From Maylandia zebra (taxonomy: Eukaryota; Chordata; Actinopteri; Cichliformes; Cichlidae): DNA of 64,000 bases. Location of the stretch: the NCBI RefSeq assembly GCF_041146795.1, contig NC_135187.1, positions 24,971,056-25,035,055 of the forward strand, written 5' to 3'. The position numbers and the translations under genes were made by a program. This document shows, one piece after another, positions 1 through 64,000 of this stretch; within the stretch, counting starts at the first letter, position 1, and every line of letters begins with the position of its first letter. Under the pieces are notes generated by a model, which saw only the letters and a program-made list of their open reading frames with translations, had not been told where the DNA came from and made no database searches.

Positions 1-208
1 GTTTGAGGTGACCAAATACTTATTTTCCACCCTAATTTACAAATAAATTCTTTACAAATCCTACCATGTGGATTCATGGATTTTTTTTTCACATTCTGTC
101 TCTCACAGTTGAAGTGTACCTCTGGTGCAAATTACTGACCTCTGTCATCATTTTAAGTGGGGGAACTTGCACAATCGGTGGTTGACTAAATACTTTTTTG
201 CCCCACTG
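1..208 (-). mobile_element. Terminal repeat of a second Tc1-like element cut by the window edge
   Basis: These 208 bases are, by eye, an exact reverse complement of the left terminal repeat of the intact Tc1-like element at 1435. They end in CCCCACTG followed by TA at 209-210, the expected dinucleotide target. The element therefore runs leftward out of the window, in the opposite orientation to the intact copy. It could be a full copy or a short derivative. No transposase codons are visible here. Confidence 0.9.
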
Positions 209-1434
209 TATATACGGTGTTATCTTCATTTTAGTCAAGAAGTATTTGCGGCTCCCAGTGTTTTCTTTTGCGTGGAAACCGGGTCTATGGCTCTTTGGGT
301 CTTAAAGGTTGGTGACCCCTGCACTAGCCCCTCCTGACATGGGCGTCACTTAGCCAGCCTGTAAGTGCTGGCATAATTGCATTTGAGCGTCAGATATAAT
401 TCAAAACAAGCACATCTTTTCATCGCTTCCATAGCAAGGAGGGTGGTCTGGTGAGATACTCACTCATGCTACTCAGAGAACACATAACCTTGAGTCTATG
501 GGAGAAATACTGACTCTTGGATTGCCAGAGACAACTGTTAAGGAGACAACTCCCTCAAAACCACTATGGCAGGCTGAAATTGCTGCCAAATACACCTTGC
601 CCTTATCAATCAGGGCCTGAAGAAATGACAGAATCACTGCCACAGAGCACTGAAAAGGGATGGACTGTTATTCTAAGCACCAGCTTTCAAACACACGCCA
701 CTATTGTTCATATAGCGTCCTAGTAGACGATGCTGTAGAACACTGAATAGTTACGATAAATGGTAAAACGGTAAATGGCCTGTATTTGTATAGTGCTTTA
801 CTTTAACACTATGAGGAGTGTCACCGAGGCTGTGAGCGGGTGGGTGCACGGGGGCTCAGCCCTGGCGCAGGGGGCCTCTTGTGCATCGGCCTAACTGGGG
901 GGCTCTTCAACTGGCGGGGAGGTTGTTACATCCTTGCAGGAGTCCACTCTGCAGGTGGGGGAGAGACATAGGAGAGGTGGAGAATAAACTTAACCTGGGT
1001 GTCTGTTGTCTTGTGTAGTCTGGGAGATGATTGAATGTTGGGGTGGGTACAGTTTCCTCTGCGGTGGGGTAGGGTGGGCTGCCCCGGGTCCTGTGGGGCT
1101 TGGCAGTGCTACCGTAGGCCCCGGTCTGGATGGACCTGGGCTCCCTTGCCTTGGTGGGTACCAGAGGACGGGGGTGCCTACTGGGGTCAGCGGGGGAGCT
1201 GGCCCGAGGGAGGGGCATCCTCCCCTCCCTCTTTTTCCTCCCCATCCCCGGCTACCTCCCTCTTCTCGCTCCACCACACTCACCCACACAGGTAGGGCCT
1301 TGGGGTGCGGGTGCGTCACCAGGGTGCAGGGGAGACCTGGACCCGGGGTATAGAGTATGTTTGGGGAGTCTGATTGTGTGTACATGTCCATTTATGTCAG
1401 TCCTTACGTTGGGTGAGTGCTGAGTGTTTGTATA
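209..1434. other. Non-genic spacer, partly GC-rich dispersed repeat
   Basis: I see no gene here. Around 755-805 is a short piece resembling the tail of the fish SINE/LINE family that contains 'tttgtatagtgcttta'. From about 811 to 1432 the sequence becomes strongly GC-rich, with G-runs on the plus strand. The same texture resumes at 3040 after the Tc1 element, so the Tc1 appears to have split one longer GC-rich repeat at a TA. The open frames here overlap in several phases and follow the base composition; I do not treat them as genes. Confidence 0.5.
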
Positions 1435-1642
1435 CAGTGGGGCAAAAAGTATTTAGTCAACCACCGATTGTGCAAGTTCCCCCACTTAAAATGATGACAG
1501 AGGTCAGTAATTTGCACCAGAGGTACACTTCAACTGTGAGAGACAGAATGTGAAAAAAAAATCCATGAATCCACATGGTAGGATTTGTAAAGAATTTATT
1601 TGTAAATTAGGGTGGAAAATAAGTATTTGGTCACCTCAAACA
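1435..1642 (+). repeat. Left inverted repeat of the Tc1-like element
   Basis: The outer binding-site-like motif is at about 1443-1460 and the inner one at about 1613-1632. Both contain AAGTATTT(A/G)GTCA in direct orientation. The repeat matches 1-208 in reverse complement. Confidence 0.9.
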
Positions 1643-1746
1643 AGGAAAATTTCTGGCTCTCACAGACCTGTAACGTCTTCTGTAAGAAGCTTTTCTGTCC
1701 CCCACTCGTTACCTGTATGAATGGCACCTGTTTGAACTCATCATCT

Positions 1747-1753
1747 GTATAAA
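1747..1753 (+). promoter_or_regulatory. TATA box of the Tc1-like transposase gene
   Basis: TATAAAA lies about 46 bp upstream of the transposase ATG and just inside the left inverted repeat. It is well placed to start a short-leader transcript. Position and match are seen; promoter use is inferred. Confidence 0.6.
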
Positions 1754-1798
1754 AGACACCTGTCCACAGCCTCAAACAGTCAGACTCCAAACTCCGCC

Positions 1799-2821
1799 AT
1801 GGCCAAGACCAAAGAGCTTTCGAAGGACACCAGGAAAAGTATTGTAGACCTGCACCAGACTGGGAAGAGTGAATCTACAATAGGCAAGCAGCTTGGTGTG
1901 AAAAAATCAACTGTGGGAGCAATCATCAGAAAATGGAAGACATACAAGACCACTGATAATCTCCCTCGATCTGGGGCTCCACGCAAGATCTCATCCCGTG
2001 GGGTCAAAATGATCATGAGAACGGTGAGCAAAGATCCCAGAACCACACGGGGGGACCTGGTGAATGACCTGCAGAGAGCTGGGACCAAAGTAACAAAGGT
2101 CACCATCAGTAACACACTACAACGGCAGGGAATCAAATCCCGCAGTGCCAGACGTGTTCCGCTGCTGAAGCCAGTGCATGTCCAGGCCCGTCTGAAGTTT
2201 GCCAGAGAGCACATGGATGATACAGCAGAGGATTGGGAGAATGTCATGTGGTCAGATGAAACCAAAGTAGAACTTTTTGGTATAAACTCAACTCGTCGTG
2301 TTTGGAGGAAGAAGAATACTGAGTTGCATCCCAAGAACACCATACCTACTGTGAAGCATGGGGGTGGAAACATCATGCTATGGGGCTGTTTTTCTGCCAA
2401 GGGGACAGGACGACTGATCCGTGTTAAGGACAGAATGAATGGGGCCATGTATCGTGAGATTTTGAGCCAAAACCTCCTTCCATCAGTGAGAACTTTGAAG
2501 ATGAAACGAGGCTGGGTCTTCCAACATGACAATGATCCAAAACACACCGCCCGGGCAACAAAGGAGTGGCTCCGTAAGAAGCATTTGAAAGTCCTGGAGT
2601 GGCCTAGCCAGTCTCCAGACCTCAACCCCATAGAAAATCTGTGGCGGGAGTTGAAAGTCCGTGTTGCTCGGCGACAGCCCCAAAACATCACTGCTCTCGA
2701 GAAGATCTGCATGGAGGAATGGGCCAAAATACAAGCTACTGTGTGTGCAAACCTGGTAAAGACCTATAGTAAACGTTTGACCTCTGTTATTGCCAACAAA
2801 GGTTATGTTACAAAGTATTGA
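1799..2821 (+). CDS. Tc1/mariner-family transposase, full length
   Basis: The product is 340 aa with no internal stop or frameshift. Residues 1-110 hold the paired-type helix-turn-helix DNA-binding region, with the basic SGAPRK stretch at 58-63 in the place of the GRPR/AT-hook motif. The DDE catalytic core follows: D153 in WSDET, D244 in FQHDND, E279 in NPIEN, giving 34 residues between the last two (DD34E). The numbering equals that published for Sleeping Beauty, and the C-terminus GYVTKY fits the family. It would bind the inverted repeats and catalyse excision and insertion at TA. The ATG at 1799 follows the TATA box and begins a typical MAKTKELS N-terminus. The gene is of the same broad group as the fish Passport and Sleeping Beauty transposases; the exact subfamily is unchecked. 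Confidence 0.95.
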
Positions 2822-2837
2822 GTTGTATTTTTGTTAT

Positions 2838-3037
2838 TGACCAAATACTTATTTTCCACCCTGATTTACGAATAAATTCTTTACAAATCCTACCATGTGG
2901 ATTCATGGATTTTTTTTTCACATTCTGTCTCTCACAGTTGAAGTGTACCTCTGGTGCAAATTACTGACCTCTGTCATCATTTTAGGTGGGGGAACTTGCA
3001 CAATCGGTGGCTGACTAAATACTTTTTTGCCCCACTG
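2838..3037 (-). repeat. Right inverted repeat of the Tc1-like element
   Basis: This is the inverted counterpart of the left repeat, with a few substitutions (for example GGCTGACTAAAT instead of GGTTGACTAAAT). The inner and outer direct repeats are both present. The transposase stop codon lies 17 bp before it. Confidence 0.9.
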
Positions 3038-3039
3038 TA

Positions 3040-4184
3040 TGTGTGCATGAGGGTGGGAATGCATGTTTGTGTCTGTGTGTGCCTGTTTGTCTGTGTCTAT
3101 ATGTCAGGTCGGGTCTTAGACTCCACCTCTCTGGGAACTCCCAGGCCCTCCAAGGCCTATCTCCCCTCACCACACTCCCTGCTGGTGACTGATGCCCCCA
3201 GGGGTCGGTGCATTGGTGGTTCTTGGTGTCCGGGGCTGGGCGCTCAGGTATGTACCAGCTCACTCCCGGTGGCTACCTGGCGGGGCCTGGCGCCTGTTGC
3301 TCGGTCAGGCCTCCTCTGGGGTGCGGGGGGCCCTCGGGCCTCCAGCCTCTGGGCCTGCGGCTCGGTTCACTCTGGCACAGCTGGCTGCCGGCAGAGCCGG
3401 CGGGCACGCCGGTGCAGCCCCCTCTAGCTTCTGCTCGGTGGCTACTGGGTGACGCCTCGTCTGGGGATCCTCAGCCCTTCCCATGAGGGTGGCACGGATG
3501 CCCCTCCGGTGGTCCTCCTTGGGCTCTCACTCTGGGGCCTCTGGATGTCTGGGGCCTGGATCTCCTCCATGCCTGCTTCATGCCCTGGGGGACGGGGCTA
3601 TGGCTCTCTACATCCTCTTGCAGACCATTACATGTGGAAACCATTTGAATACAAGCGCGCTGATCCACACAGGTGTGCACACGGGTGTTCACTGTTCATA
3701 AACTTAAATTATACCTTTCTTGGCTGCTACTTCAAAGCACATTGTGCGCTGTCTGTCCTGCGTGCTGCACAACAACATTGAATATTTAGTATTTACTGCT
3801 GTTTACACTTAGCTAGATTAATGCGATGGTGTTGTGTTTAGTATGTTGCTTTGGTTTTTTTGCTTGTTTTCTATTCTTTTTCTCTCAACAGGTGATCCAG
3901 AAGATTCCCCCCCCCCCTTTCTCACTGTCCCTCTCCCGTTCTGTTTTTCTTTTCCTTCCTTTTTCTTTCTCCCTTTCCTATCCCTCACTCATGTCTGTCC
4001 CGTCTGTAACAACTGAAAATAAAATAAAATAAATAATAAAAACAAAGGTCGATCAAATGGACCAATACGGCAATGCCACGATGATCCATTTGGCAAAATA
4101 AAGCCATTGGGTATCCTTGTTGGTCTTCGGACAACAATTCTGATGGCTAAAGAACCAAATGGGACAGGCAAAAAAAAAAAAAAA
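3040..4184. other. Non-genic repeat sequence ending in poly(A)
   Basis: From 3040 to about 3650 the GC-rich sequence interrupted by the Tc1 continues. Around 3890-4010 is a pyrimidine tract, then AAAATAAAATAAAATAAA-like runs near 4015-4040, and finally an A14 run at 4171-4184. The 3' A-tail suggests a retroposed unit on the plus strand. I cannot name the family and see no credible protein in it. Confidence 0.45.
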
Positions 4185-4990
4185 CACTATGAGGGAGCCC
4201 CACTGTGTTCAGGTTAAACCACTCATGGGCCAAGCCTATAGAGCTAGTCTCTCTGGGTGGGGGTGGAATATTTCCCCCCGTGCCTGAGACAGGAGGTCTC
4301 TGCGTAGTGGTAACGGCCAAAGTGGCTAAGTGCTTCCCTGGCCAGTGTGGGGCTATCAGGATCATAGAGTGACCTCTTTCTCTCACTCTGGCCAGAGTTG
4401 GAGAAATGAGGGCCACTGGGGGGAAAAGTATAGAGTAGGGTTATTGGCCACTCGTGAGCTAGAGCATCCACCCCCAGTGGAGCTTCCGGATTGTGCAGGG
4501 AGTAAAACAGGGGACAGTGAGCAGTCTCCCCAGATGCATAAATGTCCACGGTCGCCTGACTGAATCGCAGCCAGATCTTCTTCACCACCTCTGGGTAAAG
4601 CTTCCAGTCTCTGTACAGTGGGTTGCCCCTGGAGAGAAGATTCCCAGCATGTGAGTTGCTCTCACTGACAGCTGGTGAACACTGCTCCACACTATCAGTC
4701 TGTGTGCCAGTGTATGTAACTTGGGGGACCCCAGAACCCCCTGTCTGATGATGTAGGCCACAACCATGGAATTGTCCTCACTAAAACATGATGGCCCCCT
4801 CAGCCAAGGGAGAAACTGTTTTAGCGACCGGTGAACTGCCATGAGTTTCAGACAGTTTATGTGGGTAGAGCACATGTGAGGGCCCCATCCCCTGTTTACT
4901 GCTTTGCTTTTGTGGGCGGCCCCCCAGCACAAAAGAGAGGCATCTGTGGAGATCACCTTCTTGGCTGAAACTGCCCCTGAGACAGGAAAC
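4185..4990 (-). pseudogene. DIRS-type retrotransposon pol fragment (RNase H region), decayed
   Basis: Translation of the minus strand gives the RNase H-like region characteristic of vertebrate DIRS elements, spread over three frames. One frame has STDASLLCWGAAHK, HINCLKLMAVHRSLKQFLPW and VVAYIIRQG. A second has NLLSRGNPLYRDWKLYPEVV, CPLFYSLHNPEAPLGVDALA and LLYTFPPSG. A third has ISPTLARVRERGHSMILIAP. The order is correct along one strand, so two or more frameshifts have broken a single reading frame. DIRS elements replicate through RNA and integrate with a tyrosine recombinase; no recombinase is visible here. The recognition rests on family wording, not on a search. Confidence 0.8.
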
Positions 4991-5713
4991 CTGGTTTCTT
5001 CTACTTGTGGAGAGCGTGTGACATGTATTTCCTTAAATGCTGGTTCAGGACACGGAATCCAATGTCCTCAACACCCATGCTGACTAAGTACAGGTAGCCC
5101 AGCTCTTTATTCGGAGAGACAGAAGGCTCACTGGCCACTTCACCGATGATAGCGTGTTGGCATCCCCTTGTGGTTGCCGCGCGAAATATACGCCATCCCA
5201 GTTTCCCATCACCTCCCTTACCTGTGACAGAGGTGATGGGCTCGTCTGCATTATCATAACCGTGGAAACCCGAGTTTCCATATGCTGTGTTATTGCAGAC
5301 AGCATTGCTCTGTTTTTCAGCATGTTTGATTTTTTTCATGTGTTTACATCACTTGACAGCGCCCTTGGCAAACTGCCTGGATATGCGTGTCGGGAACTTT
5401 TTAATACAGAATGCATGAGAGAAACGCTTGTGAAACAACACTGCAAACTTTGGCTCTGTTTCCCTCTTGCGGGTCCAGTGACAGGAACGCTGGCCTGAGT
5501 TATGCACTCTGTGTCGAACATGTCTTGAACTTGCTCTGAAACAGAGCTGTGTGGAGGCAAAGCAGCCTGTGAAGGGGGGAAAGCTGGGCTAGCTCTCCCC
5601 TAGAGGAGAGGCTGTCAGGCAGGCCACTTCTTCTTCCTACTGGTCGCAACAGCATGAGGAGGAGGGGCCACTTGAGGTCTGGCCTGGGGAGACTGCTTCC
5701 TAGTCCAAGGATT
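4991..5713 (-). pseudogene. Probable continuation of the DIRS element, heavily decayed
   Basis: The stretch lies between the DIRS RNase H fragment and the inserted gypsy LTR. Near 5580-5710 the minus strand encodes a Pro/Gln/basic segment (RKQSPQARPQVAPPPHAVAT), compatible with the end of DIRS gag. Between 5000 and 5560 I cannot recognise reverse-transcriptase motifs, so that part may be another insertion or simply mutated beyond recognition. Open frames here are short and not convincing. Confidence 0.4.
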
Positions 5714-5867
5714 CTGTGATATCCTGAAACTAAGGAACCACAGAGACCATGTTGACCTCACAGTCACTTCTTTATTTATCAAACTGGGGCATGCGCAACA
5801 AATAAACTGGCACTGCTCTCCAACAACTGTTGCCCCGTGGAGGACAAATCCCTGCTACATTATAACA
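5714..5867 (-). repeat. 3' LTR of a Ty3/gypsy element
   Basis: On the minus strand a purine tract AAGGTGGGAGGAA (5868-5880) is followed directly by TGTTATAATGTAG. That is the polypurine-tract-then-TG arrangement expected at the start of a 3' LTR. An AATAAA signal occurs at 5771-5776, and the stretch closes ...ATATCACA near 5714. It sits about 130 bp downstream of the integrase fragment on the same strand, so it belongs to that element. The outer limit is inferred from the terminal CA. Confidence 0.65.
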
Positions 5868-5995
5868 TTCCTCCCACCTTAAACTGAAACTACCCTGTAG
5901 CTTTAATTACTACACAAAATACCCATTAAGAAAAACTTAACCTTTATTAAAATGTAACACAACCTCCTTCCCAGCCTTTACTTAAATTTCACTCG

Positions 5996-6905
5996 CTAAA
6001 TAATTAACCAATCCAACAGTCTTAGGTTATTCCTATAGTCTAATAGTCTATAACAGTTTAACATTACCACGTAGGAAACAGGCTCCATCATTTCCTGTCC
6101 TGGTATCCATTTGGGTCCCCCGCCATAGTTTCTGGTATATACTGTGTCTCCAATAACAAACATGCACTCCTTGGCATGTCTATGATGACACAGTCTTTGG
6201 CTATCCTGTTTTGTTGTCACTTTCTGTTTCAAGTCGAGGTGTTTGAGATCAAGTGTACACCTCAACTTCCTGCCCATCATCAACTCAGCGGGAGACTTCC
6301 CTGTTTTGGACGTTGGTGTGATTCAGTAACTATACAGAGCCCTGTTTAACTTGATTGCCACTGTGTCTCCAGTACTCTTTTTCATAAGTTCTTTGAAAGT
6401 TTGTGCCGCCCTTTCTGCTAACCCATTGAATGCTGGGTGATATGGAGCAGAGTTGACATGTGTGATGCCGTTCTTTGCCATGAACTCTTTAGTTTGTGCA
6501 CTTACGAAACACTGGGCATTGTCTGAGACCATTATTTCAGGAAGGCCATGTCGTGTGTACTGAAACAGTTTTTCAAGCAGTCAATGGTTGCAGCTAATAC
6601 AGCTGATGCCACTGAATACACATCTAACCATTTGGAGTGGGCATCCACTATTATTAAGAACATCTTACCCAAAAAAAGAGCCAGCATAATTTATATTTAT
6701 TCTCCTCCATGGCTTCTCCGGCCACTCCCAGGGGTGTAGTGGTGCCTCTTGAGGGCTGTGTCTATGTTCTTGACGTACCGCAGGATTTCACCTTGTCTTC
6801 AAGTCAGTCTCCATCTGTGGCGACCATATGTAGCTTCTGACCAAGCCATTCATGTGGCTCATTCCCAGGTGTGGATGATGTAGCTGTTCCAACAGGGGGC
6901 ATCGA
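5996..6905 (-). pseudogene. Ty3/gypsy integrase fragment, decayed
   Basis: In minus-strand order the region shows a remnant of the zinc-binding N-terminal part (LLEQLHHPHLGMSHMNGLVR, then a stop and frame damage). Next come the core start (KMFLIIVDAHSKWLDVYSVA) and the second catalytic region with MVSDNAQCF, GITHVNSAPYHPAFNGLAER and AAQTFKELM. The C-terminal part has MGRKLRCTLDLKHLD and VYTRNYGGGPKWIPGQ. The catalytic D (VDAH), D (SDNA) and E (GLAER) can all be placed. Stops and shifts separate the blocks, so no working integrase is made. The element is truncated at its 5' side and was probably inserted into the DIRS element that flanks it on both sides. Confidence 0.85.
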
Positions 6906-8009
6906 CCTCATTGTGGTATCACCACCCTAGCCCCCCACACCACACACCCATCCTACACACTCAGCTACTGTTGTCTCTGTCTGTAGGGCTTAAAATTAGG
7001 ATGCTGTGTTATGGGCCATTCTCTCAGAACATTCTCATGCACTCGGGAGAGTATGGGATCTTTGGTTGTCCACCTTTGTAGCTGCTCAGATGTCATCACC
7101 ACCCTGCTGCCAGCTCTTTAGGGGAGTTCTCTGGATGAGGAAGACTACTCAGTCCATCACGGCCAGGTAGGAGTGGCTGTGAAATTGAACAGCCTTCTAG
7201 CCGTCGTTCAAGTCCGCCCTTCTGCGTTTTTCTGGTCGCTGGCGCCACAGCACGAAAACTTTAAAATGGACACAGAAATGTTCCCCTGTTTTTTTGTACG
7301 TTTTTAATTTTCGAGAAGCTAGAAAAACTTTATCATTGTCGCTGGCACGTCTTGTACCTTAGGCTCATCAGACACGATCATACCCAGGTAAAATTATTTC
7401 CCTTCATCTACACACATTTAGGAATTACTTAGCTAGTTTCAATTATTACCAGTCATTCGTGCACATATATTGTATTATAAAAAATATATAAAGTAAATCT
7501 CTTTGAAACTTATGGAATTAATCTTTTGTTTTCTTTTTTTTACATGGCACTTTATCAAACTTTTGTCTGCTACAGAGTTACAAGTAATATAGTAGTAGTA
7601 ATATAGCATATAGGAGAGAGGGAATTAGGACAGGAGGCCTAATAGATAGCCTCTGTCCTATCACCTCATCCATGGGGGCAAACCAGGGCCAAGTTGCAAT
7701 CCCAATCACTCCCTCTCCTGACCCTGGATACTTGCAATCCTAAAGGCAGAGGAAATAAAAAAAAATACAGTAGGCAAATAAAAACAACACAAAAACTCTT
7801 AGTAATTGCACATTTATTAACTTGTGTTCTTAAGAATAATCTTCGTGATAACACACATACATACTTTGTATATTTTTTTAAGCTATCTCATTTCTTTCCG
7901 GCCTACAAGGGGGTCACTTTCTCCTGCAGGGCCACCTTCTCCAGAATTGTCCTGATCACATAACAAATAAGAGAAGAGAGTGAACCATGGCAACTTATTT
8001 TAATCCCTA
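6906..8009. other. Non-genic interval within mobile DNA
   Basis: No gene is supported. The part nearest 6906 may still belong to the gypsy element upstream of integrase. From about 7400 to 7900 the sequence is AT-rich with scattered simple runs. I cannot place a boundary between the gypsy remnant and the upstream DIRS portion. Confidence 0.35.
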
Positions 8010-8600
8010 AACATAGTTGTGGGCTCTTACAGTCAGAGCCGCTGCCTTGTAACACTTATCCGTAAGGCTAGAATGGAAGCGGTCTGCCTTGGAGGGGAGA
8101 GACGTCTTTGGGTGAAGATGGCTCGCTACAGCTCCACTTGTGGCATCTGGTGGAGGCCGATAAACTCCATCCCCTCAATCCAACAGCAGGGAGCTCCCTG
8201 CGATGCGGTGTTTCTCGCTGTAAGGTTTTGCTTTCCACGTCACTGCTATCTCATTGAGTAGCTCCGGGAAAACAGGCAAAATCTTACGAGATTTTACAAC
8301 CTCGATTTGTACAGCGGGCCATGGGATGTTGAGCCTAGAAGCTGTGCGCTTGCACATGACCTGCATGTCGAGATCCAAGAGAGACTTCCTCCTCGTAGTC
8401 ATACACCAGGAGCTCTGAGTCAGCCGACTCCTCATCTCCATCCTCGTTATCTTCTCCTCCCCAGGTGACTCCAGCATGGGGGAAAAGCTCACATTCTCCG
8501 ATGGGCTGAGGGTCTGCTCCTGCCCAGCCTGGGCCTGGGGTTGCAGCCAAATCATCAGGCATCTCAATTTCTCCTTGCGCCGCAGCAGCCTCAAAAAACA
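8010..8600 (-). pseudogene. DIRS-type retrotransposon gag fragment
   Basis: The minus strand carries the gag-like block familiar from vertebrate DIRS elements: SRLNIPWPAVQIEVVKSR, KILPVFPELLNEIAVTW, KPYSEKHRIAGSS, then in a shifted frame MEFIGLHQMPQVEL and a PLQGR stretch. An acidic region (EEKITRMEM...) precedes it. The frame breaks near 8175. With the RNase H block at 4.2-5.0 kb on the same strand and in the expected order, it outlines one old DIRS element split by a gypsy insertion. Confidence 0.75.
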
Positions 8601-9299
8601 GAAGGGTCGCCACCCAACAGGTTAGCCTGTCAGAGTAGTTTGCGTGAGAAAGCCACGCAGTGGATACAGTCTTGTGTGGATGTCAAGGCAGCCTGAGTGC
8701 CTTTGTCCATGTTACTTTATTTCCATACATTGGTATGTCCATAAGTTTGTCCAGCAGCTTTGGTTTCCCTGATACTTTTTAACTTCAAACTACTGTAACA
8801 GAGTTTCCTTTTGAGTGGGCGAAGAAAGTGCAGCCTGGAATCCACATTTTTTTTTCTATTTAGGCTATATAATCATCACTGTGCACAGTGGTGGGGCAGT
8901 CAATGCAAGTAACTAAAAAGTATTTTAAAGGTAAATGCCTGAAATCAGAGACCAGGTCCTCGCTCTTTCTCATAAATCAGACACTCTGTATTGTAATGTG
9001 CTTATTTGCATCCATTTTTGCATCACATGTCGGCATCAGACCTATGCAGATCGGTCTGGTTATCCACCTACATTTTCTGCTGAATATATTTGCTATCATT
9101 ATGTATCATCAACCAACTTTTTGCATCATTTCTCTCTTTGCTGTGCTGCTATCTTTCTGCATCACGGTTTCCCTTCCATTTCCCTTCCATTTCTCTGACA
9201 TTGTCTCTCTGTCACTTCTCGTTTTTCCTCAAAATACCCTGGGGCAGTTTTCTTCATGCCCAACATGCAAACTAAAACCGTCAGGTGAGAGAATGTAAC
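8601..9299. other. Non-genic; start of tandem duplication unit 1 at about 8707
   Basis: From about 8707 this sequence matches the stretch beginning near 27248, sharing runs such as 'tttgtccaacagctttggtttccctg' with one or two changes. It forms the far-upstream flank of the first beta connexin. No coding potential is supported; the open frames at 8888-9298 have no counterpart conserved in frame in the second unit. Confidence 0.55.
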
Positions 9300-9472
9300 T
9301 TTTTCTAAGCGACGCTCCGCCTATCTCCCTCTGGTTCCTTGTGTTTACCAGCAAGGCCACACCTCAAAGCCAGCCCCCTCTAAAGGTCTAGATGTAACCA
9401 AGTCAGTGAGCATTGAGGCAACAGCAGCTGATACATCACATTCATACATTTATGGTGCTCCCTGTGTCCAGG
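9300..9472 (+). promoter_or_regulatory. Promoter region and 5' noncoding exon of beta connexin copy 1
   Basis: The segment is well conserved with 30750-30922 in unit 2, including the shared 'gtttaccagcaaggccacacct'-type block and 'cagctgatacatcacattca'. It ends in CCAGG|GTAAGG, a good splice donor at 9473. Connexin genes typically have one noncoding exon upstream of the coding part, and a matching acceptor (TTGCTCAG) is at 11838-11839. A weak TATA-like CTCTAAAG lies near 9380. The transcription start is not resolved. Confidence 0.55.
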
Positions 9473-10849
9473 GTAAGGTGCTTTATATGTCTATATTTGC
9501 GCAAATTAATGGATCAAGGAAACAGGTGTTTCGTAGCCCATTTGCTGAGTTCTGTTTTAAATTCAGACTAATACAAGAAAGGATGAGGACAAAAATATAG
9601 TAGTAGGAAAGCAGTGGCCTGGCGAAATAAAAAGGGCACAAGTCTCACTCATTCGGTTCTTGTTGTATCATGTGCCAAGAGAACCACGTTATAATAAAAT
9701 CAATTGGAAAAGAGAAATTAAAAAAGAATATTAACAGAAAAATGGATTAAATAAATGTTTTCAACCGCTTTCTAAAGGAGTCCACAGAGTGAGCGAAACA
9801 GAGTTAGAGAGGTAAAGTGGCAACTTGCTCAACCTGTAGAGCAAGTTGTATTCAAACATCTGTGGCAGTGCCAGAATAGTCTGAATTATATTGGTTCATG
9901 TGTCACACTGCAGCCATAGTGTAATCTTTGTTATGTTTATGGATGTTAATTTATCCTAGTCTCTTTAAGACATTTAATTAAGATAGGGACAACCTGAGAA
10001 AGCTGTCTGCATTGTCACGATGAAGTGAAAGAGAAACATATGCAAAAAGATAGATAGATAAGAGAGAGGGCAACATTGCATCTAAAGCAAACGGAAAAAC
10101 AAGTTGTGGTCACCTCCCTTTAGGCAAGATATGCTCTTCTCTCTGAGGTTTTGTTTATTCACTGAGAATCACTGCAGTCTGTGTTTGTATTTTGTATGAA
10201 CAAAAATCACATGCCTTTTACATTTGTGAATAGCAATGAATAGCAACTGCACGATGGTAGTAGGCTGTGTGTTTATAAATCCTTTAAGCATCTGTAGCTG
10301 TTTTTTTAAGATGATGCCAGAAGATTTCCTTTAAGAATCATAGACAGACAGAGACAGAGATTAAAAAAGAAAAGCAAAAGAATAATGAGCAATAACCATG
10401 ACATATTTGACATAACAGCTGACATATTTGCAGTCGCAATGGCTTAATTCGTGAGACTTCATATTTAACTCATCAGTAATTAAGAATAGCTTACATGTTT
10501 GTAATTGTTAGTTTTGGGGAACATTACTAGAAAAAAACTGCAGTGGCTTCGTAGTTGCTGTTGTAGAAATACTCCAAGAAACGCACTCATACACAGTTTG
10601 GCACACACATGACAAACATCAGCCACTAAATGTACAGGATGAGTGCTGTGAGTTGACAAGATAAAAAAATTAAAATACTGAAATCTTTAAAGGCACACTC
10701 CATGTCAAGTTTTTTGTTTGCTATGACTTCTGAGCCATTATGTCAGCTTGAACTCACTACTAAGCTTAATACATCTATTATATTCATCCCAAAACATCTT
10801 TGAAATATGTATCTAACTAGATATAACCAGATACACTGGATGGCATTGC

Positions 10850-11570
10850 ATTGGCCTCCAGAGACCCTGTCTCAGAGTGAAACTGAAAGTTCATGCTGGA
10901 CTACTGCAAATCGTTATTATCAGGATGTTCAAAGAATTCCATGAAGAGTCATCAGTTGATTCAAAATGCTACAACAAGAACACTGACAGGGACTAAATGA
11001 TAGCATATTTCTCTAACTTCGGCTTCTATTCATTGGCTCCCTGTTAAATCCAGAATTAAATTTAAGATCCTTCTCTTCACATACTAGGTCTTGAAAAATC
11101 AGGCCACGTCTTATCTGAAAGATCTCATACTACCATATCACCTCAATAGAATAGAGAAGTTCACTCTCAGACTGCAGGCTTACTTCTGGTTCCTTGGGTA
11201 TTTAAAAGTAAAATGGGAAGTAGAGCCTTTAGCTATCAGGGCTCTTCTTCCCCTCTTCTGTGGAACCAGCTCCAAAACTCACAGACACTGCTGAAGAACT
11301 TCCCATGATGCTCTGAATTTTACTTCTTCACTCATCTACTTCACTCACCATGTGTTTATACACCTCTCTGCATTTAATCATTAGTTATTATTAATCACTG
11401 GCTCCCTTCCACATTGAGCATTTTATTTCTGGAGGGTTCGTCCTCCCCACTGTCGCCTAAGCAGTTGTTCAAATAGGTCATATGATTGTAGGGGTTTCCT
11501 CTGTATTATTGTAGGGTCTTTACCTTACTGTGCACCTGTTGTTGTTATTTAGCACTAAATGAATAAAACA
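10850..11570 (+). repeat. L2-type LINE remnant (3' end of reverse transcriptase and tail)
   Basis: Broken frames give LIQNATTRTLTGT, SIHWLPVKSRIKFKILLF and NQATSYLKDLILPYHLNR, the usual C-terminal RT wording of fish L2 elements. A tail near 'gaataaaacag' follows. The same remnant occurs at 33040-33990 in unit 2, so it was present before the duplication. Confidence 0.7.
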
Positions 11571-11572
11571 GA

Positions 11573-11574
<2 letters not shown>

Positions 11575-11613
<39 letters not shown>
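11575..11613 (+). repeat. (TG)n microsatellite
   Basis: 39 bp of uninterrupted TG repeat right after the L2 tail. A shorter, broken TG run lies at the matching place in unit 2 near 34073-34096. Confidence 0.95.
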
Positions 11614-11614
<1 letters not shown>

Positions 11615-11934
11615 ATGCATATGATCTCATTGTATATAGCTAAACACTACAGTCTCAGTCAGTACTTGAAGTTAATATTTTCTTTCTATCTTTATTTAGG
11701 ACATTAACTTAAATTAGAGGCTTTTATTATATTTAACTTTTTGGACCAGGACTTTACAAACCACTGACTGGCATCATACTGCTTCAAGTATTTTAACTAC
11801 AAAGATTCTTCTAACATATTTTCTTGTTTCATTGCTCAGGTTTGGATCAGGAACTTCATTCCACCTGATCTCTTCAGGAGGTCAAACATACTCCTCAAAT
11901 TTCTGTCCCCTTGTCCCCCTCCAAGACAGCAGTC

Positions 11935-13513
11935 ATGAATTGGAATTGGCTGGAGGACCTCATCAGTGGGGTCAACAATTACTCCACAGTGTTTGGTCGG
12001 GTCTGGCTCTCAGTGGTCTTCATCTTCCGGGTGATGGTGTTTGTGGTGGCGGCTCAGCGAGTGTGGGGTGAAGAGAGCAAAGATTTTGAATGCAACACTA
12101 AACAGCCAGGCTGCACCAACGTGTGCTACGACCACTTCTTCCCCATCTCCCACATCCGCCTGTGGGCCCTGCAGCTCATCTTCGTCACATGCCCGTCGCT
12201 GATGGTTGTTGCCCATGTCAAATATCGAGAGATGAAGGACTTAAAGTACACCACCACCCATGAGGGTAAACACGTGTATGCCCGCCCTGGGAAGAAACGT
12301 GGAGGGCTGTGGTGGACATACCTGGTAAGAATGAAGGGTGCTAATGTTTAATTCCACTGTTATTGTGTATGCCACACATGGAAGGAGATTTGCAATTATA
12401 ATGTATGAGCAACAAGCTCCACCAAACTGATGTGAAGTTGTGTGACTTTGCAAGAGTGGTCTACGATAATGCAAATTTTGGTATCTATCAATATCAAGTA
12501 TTGCAAAGACATTCAGATATTTTTCACAGTGTATGTCTGATGTATTTTTTTATTTCTAAATATATATATACTGAACTTAGAGGATAGAAACAAAGTACAG
12601 ATCATATCACCCTAGTATCGATCTGATACTGAAAGAAACTCTATTTTAAGTGGTTCTATGCTTTCAAGGCTTCCTTTAAACAGCCATATAATATATCCCT
12701 ACAGTGGAATGTGGGACTATTATGTCTGTAACATGGTGTCTTTTTTCTTGTCTTTAATTTCACTTTCATTTGCTGTTTAGAAACGTCTCTACCAAGTGTT
12801 CACTTTTGTTTTGACTGATTTTGGTAAATATCAGGAATTTTCATTATATAGTTTATAGAAGGTTGAAGAATCCTCATTTATGTTCCAATTTTTTCATAGG
12901 GTCATTTATTTATTTATTTTTTTAAACTAATTAATCGTCATAACAAGAGCTTAGACAAATGGTTGGGATAAGTTACAGCAATTAGTGAACATTTAAAATT
13001 AATTCTGTCAAACACAGTCATTAGCAATCCATGAGATTTTTCCTACTTTAACACTCATTTGTCTTCTTATAGGTGAGCCTGATCTTAAAGGCAAGCTTTG
13101 ATGCTGGTTTCCTCTACATCCTTTACCACATCTACGAAGGGTTCGACTTACCACGTTTGTTAAAGTGTTCAATGGATCCTTGCCCGAACATAGTGGACTG
13201 TTACGTATCCCGCCCCACAGAGAAGAAGATCTTCACTCTCTTCATGGTGGTGTCCTCTGCTGTCTGTATCTTGATGTGCATCTGTGAGATGTTTTACTTC
13301 ATCTGCAAGAAAGTCAAGAAACAAATCAAGAGGAAAATAGATGCAGACAGGCAGGCGTCCGCAGAGACACACGAGCTGAAGCCACTGTCAGCAGCTTTTC
13401 CAAGGCACAAGTCTAGATCATCTTTGAGAGTGGATCCAACAGTGTCTAACCACACTCTAGAAACTGTGACTAGAGGTTACTTAAAAAAGTTATGGCAACA
13501 AAGTGACACTTGA
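11935..13513 (+). CDS. Beta-type connexin, gjb3/gjb4-like, copy 1 (two exons, tail replaced by transposon)
   Basis: A gap-junction subunit of 276 aa from join(11935-12324, 13073-13513). Exon 1 ends at residue 130 (WWTYL|GTAAGA) and exon 2 begins after TTCTTATAG, phase 0. It has four membrane segments: about 20-40, 76-96, 129-150 and 184-207. Extracellular loop 1 has C53, C60 and C64 (CX6CX3C); loop 2 has C162, C167 and C173 (CX4CX5C), the six conserved cysteines of connexins. Arg75 is present. The [12 protein letters not shown] stretch and the second half (DAGFLYI, SRPTEKK) resemble GJB4/GJB3. Six subunits form a hemichannel that docks with a neighbouring cell. Residues 258-276 and the stop are encoded by the terminal repeat of the CACTA element that interrupts the gene at 13453; the original last 15 residues remain at 21519-21566. 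If the intron is retained, the product ends eight residues later at VRMKGANV. Confidence 0.92.
13453..13482 (+). repeat. Left terminal inverted repeat of the CACTA element
   Basis: About 30 bp matching the right end with a few mismatches. In the host orientation these bases encode the new connexin C-terminus beginning T-L-E-T-V-T. Confidence 0.85.
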
Positions 13514-14757
13514 AATAATTAAGTAGATTTTAATTTCAAAAGATTTATGTAAAATGTAGAGAAAATGTTAATTAAATTCAAATAGAAAACAAAAGTAGAT
13601 ATTAATAGAATTAAACTGTAAATATGTGTTGGATTTAGGGTCAAAATCTCAAACTGAAGGTTGAAATTGCCCAACTTTACCAAAAAAAATAATTGATATG
13701 AAATAAGTCTCTGAGAAAAATTACTTTGAATTTACTAACTATCTGGCAAAGGTTTAGTAAAAACTTCCTAAAATATCCATTACAAAGAAATGAAATCTTC
13801 TTGTTTTTTCAGTAAAACTCAAATTGGATTCAATAATTATCCAAATAAACCTTAAAAATAATGACTGAATAATAAGAGAAAATGAAATGAATTTTACTTA
13901 TTTTCTGAGTAAAATGAATCGATTTCACAAAGAAAACATCAAAACAGTAATTTGTTTTATTGTGGAAAATAAAACACAGTAATTTATAATATAACATTTT
14001 TCTGCTCGTATACACTGAATTCTCATCAACAATCTCCTGATCTCCTAAATACATTCCTCTGCTGTAAATTTGTTTTAGTGTCATAAACAGTTTATCACAC
14101 AGCTTTGTGTACAGAGCAACAGCAACATAAACTGCATGAATGTAAACCAGTTTTGTAAAAAAGAAATTAATCTTTAGACTGTAATATCAACATGAACCTG
14201 AAATTTGAATATCCTTTACCGTTTCCTTTATCTCTGTTACTTATTTATGATTGACTAACAAAAACTTTAGTTAGTCAATCTTTTGTTAAATTGAATCACT
14301 CAATATAACTGTAGAACAAAGGTTTTTCACTCATGTACATGGAATATCAATAATGTAAATCAACCTTTTATCCCAATTTGGATGTTTAACCTGAGAAAAT
14401 CTAAGACACATGTAAGAGGAAGTAACATTTCTACAGCTACAGGACTGCACTTCTGTTAAATTTTAAAGTTGTTTTAAACTAATATTTTATTGTAACATAC
14501 ACTATAAACAAAGAAAAGCTTCACTAGTGATTCCTCCAATTTGCTGCCTTTCAAACAGAATATTCCTAAGAAACTTGTAGGTAATAAAAAACAAACATTA
14601 AAATGAAGACCACAAATACAGCCTGACACATTGCAGGTCATTTGGGTAAGATATGAATAAGATGAAATTAACTTGAAAACTGAAAAGATAGCTGCATCTA
14701 ACAAAGACAAAGGTTTTCAGTGAGCTTACTTCCCTTTCATTCTTTCAGAGTCCTCGT

Positions 14758-17208
14758 TTAAGCCAATAACTTGTTCTTGAGGCTGTTCACTTTTGGTGAG
14801 AGCTTAGCACAATCCAGTTCAAGGAAAAGTTTCTGGAATACTTCCAAGGTGTATTTTAGCTCTTTGGGATAGGCAAGATCGACTGCATATGTCAATCCAA
14901 CCAGCATTGCGCATGCTCTTGGAAAATTGCCCAGAGCAGGCATAACTCTCACACCCTCCAGCACAATGCCAATGTCATCCTCCTCAGATCCAACAGCCTT
15001 GATTTTGTAGATTTTCATCCTCTGTTCAGAAAGATCTTGTGACACACCATCCTCATCAGCATCCTGAAACAACAAACACATGGGTTTCTGACTGTAGTTG
15101 CACACATGAAATATTTCCTGGACACATCCTGTAGCTGAATGACAAATAAAACATGATAATGCCTCAAATTATTTGAAACTTGACAAACACATATGAATAA
15201 CAAAAACAGAATAATGTTTCTACTTCAACACTTACACTGTACTCTTTGATCAGTTGATCAATGGACTCCCCAAGGTACACCATCAAGCACCGAATAACCA
15301 GATTTCTGGTTATGTTATTGCTAGGATTGCTTGGTGACTGAAAATGAGCAAGAATTCCAAAAATTACCATCAGATAAGTGACCATTTATTAAGACAAAAC
15401 TGTGAGAATTGGCAGTATTAAAAAAAAAAGTTAAATATCAAATTATCATCACATGGAGCATTATGTGCGATAATTAGCTGATGTTAATGCACATGCCTGG
15501 GTGCTGACAGTCAACACAAAGGTATTGTCAACATGCTTGTAAGCTTCAATCTTTAAATGTGTCGTTTTAGTAAATTACATTAATTTAGTCATTTAGTTTT
15601 TTATCTAATTTAGTTTATGTTTGTCAGAAAGGGTTTTTCCTTCTTGGGACAAAACAAAAACCCAGCAATACCTGTACTTGTGTTTTTTTGTTTGTTTTTT
15701 GTTTGTTTTTTTACTAAGAATAGACATGTATTTAAAATACAATTAAAACATGAAACCCATAATTGTGTTGTTAATTATATCAGTGACGTCCTGGCGTCCT
15801 CTTGCACTGACAAAAACATGCAAACAAATTAGTGGAGCTGTGCACCATGCAAATGAAATTTGACAAAAAAATTCTTTAAATAAAATTCCAAGCTGAAATG
15901 TCTGTGGAAAATACCTTGGCTATGATAGCCTGCAACTTCAATCCCATGGCTCCCCCCTTGGAATGGAAAAGGGCCAACAGTTTGGGAGTGTACTCATCCA
16001 GCATGGACATGAATTTGGGTTCAAGGTGTACCAGGGTGATCCTGTAGAACTCATCCTGCAGCTGAACGACAAAAAAAACCATGATGCAGCCTCAAATTAT
16101 TTGAAGTTTGAAAGATTACATTAAAAAAAACCAAAAGCCTACCCAAAATGAATTTGGAACTCACATGAGATGCCTCAAACAATGCTGGCCATCTGGCTTT
16201 GATGTCTTCAATGCTGGGGGACAGGTTGACAATTTCATGTCGTCTATGTGCAAATGTTTTAGCCATTTTTTCTTTTATCACTTTGTTGTTGTCTCTTTTC
16301 TTGACTTCAGTAAGCAACTGAATTCTCTCTTCTTCTTGACTGTCCTCATCTTCACCTGCTGGATATGGCGGAAGGTAATTTACCTCTGCTTTCCGAGGCT
16401 TTTTCACTTTATTTGCAGACTTCTGGTCACCTGGACTCTTGTGTTTCATGGCATTGCATGTCAACTCAGGAACACCAAACCCTCTAAGTTTTGTACGATA
16501 ATTGGCCATCTTGTATTTGATGCTTTGTTGCCAACCATAATAACCTGAGAAAGAGCCAGGTTCCTTGAGACAAGGGTATTTTGTCACAAGTGCCTCAGCA
16601 ACATAACTAACCTGTGCACTTGAAGGATAGGCCGTAAATGTAAATATAGTTTCAGCCAACTTCTCAAGAATATCAGTCTTTACTTTGGAGGTGGGCAGAA
16701 GATTTCCATTCTTTTTATACTCCTCAGTGGCTCTTTCCAGGTACATCTCAGTTTCATATGCAAACTGTGGAATGGGAAACTGTTTTGGCCAGGGCTCACA
16801 ACGTTCTGTGGTCTTCTGCCTTTTGAGAATAATGGTGTCCTGAGAAGAAGTAGTTGCAGCAGAGTCTGCATTGGATACAACTGACTCAGCATATGAGGAG
16901 TCATAGTCAGACAGTTGGCCAGAGGGGCCGCCAAAACTGTCAGCAACCGGAGTCAAGCTTATCATGACCGGGGTGATGCCAACAACCTTCACAGTGTCTT
17001 TGTCTTTTATCTGGTCAGCTCTGTGAAGAGTGAAGTAGTCCTGGAATTCTGGGTCAAAATACTGAAGACTGAAGTCATTTGAAATCCCAAAAGTATCCTT
17101 CACAACACTCTGCAGCTCCTCCAATGTTGGTGGGATCCCTGATGGAAGAACCAACTTCTCGATTTGGTCATCAATAATTACACGAAGCTTTGCCTCCATC
17201 TTGTTCAA
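14758..17208 (-). CDS. CACTA accessory protein with N-terminal PB1-like domain (SAMD3-like in fish annotations)
   Basis: Four exons in one frame: 17208-16165, 16055-15915, 15337-15236 and 15063-14758, together about 530 aa. Splice sites are canonical: donors GTGAGT, GTATTT and GTAAGT; acceptors CTGCAG, TTTCAG and TTTCAG; all introns are phase 0. Residues about 4-80 (AKLRVIIDDQIEKLVLPSGI ... TVKVVG) resemble a PB1-like ubiquitin fold. A Ser/Thr-rich linker follows, then a region rich in Trp and basic residues (FSGYYGWQQSIKYKMANYRT) and a C-terminal alpha-helical part. Similar proteins are widely labelled 'sterile alpha motif domain-containing protein 3-like' in fish, although I see no SAM domain here. 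Its location inside the CACTA repeats, next to and codirectional with the transposase, makes it the element's second gene, perhaps a DNA-binding or assembly factor comparable in role to plant TNPA. No inactivating change is visible. Start could be Met1 or Met4. Confidence 0.75.
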
Positions 17209-17413
17209 CCTAGAATAAAATGTAAATGGGCAGAGTTAAATTTCCCTTCAATTAAATAAAATTAGTTATTACTTTTCATTTATACAATAGTTGAGATATA
17301 AAACTATAAAACAAAAAGCACACTTCAACACACCAAATGTTGCAAATAACAAATACTTGGGAGATGTACATGTTATCAAGTTTTTGTTGTTGTCGTTTTG
17401 TTTTTTTTACCTA

Positions 17414-20059
17414 TTATTCACAGCAGATGTAACGTTTCAGGGTTACCAAGCGTTTTCTTCCCACATTGTAAGAAGCCAAGGGCCACATGTCACCAAGTTT
17501 CTGCTGCTCCAAAAGACTGATCTTGCCAGTGTCCTCCAGTTGAAAAGATCTCAGATGCTCTACATACCATGCAGCAAGTAACTTCACAATGAAATATACA
17601 CAATTGTCCAAAACGACTATCTGTATTATCTCAGCAAAGTCTGGTAGTCCACATGTTGAACCATTAGACAGGATCATCCCAGCAGTGTATCTTGTTCCAC
17701 TGTAGGTGACAGTGGTGGCAAGCTGCACACAAGTCAGAGATGGTGATCTTGCTCTTAAATCTGCCTGTATGTCTGGATGCAGCACATCTACAGGCATTCT
17801 GGATATTTTTGTGACAAGCAGGGCAGGTTTCACCTCTTTTGATTGCATGTGGTATGCCATCATCATTTGATGCCTTGTAGAAAGGGTCAGCAACACATTT
17901 TTGAAATTGTTAGTGTGTCTCACAACTTGCTTGAAAAATCTGTGTTTCGCCTCAAAGCGCATTGTCCATACTCCAACCAATGGCCCATATTTTTCTATTA
18001 CAGCAGGGTAGTGCTCCAAAAAATGATGTTTTGGTGTGAGCCTTTGATCAGGAAAAACTTCCAAATATCTGACACGATGTTCAGATGTTTTAAATTCAAG
18101 GTAGGCAATACTTTGTGTTGTGTGAACAGGGGCAACCACTAACTCAACAATGTCCTTCAAAGTCAGAAGAAGTTGCCAAACAGGATCATCTTCAGGTACA
18201 CGTAAACCAACAAGGAGAGGCAACAAACGTATTAGGGCCCAGTTTTCATGAGCATTTCCTCCTACAGTTTTGCGACCAGCAAAATTTGAAGGGATTGCTT
18301 GTGGACTGTTCAATTTGTCTGAGCCCTTATATGGAAAACATGTGATTATATTATTCAGTTCAGTCAAACTGAAGTAGTGCTTCTTCAAAAAAACTTGAAA
18401 ACACAATGCTAACTCTCTTGGCACTATTCCCTCAAAAAGGTCATGAAGGACATCTGGTGGGTATCCAGACACAAAGTGAAAATTATTAAGTTGATCAGTT
18501 AATGGACATGACCGCTTTAAGCCAAAATGAGGCACTAAATTTGGATTTTCTTTGACAGCTTGTACGTGTAAATCATAGTCATCCTTTTTTCGAAGTGGGA
18601 AGACCCCAGACCGTACTTCATATGTCTGGTACTCTGAAGAATGTCCAAGGCAAAATCTACAAACATATGGCCCGTTAAAACTTTCAACAAGTCCACTAAT
18701 TGCATGAGCACCAAGGTTATCAGCTACAACACAGTGTAGGGCGCCTTTAATATTTCTCCCTAAACATGAAATAAAAACCCCCTCCTGTTCAAGAGTGACA
18801 AGATCTTTCAAAAGTGGATCCAATACCAATCCAATCCAATATTCAAACTGTTTCACATCAACAGATTTGCAAAGTAAAGCTAGTTGTATTGATGTTAAGG
18901 CAGACTGTAATCTCAATGGCAAATTGGCCAAAACCTAATAAACTGCAGTTATTTTATGTTTTTTTCGAGAGGTTCCTAATGGGTTACACACCTCAAATTC
19001 ATCAACATAAATTATTATAGAGAGTCTTGTTTCTTCTACAGCATAAAAGTCATTGTCCTTAAAACACGTACCATCAAAAATGGACTCAAAATGCCCAGTG
19101 CTACTTGAGCACCTCGAAAAGGCTTCCACTGCAATATCTTTGTTCTTCAGTACTTCTTGCAAAGTCTTTAGAACTGGTACATATTGAAAGCTCTTTTTTT
19201 GTTCAGCATCAAGAATATATTCAATAGGATCCACAAACTGGAAATGCTCCTTAAAATACTTATTTCTCTTAAAAGCTGAACCAAGTGGCCCGCCTGCTCC
19301 AAGAGCTCTGCTAATGGGATGAGAGCTGCACAACTGTTCAGCCAAGTCCTTTATGATAGTGTGGTCAACTGTGCATTTGTTAGATTTCAGTGCTGAATCA
19401 ATTATATTTTTAACCGCCTCCACAGATGCTGAAGAAGAAATATAGAAGAGATCTTCAACCAAAGCATTAATGCACCTCACTGAAACATTGTAAGTGCTTT
19501 CTAACTTGAGTAGAAGTAAGCCAAGTCCTTGAAGAACAGTACAAGATGCACTTTCTGGATCAACATCACTAGAGCATTCATCACTGTTGAGTTCAGGGAC
19601 ATCAGAATGGTCAGTGTTCTGACTAGGATGACTTTCCAAGACTTCTTTCTTAAAATCAGTTAAGGAACAACATGTATGTCTCCTGCCTTTGTGCTTTAGA
19701 AATGTATTGTATATGTTTGTGCGAAAGTCACATCCATTAAAAACGCAAAATACAGTTTCGTGTCTCTTCAAGTGATTTCCTATATGCTGAAAATAGTCCT
19801 TCTGAGTAGAGCAAAAAGCAGTGCAAGCCAAACACTTAAATGCAGTGATCACTCCAGGCCTTGGACTCTCTTCAGTGGTATGGTATCTGGACAAATGTGT
19901 GCGAAGGGCTCCTTGTGTTTTAAATGTGCAAGGACAACTGCCATACAGACATGGCTGGTGCTGTCCACGACCAAATGTTGCGTGTTGCAATCTGTAATGA
20001 CGTAGAAGATTCCCCTTTGTAGTAGAAAAAGATTTGCATATCTTACACTGCCATCCCAT
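17414..20059 (-). pseudogene. CACTA-type transposase with C2H2 zinc fingers, one in-frame amber codon
   Basis: One frame runs 881 codons from ATG 20059 and is broken only by a TAG at 18937-18935 (codon 375). The first part holds about four C2H2 fingers: the first uses C5, C8, H21 and H26, with others in the CPCTF, FKCLAC and VFCVFNGC stretches. It also has an acidic linker with many Asp/Glu. The part after the stop has ADNLGAH, a C-rich RFCLGH segment, YPPDVLHDLFEGIVPRELAL and later RLTPKHHFLEHYPAVI, wording shared with EnSpm/CACTA transposases. The codon at the stop sits in a conserved-looking context (AVY*VLANLP) where a Trp would fit, so a single point change is the simplest explanation. 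An acceptor (CACTTTAG) just upstream of the ATG implies a 5' noncoding exon. As it stands the full transposase is not made without readthrough. Confidence 0.75.
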
Positions 20060-20379
20060 TTGCCAGGTCCTAAAGTGATGGAAAAATATATATCTAAGAA
20101 TCTAAATAGTTTTTCATGACAAATGTAAGAGCATGGGTATCTATACACATTTGATGTTGAGATTATAGAGAAGAAGAAAAAAATCCTACAAATAATAAGC
20201 AATTATTTTCTACTTATTGTTTTTACAAAAACAAATAAGTTAGATTAAGTGGGGTCAACTTGGTAATTTCATGCCGCTTCAATTTCAAAACCATTAGTTT
20301 AATTTAATATAACATGTTATCACAACTTACTTTATAATGCACAGTCTACATGCTGATCAGGTGAATTTAAGTTGAGGGA

Positions 20380-20535
20380 TCTTCCATTACCTGAAAGGAA
20401 AGCAACATTATCATTAATCTCAGCCAAACCGATTTACTCACGAACAAATAAAACACTGAAAAAAACCAAACAATGACATTTTTAGGTTGTCTAAGTGACT
20501 TATACATTACGTTTAAACTGAGTAGCGAAACCCCG
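20380..20535 (-). repeat. Segment shared with the hAT element of unit 2
   Basis: On the minus strand this stretch (GCTACTCAGTTTAAACGTAA, TATAAGTCACTTAGACAACC, TCAGTGTTTTATTTGTTC) aligns base by base with 29753-29900 on the plus strand, inside the hAT element. The homology spans about 150 bp with scattered substitutions. In the CACTA element it forms part of the 5' noncoding region of the transposase gene. Confidence 0.75.
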
Positions 20536-21240
20536 CGGTGATCTGAAAATGATGTGCCGGGAGTTGTGCCGTTCTCAGCGGCTTCAGTGACCCTCGAGCT
20601 CCCGGCTTGCTCGAGCTGGTGGGTAGCAGATGCTCCGAAAACGTCGAAGCACTTTTGCAAACATGCGATATCTTGATAAACCGAGCAGATATTTGATGTT
20701 TACACAGCTACTTTCTCGCCTGAAAATATGTTAAAAGTTTATTTTGTGACCCAGAAAGATTACTAAGAGTAATTTTAAAACTTAGTAGCGGCCGCCATTA
20801 TTGGAAACTGGAGTTCGAAAAACTGACTGTGGCTGACAAAATCACTCACAACTGACCGCAAAACCTTTTCATGAACTTTTAAACGTGGATGAAAGACGTT
20901 AAAACTCATCGGAATATACCGTTGATATTTTTTAATACGGTAAAACATGTGGTTAGTTAAAGCTGTTCAGTAACACAGTCATGAAGGCTTGGAAAGTGAC
21001 CTTGTGCTAGCAGTCCACTAACTGCCATTTATGTAAAAATACGATACTATCATTACAGTGATGATTATTAATAAAATTTCGTATCATACTGTTTAAAACC
21101 TTTACTCAAAACCGATATACGTTATTGTTTAAACCATGTCTTATATTTGAACAAATTAAGAAGTCTTACCTCTGACAAAATGGAGATGTCCACTCATGAA
21201 GCGCGTGTGTCCTGCACGTGGCACAAAGGATTATGGGCGG
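20536..21240 (-). promoter_or_regulatory. Probable promoter and 5' noncoding exon of the CACTA genes
   Basis: On the minus strand, near 21240, CACTTCCGCCCATAAT contains an ETS-type site. CACGTG (an E-box) lies about 25 bp further in. A GTCAGAG|GTAAGA splice donor follows at 21169. A second CpG-rich stretch covers 20515-20830. This looks like a TATA-less promoter with a noncoding exon spliced to the acceptor at 20070. Exact starts are unknown. Confidence 0.5.
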
Positions 21241-21488
21241 AAGTGTACAATGATTAAAATGAAAATGCTTTCATCAGTTAAATCTATTAGATTTCTTAAA
21301 TTTTTTTAGTACTCAAACATTTTTTTTAAATCTACTCAACAAACCATTGCTGAATTTACCCCAAACAAAACTGTGTAAATTTAAATAACTGAACATCTCA
21401 AAATTGTTGAATTTTGCTTAGATTTGATTAAAACTACTCATACACGTTTTTACTGAGTAATAATTACTATTACTCTCCTATTAGATTC

Positions 21489-21518
21489 TAATTAACCCCA
21501 ATCACAGTTTTTACAGTG
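21489..21518 (-). repeat. Right terminal inverted repeat of the CACTA element
   Basis: Reads inward as CACTGTAAAAACTGTGATTG, pairing with the left end. It is followed by the CA target duplicate and then the original connexin codons. Confidence 0.85.
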
Positions 21519-21566
21519 CAGAACCTGAATAACATCAAGACAGAGGAGACACCAACTATGAAATAA
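21519..21566 (+). pseudogene. Orphaned C-terminal codons of beta connexin copy 1
   Basis: Directly after the CACTA element, the target duplicate CA and the next bases restore the old connexin frame and encode [14 protein letters not shown] then TAA. This equals the tail of copy 2 ([14 protein letters not shown]) apart from the last two residues. The codons are now cut off from the gene by 8 kb. The 3' flank of the connexin continues after them. Confidence 0.9.
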
Positions 21567-22103
21567 GAATCATCTTGCTCGGGCTACTCTGAAAAACTAA
21601 ATGAATAACTCTAGGTGCTACTGGAAGCAAATGCATCCTTCCGACGGCTTGCAGAACTGTTACTCAACGACAAAGAAATACCCAGTGATTTGTAAATAAA
21701 ACTTTGTTATATGATATTCTGCATGGAAATCGACAGCAAAATTGCAGATGAAAAGGAAGCTATTTTTGAGTAATGATGCTTTATATGTGTATGATGTGTG
21801 TGTCTGTATTCATGTTTTTATGTAACCTTTTATGGTTACTGCCTGTCAGTTAGGAAAAGCACATGCTGTAAGTAAACCCTTTATTCACCAAAGCATTACA
21901 CACTGAGTCACTCACAAGTACTTTACAGTAGAGATACCCATATGATCCCGCCATATTTGTTCTGGCGTCATCCGTTTTTTCACGCTACCGTCCAATCAGA
22001 AGCAGAGGACACGGGTGCGGTTTTGATAGATAGGACAATGCACCAATGGTGAGCGGAAACCGGACGTCGTCATTTTTGCCCTTACGGACGCTGTCAAAAA
22101 GTA
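21567..22103 (+). promoter_or_regulatory. Connexin 3' flank and duplicated pef1 promoter (unit 1)
   Basis: The stretch matches 35812-36630 in unit 2. From about 21950 it contains the same promoter-like block: CCAATCAG near 21992, CACCAATGG near 22041, and GC-rich sequence with CpGs. In unit 2 this block stands just upstream of the pef1 start codon. Confidence 0.6.
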
Positions 22104-22124
22104 ACGGCTTTCAACTACGGACAA
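22104..22124 (+). pseudogene. pef1: Orphan pef1 first exon, start codon changed to ACG
   Basis: Seven codons ACG GCT TTC AAC TAC GGA CAA stand where unit 2 has the pef1 exon 1 (MSFHYGQ), followed by the same donor GTATTG. The ATG has become ACG and two further residues differ. No pef1 exons 2-5 follow within this unit. It is a by-product of the tandem duplication. The exon could in principle still be transcribed and spliced to a distant acceptor. Confidence 0.8.
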
Positions 22125-22377
22125 GTATTGAATTCCCACATTTTATATTTTGTTTTTGTCTTCATAATAACATAGTAATGTTGTTTATTGAGTTTCTCTT
22201 TTATTGACCAATGTGACGTAACTAACAGCACCACAACTAGTTTCGGTTATTCATTTGTCTGCTGTGGTTAGCTAAGTGTTACACTGTAAACTGTTGCTAT
22301 TCTTTAGCAACATTTCGGTTGGAAATAGCGAGTTAGTCAGTGTTTATTATTTTAATGTGGTCTTGCGGCTCAGGAAT

Positions 22378-23412
22378 CAGAGGTGGGACCAAGTCGCTGT
22401 TTTGCAAGTCTCAAGTAAGTCTCAAGTCTTTATCCTCAAGTCACAAGTCAAGTCTCAAGTAATGTCAGGCAAGTCAGAGTCGAGTCTCAAGTCACTGGTG
22501 TAAAAGTCCGAGTAAAGTCACAAGTCTGAAATTTTGAATTTCAAGTCCTTTCGAGTCTTAAAAAAAAAACGAAAAAAGAATGTTGCAGTTATGCTAAACT
22601 GTAAATATTAGACCATGTAATTTTAAAATCTGTGTTTTTCTCAACACATGACGAAATAGTGAACTTAGAAAATATACACAAATTGTGAAATTGCACCTCT
22701 ATAAAATGCAGCTCAATTAAACTTAGTTCCAAGAATAATTTTCACCGACAGTTCTGAGATAAGCTGAATGTTATTATTGGATGCGCTTGTAGGGCCGGCT
22801 TTAAAATCGCATGACAAAAATATCATACACATTTAAAAAAACCTGTATCACCAACGGAGCATGGACAAGATTTGCTAGTTAGATGAAGTCAGCTATCTCA
22901 TCATAGCAAAAGAGAAGCACCACCTACCGTTCTTTATGCAACTTCAACTGTCGGAGAAAGTTGAAGTTGTTCCATCTCTGTCTGTGATTCTCTTCTTGCA
23001 TGTTTTGCATATTGCATTTCAGTTTTTTGTTGACTACTTCATAGTTTATGTACCTGAAAAAAATAACTCCTTGCAGCATTTTTGAGCGTTTTTTTTTTTA
23101 TTTTAATCTGGTTAATTTGATTGGCAGTGCTACAGCTCACGCACACATAGTACGGAGTGTGGTTTGAATAAATGAATCAATGAATTGAATTAATGGTGCA
23201 CACTTTCTATATAATATGTATGTTAAATTTTATATTTGGGGTGAAATATCAATTCTTTTCAAGTAAACCGGTTCAAGTCCAATTCAAGTCTCAGGTCATT
23301 GGTGTAAAAGTCCAAGTCAAGTCACAATCTTAGAACATTTTTTCAAATCAAGTCTAAAGTCATTAAATTAATGACTCGAGTCCAAGTCATGTGACTCGAG
23401 TCCACACCTCTG
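22378..23412. mobile_element. Non-autonomous hAT element (1,035 bp)
   Basis: Ends CAGAGGTG...CACCTCTG, with an exact 8-bp target duplication TCAGGAAT at 22370-22377 and 23413-23420. Unit 2 has the uninterrupted site near 36895. Both flanks of the interior hold many variants of the pentamer AAGTC/GACTT ('tctcaagtaagtctcaagtc'), a known style of fish hAT-derived repeats. No transposase is encoded. Confidence 0.92.
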
Positions 23413-23420
23413 TCAGGAAT

Positions 23421-24079
23421 ACGTAAATAGTATAGTTCACCTCGTTTGAAGTGATAGCAGTCATAGTGAGTTTCATCTGAAAGTAGAGGCAACTCATCAC
23501 TGTTGCTAAAACACATAATTACAGCGTAAGTAAATTTTAACCTTAATTACCTACCATATAAAAGAAGTTGAGCTGTTTTATGTCAACAAACGAGGCAACA
23601 CATTGTGTTGATCAACACATTGGAATACAATCTGGCTTATTTTGATTGAATTGTGGCATTGTGAAGCTGCTGTACGTCCAGTTTTTACTTAATTCATGAA
23701 TCTTTTTTCTTGTATTAATTGATTACATCATCAAAAGGCTGGAATAAGCCATTAAACAGCCGGGTGAGGCAGAGAGTTGGGGGGGGGGGATCCCACATGT
23801 TTGTGAACTCTCAGCTGTGTATCGTCTTTTGTTCTGTGGAAGGTATTTAAACCCAGGGCTGTGCCAGGCTTGGGAGAGGCTCTGCTGGTCATTTGCCCTG
23901 TGATGGCTGTTCTCACCAAGCTTGGTTTTGTTCTGTTCTTTATTAAAGGATGGTGGCTACCGCTCGCCATTTAGGATTTATTAAATGAAAACTTCCACAA
24001 GAGCTGGCAAAATCTTAATTTGCATACTTGAATTAAGATTAATTAAGATTAATTAACAAATTTCACACAATTTGTGTCT
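23421..24079. other. End of duplication unit 1 with a unit-specific stretch
   Basis: 23421-23744 and about 24005-24060 match pef1 intron 1 of unit 2. 23745-24004 does not. It includes a G10 run and a 'gtatttaaaccc' TATA-like motif, and may be a solo LTR or a degraded insert. I could not define ends. No gene. Confidence 0.4.
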
Positions 24080-24735
24080 GGGCCAACACCTAAAGACCAC
24101 ACTCTAGACTTTGTCTTGGGTTATGGACTGAATGTATCAATGACTGAAACTTGTGTTTTATCTATTTTAGACCATTTAGGAATTGTATTTGATATTTTAA
24201 TTCCTAAATCTCCAGCAAAACTGGGAAATTTGGGCACATTACCCCATTACTGAAATCTCTTCACTGGTTGCCTTGTGAAGTTTGAGCAGGTTATAAGGTC
24301 TTGTTGCTCATCTACAAGGCTTTAAATGGTTTGGCACCTTTGTATCTCTCTGACCTTTGGCACCTCTGTTCCATCCCAAGCTCTCTGATCTCAGGATACT
24401 GGCCTTCTAAAAGTTCCTAAAGCCAGAAAATAGACTATTTGGGAGCATGCTTTTTCTTTTCGTGCCCCATTTTGTGGAAGAACCTCGCTCAAGATATTAG
24501 GTAGGCAGTATGCTCTGTGAAGGTTTTTAAAGTCAAATTAAAGACTCACTTGTTTACTCTATCTTATGTGTCTTAATTCTATGCCTATCAGTTTTTAAAT
24601 GTTATCAGTTTTTAAGTTGTATTGTTTTTTCTGCACTACTTTTATTTATGTATTTGTCTTTTTATCTTCAAAAAACTGTTCAGCACTTTGTTTGAAAGTG
24701 CTTTATAAATAAAGTTGTTATTATTATTACTATTA
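24080..24735 (+). repeat. L2-type LINE fragments
   Basis: Broken translation gives an endonuclease-like piece (TPKDHTLDFVLGYGLNVSMT) joined to RT C-terminal wording ([11 protein letters not shown]-like, LLIYKALNGLAPLYLSDL). The tail 'gtgctttataaataaagttg' with ATT repeats is typical of fish L2. The middle of the element is missing. Confidence 0.65.
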
Positions 24736-25159
24736 TTAAGAGCCCAGTTGAGGGACTTTTGGGGAAGGAATGTTGTTCCTATTCCAATGTTTTATTTCAT
24801 GCATTCCCTAATGGGGCTTTGGCACTCAATTAGTAGCTTTGTCATTTTGAAAATATGCTTTCACATTCTCAGCCAATTACGCATAATCTTTCAGTGCAGG
24901 GACATTAAGACTTTTCCATGCATCTATTGCTAGATGGTATGCAGACTATCCAAGCTGTGAGGATGTAAACTAACATTTCAGGATATACATATAAATGGTG
25001 CTTTCCAGCAGTGTTTATCCAGTGATTTGCTCATTTGGTTCAACTGTCCCATTTCTACAAGACTTTTTGCACTTTCTTGTGAGGAGTTAGGAAACAGGTT
25101 TCTCTTTAGCCTAAAATGTGTTCTGCCAGGTGTTCAGGAAGAAAAACATGAAGTGATAT

Positions 25160-25970
25160 ATTCATCTACTGTCTCAGTGAGATACATTTTCATTCTTGAT
25201 ACTCTTCTGGGTGTTCACCTGAATAATAAACTAGACTGGAGCCACAACACTGATGAACTTTACAGGAAGGGTCAGAGCAGACTCGACCTGCTGAGGCGGC
25301 TGAGGTCATTTGGAGTCCAGGGAGCGCTTTTAAAGACCTATGACTCTGTGGTGGCATCCGTCATTTTTTACAGTGTGGTATGTTGGAGCAGCAGTTTATC
25401 GGCAGCTGAGAGGAAGAGGTTGGATAAACTCATCAGGAAGGTCAGCTCTGTTCTGGGATGCACCCTGGACCCAGTGCAGGTGGTGGGGGACAGAAGGACT
25501 CTGGCCAAAATAACATCTCTGATGGACAGAGTCTCCCACCCCATGCATGTAAATGTTGCTTAACTGCAGAGCTCCTTCAGTGACAGACTGCTGCATCCTC
25601 GATGCATGAAGGAGCGTTTCCGCAGGTCCTTCCTCCCTGCAGCTGTCAGACTATACAATCAAAACCGCTCCCAACAAACATAGATGTTTACATCTGTGCT
25701 GTAACTGCAATAATTTAATCAACCGATTTGCACTACAACCTGGTTTGCCTCTTATCTGTAGTTATTTTTATTTAATTTAATAACTGTACAGTACTCTGTT
25801 TATAGTAAACATTGTCCATATGTAAATATGTAAGAAAAATTGTGTATGTTTCTGTTCTGTGTCCTGTGTACTGTTTGTTTGTATATGTGTCTTTCTGGCT
25901 ACTGTTACAACCAAATTTCCCCTTGTGGGACAATTACAGGATTATTCTATTCTATTCTAAAACACCTGCA
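25160..25970 (+). pseudogene. Non-LTR retrotransposon RT C-terminal fragment (Rex1-like)
   Basis: A continuous frame to 25563 gives LLGVHLNNKLDWSHNTDELY, RSRLDLLRRLRSFGVQGALL-like wording, SVVASVIFYSVVCWSSSLSA and ERKRLDKLIRKVSSVLGC. Damaged frames then cover the C-terminus up to about 25700. The 3' end carries ATTCT repeats (25948-25962). The 5' part is missing, as is usual for LINE insertions. The family assignment to Rex1/Babar is from wording and tail only. Confidence 0.65.
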
Positions 25971-27247
25971 TTTTTAGCAAAACCTCTCTGAAATTGATGT
26001 TCACCCTGCTAAAATTTAATCTCCCTCTCCTAAACATTGAGAGTTTAGAAAACAGTTCTTTATGCATCTCTAATCAGACAAAACTGTTTTTAGAGGTTTT
26101 TTCATAGTGTTTAAATGAGCATAAAATGTCCTCTTTACTTTTTACCAGGACGTCAGCAAGACAGAAAATGACTCTTTATGCTTTCCTTCTTCTTCTTTTT
26201 ATACAGTAATAGCTCGTCATAGTTTCCTTGGTGACAAGTAACATGGTAACCTTGTATATTAGAATGAGTACTTGGTATTATGAGTAGTTGTGCATGGGCA
26301 GCATTAACATGCTCGTGTGCCATTAAAGGAGAAAACTGTCTTCAAATGTAAGGGAATTAGCTAAAATGGCACGTTTCAGACAGTGGAGGAAGTGAGGGAT
26401 GCACAATTGACCAGTGTAAGAGAGAAAGGATCAAGGAAAGCTACTTTATTGGAGTCCACAAATACAGAATATAGAACTATAAATAAGCACACCAGACCCG
26501 CACTGAAATTGGATGCCTGAAACTATCTAAATTTAAGTATTTACAGTTAATGCTTATTTTGTAAAACAAAATTCATTTAGGCCAAGAATGTATTAGTCAA
26601 ATGTCTTATGTAAAGAAATGGTGTATTTCCTCATACTGCATGGGTAGTTTATTTAATCCAAATCCAGGACCAGTTTTCCTAAAGGGTTTTGTAAACGACA
26701 ACCCACCGAGCACCCACCAAGAGTCCCAAGTGTCCAAGTTCAACGTTTTGCGGGAAGCATTTCTTTCTGGATTTTCAGAATTGCGTGTAATCACAGTGCA
26801 GAGTTAAACAGGCAAACTCTGATTGGCTGAGCACCCGCAACGTTGAACTGGGCGGCTCAGCAGAAAACCCAGCAGGGAAGAACTGCAAGTGACCACAGAG
26901 CTTTAATTGCAGTTTGACCAAAATGTGCACTTGTATTTTAAATGTTAAAATCTATAAGTCGGTACAATTACATCCCATAATAGCTTGTTTTTATGCGGTA
27001 ATATCACTACTGACAACCACTTCTGTGGCCTCTTAACCTAGCAAAACCTAGCAACCACATCATCTACAGCCGTGCCGGCTGTAGATGATGTGGTTGCTAG
27101 GTTTTAATAAGAGAGATAAGAGTCTCTGTTCTCTGTCTACTTAACATTTCTTGCCTCTCTCTCATCCCCCACACCCCCACCCCTTCCTCTTGTTTAACTA
27201 AAAAAAGAAAGGAAAAAGTTTAATAAAATGGTGGAGCATCAGCATTC
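25971..27247. other. Spacer between the duplication units
   Basis: No gene is visible. Two items stand out: a segment near 26150-26350 that resembles 44367-44520, and a perfect hairpin at 27043-27105, both listed separately. Short open frames around 26601 overlap on both strands and look random. Confidence 0.5.
27043..27105. repeat. Perfect 30-bp inverted repeat with 3-base loop
   Basis: The left arm 27043-27072 and right arm 27076-27105 are exact reverse complements around the loop TGC. A partial extra copy of the arm start (CCTAGCAAAA) precedes it. It is too exact to be old. It is not flanked by any transposon end I recognise. Confidence 0.9.
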
Positions 27248-28091
27248 TCTAGGTTTACTTTATGTCCACACACTGGTATGTCCATAGGTTTGTCCAACAG
27301 CTTTGGTTTCCCTGGTGCTTTTTAACTTCAAAATACTGTAACAGAGTTTCTCTTTGAGTGGATGAAGAAAGTGCAGCCTGGACATTTGTTTTCTATTTAC
27401 ACTGTGCAATCATCACTGTGCACAGCAGTAGGGCAGTAAATGCAATTAAGTGGGATTTAAAGGTTAAACGCCTAAAAACAGAGACTGGGTCCTTGCGCTG
27501 TCGCAGATCAGACGCTCTGTATTATAATGTGCTGATTTGCATCCATTCTACATCACATGCAACATCATGTGGATCGGTCTGGTTATCCACCATCATTATA
27601 ACTTTTCGCATTATTTCTTATTTTAGGGCTGCCACGATTAGTCAACTAGTAACAATTACTTCGACGACTAATTTAATCGTCGATGCCTTGTTTGAAGCTT
27701 TGTAAGGTCCTGAAAGACGCAGGAATAAGTAGTAGGATTTACAGTGGGATGCAAAAGTTTGGGCAGCCGTGTCAATAGTCATTATTTTCCTGTTTAAATC
27801 GTTGGTTGTTACAATAAAAAAAATGTCAGTTAAATATATCATATAGGAGACACACACAGTGATATTTGAGAAAGGAAATGAAGTTTATTGGATTTGCCGA
27901 AAGTGTGCAATAATTGTTTAAACAAAATCAAGAAGGTGCATAAAGTTGGGCATTGTTGTCATTTTATTGATTTCAAAACCTTTAGAACTAATTATTGGAA
28001 CTCAAATTGGCTTGGTAAGCTCAGTGACCCCTGCCCCTACATACACAGGTGAATCCAATAATGAGAAAGAGTATTTAAGGGGGTCAGCAAC

Positions 28092-29752
28092 ATGGGGGTT
28101 TCAAAACAACTCTCAAATGACCTGAAGACAAAGATTGTTCACCATCATGGTTTAGGGGAAGGATACAGAAAGCTGTCTCAAAGAAAATGGAAGACCACTG
28201 GTTCAGTTCAAGTTAAGGCTCGAAGTGGCAGACCAAGAAAAATCTCGGATAGACAGAAGCAACGAATTGTGAGAACAGGCAGAGTTAACCCACAGACCAG
28301 CACCAAAGACCTACAACATCATCTTGCAGCAGATGGAGTCACTGTGCATCGTTCAACCATTCGGTGCACTTTACACAAGGAGATGCTGCATGCGAGAATG
28401 ATTCAGAGGAAGCCTTTTCTCCGCCCACAGCACAAACAGAGTCGCTTGAGATACGCTAAAGCACATTTGGACAAGCCAGCTTCATTCTGGAATAAGGTGC
28501 TGTGGACTGATAAAACTAAAATTGAGTTATTTGGGCATAACAAGGGGCGTTATGCATGGAGGAAAAAGAACACAGCATTCCAAGAAAAACACCTGCTACC
28601 TACAGTAAAATATGGTGCTGGTTCCATCATGCTGTGGGGCTGTGTGGCCAGTGCAGGGACTGGGAATCTCGTCAAAGTTGAGGGACACATGGATTCCACT
28701 CAGTATCAGCAGATTCTGGAGACCAATGTCCAGGAATCAGTGACAAAGCTGAAGCTGCACCAGGGCTGGATCTTTCAACAAGACAATGACCCCAAACACT
28801 GCTGTCGCGGTTCGAATTTTGAGGAAGAGACATACGACTGAAAGTCCGTAGTGGGTCAACACAAATGATTTTATTAAAACACATATATGTGGTGAAGATA
28901 GGCTCTGCAAAACATCAGGCTCCATCTCCCACCTGACAATAGGTGGGTGTGATATTTATACTATGATGACCAGTAACTCCAGCGAGTACATATTCTAAAA
29001 AGGAACTGCTACTTCCTCTGTTCCTCCAGATGCTTCCTGTTATTCTACTTGTCTAGACTTAAACAACACTTGCAATTAGTTTACCCAGACAGGCTATGTG
29101 TCTGTGTCATTAATCTAAGTGCATGACCCCCCTCTACGTCATCTGTTACCAGGCAAACTCCAGTGCAGCCTGCTGAATGCACACAGGCAATATGTAGTAA
29201 ATTATACTGTAAACATGTAGGCAACCTTTCAATAGCTGAACTTTGCTCCATTGATCGGCCAGACATCGCGCTGCCCGTAGCTTCAAACCATTAATTAACT
29301 TGACCGAGCTTCAACCCTTTAATTATGTAATATGTGTATAACATGATTACAGTTGCACCTGCAATGAAAGATTATGTGCTTATGCTAACACCTGAAATAC
29401 AGACTTTAATATAACATCACCAGTTTCAATAAATGTGTCAATGAAATGACAACAATGATAAATCATAAATGATGCAACAGTAATAATAAGGATCATGAAT
29501 AGTAACATAGATTATGAATGTAAAATAATATTTCATCTCGACACTGCTCAAATTCCACTAAGGCATTCATGCAGAGGAACAAGTACAACGTTCTGGAACG
29601 GCCATCTCAGTCCCCAGACCTGAATATTATTGAAAATCTGTGGTGTGAGTTAAAGAGAGCTGTCCATGCTCGGAAGCCATCAAACCTGAATGAACTAGAG
29701 AGGTTTTGTAAAGAGGAATGGTCCAAAATACCTTCAACCACAATCCAGACTC
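28092..29752 (+). pseudogene. Broken Tc1-family transposase
   Basis: The reading frame starts MGVSKQLSNDLKTKIVHHHG and covers the helix-turn-helix and catalytic regions up to QQDNDPKH at about 28799. There the solo LTR interrupts it. The frame resumes after 29543 with [20 protein letters not shown] and ends in EEWSKIPSTT before the truncation. About 20 codons seem missing in the DNA-binding part (GYRKLSQRKWKTTG is too short). The first catalytic motif is WTDKT, keeping D. The D and E of the other motifs are visible, but the protein cannot be made. Confidence 0.85.
28803..29543 (-). repeat. Solo LTR (741 bp) inside the Tc1 transposase
   Basis: The ends are TGTCG...CGACA and the flanks carry a 4-bp target duplication CTGC (28799-28802, 29544-29547). 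Read on the minus strand, TATAAATA near 28950 and AATAAA near 28870 occur in promoter-then-poly(A) order, so the LTR is oriented leftward. No internal retroelement sequence remains, as expected after LTR-LTR recombination. Confidence 0.85.
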
Positions 29753-30164
29753 CCACCACCCCGTGGTCTTTTGCTACTCAGTTTAAATATGATATATAAG
29801 TCACTTAGATAACTTAAAAATGTTATTGTTTGGCTTTTTCAGTGTTTTATTTGTTCCTGAATAAATCCTCAGTTTAGCTGACATTAAAGTTATAGTTTTC
29901 ACACAGCAGAATATGCGTCAAACAGAAAACTAATTAAACAGAAGTGTGAAATGGTCGAGAATTTACTCCAATGTCCTGTTATATTTTTGATAGACGGTTG
30001 CGTTTATTACATTCCACCGAGACAATCTGCAAATTTCATTAAAAGTTTAATAAACTATTATCTTGCCTTTATTTTTAGTTAGCACATACCTTAAACCTTT
30101 CAAGCTGTAAGCTATTGATAGTTATATAAGAGCAGATGTATGCTGGTGCAATAAGCTGTCCGTT

Positions 30165-30600
30165 TTACGTCCTTTACTTTACTTTACTTTACTTTATTGA
30201 TTTATATAGCACTTTTCACAGGATAAAAACCACAAAGTGCTTCACAATAATATAAAACAGATAAACATAAAACAGCACAATCAAACATACAGCACAAATC
30301 TAGTTAAAAGCTAGTCTAAACAAATAAGACTTATTTAAAAAGACTCATTTAAAAGAATAAATAGAATCCAGGCAATTCAAAGATGGAGGGAAAGAATTCC
30401 ACAACCTGGGGGCCAACGCTCTAAAAGAGCTATTACCTCTGGTTTTAAAACGCGTTTGGGGGAATACCTACAGCCTCTGATTAGACGACCCCAGGCTGCA
30501 AGAGGGAATATGAGGTTCTAAAAGATCAGAAATATAAAGACAATCTTTATATACATTCAATGGGGCATGATCTGAAAATAATCGGTGACTAGGCGAATAT
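30165..30600 (-). repeat. LINE/SINE-type tail repeat
   Basis: Contains (TTTAC)n, then TTATTGATTTATATAGCACT and 'cacaaagtgcttcac', the reversed tail of a common fish retroposon, followed by 300 bp of its body. It lies within the hAT element. No coding sequence. Confidence 0.5.
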
Positions 30601-30749
30601 CAGAATAATCGTCTGTGGCAGCCCTATCTGACTTTGTGCTGCTATCTGGTTTCGCTTCCATTTCTCTGAAATTGTCTCTCTGTTATTTCCCTGGAGCAGA
30701 GTTTTTTTTTTTCCATGCCTAACACGCATACTATCTACATCATTCATGT

Positions 30750-30922
30750 GAGCGATGCTCCACCTATCTTTCTCTTGCTCTTCATGTTTACCAGCAAGGC
30801 CACACCTTAAAGCCAGCCCCCTTAAAAGATCAGGTGGGACAGAATCAGTGAGCATCGAGTCAAGAGCAGCTGATACATCACATTCACTCAGCACTCATGT
30901 AATGATGCTCCCTGCACCCAGG
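30750..30922 (+). promoter_or_regulatory. Promoter region and 5' noncoding exon of beta connexin copy 2
   Basis: Counterpart of 9300-9472. A TTAAAAG motif near 30823 may act as a TATA-like element. The exon ends CCCAGG|GTAAGG at 30922, with the acceptor at 34174-34175 (TGGTCAG). The conservation between units over this stretch is comparable to that of the coding exons. Confidence 0.55.
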
Positions 30923-33900
30923 GTAAGGTGCTTTATACTTGTCTATATTTGCACAAATTAATTAATCAAGGAAAAAGGTGTGATTTAGACGAATTGCTGA
31001 GTTCTGTTTTAAGTTCAGACTAATACAGGAAAGGAAGAGGACAAAAGATAACTGTAAGGGGGCTGGCAACAAAAAAAGGGCACGGATGTCACTCAGTCTG
31101 TTCCTGTTGTATCATGTGCAAAGGGAAGAGCTCAGCCCTGATGCGTGCAAAAGAATACGATTTGTAAAGAGAGATAACTGGAAGCAGTGCAAAAAAAACA
31201 ACACTAGGATTACTTGTGCTTTATTCCTCCAAATGATTCATGCTATCTTGAAAAATGGAAGAAAGTCATGCTGAAAGTGGGTTTTTTTAAAGGCAAGATT
31301 TGTGAATTTCACGAAAACTAAGAAAGAGCTATGGTGGAATGAAAAGTGGAAAAGAAAAGACAAAAGCCACACAATGTAACCTCCACCTCACCTTGTTAGC
31401 TAGGAGCTTTGACTCATACAGACAATGTATTATTGATGTACTGAAACGTAATATAAGTATGTTTATTTATATAGCTCCTTTATCAGAGACATAAAAGGGC
31501 TGTATGACAATTAAAACACAATTAATATCAGTAGAACACCACGTTATAATAAAATCAATTGAAAAAGAGAAATTAAAAAAGAATATTAACAGAAAAATGG
31601 ATTAAATAAATGTTTTTAACTGCTTTCTGAAGGAGTCCACAGAGTGAGCGCAGCAGAGTTAGAGTGGTAAGGTGGCAACTTGCTCAACCTGTAGAGCAAG
31701 TTGTATTCAAACTTCTGTGGCAGTGCCAGAATAGAGTCTGAATTATATTGGTTCATGCATCAAACTGCAGCCATAGTGTAATCTTTGTTATGTTTATGGA
31801 TGTTAATTTACCCTAGTCTCTTTAAGACATTTAGTTACGACAGGGGCAAATTGAGAAAGCTGTCTGCATTGTCGCGATGAAGTGACAACGCTGTGTGTTT
31901 AAAAATCCTTTAAGCATCTGTAGCTCTTTTTTTAAGATGATGCCAGAAGATTTCCTTTAAGAATCATCCTGATGGCGGCCGAACATCTGCGTCTCGAGGC
32001 CCCGGCTGAGGCACACTGTGAGATTAATGTTGCTGGTTGTATTGTCCATCAGAAGGCGAGGTAAAAGGTAGGCAACTTTTGCAGTAATTGAATGTGTCTT
32101 GCCTTCAGTAGCCCATGTTGTGATTCTGAAGGCATTCATTGAGTCAAGTCTTTTTATGCTGTGTAATTTAATAGTCAGGAATGCTGGATAATAGAGAAAA
32201 TAGCAACTGATTTGACAGCTCAATATCTCTATAGTGATGCTGAGATGAGAGAAAGTGTTTCTGAATTCAAATAGTCGGGATTAGATGTGACAGAACTGAA
32301 ATAGAAAAGTGGACAGTGAAGCTATTATCCAACATGTTCCCTGTCAGGCTGTGTGCATTTACCAGAATGAGATGTAAATGTGAAAGAGAAGCTTTTGTTT
32401 CTTGTTTTTGAAACCTGTTTGTAGCACAGCAGAACTTCTTTATGTCTTGTATTAAAATGTTTCAAAACTTTCAAAAATCCTAAACTGTGTATGTTTCTCA
32501 GAATACATACAATTTTAAAGTTTGGACAGTTAAATGCACATGTTAATATTTTAACCAAAATTATGGGATAACAAAGATGTCCTTTCAAACAGCTCACTCA
32601 TAATATTGCAGGTGTGGGTTTGGTTCTTTCCGCAAAGAGGAGCTTTGATGGTGACTCACTCACTGATGGCAGTTGGATTATAAACCAAAAGCAAAAGCAA
32701 AAGAATAACAAGGAATAACAAAATCGTATTTGTGGTCACAACAGCTTGATTCCTCAAACTTCATTTTTTGGCTTATCAGTTGTTCAGAACAGTTTTCTTG
32801 TTTGTGATTGTATGCGTTACTTTTGGGAAACAATACCAGAGAAAAATTGCAGTGGCTTCATAGTTACTGTTGTTGAATTACTCAGACAAACGCATTCATA
32901 CACAGTGGCGCACCCACTGAAAGCATCGCAAAATTGACCTGAGGATTTAAATCAGCTTGAACTCAGAGACTACTAACCTTAATATGTCTATTGTATCAGC
33001 CCTAAAAACCTTTGAAATACATATCCAACTGGATACTTACCCTGGATGGCATTACCTTGATTTCCAGTAACACTGTGAGAAATCTTGGAGACGTTTTTGA
33101 TAAGATCTTCAGTGCGCATGTTAATTAATTATGTAGGACTGGTTTCTTGCTTTTGAGCAATATCTCTAAATTTAGAAATATCCAATGTCTCAGAGTGAAA
33201 CTGAAAGTTCATGCATTTATTACTTCTAGGCTGGACTACTGTAATTCATTATTATGTTTATGATGTTTGAAAAACTCCATGAAAAGTCTTCAGTTGATTT
33301 AAAATGCAACAAGAATACTGACAGGGACTGAAAAGACTAGCATATTTCTCCCATATTGGCTTTTGTTCATTTGCTCATTAATAAATTCAAAAATAAATTT
33401 AAAATCCTTCTCTTAACACACAAGGTCTTGAATAATCAGGCTACATCTTATCTTAAAGATCCCATAGTACCACATCACCTCAATAGATCACTTTGCTCTC
33501 AGACTGAAGGGTTACTTGTGGTTCCCAGAGTATTTGAAAGTAGAATGGGAATTAGAGCCTTTAGCTTTCAGGCCCCTCTTCTATGGAACCGGGACCAAAA
33601 CTCAGGAGACAGACACTGCTGGAGGAATTGCCATGATGCACTTACTGTTTTTTTCTTCACTCACCTTTTTCACTCTCCATATGTTTATACACCTCTTTAC
33701 ATTTAATCATTAGGTATTATTAATCTCTGGCTTCCACAGCTGGTGTTTATCATGTCTTCCTCCTATCACGCCCAACCAGTCATGGCAGATGGCTGCCCTT
33801 TCTAAGCCTGGTTCTGCTGGAGGTTTCTGCCTGTCAAAAGCAAGTTTTTCCTTCCCACTATCGCCAAACCAGTCTCTCAAACAGGTCATACGATTGTTGG

Positions 33901-34175
33901 GGGTTTTCTCTGTCTTATTGTAGAGAATTGACCTTGCTGTTCAATTATTGTTGTGATTTGGCAGTAAATAAATAAAACAGAATGTAATTGAATATCATAG
34001 AATGATATATTCTGGCTATTTGGAGCTTGAAAAAATTTGAGTATTTGAAGTAGCCTTTAAATGACTCCTAGCAAGTGTGTGTGTTTGTGTGTGTGTTACA
34101 AATCCCTGACTGACACTGTTTCAATGTTTTAACCACAAAGATTCTTCTAATATATTTTCTTGTTTGACTGGTCAG
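30923..34175 (+). other. 5' UTR intron of beta connexin copy 2
   Basis: Noncoding. It contains the unit-2-specific 31970-32680 stretch and an L2 remnant at 33040-33990. No gene is visible. Confidence 0.5.
33040..33990 (+). repeat. L2-type LINE remnant, partner of 10850-11570
   Basis: Broken frames give SRLDYCNSLLC-like, NQATSYLKDPIVPHHLNRSL and a following AFSFQAPLLWN stretch. It ends near 'aaataaaacagaatg'. Shared with unit 1. Confidence 0.7.
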
Positions 34176-34263
34176 GTTTGGATCAAGAACTTCATTCCAC
34201 CTGATCTCTTGAGGAGATCAATCATACTCCTCAGATTTCACTTCCCCTTCTAGGGCATCTGTC

Positions 34264-35811
34264 ATGAACTGGAACTGGCTGCAGGCCCTTATCAGTGGGG
34301 TCAGCAATTACTCCACAGTGTTCGGTCGGGTCTGGCTCTCAGTGGTCTTCATCTTCCGGGTGATGGTGTTTGTGGTGGCGGCTCAGCGGGTGTGGGCTGA
34401 TGAAAGGAAAGACTTTGAATGCAACACTAGACAGCCAGGCTGCACCAACGTGTGCTATGACCACTTCTTCCCCATCTCCCACATCAGTCTGTGGGCCCTG
34501 CAGCTCATTTTCGTCACATGCCCGTCACTGATGGTTGTTGCCCATGTCAAATATCGACAGATGAAGGACTTAAAGTACACCACCACCCATGAGGGTAAAC
34601 ACATGTATGCCCGCCCTGGGAAGAAACGTGGAGGGCTGTGGTGGACATACCTGGTAAGAATGAAGGGTGCTAATGTTTAATTCCAGTTATGTTGTGTATG
34701 CCACACATGGAAGGAGATTAGCAATTGTACTGCATGAGCAACAAGCTTCACCACACCTCCAAACTGATGTGAAGTTGTATGTGTGATGACTTTGCAAGAG
34801 TGGTGGTATTTTGGTATCTATCCAATATCAAGTATTGCAGATGCAGATACCAAGATACTAATATTACCTACCTAAACTAGACTATAGAAAAATAGATGTA
34901 ACAGTCAGCACAAAAATGCTTCCAAACATTTCTACATATATACATATACTGAAATTAGAGGACAGAAAAAAAGTACAGATCATATCATCCTAGTATCAAT
35001 CTGATACTGAGACTAGCCTTAATTATCGATATTTGGAGAGAGCCCATCTCTATTTGCAGTCATTCGATTCTTTCTTCCTTTAAACAGCCATATAATACCA
35101 AATGTTCAGTTTGTTTTAACTGATTGTGGTTATTTTGGTATTTGGTAATATCACGAATCTTCCTTTTCTAGATAATCAGGATGAAGAGTCCTCACTTAGG
35201 TTACAAATTTTACATAGGGTCACTTATCTTTTTTTTTTTTTTTTGTAACTGGCTAAACATCATAATAAGAGCTTGAACAAGTGGCTGAGATAAGTTACAG
35301 TAATTACTGAACCTTTAAAATTTATCCTGCCAAACACAGCCATTATCAACTGAGAAATCACTTGGACTTTACTTTACTTTAACACTCATTTGTTTTCTCA
35401 TAGGTTAGCCTGATTTTAAAGGCAAGTTTTGACGGTGCTTTCCTCTACATCCTGTATTACATCCACGAAGGGTTCGACTTACCCCGTTTGTTAAAGTGTT
35501 CAATGGATCCTTGCCCGAACATAGTGGACTGTTACGTATCCCGCCCCACAGAGAAGAAAATCTTCACTCTCTTCATGGTGGTGTCCTCTGCTGTCTGCAT
35601 CTTGATGTGTATCTTTGAGATGTTTTACTTCATCTGCAAGAAAGTCAAGAAACGAATCATTGACAAAATAGATGAAGAGACTCGTGAGTTGAAGTCATCG
35701 TCAACACCTCATTCAAGGCACAAGTCTAGATCATCTTTGAGAGTGGATCCAACAGTGTCTAACCAGAACCTGAATAACATCAAGACTGAGGAGACACCAA
35801 CCACGCAATAA
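34264..35811 (+). CDS. Beta-type connexin, gjb3/gjb4-like, copy 2 (two exons)
   Basis: 265 aa from join(34264-34653, 35404-35811), with the same phase-0 intron after residue 130 as copy 1. The cysteines C53, C60, C64 and C162, C167, C173 are present, with four membrane segments and a basic C-terminal tail ending in EETPTTQ. Differences from copy 1 in the first exon include E7Q, D8A, N14S, G45A and R75S. Position 75, at the junction of loop 1 and the second membrane segment (HI[R/S]LWALQ), is Arg in nearly all connexins, and human Cx26 R75W/R75Q impair channels. Intron retention would again end in VRMKGANV. The gene lies about 0.8 kb upstream of the pef1 start on the same strand. Confidence 0.92.
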
Positions 35812-36630
35812 GAACCATGTTGCTCGGGCTACTCTGAAAAGCTAATTGAATAACTCCAGGTGCCACTGGAAGCAAATGAATCCCTCCTACTGCTTGCAAA
35901 ACTGTTGCTCATGGAAAACAAAAGAAGTATGCCGTGATTTGTAAATATTACCATGTTAAACGAAATTCAGCATGCATCGACAGCAAAATTGTGGGTCAAA
36001 GAGGAAGCTATTTTTTGTGCATGTATTCTGTGTCTGTATGAGTGTGTCTCTGTATTCATGCTTTTATGTAGCCTGTGCATCATTAGCCAATAGTAAATTG
36101 TGACTGGCCAAGCACAGCACGTTCTTGAACACAGTAAGTGGAGATGAAGAGATTTGAAGGAAATCTCTTTTATTCTTGCACAAGAACCATTGTCAACCAT
36201 AATGAAGTAAGACTACAGCTATTATAGTTTGTTTTAAATGATGAGGGGGTGGGGTTGTTGCAATATATAAAGTTTTTTCACTGTTAAATGTTTGTGTATG
36301 TGTCTGTTTTCATGCATTTCACAATTATCAAGCGGTTACCAGGTCAGTTGGGAAGACTACATGCTGTAAGTGAACCTTATATTCACTTTAGGATTACACG
36401 CTGAGTCACTCACAAATTACTTCACAATCGGCTTCACACAAAGCTTTACATATGACCCCGCCTTACTTGTTCTGGCGTCATCCGAGTTTCCACACTACCG
36501 TCCAATCAGAAGCAGAGGACACGGGTGCGGTTTTGATAGATAGGACAATGCACCAATGGTAAGCGGAAACTGGACGTCGCCGTATCTGCCCTTACGGATG
36601 CTTCGTTGTAGGAAGTAAAGGCTGTCAAAT
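35812..36630 (+). promoter_or_regulatory. pef1: Connexin 3' flank and pef1 promoter
   Basis: The proximal part (about 36470-36630) has CCAATCAG near 36502 and CACCAATGG near 36551, CpG-rich sequence and no TATA box, typical of a housekeeping promoter. A TGACGTAA CRE-like site lies downstream in the first intron near 36741. No strong polyadenylation signal for the connexin is obvious. Confidence 0.6.
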
Positions 36631-39600
36631 ATGAGTTTCCACTACGGACAGGTATTGAATTCCCGTATTTTATATTTTGTTTTTGTCTTCATAATAACAT
36701 ACTAATGTTGTTTATTGAGTTTCTCTTTTATTGACCAATGTGACGTAACTAACAGCACCGCAAGTAGTTTCGGTTATTCATTTGTCTGCTGTGGTTAGCT
36801 AAGTGTTACACGGTAAACTGTTGCTATTCTTTAGCAACATTTCGGTTGGAAATAGCGGGTTACTCAGTGTTTATCTTTTAAATTTGGTCTTGTGGTTCAG
36901 CAAAACGTAACTACTCTAGTTTTCCTCGTTTGAATTGATAACAGTCATGGTGGGTTTCATCTGAAAGTAGAGGTAACTCATCGTTTTTACTCAAACACAT
37001 AATTATGGTGTAAGTGAGTTTTAACCTTAATTACCTACCATATAAAAGAAGTTGAGCCGTTTTATGTCAACAAACGAATCATTGATCAGCACAGTGGGAT
37101 CCAATCTAGTTTATTTTGCTTGAATTATGGCATCGTTAAGCTTCTGTACGTCTAGTTTTTAGTTAATTCGTGAATCTTTTTTTTCTTGTATTAATTGATT
37201 ACATCATCGAAAGGCTAGAATAAGACTTTGTTTCACATGTTTAATGATCTTTGCCTGAAAAGTATTTAAAACCACTAATACACTACCAAAATACAGCTGT
37301 ATTTTTTGTTGTTTTGTTTTAACCTATCACAAAAAATTACCCACCTCTGTGTCCTATAGGTAACTTCACATGAGCAGTCTCATAATTATAAACCAATTAC
37401 ATGTTTTGCTGGCAAAATCTTAATTTACAAGCTGATTGTAGCTTTCAAATAAGTATGCAACATTTAACTTAATTAAACAAAAAATATTTTCCTCATATTG
37501 TGCAGCTCTCATTGGTGCCAAATAAACTGCTGTCTGTGGCATGGCCATGGGAACTCTAGGGTTGTAGGCTCTATGAGTTCTGAGTCCAGATCAAACCTTT
37601 ATACTAAACCCACTTAAACATTGCTACAGACAACACAATCCTGCTTATGCCTTAACCTCCTAGGACCTGGCGTCCACATACGTGGACATCACATTTTGGG
37701 TTATTTAGACTAAAATACTCAATTTTGCTCTACATGGGCTTGATATCCACTTACGAGGGCATTATACTGCTACTGTTCTATCAAAATCCTCATATGTGGC
37801 TCTTATTTTTCTTAAAAACAAAAATAAGGTTGAAAAAAAAATCTGGTAATTCTTTGTTTTTACATTCATTGGGCCCCAATATGCCCAAATATCAAAGAGA
37901 AATTAAAAATGCATGTCGTGGAAGAGTTCGGGTCTTAGGAGGTTAAGGTATTACCAGTTAGTTGCATTCAACCCTAGAGGTGCAATGTACACTGCAAAAA
38001 CTGCTGAATGAGAGGTACAAGAAAGAGTCCCCCAAATCAGTCTAGTTGATCATCCACTGGATGCTCCCAGGAACGATCACAATCTGTGGAGGCCGCAGCG
38101 GACAATCTACAGGACTCCAAGAATCCACTAGAGATCCTGTTTCCATGCCTCACTATGTCAGAGCTGTTTTGCAGGCACAGAGGGGGGCTATACAATATTG
38201 AGCAGCTGATTTTAGTATTGTGGCTAATGATTACATATTTTCCCCTGAAATGTTAAACAATTGGAGTACAAAGTAGCAGGATCCAAGGCAACGGAAAATA
38301 CATGACCTTAAAACTAAACTTAAGTACAGAATTTGAGAAGATAGTCGAATAGCCATACCTGAAGTATCTTGTGTCTCTGTTGTCCTCAGACTCTTTTACT
38401 GCAGAAGCAGTAAGCCTGTTTATTATAGGGTTTAGTGACCCTTGCTTTTTTGTCCCTCTGCAGGGCTATCCAGTTGGAGTCAACCCGCCACAGGGTGCGC
38501 CATACGGTGCAGGCAGAGGTTCCTATGGGCCTCCACCATCAGCTCCTTACGGAGGTCCTGGAGGTCAACCAGGAGGCCCCTATGGTGGTTATGGAGTTCC
38601 AGGTCATGGAGGGCAATATGGGCCAGGGCCAGGTGGTGCCCCTGGTGGGCCTTATGGGGGTTATGGTGGACAACCATATGGGGGACCTAATGCAAACTAT
38701 GGTCCTGCAGGTAATTATGAGACGAGAGCATATCTTTGTAAGCATCTGTGGTAGCTCTGCCTGTAGGATTTAAGCAGGCATACACTGAACACAAGGAGAC
38801 TGCAGATAGACTCTGATTCTGCTTCCACATTGCTTCCCCCCTCACTCTCCGCTGGGATGATGGATAGAAAATGACTTGCGTTCCCAGACAGTCTTGTAGA
38901 GACAGGGTTCAGTTTGTGCCCCTCAGCAGGATTACACGGCTGGAGTGATGACTCCGGTAATACTGAGTGAGGGCTAAACAGAGTAAGAGACAGATGGGCA
39001 AAGAGTGTGTTTGTGTGTGTGCGTGTGTGTGATTACACTGTTTCCAGTAGTGGCTAAGCCTAAGTCAGAACCTGATAGCCTATGTTACGATCAGTCCCCA
39101 CAGGGACAAAATCCATCAAGGGTCTGCCCTCAAGTGTCACCTGTCCCTCTCTCCCCATTCATTTTTCTGACAATCAGTCCCCCCTCTACTGCTTCCTTCA
39201 ACTCACACCATATTTTTCTAACACCTCCTTTTTCCAGATAATGGCCTCTTCTCGAGACGGCTTTTTGTCAACCTTTGACCCTATCTGCACCTTCATTTTC
39301 ACAGCCGCTATTTATGAAACCTGAACCTGTATAACTAAGGTTGGACATGTAGCCTTTAGAAGAATACAAACTGCCTTACTAACTGCAGGAAGGTTATTTG
39401 GATCCCTTCTTTGTTTTTTCCATATTGTAAAACAAATATGTATTTAAAGGGGCCCCGTCTAACTGTCAGATGAAATGCAATTCCTGTTCTGTTGCTCACA
39501 TTTGCATGCAGCTTGTGGAAGCAGAACATCAGGCAAAATGGCAATGAGACTTACATGAGCTGTGTACGAGACTGTGTTGCAGTATCATACGTATGCTGCA

Positions 39601-42600
39601 TTCACAGATGTACAACAGCTGAAATACCAGGGTACATACTCAGTATCAGTTTAATTGACTCATTATAGTTGACTCTGGTTATCAATGCCAGATATATGTT
39701 GCATAGCTAATTTATACCTACTCATCTATCGGCCCCTATTATTGGTAATGACTACATTTATATAAAATATTTTTAAATTTTTATTTATTTTAAAATAAAT
39801 ATAAATTCTCAACACAAAGCCTGTTTAAACTGAAATGTTTTTGTTTGCTGCTTTTTAAAAGAATGAACAAGGTCAACTAAAATCAGTTGTGGTAGTAAAC
39901 TGCTCCACAGGCGTAGTGGCACAGACTGAAAGGTTCTGTCCTTCCTATTCTGTTCCTGTTCCTTCCTATTAATCAGCCATGTAAATCACCCTCACCTAGC
40001 TGAACATGGACGCTTTAAAAAAGCTAAAGCTATCCAAACCTTAGAGCCAACCACAAGCTAGCAGCCTCGGTATGAGCAAAAGATCGAATCAGTTATGAAG
40101 AAAATTATGGAGATGAGTGAAAAAGAGAAAAGGATTGATGTCCTGTTATCTAGTTAATTTATAAACATACTGGAAAATGATCCAAGTAACTGAACTTTAT
40201 TTTGTTAAATAAATCTGTAGCACCAGTTTTTTTTGTTGTTGTTACTGTTTTTTTTTTGGGGGGGGGGGTTAAGTAAAGAAAATGTATTAGGTAAAGGTGG
40301 GTGTACAGTACCTCATTTTTAGTTAATTATTTGCACCTCTTTCCAGTACCAGAGCACTTCATTTTCAACTGTTTAAGTCAGAGAAGATCTTGTAACTTAC
40401 TGCAGTGTAGTTATTTATTTTATTATGAAAATAATATTTTGCAAAGGTTGAAAGAAAAAGTTGTTTTATTGATTGCATATGCTTTTAATTAAACTTCTGT
40501 GAAAAAAAACAAAAAAATCCAAATCAAATTGCCAAATATTGGTATTGGCAGGTTACACTTTAAAACAACAACAACTGGAATCAGCCAAGAAAATTCAATT
40601 TGGTGAATCTCTTGTTCTTTGGTGAAAATACATGAATTACAGTTTCATACAATTTAACAGCTGACAGCTCAATACATTAGTTTTTCTACTTCAGAAAGTA
40701 CGTCCACTACCTGAGTGTTAATAAGGACACTACTGTTAGTTAATATGTTAGTCAAAATGCTGCAGCAAGGCTTTTAACCCACAGCAATAAATTTTCCCAT
40801 ATCACTCCTATACTAAAATCCCTGCATTGGCTTCCGGTTGAGTATAGATATAAGTTTAAAATCCTCACCTTTACGTTTATGTCTCTACAAGGTGAGGCCC
40901 CCATCTATATCTCGGAGCTTCTCCAGCCCTATTCTCCAAAGCGGACTCTTAGATCCACTGATAGCGGTCGTCTATCTATTCCACGGACTCGTCTGAAAAC
41001 AAAGGGGGATCACGCTTTTCAAACCCTGGCTCCAATATTGTGGAACGGTTTACCCTCCTCACTACGCACCATCGACACGGTGGCTTCTTTTAAAAAACAG
41101 CTTAAAACTCATCTGTTTAGACAGGCATTTGGGTAATGTTAATGCGTAATATGTTGTTTTATTTTATATTTATATTGTACTATTGCTTGTTTGATATGCT
41201 TTTATACTTCCTTTATGTTGCTATATTGTTTGTTTGACATGTCTTCTTGTGAAGCACTTTGTAACAGCGTTTTTGTCTTAAAAAGTGCTATATAAATAAA
41301 TTTTACTTACTACTTACTAATATTAACCAGATAACCGTTCAGGTTTCAGTACAGACTTGATCCCAAAAACCAGGTGACCAGCAAACCAAATTTCTGTTTG
41401 GCCGGGCGGACTCCAGTGGGCTCCCCTTCTAAGCTACCAAAAGCTTTTGTTGCTCGCTTTTGATACTGGCAGTGGAAGATGGATATTTATTTAAGGCACT
41501 CAGGAGTGAGCATGTGTGTCACATAGTTGAAGATGTGTACAGAGAATTTACTGAATAGTTCACATAGAAATCAGTCCACAGGCTATTAGAGCAAACAGAG
41601 AGTCACAAAAGGCCTCATATTTTAAAAATGTCACACTACTATCCATTCAGACATTAGCGATAAAAAGCTAGAGAAACAAATGTTGCACACTACATGTTTA
41701 ATAAGTATAAATAATATCAGGCATAACAGTCATCACTAAGAGGTGTTATAGTTGGTATGCTCTCTTACCCACACAGCAAATAACATTTCAAAACTCAAAG
41801 TGCATATAGAATGTAATTAGCTGTAGGAGTTGTTTGGTGTGTCACTTGCATATGAAGTCGATTTTTTCTAACTAGTCATTTTATACACTGCTCTTTTCTA
41901 AATTGGTGCTTCTAAACACCAAAAGACTGAGCCAAGCATAGATGTATTATTTTTTATGATCAATTTTCTTCTTGACAGACTCAGCACAGTTTCAACTGTC
42001 AGACAGCCGAAGAGCGTTTCTTCATCTCCTGATAAATAAATGATTATTTGGCATTGGAGTGCGGTAGTCGCTTCATTTCCAAGAATATTTCTTCTTCTTT
42101 TCCTTTTTTTCCCCCACACTTGTTCACTACTCCTGAAAATCCTGAGAGGTTTAGTGAAATAATAACTGGTAGAAAATATGAGGAGGGGAAATAATAAAGA
42201 GAATAAATCATACTAGGTGGTTGAGACGGATTGGTGAAAAAGAGATGAACGGCAGTGGAAACAGCTTGGAAAACAAATTTGAAGCCATGGGAATCTTTAA
42301 AGTCAGTCAGAACGCATTTCTTTCCTTCTCTGTCTCATTACCGCACTTATTTTTTTGTCTTTGTGTAGGTAACATTCCTCCTGGTGTTAACCCAGAGGCG
42401 TACCAGTGGTTCCAGAGTGTTGACACTGATCGCAGTGGCTTCATCAACCTAAAGGAGCTCAAGCAGGCACTTGTCAACTCTAACTGGTCTTCCTTTAATG
42501 ACGAGACTTGCCTCATGATGATCAGTAAGTCATCCAGCAGCAGCTAAATAAAATGCTCAACAGGCCGTGAGGTAGTGCTGTGTTGATGAATTGGTTGTGA

Positions 42601-43676
42601 ATGCTCTTATAGTGTTGCTGAAGGCAGAATGACACACTATTTAACAATGTAAAATACTCTCAGTGACCTGAATGGCTACAGCAGAAGGAGGCAAAAGTTT
42701 ATTTAGACAAACAAATGCATAGAGAAGTAGTGGGAAAAAGGAAGTAGGCTGGATTTATATAGGAGTACTCTACTCCCCACTCACTATACTTAGATTGTTG
42801 CCCTCTGGGACCCAGACCCAGATAAGTGGTAGAAAATAAATGGATGGATGGAAGTACCTCCCTAAATCTATCAAGCTTGTAAACAGAAATGTCTTGAGTT
42901 TCTAAAACAGGGAGAAATTTATGCCGCCAGGAGTCAGCCTAAATAATGACTGAGTCATGTTTGTCGCTGTTCCCATTGTTGTTGCACAACTATCCCTACA
43001 TTCCAGTTGTGCTTACAGGCGGTGACTAATGTTTTCTATTACCATAATGAGAAGTGTGTGACTGCTTTGAAGTAGCACAAGGAGAAGATCCATGATGATG
43101 AAGGATGAGCTTAGTGGTTCTGCTTTACAAAAAAAAAAAAAAAAGCCTCTTTGTCTTGCTTGGCTGAGCCCGTGTGTTTGTGTTTTCTGTTAGACATGTT
43201 TGACAAGACGCGGTCTGGTCGAATGGACCTGTTTGGCTTCTCAGCACTGTGGGACTTTATGCAGCGGTGGAGAGCGATGTTTCAGCAGTATGACAGAGAT
43301 CGCTCAGGATGTATCAGTGGCATGGAACTACAACAAGGTATCAGTGTTTGCACATTTGACAACATGTTGAGAAAAGTCTATGACTTAAATCATTTCATCC
43401 AATCATATAAATGCAAATATGCACATATGTCACTTTCTCTTCTCAGCCCTCGCTCAGATGGGTTACAACCTCAGCCCCCAGTTTTCAGAGACGCTGGTCC
43501 AGCGCTTCACCGTGCGAGGTGCCCGACCCGGCATACAGCTGGACCGCTTCATCCACGTGTGCACGCAACTTCAGAGCATGACTCAAGTGTTTCGGGAGAG
43601 AGACACGAGCATGACGGGCAACATCCGCCTCAGCTATGAGGACTTTCTGTCCAGTGCTGTCACCAGGCTCATGTGA
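36631..43676 (+). CDS. pef1: Peflin, penta-EF-hand protein (five exons)
   Basis: join(36631-36651, 38464-38710, 42369-42524, 43194-43337, 43447-43676) gives 265 aa. Exon 1 encodes MSFHYGQ and ends at GTATTG. Exon 2 encodes the Gly/Pro/Tyr-rich repeats ([16 protein letters not shown]). Exons 3-5 hold the EF-hands: [36 protein letters not shown], then the C-terminal pair ending in [14 protein letters not shown]. All junctions have GT/AG and compatible phases. Peflin forms a calcium-sensitive heterodimer with ALG-2 (PDCD6) and acts in ER-to-Golgi COPII transport and as a CUL3-KLHL12 co-adaptor. Length and exon order fit vertebrate orthologues (human 284 aa; here the repeat region is shorter). 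Confidence 0.95.
36652..38463 (+). other. pef1: pef1 intron 1
   Basis: Donor GTATTG, acceptor CTCTGCAG. The first 790 bases belong to the duplication unit. It contains a piggyBac-type MITE (37656-37942). Confidence 0.8.
37656..37942. mobile_element. piggyBac-type MITE
   Basis: 287 bp flanked by TTAA on both sides (37652-37655 and 37943-37946). The inverted ends are CCTCCTAGGACC and, reversed, CCTCCTAAGACC. A small inner palindrome GTCCAC-ATAC-GTGGAC lies near the left end. TTAA targets are the mark of piggyBac elements. No transposase. Confidence 0.85.
38711..42368 (+). other. pef1: pef1 intron 2
   Basis: 3.7-kb intron with donor GTAATT and acceptor TTTGTGTAG. It holds T9/G10 homopolymers at 40249-40268 and an L2 insertion. 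No further exon is needed, because exon 2 (phase 1) joins exon 3 to give a Gly codon and continues [11 protein letters not shown]. Confidence 0.8.
40753..41320 (+). pseudogene. 5'-truncated L2-type LINE with open RT C-terminus
   Basis: An uninterrupted frame from 40753 to the stop at 41136 encodes the last 127 residues of an L2 reverse transcriptase ([20 protein letters not shown], ending [15 protein letters not shown]). The tail 'gctatataaataaatttta' with TTAC repeats follows. The undamaged frame suggests a fairly young insertion. It is in the same direction as pef1. Confidence 0.8.
42790..42853 (+). repeat. RTE/Rex3-type LINE 3' end
   Basis: A short stretch 'gacccagataagtggtagaa' followed by (ATGG)n is the usual 3' end of Rex3/RTE copies in fish. 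It lies in pef1 intron 3. Confidence 0.6.
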
Positions 43677-43846
43677 GCCCCGTTCCACCGACTGCCCCTC
43701 TGCACAGCCTCACTCCATGTTCAGGTCACAGTCGCTCCCTTTTTCGCCATAAGTGCCCCCACATGCTGCTATGTATACATCATGCCAGTCCATGTTGTTG
43801 CGTGGCTTATTGCTGTAAATAGACAAAGCTCAGCAACATATACCTG

Positions 43847-43852
43847 AATAAA
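43847..43852 (+). promoter_or_regulatory. pef1: Polyadenylation signal of pef1
   Basis: AATAAA about 170 bp after the stop codon, a normal 3' UTR length. T-rich sequence follows. Confidence 0.7.
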
Positions 43853-43974
43853 GTCCACTGGCTCTTTTAAATGGAGCTAAAGGTTTCACAGGTTAGCTTA
43901 TAGGATGGCGCTTCATCATATTTATACTGTTAAAATGTTGAAATATTGGATGTTCATATTAAAAATGGCCAAAG

Positions 43975-43977
<3 letters not shown>

Positions 43978-44006
<29 letters not shown>
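43978..44006 (+). repeat. A29 homopolymer
   Basis: 29 consecutive A, about 125 bp downstream of the pef1 polyadenylation signal. Confidence 0.95.
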
Positions 44007-44008
<2 letters not shown>

Positions 44009-46699
44009 GGGTAACATATATGCAAGGAGACTCTGAGCCAAAGCCTCTGGCTTCAAAATGCTCTAATAACTTCATTTCAATCATTTCTTTAACATTTACC
44101 TGTGTGATGTCAATCAAAGTGAACACCCCTAACTAATATGGTCATCTCATGCACACAGAATGGTCACACACTTTGCCAATCAGAAGGAAGGTAGGAGTGA
44201 AGGGAGGTGAAGCAGCTTGTTTCAGCCAACGTATGAAGCAAGTTTCATTATAAAATAAATAAAGATTGGGTTACTTTGGAGTGACTGTGCATGAATCACA
44301 CTTTAAAACAGAATCCAAGAATTAAAAAGTAGTACTGCAATGAGGATAATATCGCCCCTTTAAATTTTACTGGGAAGTCAGCAGGATGCCAAAACAGTTT
44401 ACCTTGGTTGCCTTGGTGACATGTGAAAAGTATTTACTTGTACTTTTCCCTGTGAATTTGCACACAAGCAGCATTAATGTGTTCTTGTGCCATAAAACTG
44501 TTCAAATGCCTTTTAAATTTATGCACATCAAGGGTATTTCCAGAAGGTACTTACTTTCAGTAAATGTACATGATATTGCATATTACTTCAATATAAAGTC
44601 TGTTAGGAAATCTGTATAAGAACTTCTACTGAAAGTAAAATAGTTCAAATCTGTCACTATTTTTAACAGCTCGCAGTAAGATAAGATGGATAAAATTGTG
44701 CCTCACTGTATCCTTTGGTTTCTTCTTGTTTTTTTACTTCAGTACATTTATCTTTGATATATGAATAATACACTCCACTGAGGTATATATTCTTAGCTCA
44801 TTAAACATGTCATGATGGTTTGTAATGCCAAAAGCAAATAAATTTTCATATGTATGAATGAGTTCGCCACCAGTTTTGAATGCATATTGCATGCATATTA
44901 ATAGAATAATTAAGCACAGAGTGAATTCATTAATATTACAGTGAAATGCAGTCAATCAAGTACAGGTTGAGTTTGTAATATTTCTGTTAGTGAGCCCTGA
45001 ATGTTTCGAGGTTGGATTTTCTTTAAAAGCACTTCTGATTAGCTGAAATTCAAACCCGACTCAGAGAAGTCTCTGTCTTTCCTTTCCACATTTGGCACTT
45101 CGTTTTACTCACCATCTGTTCCTCTGACAGCCTGTGCCACGAGTCCCCCAGCTTCATCCCAAATCAGAGGCAATCTATCAAATTCTCTTGTGCATCTTTT
45201 TTGGTCATATTCTACACCCATCTCCTGCTTAGCAGTCTCCCTGCATGTTAATCCAGGGCTAAATGTAGCTGTCACTGATCCCTTAGGGCACTTTGTGTCA
45301 TATGTGTCACATCCCTGCCACCACCCCCTGCATTTGTTGACATATGTTTAGCATCTGGACTGTTTTCAAAACACTGAGTTCGGCAGATTTGGAGCCGTGG
45401 CCAAAAATGCACCGTGCTTGAGGAGCTGTGCCACACGCTTTTTCAGGCTTCCCTGATTCAGCAGTGATTTAACCAAAGTCTTGTCTGTCAATTTTCAGGT
45501 AATGAGAAAAATTTCCCACTGCTGACCATGCCTGACATCTGTAATTAACTTGGGGAGAGCAGGTCTACAGGGCTTCAGTCAGCCACTCTGTCAGTCTCCC
45601 TTTGTGATTTGGATTGATAAGGTGGTTGTATTTTTACATTGAAATTTTGGCTAGTGCAACTCTAAATCTCATTTGCTAATAAACAGGAACTGATGAAATA
45701 ATCCTGTCACTGCCAAGTTTGCTATTAAAGCAGAACTGGCACTAGTGATGTTGTTTTCCTTCAGGCGATGAGCACATTTCACTTTATTTGACAGGACTGA
45801 TCAAATTCCAATTCTGGCACTACAAGATGGACAGCACAGAGGGAGGAACTGCTTAAGAGAATAATTTTGAAGCATGAAGCGTAATCACCCACACAGTTCT
45901 AAGCAGCATTGCAAGTAATGATAACAAATTTTGATTTAGCTTTATAATCCCCTCTCTTTGCCTCTGCACAAACAGCCATGGAGTCAGAGATGGTCATTCC
46001 TTTATGACAGGCTGCATTCCAACTGCTATGGATCAGCTTTGTGCCCAGCATTGGTAAAGCTGGCCCAGGAGCTGAAATATCAGTATCATCAATCATATAC
46101 CCTTTTACTACCCAGAAACAACAGTAGCATAGAGGAATATTTTTGCCTCGTGTAGCCAAGTCTGAACTGTATGGTTTCCTACTCTGTGACTAAAATGTAT
46201 TATTTTCTCTGCATTCCTCACAGGCAGCCAAAAAAACCCTAAATTGCGATTTTATGCAACGCACTAAGCTTTTGAAAGTGCTTTTAAACTAAAAGAAAAC
46301 TATCTTGTCACTTGATGGTTTTGTCATACAAGAGGGGGTAGCTCACGCCTTGTCAGTGTGTAGCACAATGCTGGTGACAGATCTGTCAGCCTTTTGTGAG
46401 GATTTCTTGAGAGTATTTGTGGGGAAAAATACCACCGAATTTTTAAACACAGAAAGAGGTGGCTGCTTTTTGTTTTTTGTTTTTTTAACTAGTGCTAAGA
46501 ACTGGACAAATGTCTCGTGTATTTTAGGCTAGGTATGTTGATTAGTTTATGAATTAATGGTGGTTTTTCATTATTTGCTTGTTTTTTTCTATTTTTATTT
46601 ATTTCTTTATATTATTATGTAATTTATGGGATGTCAGTAGTAAATGGTACTGATCATTCACAATGCACTTTCTCTACTCGGTACAAATGTCAAAGTAGT
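44007..46699. other. Intergenic between pef1 and smim12
   Basis: No gene is recognised. 44367-44520 resembles 26150-26350 in the spacer between the duplication units. The remainder is AT-rich unique-looking sequence. Confidence 0.55.
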
Positions 46700-46854
46700 G
46701 TAGCGTATTATTTTTACCGCTAAGAGGCGCTAAAACACCGTGAGATATTGTTACGTCTACGCGAAGTTCGCCAGCCAATGACGATAAACCAGGAAGGATA
46801 CAGACTTTGACACGGAAATTGCGTCACTACAGTACCAACGTGCTAGCGGTAAAG
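46700..46854 (+). promoter_or_regulatory. smim12: smim12 promoter and 5' noncoding exon
   Basis: Contains CAGCCAATGACG (CCAAT box with an adjoining CRE-like half site) near 46773, several CpGs and no TATA box. The exon ends GGTAAAG|GTGAGT at 46854. The matching acceptor is CTCTTGAAG at 48361-48362. Start site not resolved. Confidence 0.6.
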
Positions 46855-48362
46855 GTGAGTACTTACGACATTTGGGGCTTTTCCCCCCTAAATATTTGAG
46901 TGTTTGTAGGCAGGCACAAAAGCTCGGTGAATGTATGTTGTGCTCTGAATTATCATTCCTCGAGCTGTCTTTTTGAAGTAAACAGAAAGCACACTAGCCG
47001 GTAGCAGCTCTCAGTTTTCTTACATGACTTTCGCACGGTAAGTTTGGTAACACTACGTTAGCGTTAATTCTTTTCATTGTTATCGTTTTAGACTTCTACG
47101 TTGTGCTAGATTTGGTCGAATCAAGTTCAGTCATTCATATCATATAGCGTGTAATGACTGGACTTATAATTTATACTGGCGTACTCCGTAGCGAATTTTA
47201 TCATATAACTTTAAAGAGTCATGCAAAGCTGGGAAACGCAATATGTTTGAATGTAAACTGGTGAATTGTTGAGAATACCTCTTGAGTTCGGCTCTCATGA
47301 AACACCCAAACGAGTAAAAATTACCGGGATATTTCAACTTGTATTAAAGGTTAATCAGGCACGAAAGATCAGTAGCTAGCATGAATTGATGCTAGAAGTC
47401 GAAGGCTGTTACTGCTACTTGTGTTGCTGGTCGGGCTTAAGAGAAAGAGGGCATTGGAAGGACACAGACGTACTCATTATACTGTCTGGTGTTTGACGAC
47501 GTCCTCATGTGCACTTTGGCCTCAGTTATTTCGCACATTAAGAAAGTATTTCAGAAATGGGTAGACACATTAAGTCATGTTAATTTTATCCAAAATTTCT
47601 CTTCAGTAAGCTCTATGCTGTGTTTTTAAATAGCACATAGCAGTCTGCGAGTGAGTCATTGATTTATCTAAGCAAAAAAACAGGGTTTTTATGCTGATCT
47701 GGGTTTGTTGGTAATTAGTTAGATCAGGGCTGCCCAATCCCAGTCCTCGAGAGCTACTATCCTGCAGCTTTTAGATGCATCCCTACTCCAACACAGCTGA
47801 ATCAAATGGTTTGATTACCTCTCCAGCATGCCATCATGTTTGGCAAAGGCCTGATAACAAGCCATTCATTTGATTCGGGTGTGTGGGAACAAGGATGCAT
47901 CTAAAAGCTGCAGGACGGTAGCTCTCGAGGACCGGGATTGGGCACCCCTGAGTTAGATGAATCCTATAAGTTACAAGATTTCTCCACTAATCAGAATTGA
48001 ATTAAAGCCACAAGGGGTCAGTAGCTTAAACAAAAAGGGCAGCAATTTTGAAGTAGTAAAATCAGACCTAATAAGCTATAAATGTTCACGGCAAGTTACT
48101 AAAAGTGACCTATTATGTTTCTGTGCTATGAGCACAGACGCTCCATCCACTGCTGCTCAAATCAATCTAGGTATTTGTTTGTTTCTGACACTGAATGAAG
48201 TGAAGAGCTACACTAATAACACATATAGTGAATAAAAGTTACTTTGAGCTCAGAATTATGCAAACTTGTTCTAGTACACAGCAGGAAAATGCAGAGTTGG
48301 ACGTGAGCAAATTAAGCGACAGACAACCAATAACATACCTTTTTTCTCCTCCTCTCTTGAAG
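46855..48362 (+). other. smim12: 5' UTR intron of smim12
   Basis: 1.5-kb intron from donor GTGAGT to acceptor TTGAAG, containing a hAT MITE at 47725-47950. No coding sequence. Confidence 0.6.
47725..47950. mobile_element. hAT MITE (226 bp)
   Basis: Starts CAGGGCTGCCCAATCCCAGT and its other end, reversed, reads CAGGGGTGCCCAATCCCGGT. The inverted ends extend about 60 bp, so it can fold back on itself. The target duplication AGTTAGAT is exact on both sides (47717-47724 and 47951-47958). It has no coding capacity and lies in the smim12 5' intron. Confidence 0.95.
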
Positions 48363-48391
48363 CACCTGGGATCCCAGAGCTGCATGCAGTC

Positions 48392-48667
48392 ATGTGGCCT
48401 GTAGTGTGGACAGCGTTGCGGACCTATGCTCCGTATGTCACCTTCCCTGTGGCTTTTGTGGTCGGAGCAGTGGGCTATCACCTGGAATGGTTCATCAGGG
48501 GCACCCCCAAATCCAGAGAGGAAGAGAAAGGCATCCAGGAACTGAGGGAAGAAAGAAAGCTGCAGGAGCAAGTGGGCATGGACAGCACAAAGGTGCTGAG
48601 CCTCAAAGAGAAACTGGAGTTCACACCTAAAGCGGCTCTGAACAGGAACCGACCTGAAAAGAGCTAA
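48392..48667 (+). CDS. smim12: Small integral membrane protein 12
   Basis: 91 aa in a single coding exon. It starts [20 protein letters not shown], with one membrane segment at about residues 13-33 ([20 protein letters not shown]). A charged cytosolic-type C-terminus follows ([34 protein letters not shown]). It is nearly collinear with human SMIM12, with the largest changes in the mid region. The function is not established. The ATG at 48392 follows a spliced leader (acceptor at 48362). In human it neighbours GJA4, and here gja4 is the next gene downstream, in opposite orientation. Confidence 0.95.
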
Positions 48668-49996
48668 TCCCCTGTTTCTGTGATAGACTTGCGTTTGACC
48701 TTTTTTTTTCAGCTGGAGGACTGTGCACTGAGAGCAGAAGAGAGGGTGATCATTGAATCATACATTCTTCCTTATTCAGCTCAGCTCCACTCTCATGGAA
48801 ATCCACAGCAAAAACTTGCCTGGGTGAACACTGGGAAACTTTTAGTAGCTTGAATATAATTATTTCTTCTACATAATCAAAGGCTGTACCAAATTCTCCA
48901 ATCATCTACTTGATGGTGCATGTGCATGCTTTTTATCAATAACTTAAGCCATCCACTGTCATTAGAACACCTTATTGTAGAACCTTTGCGTGTTCAGTCT
49001 TTAATCTGACAAAGTTTTATGTGATTTGAAAACAGACTTGGATGGATTACATACATCTGGTTGTGCCAGTATGGTAAATGTATATAATTGCGACTTTGTT
49101 ATTAAGTCACTCAAATGTCATTTGTCATTCCACGACCAGTTTTCATGTTACAGACCTGTCTGGGTTTTTGGGGGTTTTTACTCCTTTTGATCATTTCTGT
49201 TTATAGAGACAGGAAGTCCGGCTGTCATAAAAGAAGAGAAGAACGACAGGACTTTGCTGGAACCTTTGATGATATGTGACAGAACATAAGCCAGCATTGT
49301 GGGCGGTCTCCCAGGATGTTTAAGCTGCTTAGTTGTATTGTCTGGAACCATGTGCTCAATACTTTCATTTTAGAAAGTCTGGATTTGCACACTTTAAAAA
49401 AACAAAACAAAACAGTAATAATAATAGTCCTGCTGAAAAAATGTGATAAAGAAGTTTGTGTGCTCCAGGTGTTTCCTTGAGTGATGTTTCAGTAAATTTT
49501 TACAGCTTCTATTTGGGAATTATCAAAAAGGAGCTTTCATGAAGTTAGTTAATTCTTACTTTAAAAAAGAAGAAGAAAGAAAACACTTGAACTCTGTCTG
49601 TGTCAGCGCTGTTTCACGTTCAGTTCTGAGCAACTGTGTCGAACCTCTTTTTGTGAAACAATGCTTCTGCCAGTGGCGGAAAGTAACTTAAAAGTCAAAG
49701 GAAGGAAGTAATGACTCCACTCGTTCAGCTTCAAGGGGGAAATTATTATGCTGGGAAACCATTAACTGATTCACCTTTGGAATTTAGCCCTTGTGCTATT
49801 TGGCCATCTTAAATCGATTAAAGGAAAGAGCGATCCACTTGAAACAAGACTTTTTATTCTCTGGTTTAAAAACGTAAACTTTAACAAGTATAATGTTTCT
49901 AATACTGTAAATATATAAACAGCTTTTAGCAAATTTCTAGAGATAATTGCATGTAAAAATGTCAACTTCCCATTCATCAATTTTCTTCCACTTACC

Positions 49997-50061
49997 TGAA
50001 TAAAGGTTGTGAAGGACATGGAGCCTATCCTGACTGTCACACGCCGAGAGGTTGGGTACAC
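49997..50061 (-). other. Candidate exon of unknown gene
   Basis: 65 bases on the minus strand bounded by TTTTTCCAG and by a donor GTAAGT, encoding VYPTSRRVTVRIGSMSFTTF-like residues without a stop. I do not recognise the protein. No confirmed neighbouring exon fits its phase, so this may be chance. Confidence 0.2.
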
Positions 50062-52267
50062 CCTGGAAAAATCACCACTTTGTCACATTTAATTGAACGC
50101 CAGTATTTTCTTTGCCATCTGAAGTTTTATGTATTTTCTAGCTTAATTTTTCTTTTTGCTCACAAATGTTTATTTTTGAGTCTTTTTATTTTCTCTAAGT
50201 GTGAAATTTGTGTGCAGCACACCAAAAATCACAATAATCCAAAAGAACCCGCAAATTGTTCCCTGGTTCCCTGTTGAGATGCTACCCAACACACCCAGCT
50301 CATTTAAATGTTTTCAGCCAGTCCTATGTGAGCTAATCATTGTTTCACTCCAGTCAAGCTCTTTATTTCAAAATAAGAGCACATCATTTTTCAAAAACCA
50401 CATAAACAGCCGGACCTATATTTGTGCTCCACCAGATGGGATTAATAGGGTCCTTAAAGCCTTATAACAGTCGTCTGTGATAAAGTTGCCATTAATAGTG
50501 TGCCAGCTGATAATGCAGCAGTAACTGAGGAGGTGTACACATAGGTTTTACTTGCGGGTTTAGATCATGATGGCAGGTTAGTGGCATGCTGTTATCTCTG
50601 ACATGTATCTGTGTAATGGCTACTGATATTTATGTGTAAACACTCCTCATGAGATATGCATCACTAAAAAAACATAAGGCAAAAATGGCCTTTAAAGAGC
50701 ATTTTTATTTCACATGTATTATGACTGTAAACATGTGACCAGGGGCTTGACCTCCCCTTTGTTGACTTGTTTACTCGGGTCCCTCAGCCATGAAACAGAG
50801 GAGCTTTCCTAATGGACGATAACCTTTTCAGTGCGCCAAGATAAGTTCCGCTATGTTGCCCTGCCAGCTAGTTAAATGGGAAAGATTATGGAGTCCAGAT
50901 TTACATTGGCACCAGAGTGGTAAATACTGCTGTATCAGCAGCCATCTTTGAGCCCTGTACTCCCCTCTTAAGTTTGCCATCAGTGGAATGACCCGCTCCA
51001 CTCCAGTGACACCGGTTGTGCGTGTTTAGAGTCGCAATTACTTCAAGCTGGTGGAAGTTTCCATTTGAAGCTAATGAAGATAGAGAGGTGGAGGTGAGGC
51101 TTGCAACTAAATGCACCAGAGTTAACAGAGAATTGTGTGTGTGTGTATCCTCATGGGAACAATCAGAGGACAGGTCGGCCTGCTAACAATGGCCCGGCTC
51201 CTCAGAACTCGATAGTACTGTGGGAACCAAGTGCTTGAGGCTCCTGGGAAAGGAGGAGGTTGTGGGGAGGTGTTCCATTGTTCTTGCTGGAAGATGGGGA
51301 TAATGGGTGTGGGTGATGCTGGCTGGGCTTTTATTTTTTTTAAGGAGGTCCAAACCAACATCCTGAGTGGACAGGCTGGAGACATGCTCCCTCTGCTGCA
51401 GGAACAATAGAGCTGTCTGTCTGCTGGAAGGGCACTGCATCCCCCTATTAAACAACCACCACCTAGACACACACACACATTTGTGCAGAGAATACAAATC
51501 CAGCAGCACAGGTAGCTGTGTACCTAATGCAGTGTATACACTCGCAAAAGGCTGACCACAAACATACCAAGGGTCTCGTATTTGTGAAATCAGTGGAGCA
51601 TCTTGGCTCCCCTAAACACACTGCTTTCATTTTAGTGCAATGTGTTCAGGGAAATTAATCGCATTTCCCTTCATGGTATTTTTTTGACATTTTGAGCACA
51701 GCAGGACAAACTTATCACACTGATTTATTATCACCTTAAAAACCTGTTATGAAAATCACATTAGGGAACACAAACAAACATTAATGTGCTCCAATTATTT
51801 TTGCTCACGCATCTGACAGACAGTAGTCAGTGCCAAGGCTTTTGCTGCGCAGTGTCCACCTTGTATGTATTTGCATTGGAGATTATTTATCTGAATTTCA
51901 GGAGCAGAACCACACTTCATGCACTACCTTCTGTTTCTCTTCCATTAACTACTAGAAATGCTGTCAAACCTAAAGGAGGCTCTGCCCCCAGCGAGCGAAA
52001 TCTCTTTGCTAAACAGAACAATGTGCAGATTTTAATATGACACAATTAGAGAAGGAGTTTTTCTGTCATGATCAGTAGTGTTTATTGTCCCAGACATGAT
52101 AATCACATTTTGAATGTTTGCATTCAGAATAATGAAAATAAGTAACTGCTCACTTTTTAAAACTGTGGGTATGGTAAAGAAAAACGAAAACAAAACCTCA
52201 GTGGAAAACGTGAGGTCAAGGAAAAGTGTGAAGGAGAATGTTTAAGGAAAGAGAAGCGTGATACACA

Positions 52268-52385
52268 GCAAGCGCACTTACACTGAACTCCTTAATAATG
52301 TTGCAGCTGAGGGCAGTGTAGCTCCCCGGGTTGAGGAGGTGACTCATATTTCTATATTCAAAGGACAATTCCCTGCATCCATCAC
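52268..52385 (-). other. Candidate exon of unknown gene
   Basis: The minus strand reads SDGCRELSFEYRNMSHLLNP then GSYTALSCNIIKEFS without a stop, ending at a GTAAGTGC donor near 52270. The upstream acceptor is weak. I do not recognise it. It could be an exon of a minus-strand gene together with 49997-50061, but the phases do not clearly match. Confidence 0.2.
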
Positions 52386-52916
52386 TTATCTGAGACTGGC
52401 GCCAGGTAAAAATTAATTCACAAAATTAATTCAAAATGATCTTAAAGGTTGGTTATTCAGTAATGGACATTACTAAAGCAAACTTAATTCAAGTGAACTT
52501 TAAACTCATTAACACCGGTTAATATAGCTCATAAGAAGTAATGCTGTTGTAAATTTCAAAACAAACCGTTGTTGATTATTGAAATGGGAATGGAAAACAC
52601 ACTTATAATTAACATTTACACCATCGGAGTCACTTTGTCAGGTTTTTTGATTCTTTTCATGAAAGCAATCAAATCATGGATTCAGGGTTAATCATGGATG
52701 GTGCACCGCTCTAAATCATGTGGTGGAGTTTCCCCCTTTCCTTTCATAAAGGAAGTATGTATGCTTAAAGTGGTAATAAAGGAAGCATCCGGAGTGTTAC
52801 TAATCAATATGACTATTTGACAGCCCCTTGTCTGTTTTGGTGTTCACCACACTGTACACCCGCCATCTACCCACAAACATAGCCCCAGGTTTGATTGATA
52901 CTAAGGAGATTGTTTT

Positions 52917-52920
<4 letters not shown>

Positions 52921-52982
<62 letters not shown>
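52921..52982 (+). repeat. (AT)n microsatellite
   Basis: 62 bp of perfect AT alternation. It produces meaningless Tyr-Ile open frames on both strands. Confidence 0.97.
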
Positions 52983-52985
<3 letters not shown>

Positions 52986-55900
52986 CATCACTACAAACAA
53001 CCCATGTCACATAAGTTCACTTGGTCTTTTGAGGAAATGAAACATTGATCAGTGCAGATTTAAACACTGATGTGTAGCACAGCACGGCGTACACATATAC
53101 ACAGCTCTCTGTAAGATGTTTGTGAGGTATTGGCTCTCTTAATTGACTCCAGCCACACACACAGCAGGCGCTTTGCCCACTTTCCTCATCACCCTTTTAT
53201 GGGGCAGCAGTGGCATAAGGTCAGCAAACACAGGGGAGTCCATTTAAAACAATGTAACAATGCCCACAGCGACTCCATTGTCAGGGTGAACAATCTTCAG
53301 CAACAAGTCCCCGGGGAGAAACAACACTGGAACGGGAAACAGATACAGGACCACTTCCTGTCGACAGTTTAAATTTAGGAACTGCTCAAAGTGTTTCTGT
53401 TGCATATTGTTGAGTAGCACAAATGCCCAAATTAAAGACGTGGTGCATGAACCGTGTGCATTGTTATGGATGCTGAGCGATTCGTGTGTCGGTATTGTTT
53501 GCATAGATTTCAAGAGAAACAAAGGGGGTTGGCACATGTAAGCTTTGCCTTTTCCACATTTAGATGAACCCCAGTATTGCTACTAAAATACTGCAGGAAA
53601 CATTATTTCTAAACACATCCAGTTAAAGAAACATTGCACAGTTTTGGTGACCTCACCTAGCCTGTAGCTGCTGTTTTAAGGCCTGCTGTCTGAAAGCGTT
53701 TTGTGAAGTGAGGTAATGCTGGCCTTCTTAAGAGCGTGTTTGTGCATCTGAGTGCCTTGTTTGCCTTGTTCGGGGTCCTTTCCTTATAAACATGCAGGGC
53801 TTTCAGCAGTACAGCTGGCAGGAAGTATGACACTGGATCAGGCTGTTTTTGTCTAGCCTGGCACTCATTGCAGGTGAATCCTTTAAAGTCCTTCCAAAGG
53901 TTGGTGCTGGGCATGAGAGGTGGGCGGCACAACGGCTGACCTTTTATAATACCTGCTAGAGCTCGGCGGATATTTAAAGACCCTTCAAACTCCTTTATAC
54001 TCCAAATGCTTCAGCATAGCTCTTTGCCCACGAGTATCCACGTACTGTATGCTCATTCACCAAACTAAAAGACTGTCTTTCTTTGTGTGATTAGCACCAG
54101 CACTGTGTGTGGCTTCACCAGCAGACTGAGGAAACGCATCAGCAGAGAATTCAACAATGTCAGGAAACACAGTAAGAATGGCATCTGATCCCAGGAGCTG
54201 CCTTTCTAACTACAAGTATAAGCCTCTCTCACTAATACAGCTCTTCCCATCTTATGGACTTCCCTTCATGTTAGTTTCAGAGAGCAAGTATATTTAAACA
54301 AATGCAAATTCTATCAGATTATCTGGAAAGTGACTGGTTCCTTAGATCATTGGAAATAATCTAGACATGAATAATCTGTAATCAGACTAATAATAAATGT
54401 GAGAGTGTTTTATAAATGTTCAATTGCCCCATTAGAGAAACATGCGCTCGGATCACTTTCATTGTCGTCTAGGGAACTGAATTTCTCTGAAAAAAAAAAT
54501 GGCTAAAGCAAAATAACCTACACTGTCTGTTGTTTTCATCCTCCTAGGTTTACATTTGCCTCGCTGAACAGGAGGTGAGAGTTGAGTCTGCAGATAGAGT
54601 AGAGCAGGACGTCGAGTCTCTGCACCTTGATGGGCTATTGAGGAAGACGGACGCAAAAGCTACTTCAGCTATTCGGTGTCTGGCTCCAGCAGGCGAGCGA
54701 GGGCTGATACGGGTCGCCCTGCGCAATCTGTTCCTTGGCCTTTTGGCTTTTTTGTGGAAACACAGACACAAACAATTACACGGACACATACACGCGAATG
54801 CAGACTGAGATTTAAAAAGAAACAGAATAAAAAAGGGCTTCACGGGAATGCCAGATGCTAGCCAAGTTCTCGTGAGCAGGCTTTAAAGTGGGCAGCTTCA
54901 GCAGGCTGTTTGGATTGTTTTCTCAACAGTATCTGCCAATATATCCTTGACATGCTCCTGCAATAAAAACACATTCCACTTTAAGCACACAGAAACAGGC
55001 TTCCTATTATTATTATTACACACTATAACATTTCTTTTTTTTTTGACAAACTGCTGTAAACTGAAAGTAAATGTCAGATTCTTCAGCTGCTTGTTGCAGA
55101 TTTGACCTCTCAAACACACACACGCACACACGCACCTCACTTGAATTTCCCACCGACCACCTTTCCTGCCATAGATAACTGCTTATCATCATATCGACAG
55201 TCCAGTAAATTGCTGGAAATGAATGCTGTATTGCTGCAGAGCTACAAATCTAAAAAAGACGTATGAGTACATTCTTTCAGAGGCTGGGCGAGCACCTTTT
55301 GTCGAAGGTGCTGAGTTCTGTATTTTATCAATTGCTTTCATCAAAAAGAAAATGAAAAAAAAAACAGCGTTGGCCATCAGTGCAGTGCACTCCAGGGGAA
55401 ATTAAATAGAGCCTGAAGAAAGTGCGATTCTTCCTCGTATGAACTTTTACTGGCATTTTGAGTGATGGCCTTGTTGCCTGTGCAGCCACAGTTACATATT
55501 TGAAAACAGCCATTAAGTCAAAAGTGTTTTCCCTCCATTTTCCCCCCGTTTTCTCCCCTCAGTTGGTTGTGCTCATAATAGCGTGTAAAACCCATCCTCT
55601 CCTCCACACCTCTCTCTTTCTATTATTTATTCTATTATCTTCCTCTTGAATGATTAATTTCCTGTAGCGGAGACAGTATTTGGATAGCAGCAAGTGAGCA
55701 GTCGCTTAAGAGAGATTTTCCCCCGTAGAAATCTCATCCCTGTGTTTGGGAAAGAAAGGGAATAAAACCATGATGAACACAAAGCAGGCTGAAAGGTTCT
55801 GAAAGTATATCTGTGATGCAGTTATTGATTTTTTTTCATATGTTCATTATACTTTAAACTTTATTTCTTCAAAAAAATAATAAATATTATCACTTTGCAA

Positions 55901-56740
55901 TATCTCAAAAATAAACATTAAATACAGTTTTCACAGAACAACTCGTTTCCTTTCTTTGAATTTGTACATTTCTGTACCGCTTTCAGCCCCGGTCGCGGCG
56001 CAAGATCAACCTCTAACCGACTAAAGGTTTAGTTTTCATTCATTCAAATGGATGCCTGTCTGTGTGTTGTGCTTTCCTTCTCTCTGTTTTCTTTGTAGAT
56101 ATTATGCTGCGGTTATTGGCGATAATAAGTCCCATAGTTTGGTTTCCCCTTTCCCTCTGCTCCTGCTCTCCAAGCCCGCATCCTCAACTTGAGCGGCAAA
56201 ATTATATTGTGTGTGTGCATGCATGCGTGCGTGCCTGCATCCACGCAGTCATTATCCTCCCGGGACCTGAGCGTGATCCAGAGACCAGTACATTCCACAG
56301 GGTGGACAGAGCCTTTGGGAGAGAACTGGCTTCAAAAAGAAGTTACAGTGCAAATCTCCAGGGAGTATATTTAAATTTAACTCTCCAGTAAACTCTCACA
56401 CAACACCCTATCCAAAGCCCACTTTCACATTCAGCACTAAAAACCCATTAAATGTAACGTTAAGGCATCTTATGACTTTAATCTTCTCTCACTGTGGAGT
56501 CTCATTTTCTTTGCCTTGGGGAGTGCTCTTTAAATTTTTCATTTTGAATAGGTCCATTTATCTGATAAATCTCTGTTTGAGTGTCTGTCAGCCTCTGAGG
56601 CATTACGTTCACAGTACAGTAGCTGTTCTTCTGTATCTTACTGTGCACTCCTGATAGTCAAGTGTGCAGGAAAATATTTATAAAAAAAAATCTGAAGCCC
56701 AAAAAACACTCCCATAGAAACATCAGTCTGACTGACTACA

Positions 56741-57868
56741 TCATACATAATGCTTTTGTTTTGAGTGTCCCTTATGAGCACCGTTAGTAGTTTTTCCCGT
56801 GTGGTGTGCATGTTTCTTATAATGGACTCTAGGGGAATGTGTCTTTCTCATAGCACCCATACAGTTCACATAACTGGGAAGCGCGTCGCTCCCAGCATCT
56901 CCAGTTCCCCAGTTCACCTCTATGGGCATGTCCCCGTAGCGCTCACAGGGGTTTGGACAGCGTGGAGCCTCACTCTGCACGGCGAGCTCAATATGGCTCC
57001 CTGCTTTATAAGCCTGTGATGCCTCCGTTTGGAGTTCTGGAGTCTTTTGTCGCACCGGTTCCCGCTCGGGCCGAGGTAGGTAGTCCTGTTGCTGGCGTTT
57101 TTCCAGGCGGTAGGCGATGGCAAGCTGGAGCAGATGGAGGAGCTCGAGGAGGTTTAGTAACAGGGAGATGGCAGCAATCACCTGAGTATAGATGGTGAAA
57201 ATAGTCTTTTCTGTGGGTCGAGACACAAAGCAGTCCACCGTGTGGGGACAAGGGTACTTTTTACACTCAAACTTTGGTGCAATGAAGAAGCCATCGTAAA
57301 GGAACCAAAGCCCAACAATAAAGCCGACCTCTAAGAGGACTTTCAATAAGATGCTGAATGCGTATGCTCCCAGCAGCCTGCCTTTCAGTTTGGGCACCTC
57401 GGGAGACTTCTCTAGCCTTCTGCCTTTCATGCCACTCTTTTCTTTCTCTGTCTCTTCATTTTTTGTGATATTGCCTCTTTCTGTGTGAACTAGCCCATTT
57501 TTTCTTCCACCAGCACCTCCTTCTTCAGCTTGCTTCTCATCATCTTTTCTCCTGTCCTTCCCAGCCCTTATAGCCACATATCCAAAGTAAAAGATGGTCG
57601 GCGTGGAGACGAAGATGACCTGGAGGACAAAGTAGCGGAAGTGGGATATAGGGAAGGCTTTATCGTAGCAAACAGCAGTGCAGCCAGGCTGGATGGTATT
57701 GCAAACAAAGTCTGCTTGCTCGTCATCCCAGGCAGACTCAGCAGCAGTTCCCAGTACCAGCATGCGAAACAGAAAGAGTACGGTAAGCCAGACCCGGCCA
57801 ATAGCTGTTGAATACTCCTGGCCCTCCTCCAGCAGGTGCTCCAGGAAGGACCAGTCAGCTCTGGACAT
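56741..57868 (-). CDS. gja4: Alpha-type connexin, Cx39.4 / gja4-like (single coding exon)
   Basis: 375 aa with no intron in the coding part. The N-terminus MSRADWSFLEHLLEEGQEYS has two residues more than the usual MGDW start, as in zebrafish Cx39.4. Membrane segments are about 24-44, 79-100, 166-192 and 225-247. Loop 1 cysteines are C56, C63, C67 and loop 2 cysteines C202, C207, C213. Arg78 matches the conserved Arg of this family. The charged intracellular loop (about 101-165) and the tail ending KQKHYV fit alpha connexins; human GJA4 ends KKQYV. In zebrafish Cx39.4 (luchs) works in pigment-cell coupling; GJA4 in mammals is endothelial. An acceptor CCATGTTAG at 57878 shows a 5' UTR intron. 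It shares strand with none of its neighbours. Confidence 0.93.
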   Translation of the reverse strand: MSRADWSFLEHLLEEGQEYSTAIGRVWLTVLFLFRMLVLGTAAESAWDDEQADFVCNTIQPGCTAVCYDKAFPISHFRYFVLQVIFVSTPTIFYFGYVAIRAGKDRRKDDEKQAEEGGAGGRKNGLVHTERGNITKNEETEKEKSGMKGRRLEKSPEVPKLKGRLLGAYAFSILLKVLLEVGFIVGLWFLYDGFFIAPKFECKKYPCPHTVDCFVSRPTEKTIFTIYTQVIAAISLLLNLLELLHLLQLAIAYRLEKRQQQDYLPRPEREPVRQKTPELQTEASQAYKAGSHIELAVQSEAPRCPNPCERYGDMPIEVNWGTGDAGSDALPSYVNCMGAMRKTHSPRVHYKKHAHHTGKTTNGAHKGHSKQKHYV

Positions 57869-57877
57869 CCTCTGCTC

Positions 57878-59563
57878 CTAACATGGAGACAACAGGTCAT
57901 TAAAGTTACCCACAAAAGGTGCATATGTTTTGGTAGGATTTTGTAGCATATATAAGTAATAACCTATCACAATCTACACCTTTTTCACCTCAAACTCTAA
58001 TCTCAAGTGAAAGCTGTTCAGTCAGGTAGCATGGACCCATTAAACTTGTCTACAGGTCTAGTTTTTAATATGGGTCATATGGCCTCGTTTTCTTGACTGC
58101 TCAGTCGCTAAACAGGCTGAACCATTGTTACACTTAATCACGTACCTGGCACATTGTTATTACCATTACAAAATTGTTAGTGCTTTTCAAAACTCATAGC
58201 CAGAGCATAAACATTTAATCACACCTATAAGCAGCAAATGAGCTAAGTTTCTCCAACCTTTTCAGCATAATGGTGTCTCTATTTGCTGAGGAACGTATAT
58301 CTGGCTGAAGCCCCCCTATTAGTTCTTCCATGAGCTCACACTCTTGTTAAGGTGGGGCCCCAACTCCTCATCATGGAGACGTGAAAAAGTGAGCCCCCCA
58401 CTAAAATGAACTAAAACAAAAACATATGCTGCCAAAGTTAGCTTTTAGAATGAATGGGAAGGGGTGTACACTTTGTCTGTTCGCAGCAAACCGGGGTGAA
58501 CAAGTCCAAATGAAGCAACGTTTACATAATGCAGGCACAAAGAATATATTCTATTCTGGGCCGGATGAATCAGTTCATTTATGCACACTTTAATTATACA
58601 GTTTAATTGATTTCATTTTAAAAAATAAAATGTGGTCAGTAATGGAAATGGAAGCCGTGGAAATCGTTAACGAGAAATGACACAGTCGGTGGCTTGTCGG
58701 GAAACTCAGCGCGCGCGTGCGCGCGCGCGCGCACACACACAACTGAATAAACATCCTGTGTGAGTGAGTTCAGGCTCTGCTGTGACACTTGTCTATTTGT
58801 TTATTCTATTAATATTTGTCTGTTATTTTCTCCCCCGTGAGAAGGAAAAACGTCTCAGACAGGGAAACTAAAAACTCTTCTGACAGCACGAGGAGTTTCA
58901 ATGAACTGTCAGGGATACTGGCCCCAGCTGAACAGGCACAGAAATCGCTAACTTGACTGATCCTCTTTCGGGGGTATTGTCTCGAGGATGGCTGTTATCT
59001 CTACAAAACATACCACAGAATATCAGCAGACTAGTTGGAGGTCACTGTAGGAGATGGGAAAAGCATAGCATTGAGTTGATAAAGCAGACCATCCATATTA
59101 AGTATCAAAGCAACAACACAAAAGAAAAAAATAATCAACAAGTCAAATTAAGGTGAAGCAGGTCTCCCTTTTAAAGTAGTTTTAAAGCCGCCCGGCTTAT
59201 TACTGTCCGACTTTATCAACACAGAAGGAAAAGAATAAGAAGCAGACTCGTTGTAAGATCTACCAAAGTTCAAGAACAACTTTAACAAGCCATCAAAAAG
59301 AATAAATTCTCCATTGAAAATAGATTTTATTCTAGGACTAGCCTATCATCCATCTCTGAAAAGATGGTTTTAAGGTTTCAGCCCAAGTGTAAATCGCTTT
59401 AAAAATATTACTAAGTTAATATTAATTACAAAAAAAGGAATCCAATAAATAAAAATATGTCAAACAACGTAGAGTATAATTCGGTCACTGACAACTAATC
59501 AGAACTGTATAGAGTGTATATGCCCGCCTTTTTTTTTTTTTTTTTCACGGAAAACCTTCTCAC
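57878..59563 (-). other. gja4: Probable 5' UTR intron of gja4
   Basis: Between the acceptor at 57878 and a donor AAAG|GTGAGA at 59563 on the minus strand. It contains a GC/CA alternating tract (58709-58740). No coding sequence. Confidence 0.45.
58709..58740 (+). repeat. Alternating GC/AC tract
   Basis: 32 bases of strict purine-pyrimidine alternation, GCGCGCGTGCGCGCGCGCGC followed by ACAC. This sequence class readily adopts Z-DNA. Confidence 0.9.
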
Positions 59564-59870
59564 CTTTCTCTCTCTAGAAGCCGGGTTTGTCTCCTTACAG
59601 CCTCACGGGTCCCAGCAAACAGTGCGTCTTTAATGTCACCTCCGCTCTATCCAGTAGTGGACTGCACTGCTGCTCCGGTCGGGTTATGTTTTGCCTTCTT
59701 TAAAAAGAATCGATGTAATCGGAAAAAGTGGGGAGAACTTTCCCATGCTTGCTCAAACCGGCCCTCCCTCAGGAACTTGGTCCAGGAAATGGGATGGATG
59801 AACTCACAGCGGTTCTGGTTAACTGCGCTCTGGTCTTAGCTTTGTTTAAAGACCGCAGATTTGCATTAAT
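59564..59870 (-). promoter_or_regulatory. gja4: Candidate first exon and promoter of gja4
   Basis: On the minus strand the stretch ends in GAGAGAAAG|GTGAGAAGG, a good donor. An octamer ATGCAAAT lies at about 59852-59859. GC content rises locally compared with the AT-rich surroundings. The position about 1.7 kb upstream of the coding exon is normal for connexins. Transcription is inferred. Confidence 0.4.
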
Positions 59871-62800
59871 TGCATGGGAATGTCGCCTGCCTTCGGCAAT
59901 TTAAAGGTTAGAGGTGCAAGAGTTTGGGGGAAAAGTAATAGTATGGCCTTTGTAGAGAAGGGAGTGACAAAAAATGTTTTAACGCGTTGCTGTGGAGTAC
60001 AAATGAACATAAATAAACGTATTTTGTAAGTCGATCACTTTGTGCACATTATTGGGGCAGACTGAGTTATAATTGTTTTTCTAGCGTATAAAAACGAATA
60101 ACCATCAATTAATAAGCATTTTAAATACCAGTGACGTTTATCTGATTTCGCTCCTAAGAGTGCAGGATAAACCATCTATATCTGTCCATATCTGTGCAGC
60201 CTTATGAACCTTATATTCTCGCCTACTGTGATTGTTGATAGTAGACTCCTGTAATTTTACATCATGCCACATAATGGCGCCAGTCCCCTTATTTCCAAGA
60301 AGCAAATCTCTTCAATAAAGGCCCGTAATTGGCTGTAATGTGAATATTGTTTAACTTACGTAAATCGGTTTTTGACTGAATTCCATCTTTATTTATAACT
60401 TCCTGTTTTTTTTTAAATTTGTTTGAATCCCTAAGGGCTTGTATTTTGTTATCATCATTCTATAATTTAAATTTTTAAAAGAATTTACTTTGTATTGTGT
60501 ATAGCTGTGTGTGTACACGTGACTTATTAAGGTACCATCTAATCTAGAATAAGTCGCATTGCTGTACTGCTTTGCTGCACAGCACATGAGGACAAACTCT
60601 TGCTGCAAAAGAGTTTGTCTTCTTGTTGTGCTTCTTGGAAGTCTGCAGTCAGACCATGTATGCTTTTACTTCTTTTTTTTCATTCAAGGCCCAGACAATA
60701 GGCTAGTTGAGCACAGGTTTGGTTGCAGATGTTTGGCTATAGTCAATGTATATGATATAAATCACATATTCTATCCCTATTTAAGATCGGAATAATACAA
60801 AACCTTGAGGTCATAGACTGAATTAAGAAAAAAACCCTTTCTTTTTTTAGACTACGAATACAGACTGCAAAAGAAGATGCTGAATGTTTAATTGAATATG
60901 TTAAACCACTTCTGTGAGAATTAAACCCTTCTCAAGTCACCAAGAATTTAAAATAGTGATTCCTTTTAAGTGAAAATTTTACTCACAATTACACAAAAAA
61001 CAGCCTTGTTAGTCACAACGCTGTACAACACCAGATTGCGTGTCACAACATAGTCTGTCCCAGTTGAGCCACTTATCACCAGTGCACTTATAACTGTCTG
61101 ATGGCACACTCGGGCCAATTAAAGCTTTCCCTGAAAAATCATCTCCTCTCAACCGCTCGAAATCATCACTGTGCTATTGTAAAGTGTCAGTATGTAGATT
61201 TTGAGAAGAATTAGGAGGCTGGGTTCATCACACCGGCTGCTGCACAAAGCGGACCAGGATAGAAAGCCCAGTAAATTGACAGTGAATCACTCTGACAGAT
61301 CATCGTCTTGCTCTTTTCTTTGGTCATTACATCTGCAGATGAATGGCGAGGAGAGAAGTGAGGACACCCGACAGAGAGTAATAGAACTGTTTCCATTCAG
61401 GAGATGCACTATGTCTTCCTGTGTTCAGTGTGTTCTTCCCTACCTGTACAGTTATCAATGAAACTAATTGCCTGCCTCAACTTCAATCAATTCCTCACTG
61501 CTGGATACATTTTATCATTCGCTATTGTATTTTATGAGTGATTCGGTCCTGAGTGTGCATCGGCTAGCTCAATAATGCAGATATGAATATAGAGTGGGAG
61601 AAGTAATTCAAAGAACATCCCATTATGAGTTTTGGTGGGGGACGAGAGAGAAGGATTTTGAGGTTCTCTTTGTTGGCTTGCATCTGGTAAAACTACAAGG
61701 CTTAAACGATACAGACAGGTGTATTCCCGCAGGTTAAAATGAAGCAACAATGCCCTCATCCATTCACTTGACAGCTTCAGTCCCCTTAGAAAAAAAAGAA
61801 AGTAGTGACAGCAAACAAATCATGGCTATGTTTGTGTGCTTTTCTTCTTTAACATTAATAAATAAAGGACGGGGTGCTAAATCACCCTCATCTTGCTTTG
61901 CTAAATGATTAACTGCAAACACTGCCTGCAGTAAAACAAGCCACAACACCTCATATCCGATTGCTCTTTACCTTCTGACACAGTTCGCTGAGGTAAAAAA
62001 CTATTTTTTACAAAAACTAAAGACATGCTGATCTTTCCAGCGTTTTCATCTACACTGAAAAAGTCCTAACAGTTATGTTGTGACATTACTGTGCAGATAA
62101 TCCTTTTCTCTAATGGATATGAGACTTTGGTGGTCCCCGACTGTTTCTGCAATCAGCGGTAGGTCAGAATTTTCACTTATCCAGTAAAATATCTCAAAAG
62201 CAACCCTGAAACTTGCTGACATGCCAATTTTTAAGTTCACAGATAAAATATATCTGACATTTTGTCTGGTTCCATCATTATGTCAGAATTTCCATTTCTC
62301 CAATATACCCACCCCCACCCAACCCCGACTCCCGATATGTGTGGTAAGAGCAATACTATGAGTTCTGGACTGCAGTTTCTCGATTGGTTGCTTGAGGCTG
62401 GTGAGTGAATGAATTGATCTCTACGAGTAATGAGATGCATTTAACAGATTTGTAGCCTGGTGCAAAAACCTCTGTGCATAGTTTCTCCCTTTTGAAATAA
62501 CTTTGTAATTTTGGATTCTTTGGGTTTTGTTAAGGTTTGACAAGGCTTTTGATACAGGCAGGGGTAACTGACAACCATCTGGTGAATCTCACAGTGTTTG
62601 CTCTGCAGGTGCCTTTTAAATAAATTACATGACAAACAGCATGACCTGCTGTGTGGTATGGCCTGTCTAAGCTTTTGCTCTGGTATTTGTGAATGAAATT
62701 CTAATATTTTATTGGTCTGCCTTTTGCACCAGTAAGCAGGTAGCTGTATCTATGCATTGCACCCATAAGGCTTATGGGCCAGTTTGCTGACCACCCGCTT

Positions 62801-63429
62801 GTCTAAATTTGGTCACATCTGGCTCCACAACTCAAGGCTATAGGAGTATAAGGCCATGTCCATCATCTATATACAGTTTATAGTTAGTCCTAACTAGCAT
62901 ATGAAAAACTGCTAAAAACTCTAAACTAACACAATGAGCATTTTACTTTATGTTATTGTAGCTGTGATGTTTTTTTGATGCCAGTATTATCTCATTACGT
63001 TCTCACGAAGATGCTAGGACAGCTGCTGAAAGCTCATTCTTGTTCATTATGTTGTTTTATCAGCACTATTTTTGCTCATGTGCCCACCTGCTTTCATCTT
63101 TTTTCAACACTGATTAATACATTTATGTGGGCCTTCATTTGCGGTGATTTACACTCTTGGATTTCTTGTTTTTGTTTTAACACTTTAAAGCCTGAACTGT
63201 GAAAAAATTGCTAAAATAATTCTCTTTTAAAAAACTGGAGTGTTTATTGAACCATCTTACAATTAAAAAAAGAAATTAACTAACAATTTGCGCAATTTTT
63301 GCTACATTTGGCATTTTTGTGCAATTTTAATGTTTATTGTATACAAAGCAAACACTCAGAGATTGCACCTTCCCCCTGAAGGGCAAGGGCAATTCAAAAG
63401 ATATTGATATTTTATGGTGTTTTTATTAA
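59871..63429. other. Intergenic upstream of gja4
   Basis: No gene or clear mobile element is recognised. Short open frames here lack any recognisable domain and any splice context. The region may hold gja4 regulatory DNA, but nothing in the sequence proves it. Confidence 0.5.
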
Positions 63430-63752
63430 ATAATAATAATAATAATGGATTGCATTTATATAGTGCTTTTCAAGACCCTCAAAGTGCTTTACGATTCCAC
63501 AATTCATTCACTCTCACATTCACACACTGGTGGAGGCAAGCTACAGTTGTAGCCACAGCTGCCCTGGGGCAGACTGACAGAAGCGAGGCTGCCATATCGA
63601 TCCATCGGCCCCTCTGGCCATCACCAGTAGGCGGTAGGTGAAGTGTCTTGCTCAAGGACACAACGACCGAGACTGTCCAAGCCAGGGCTCGAACCGGCAA
63701 CCTTGCGATCACAAGATGAACTGACAACTCTTGAGCCACGATTGCCTCTAAA
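63430..63752 (-). repeat. tRNA-derived SINE (V-SINE-like)
   Basis: On the minus strand the 5' head has an A-box-like TGGCTCAAGAG and a B-box GGTTCGAGCC spaced as in a tRNA. Then comes the central block TGTGTCCTTGAGCAAGACAC, found in V-SINE-type elements. The LINE-like tail GAAAAGCACTATATAAATGC follows, with (ATT)n at 63430-63445. It is a retroposed short element, not a functional tRNA gene. Confidence 0.75.
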
Positions 63753-64000
63753 ATGTGCTGATGTCAGCATTGTTAATGTGGAAATCTGGTGTAGTATAAT
63801 CATTTTTATTTGTAACTTTGATGCCATATAATTTTGTACAAACAAAGAAAGTGCTTATGTCCCCCACTGACTAATACATTGCTTTAAAGTTAGGAAATAC
63901 ACCAATAGAAATTAAAGCTTTTTCCTGATTCATGTGACCTTGACCTTTGCCCTATGACCTTGAAGTATTACCTACTGAAATGGTATATTTTATTATCTTT
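63753..64000. other. Non-genic end of window
   Basis: AT-rich sequence without recognisable features. Near 63940-63965 two short TGACCTTG-type direct motifs occur. Confidence 0.4.

Follow-up and report, generated by a model that had tools for sequence, protein, structure and literature searches.

Insertions of Tol elements into coding exons of medaka pigment genes abolish the function of these genes. Transposons of the EnSpm/CACTA type and their relatives have CACTG...CAGTG termini, make a short target-site duplication and encode a transposase of the DDE class, in which C(2)C and H(3-4)H motifs separate the second D from the E; fungal EnSpm families are described in the same source as generating a 3-bp target-site duplication (PMC12730594). 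In maize A2, the termini of a dSpm insertion are reported to act as splice sites (Menssen et al. 1990, as cited in PMC4219821). The main text of a paper on zebrafish EnSpm-N6 (PMC3485254) holds nothing on terminal sequence or target site. For teleost connexins, PMC7066803 served as orientation. Among the papers listed by literature searches, titles and abstract openings yielded no report of a transposon-coded connexin tail or C-terminus. A paper on a NUMB exon (PMC6778778) was considered as a precedent and rejected, the term 'EnSpm' having matched Ensembl lamprey accession numbers. Here, we describe a recent and fully resolved entry of a CACTA-type element into a vertebrate coding exon, which replaces no more than the C-terminal end of a predicted channel protein.

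The window, a 64-kb stretch of a 962-Mb Maylandia zebra genome assembly, contains two tandem connexin genes that lie about 22 kb apart (start to start) and have two coding exons each. Exon 1 of copy 1 (codons 1-130; 11935-12324, plus strand) is an open frame that ends at the donor CTG|GTAAGA. The last coding exon of copy 1, as it now reads, extends from 13073 to 13513 on the plus strand and is native up to 13450. Copy 2, the uninterrupted comparison gene, is translated from exon 1 at 34264-34653 and exon 2 at 35404-35811 (both plus strand), its tail being continuous, and has a product of 265 amino acids. Exon 2 of copy 1 matches the Pfam Connexin family (E 1.4e-28). Among proteins of solved structure, the top relative scores E 1e-77 and beta-1 and beta-2 connexins come next; most of the high-scoring relatives are beta connexins (Cx26 and Cx32). 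The core of copy 1 is complete and contains all six loop cysteines in the arrangement CX6CX3C and CX4CX5C (spacing read from the translation), in line with an earlier claim that all four membrane segments and both cysteine loops are spared by the insertion.

Both copies carry a coding-region intron after codon 130 (12325-13072 in copy 1). Three other connexin paralogues (L069-L071) show the matching region as one open frame. The paralogue on C19 (L074) lacks an intron after codon 130 but has two apparent introns elsewhere, bordered by GT..AG, one following codon 57 and one inside codon 158. From these gene structures, repeated gain or loss of introns seems to have occurred in this branch of connexins. 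Within the copy 1 intron, the segment 12504-12644 matches a dispersed repeat found in at least 38 other places at 69-92% identity, with 40 of 136 candidates scored. A third connexin of the alpha type, GJA4-like by eye, occupies 56741-57868 on the minus strand in a single exon.

The last coding exon of copy 1 is interrupted by an element of 8,066 bp (13453-21518), whose genes lie on the minus strand. Both junctions can be read directly. The left junction is ...GTCTAAC CA | CACTCTAGAAACTGTGA... (13451-13453) and the right junction is ...TCACAGTTTTTACAGTG | CA GAACCTG... (21518-21521). Junction reading and family comparison identify the flanking CA dinucleotides (13451-13452 and 21519-21520) as the two copies of a target-site duplication. 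The connexin frame crosses the left junction through CAC, a histidine codon composed of the two duplicated bases and the first base of the element, and continues for 19 element-coded codons (57 bp, 13454-13510, read on the plus strand) to a TGA at 13511-13513. The displaced native codons of copy 1 are stranded beyond the element at 21519-21566 (plus strand), where they translate into 15 residues followed by the stop. As assembled, copy 1 has thus exchanged 15 native residues for 20 new ones, of which 19 are purely element-coded, and measures 276 amino acids as against 271 without the insertion. Rejoining the flanks at the duplicated CA restores an open frame of 271 codons that is collinear with copy 2 save for one 6-codon gap in the tail. 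Direct translation therefore confirms what the preliminary description had read from this locus, namely a connexin frame that enters the left end of the element and runs through 19 new codons to a TGA, a second CA followed by the old codons on the far side, and a second gene copy that represents the uninterrupted form.

The element is bounded by inverted repeats, the left at 13453-13478 (plus strand; 17-bp arm computed, about 26 bp by eye) and the right, which has the standard sequence according to an inverted-repeat search and copy comparison, at 21493-21518 (plus strand). The 17-bp arms are 88% complementary and begin with CAC(T), as CACTA/EnSpm elements require; other copies of the family have CACTG...CAGTG termini. 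A genome search with the left junction gave at least 26 places, including the insertion itself and connexin copy 2, and a search with the right end gave at least 32, of which 30 right-end loci were compared. At 27 of these 30, a recognisable end finishes in TACAGTG and is followed by CA, TA or TG; the other three (L033, L037, L038) have no recognisable TACAGTG end on either strand. All eight copies compared at both ends show 2-bp duplications, five of CA (the connexin insertion included) and three of TA. Since terminal repeats and 2-bp CA or TA duplications recur at unrelated sites in 7/7 other copies compared at both ends, a chance explanation of the junction is excluded.

Within the element, the transposase frame (17414-20059, minus strand) contains D353, D447, C467-C470, H678/H679-H683 and E703, along with a C2H2-like N-terminus below the Pfam cutoff. 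These motif positions (D353, D447, C467/C470, H678/H679 with H683, and E703) are identical in 23/23 aligned rows; the alignment includes the element's own copy twice and 20 distinct sequences, and 8 of 31 sequences in which this region has two or more stops were excluded beforehand. A second frame of 385 amino acids (16051-17208, minus strand) has a weak PB1-like N-terminus, likewise below the Pfam cutoff. Neither of the window's two transposase ORFs matched Pfam Transposase_21 (tnp2) or any other transposase family above cutoff. Among seven relatives, Transposase_21 was matched in five (E 0.016-0.13, all below cutoff), Plavaka in three and DUF4218 in two, these also below cutoff. A search for transposase relatives in viral contigs gave one pattern match and no confirmed case. 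The termini, the duplication and the catalytic motifs together support the earlier assignment of the element to CACTA/EnSpm, a classification drawn from sequence features.

Searching the genome with the transposase gave at least 86 matches, at least seven of them at 98-100% identity, the element's own copy included. Nine copies of the family (L010-L013, L015-L018, L023) share an internal deletion from about element position 2496 to 6962 and are about 3.8 kb long; judging from this shared structure, they represent a non-autonomous derivative that has recently spread. Transposons of another type are also present in the window. An element at 1439-3040, of Tc1/mariner type by the look of its protein, has an open frame of 340 amino acids and inverted repeats of about 200 bp that are 97% complementary; a further repeat arm lies at 1-203, and the element looks recently active. 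A second Tc1-type transposase frame, recognised by eye at 28092-28841, is shorter (249 amino acids).

The left terminus of the connexin element deviates from that of its family. It reads CACTCTAGAAAC where the standard is CACTGTAAAAAC, and differs at 13457 and 13460 from 7/7 other copies. Both changes are private to this copy and both alter an amino acid of the new tail. The standard 24-base end, CACTGTAAAAACTGTGA, occurs exactly at 21 places in the genome and the altered end, CACTCTAGAAACTGTGA, at one; CACTGTAAAAAC with the next 12 bases is also present in copies whose right ends are about 10% different from that of the connexin element. This qualifies the earlier view of a tail encoded by the terminal repeat: an in-frame, element-coded tail is indeed present, but its 57 bp are longer than the inverted repeat and reach subterminal DNA, and a nonstandard terminus is what is translated. 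The transposase frame is also damaged, by a single in-frame TAG at 18935-18937 that is private to the connexin copy and absent from the six other close copies covering this column. Together, the stop and the two terminal changes suggest a stranded element that is unable to leave easily.

The plainest cause of the two terminal changes is damage to the terminus in a failed excision, although they may also stem from selection acting on the tail or from a wrongly assembled base. Two unexpected bases within 8 bp of the left junction could raise the suspicion that the junction itself is an artefact of assembly or polishing. We regard this as extremely unlikely, given that the two junctions are consistent with the duplicated CA and with the collinear old 3' end, and that an empty allele would supply, as judged by eye, just one of the two bases observed at the altered positions. 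A more specific scenario is that the element had a standard terminus when it entered and that a later event at its left end, such as error-prone repair after an aborted excision, altered the two in-frame bases, immobilising the element and setting a permanent, evolving C-terminus in one step; we consider this sequence of events unlikely. Very unlikely, in our assessment, is an adaptive exonisation, in which the tail coded by the terminal repeat was kept, and its first codons changed, for a useful connexin property. It is true that each of the private changes in the terminal 8 bp replaces an amino acid and that two of the element's 24 private substitutions fall close together (P 2.7e-4 for the first 8 bp, P 0.015 for the translated stretch of about 60 bp), but the test is post hoc and involves two changes, and terminus damage in an aborted excision predicts the same cluster.

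The private substitutions also bear on the age of the insertion. The connexin element carries 24 of them in 7,581 columns, counting those in which three or more other copies are represented (0.32%). Five fall in one indel block (18827-18839), leaving 19 without it, so that 19-24 is a fair range. Compared with a dS of 0.175 between the two connexin copies, this range places the insertion far later than the connexin duplication. The count is an upper bound on age, as some of the substitutions may predate the insertion. Assumed substitution rates of 3-10 x 10^-9 per site per year give an age of at most about a million years. Private rates in the other copies are 0-0.27% in 16 of 19 and 0.33, 0.43 and 2.63% in the remaining three; the insertion need not be among the very youngest, because its 0.32% exceeds 16 of the 19. 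By this sequence comparison, the element appears to belong to a recent burst in the genome without being its youngest copy.

A young insertion limits what can be learned from the reading frame. At 0.3% divergence, the connexin frame would remain intact without selection with a probability of 0.72 (assuming an indel rate of 10% of substitutions), and because an intact frame is thus expected in any case, the open frame is uninformative on function. The length of the new tail is equally unremarkable. An open run of at least 19 codons starts at a fraction of 0.38 of the positions tested in the element, and the idea of a tail of special length was rejected on this ground. Between copies 1 and 2, dN/dS is 0.175 over 213 codons of the core and 0.90 over 52 codons of the tail. 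Exchange of the last 15 residues is likely to be easily tolerated, because the tail evolves fast and the intron-bearing C19 paralogue has a quite different C-terminal end. With the C19 paralogue as outgroup, five protein changes are assigned to copy 1 and ten to copy 2, with 13 undecided, so faster protein evolution of copy 1 was also rejected. The suggestion in the preliminary description that this is transposon exonisation caught in the act is not borne out by the youth of the insertion, the probability of a neutral open frame, the frequency of open runs and the dN/dS of the tail, and neither is selection on the new tail.

One part of the tail stands out. Across the empty site, the two connexin copies share an identical sequence of 73 bp, although their tails differ elsewhere (13400-13452 joined with 21521-21540, compared with the copy 2 tail within 35690-35840). 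This probably reflects gene conversion before the insertion, as far as the alignment can tell. Such identity could also arise if precisely this segment of the tail were constrained, but gene conversion is favoured because the synonymous sites are identical too.

What becomes of copy 1 would depend on how its RNA passes through the element. Poly(A)-like AATAAA motifs occur within the element at 13844 and 13968, and the simplest path for the RNA is to read into the element and be polyadenylated there. If the element were instead removed as a new intron, via sites in or near the terminal repeats, the old tail would return with a few residues gained or lost. Maize A2 is a reported precedent (cited in PMC4219821), and ten donor-acceptor pairs put the last codons of the old tail back in frame, for example 13476 with 21517. 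The frame-restoring sites are weak, however. Scored with a vertebrate weight matrix, no donor in 13380-13600 exceeds the 87th percentile among the GTs of the window, and the acceptors that restore the frame (21517 and 21522) reach the 91st-92nd, against 99.3-99.4 for the connexin's own splice sites; the stronger acceptor at 21485 (96th percentile) occurs in none of the ten pairs. In addition, the G of the standard terminus ACT|GTAAAA is changed in the connexin copy, although this site is poor as well (71st percentile). Splicing of this kind is quite unlikely in our view.

We slightly favour a recent, near-neutral CACTA insertion, with a predicted element-tailed copy 1 channel if the gene is transcribed; near-neutrality is most likely, as opposed to adaptation. 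The sequence at the site shows that a CACTA/EnSpm transposon jumped into a CA dinucleotide among the codons for the cytoplasmic tail in one member of a tandem pair of beta-type connexin genes. If copy 1 is transcribed, the simplest product would consist of native residues 1-256 and a 20-residue element-derived tail ending at the TGA at 13511-13513, and the new tail is probably disordered. The mRNA would probably end either after read-through or at one of the poly(A) signals that the element provides (AATAAA, 13844 and 13968). We infer that the insertion has persisted because it hit a fast-evolving part of the protein and because an intact sister gene lies 22 kb away.

Copy 1 might just as well have fallen silent when it was cut off from its native 3' end. 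A dying gene is a real, if less probable, possibility, in which the insertion has removed the native 3' end and poly(A) site, so that transcripts are unstable or the channel is misrouted by its tail, and the function rests with copy 2. The presence of a closely similar intact sister gene is consistent with this, and decay after so recent an insertion would not yet show in the frame. On the other hand, the core is complete, and copy 1 has no stop or frameshift upstream of the insertion, for which reason a pseudogene by upstream frame damage was rejected; nor would an ordinary stop in a last exon trigger mRNA decay. As it stands, the locus represents an ordinary, recent and probably near-neutral insertion. 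Its value lies in the intact sister gene 22 kb away, which provides a built-in control: if copy 1 is expressed, the pair would make it possible to test directly what a recently acquired, transposon-coded tail does to trafficking and turnover.

Compared with described members of CACTA/EnSpm (the CMC group), the connexin element is alike in the CACTG...CAGTG termini of its other copies, in its short duplication and in a transposase of the form D-D-[C(2)C, H(3-4)H]-E. It differs in its altered left terminus, in the stop in its transposase frame and in Transposase_21 matches that, among its relatives, stay below cutoff. Its family generates duplications of 2 bp (CA or TA, 8/8 copies), whereas the fungal EnSpm families described in PMC12730594 generate duplications of 3 bp. 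CACTA insertions in plant genes, among them dSpm in maize A2, likewise place an element of the same superfamily within a gene whose product depends on RNA passage. In contrast to the A2 insertion, where the element termini reportedly act as splice sites, the connexin element offers weak candidate sites and a predicted read-through into the tail.

Among beta-type connexins (the GJB group), copy 1 is typical in its complete core with CX6CX3C and CX4CX5C loops, and differs in the coding-region intron after codon 130 and in its element-coded C-terminus. The medaka Tol insertions resemble the connexin element as recent cut-and-paste entries into a coding exon. Whereas those insertions abolish function, only the last 15 residues are exchanged in connexin copy 1.
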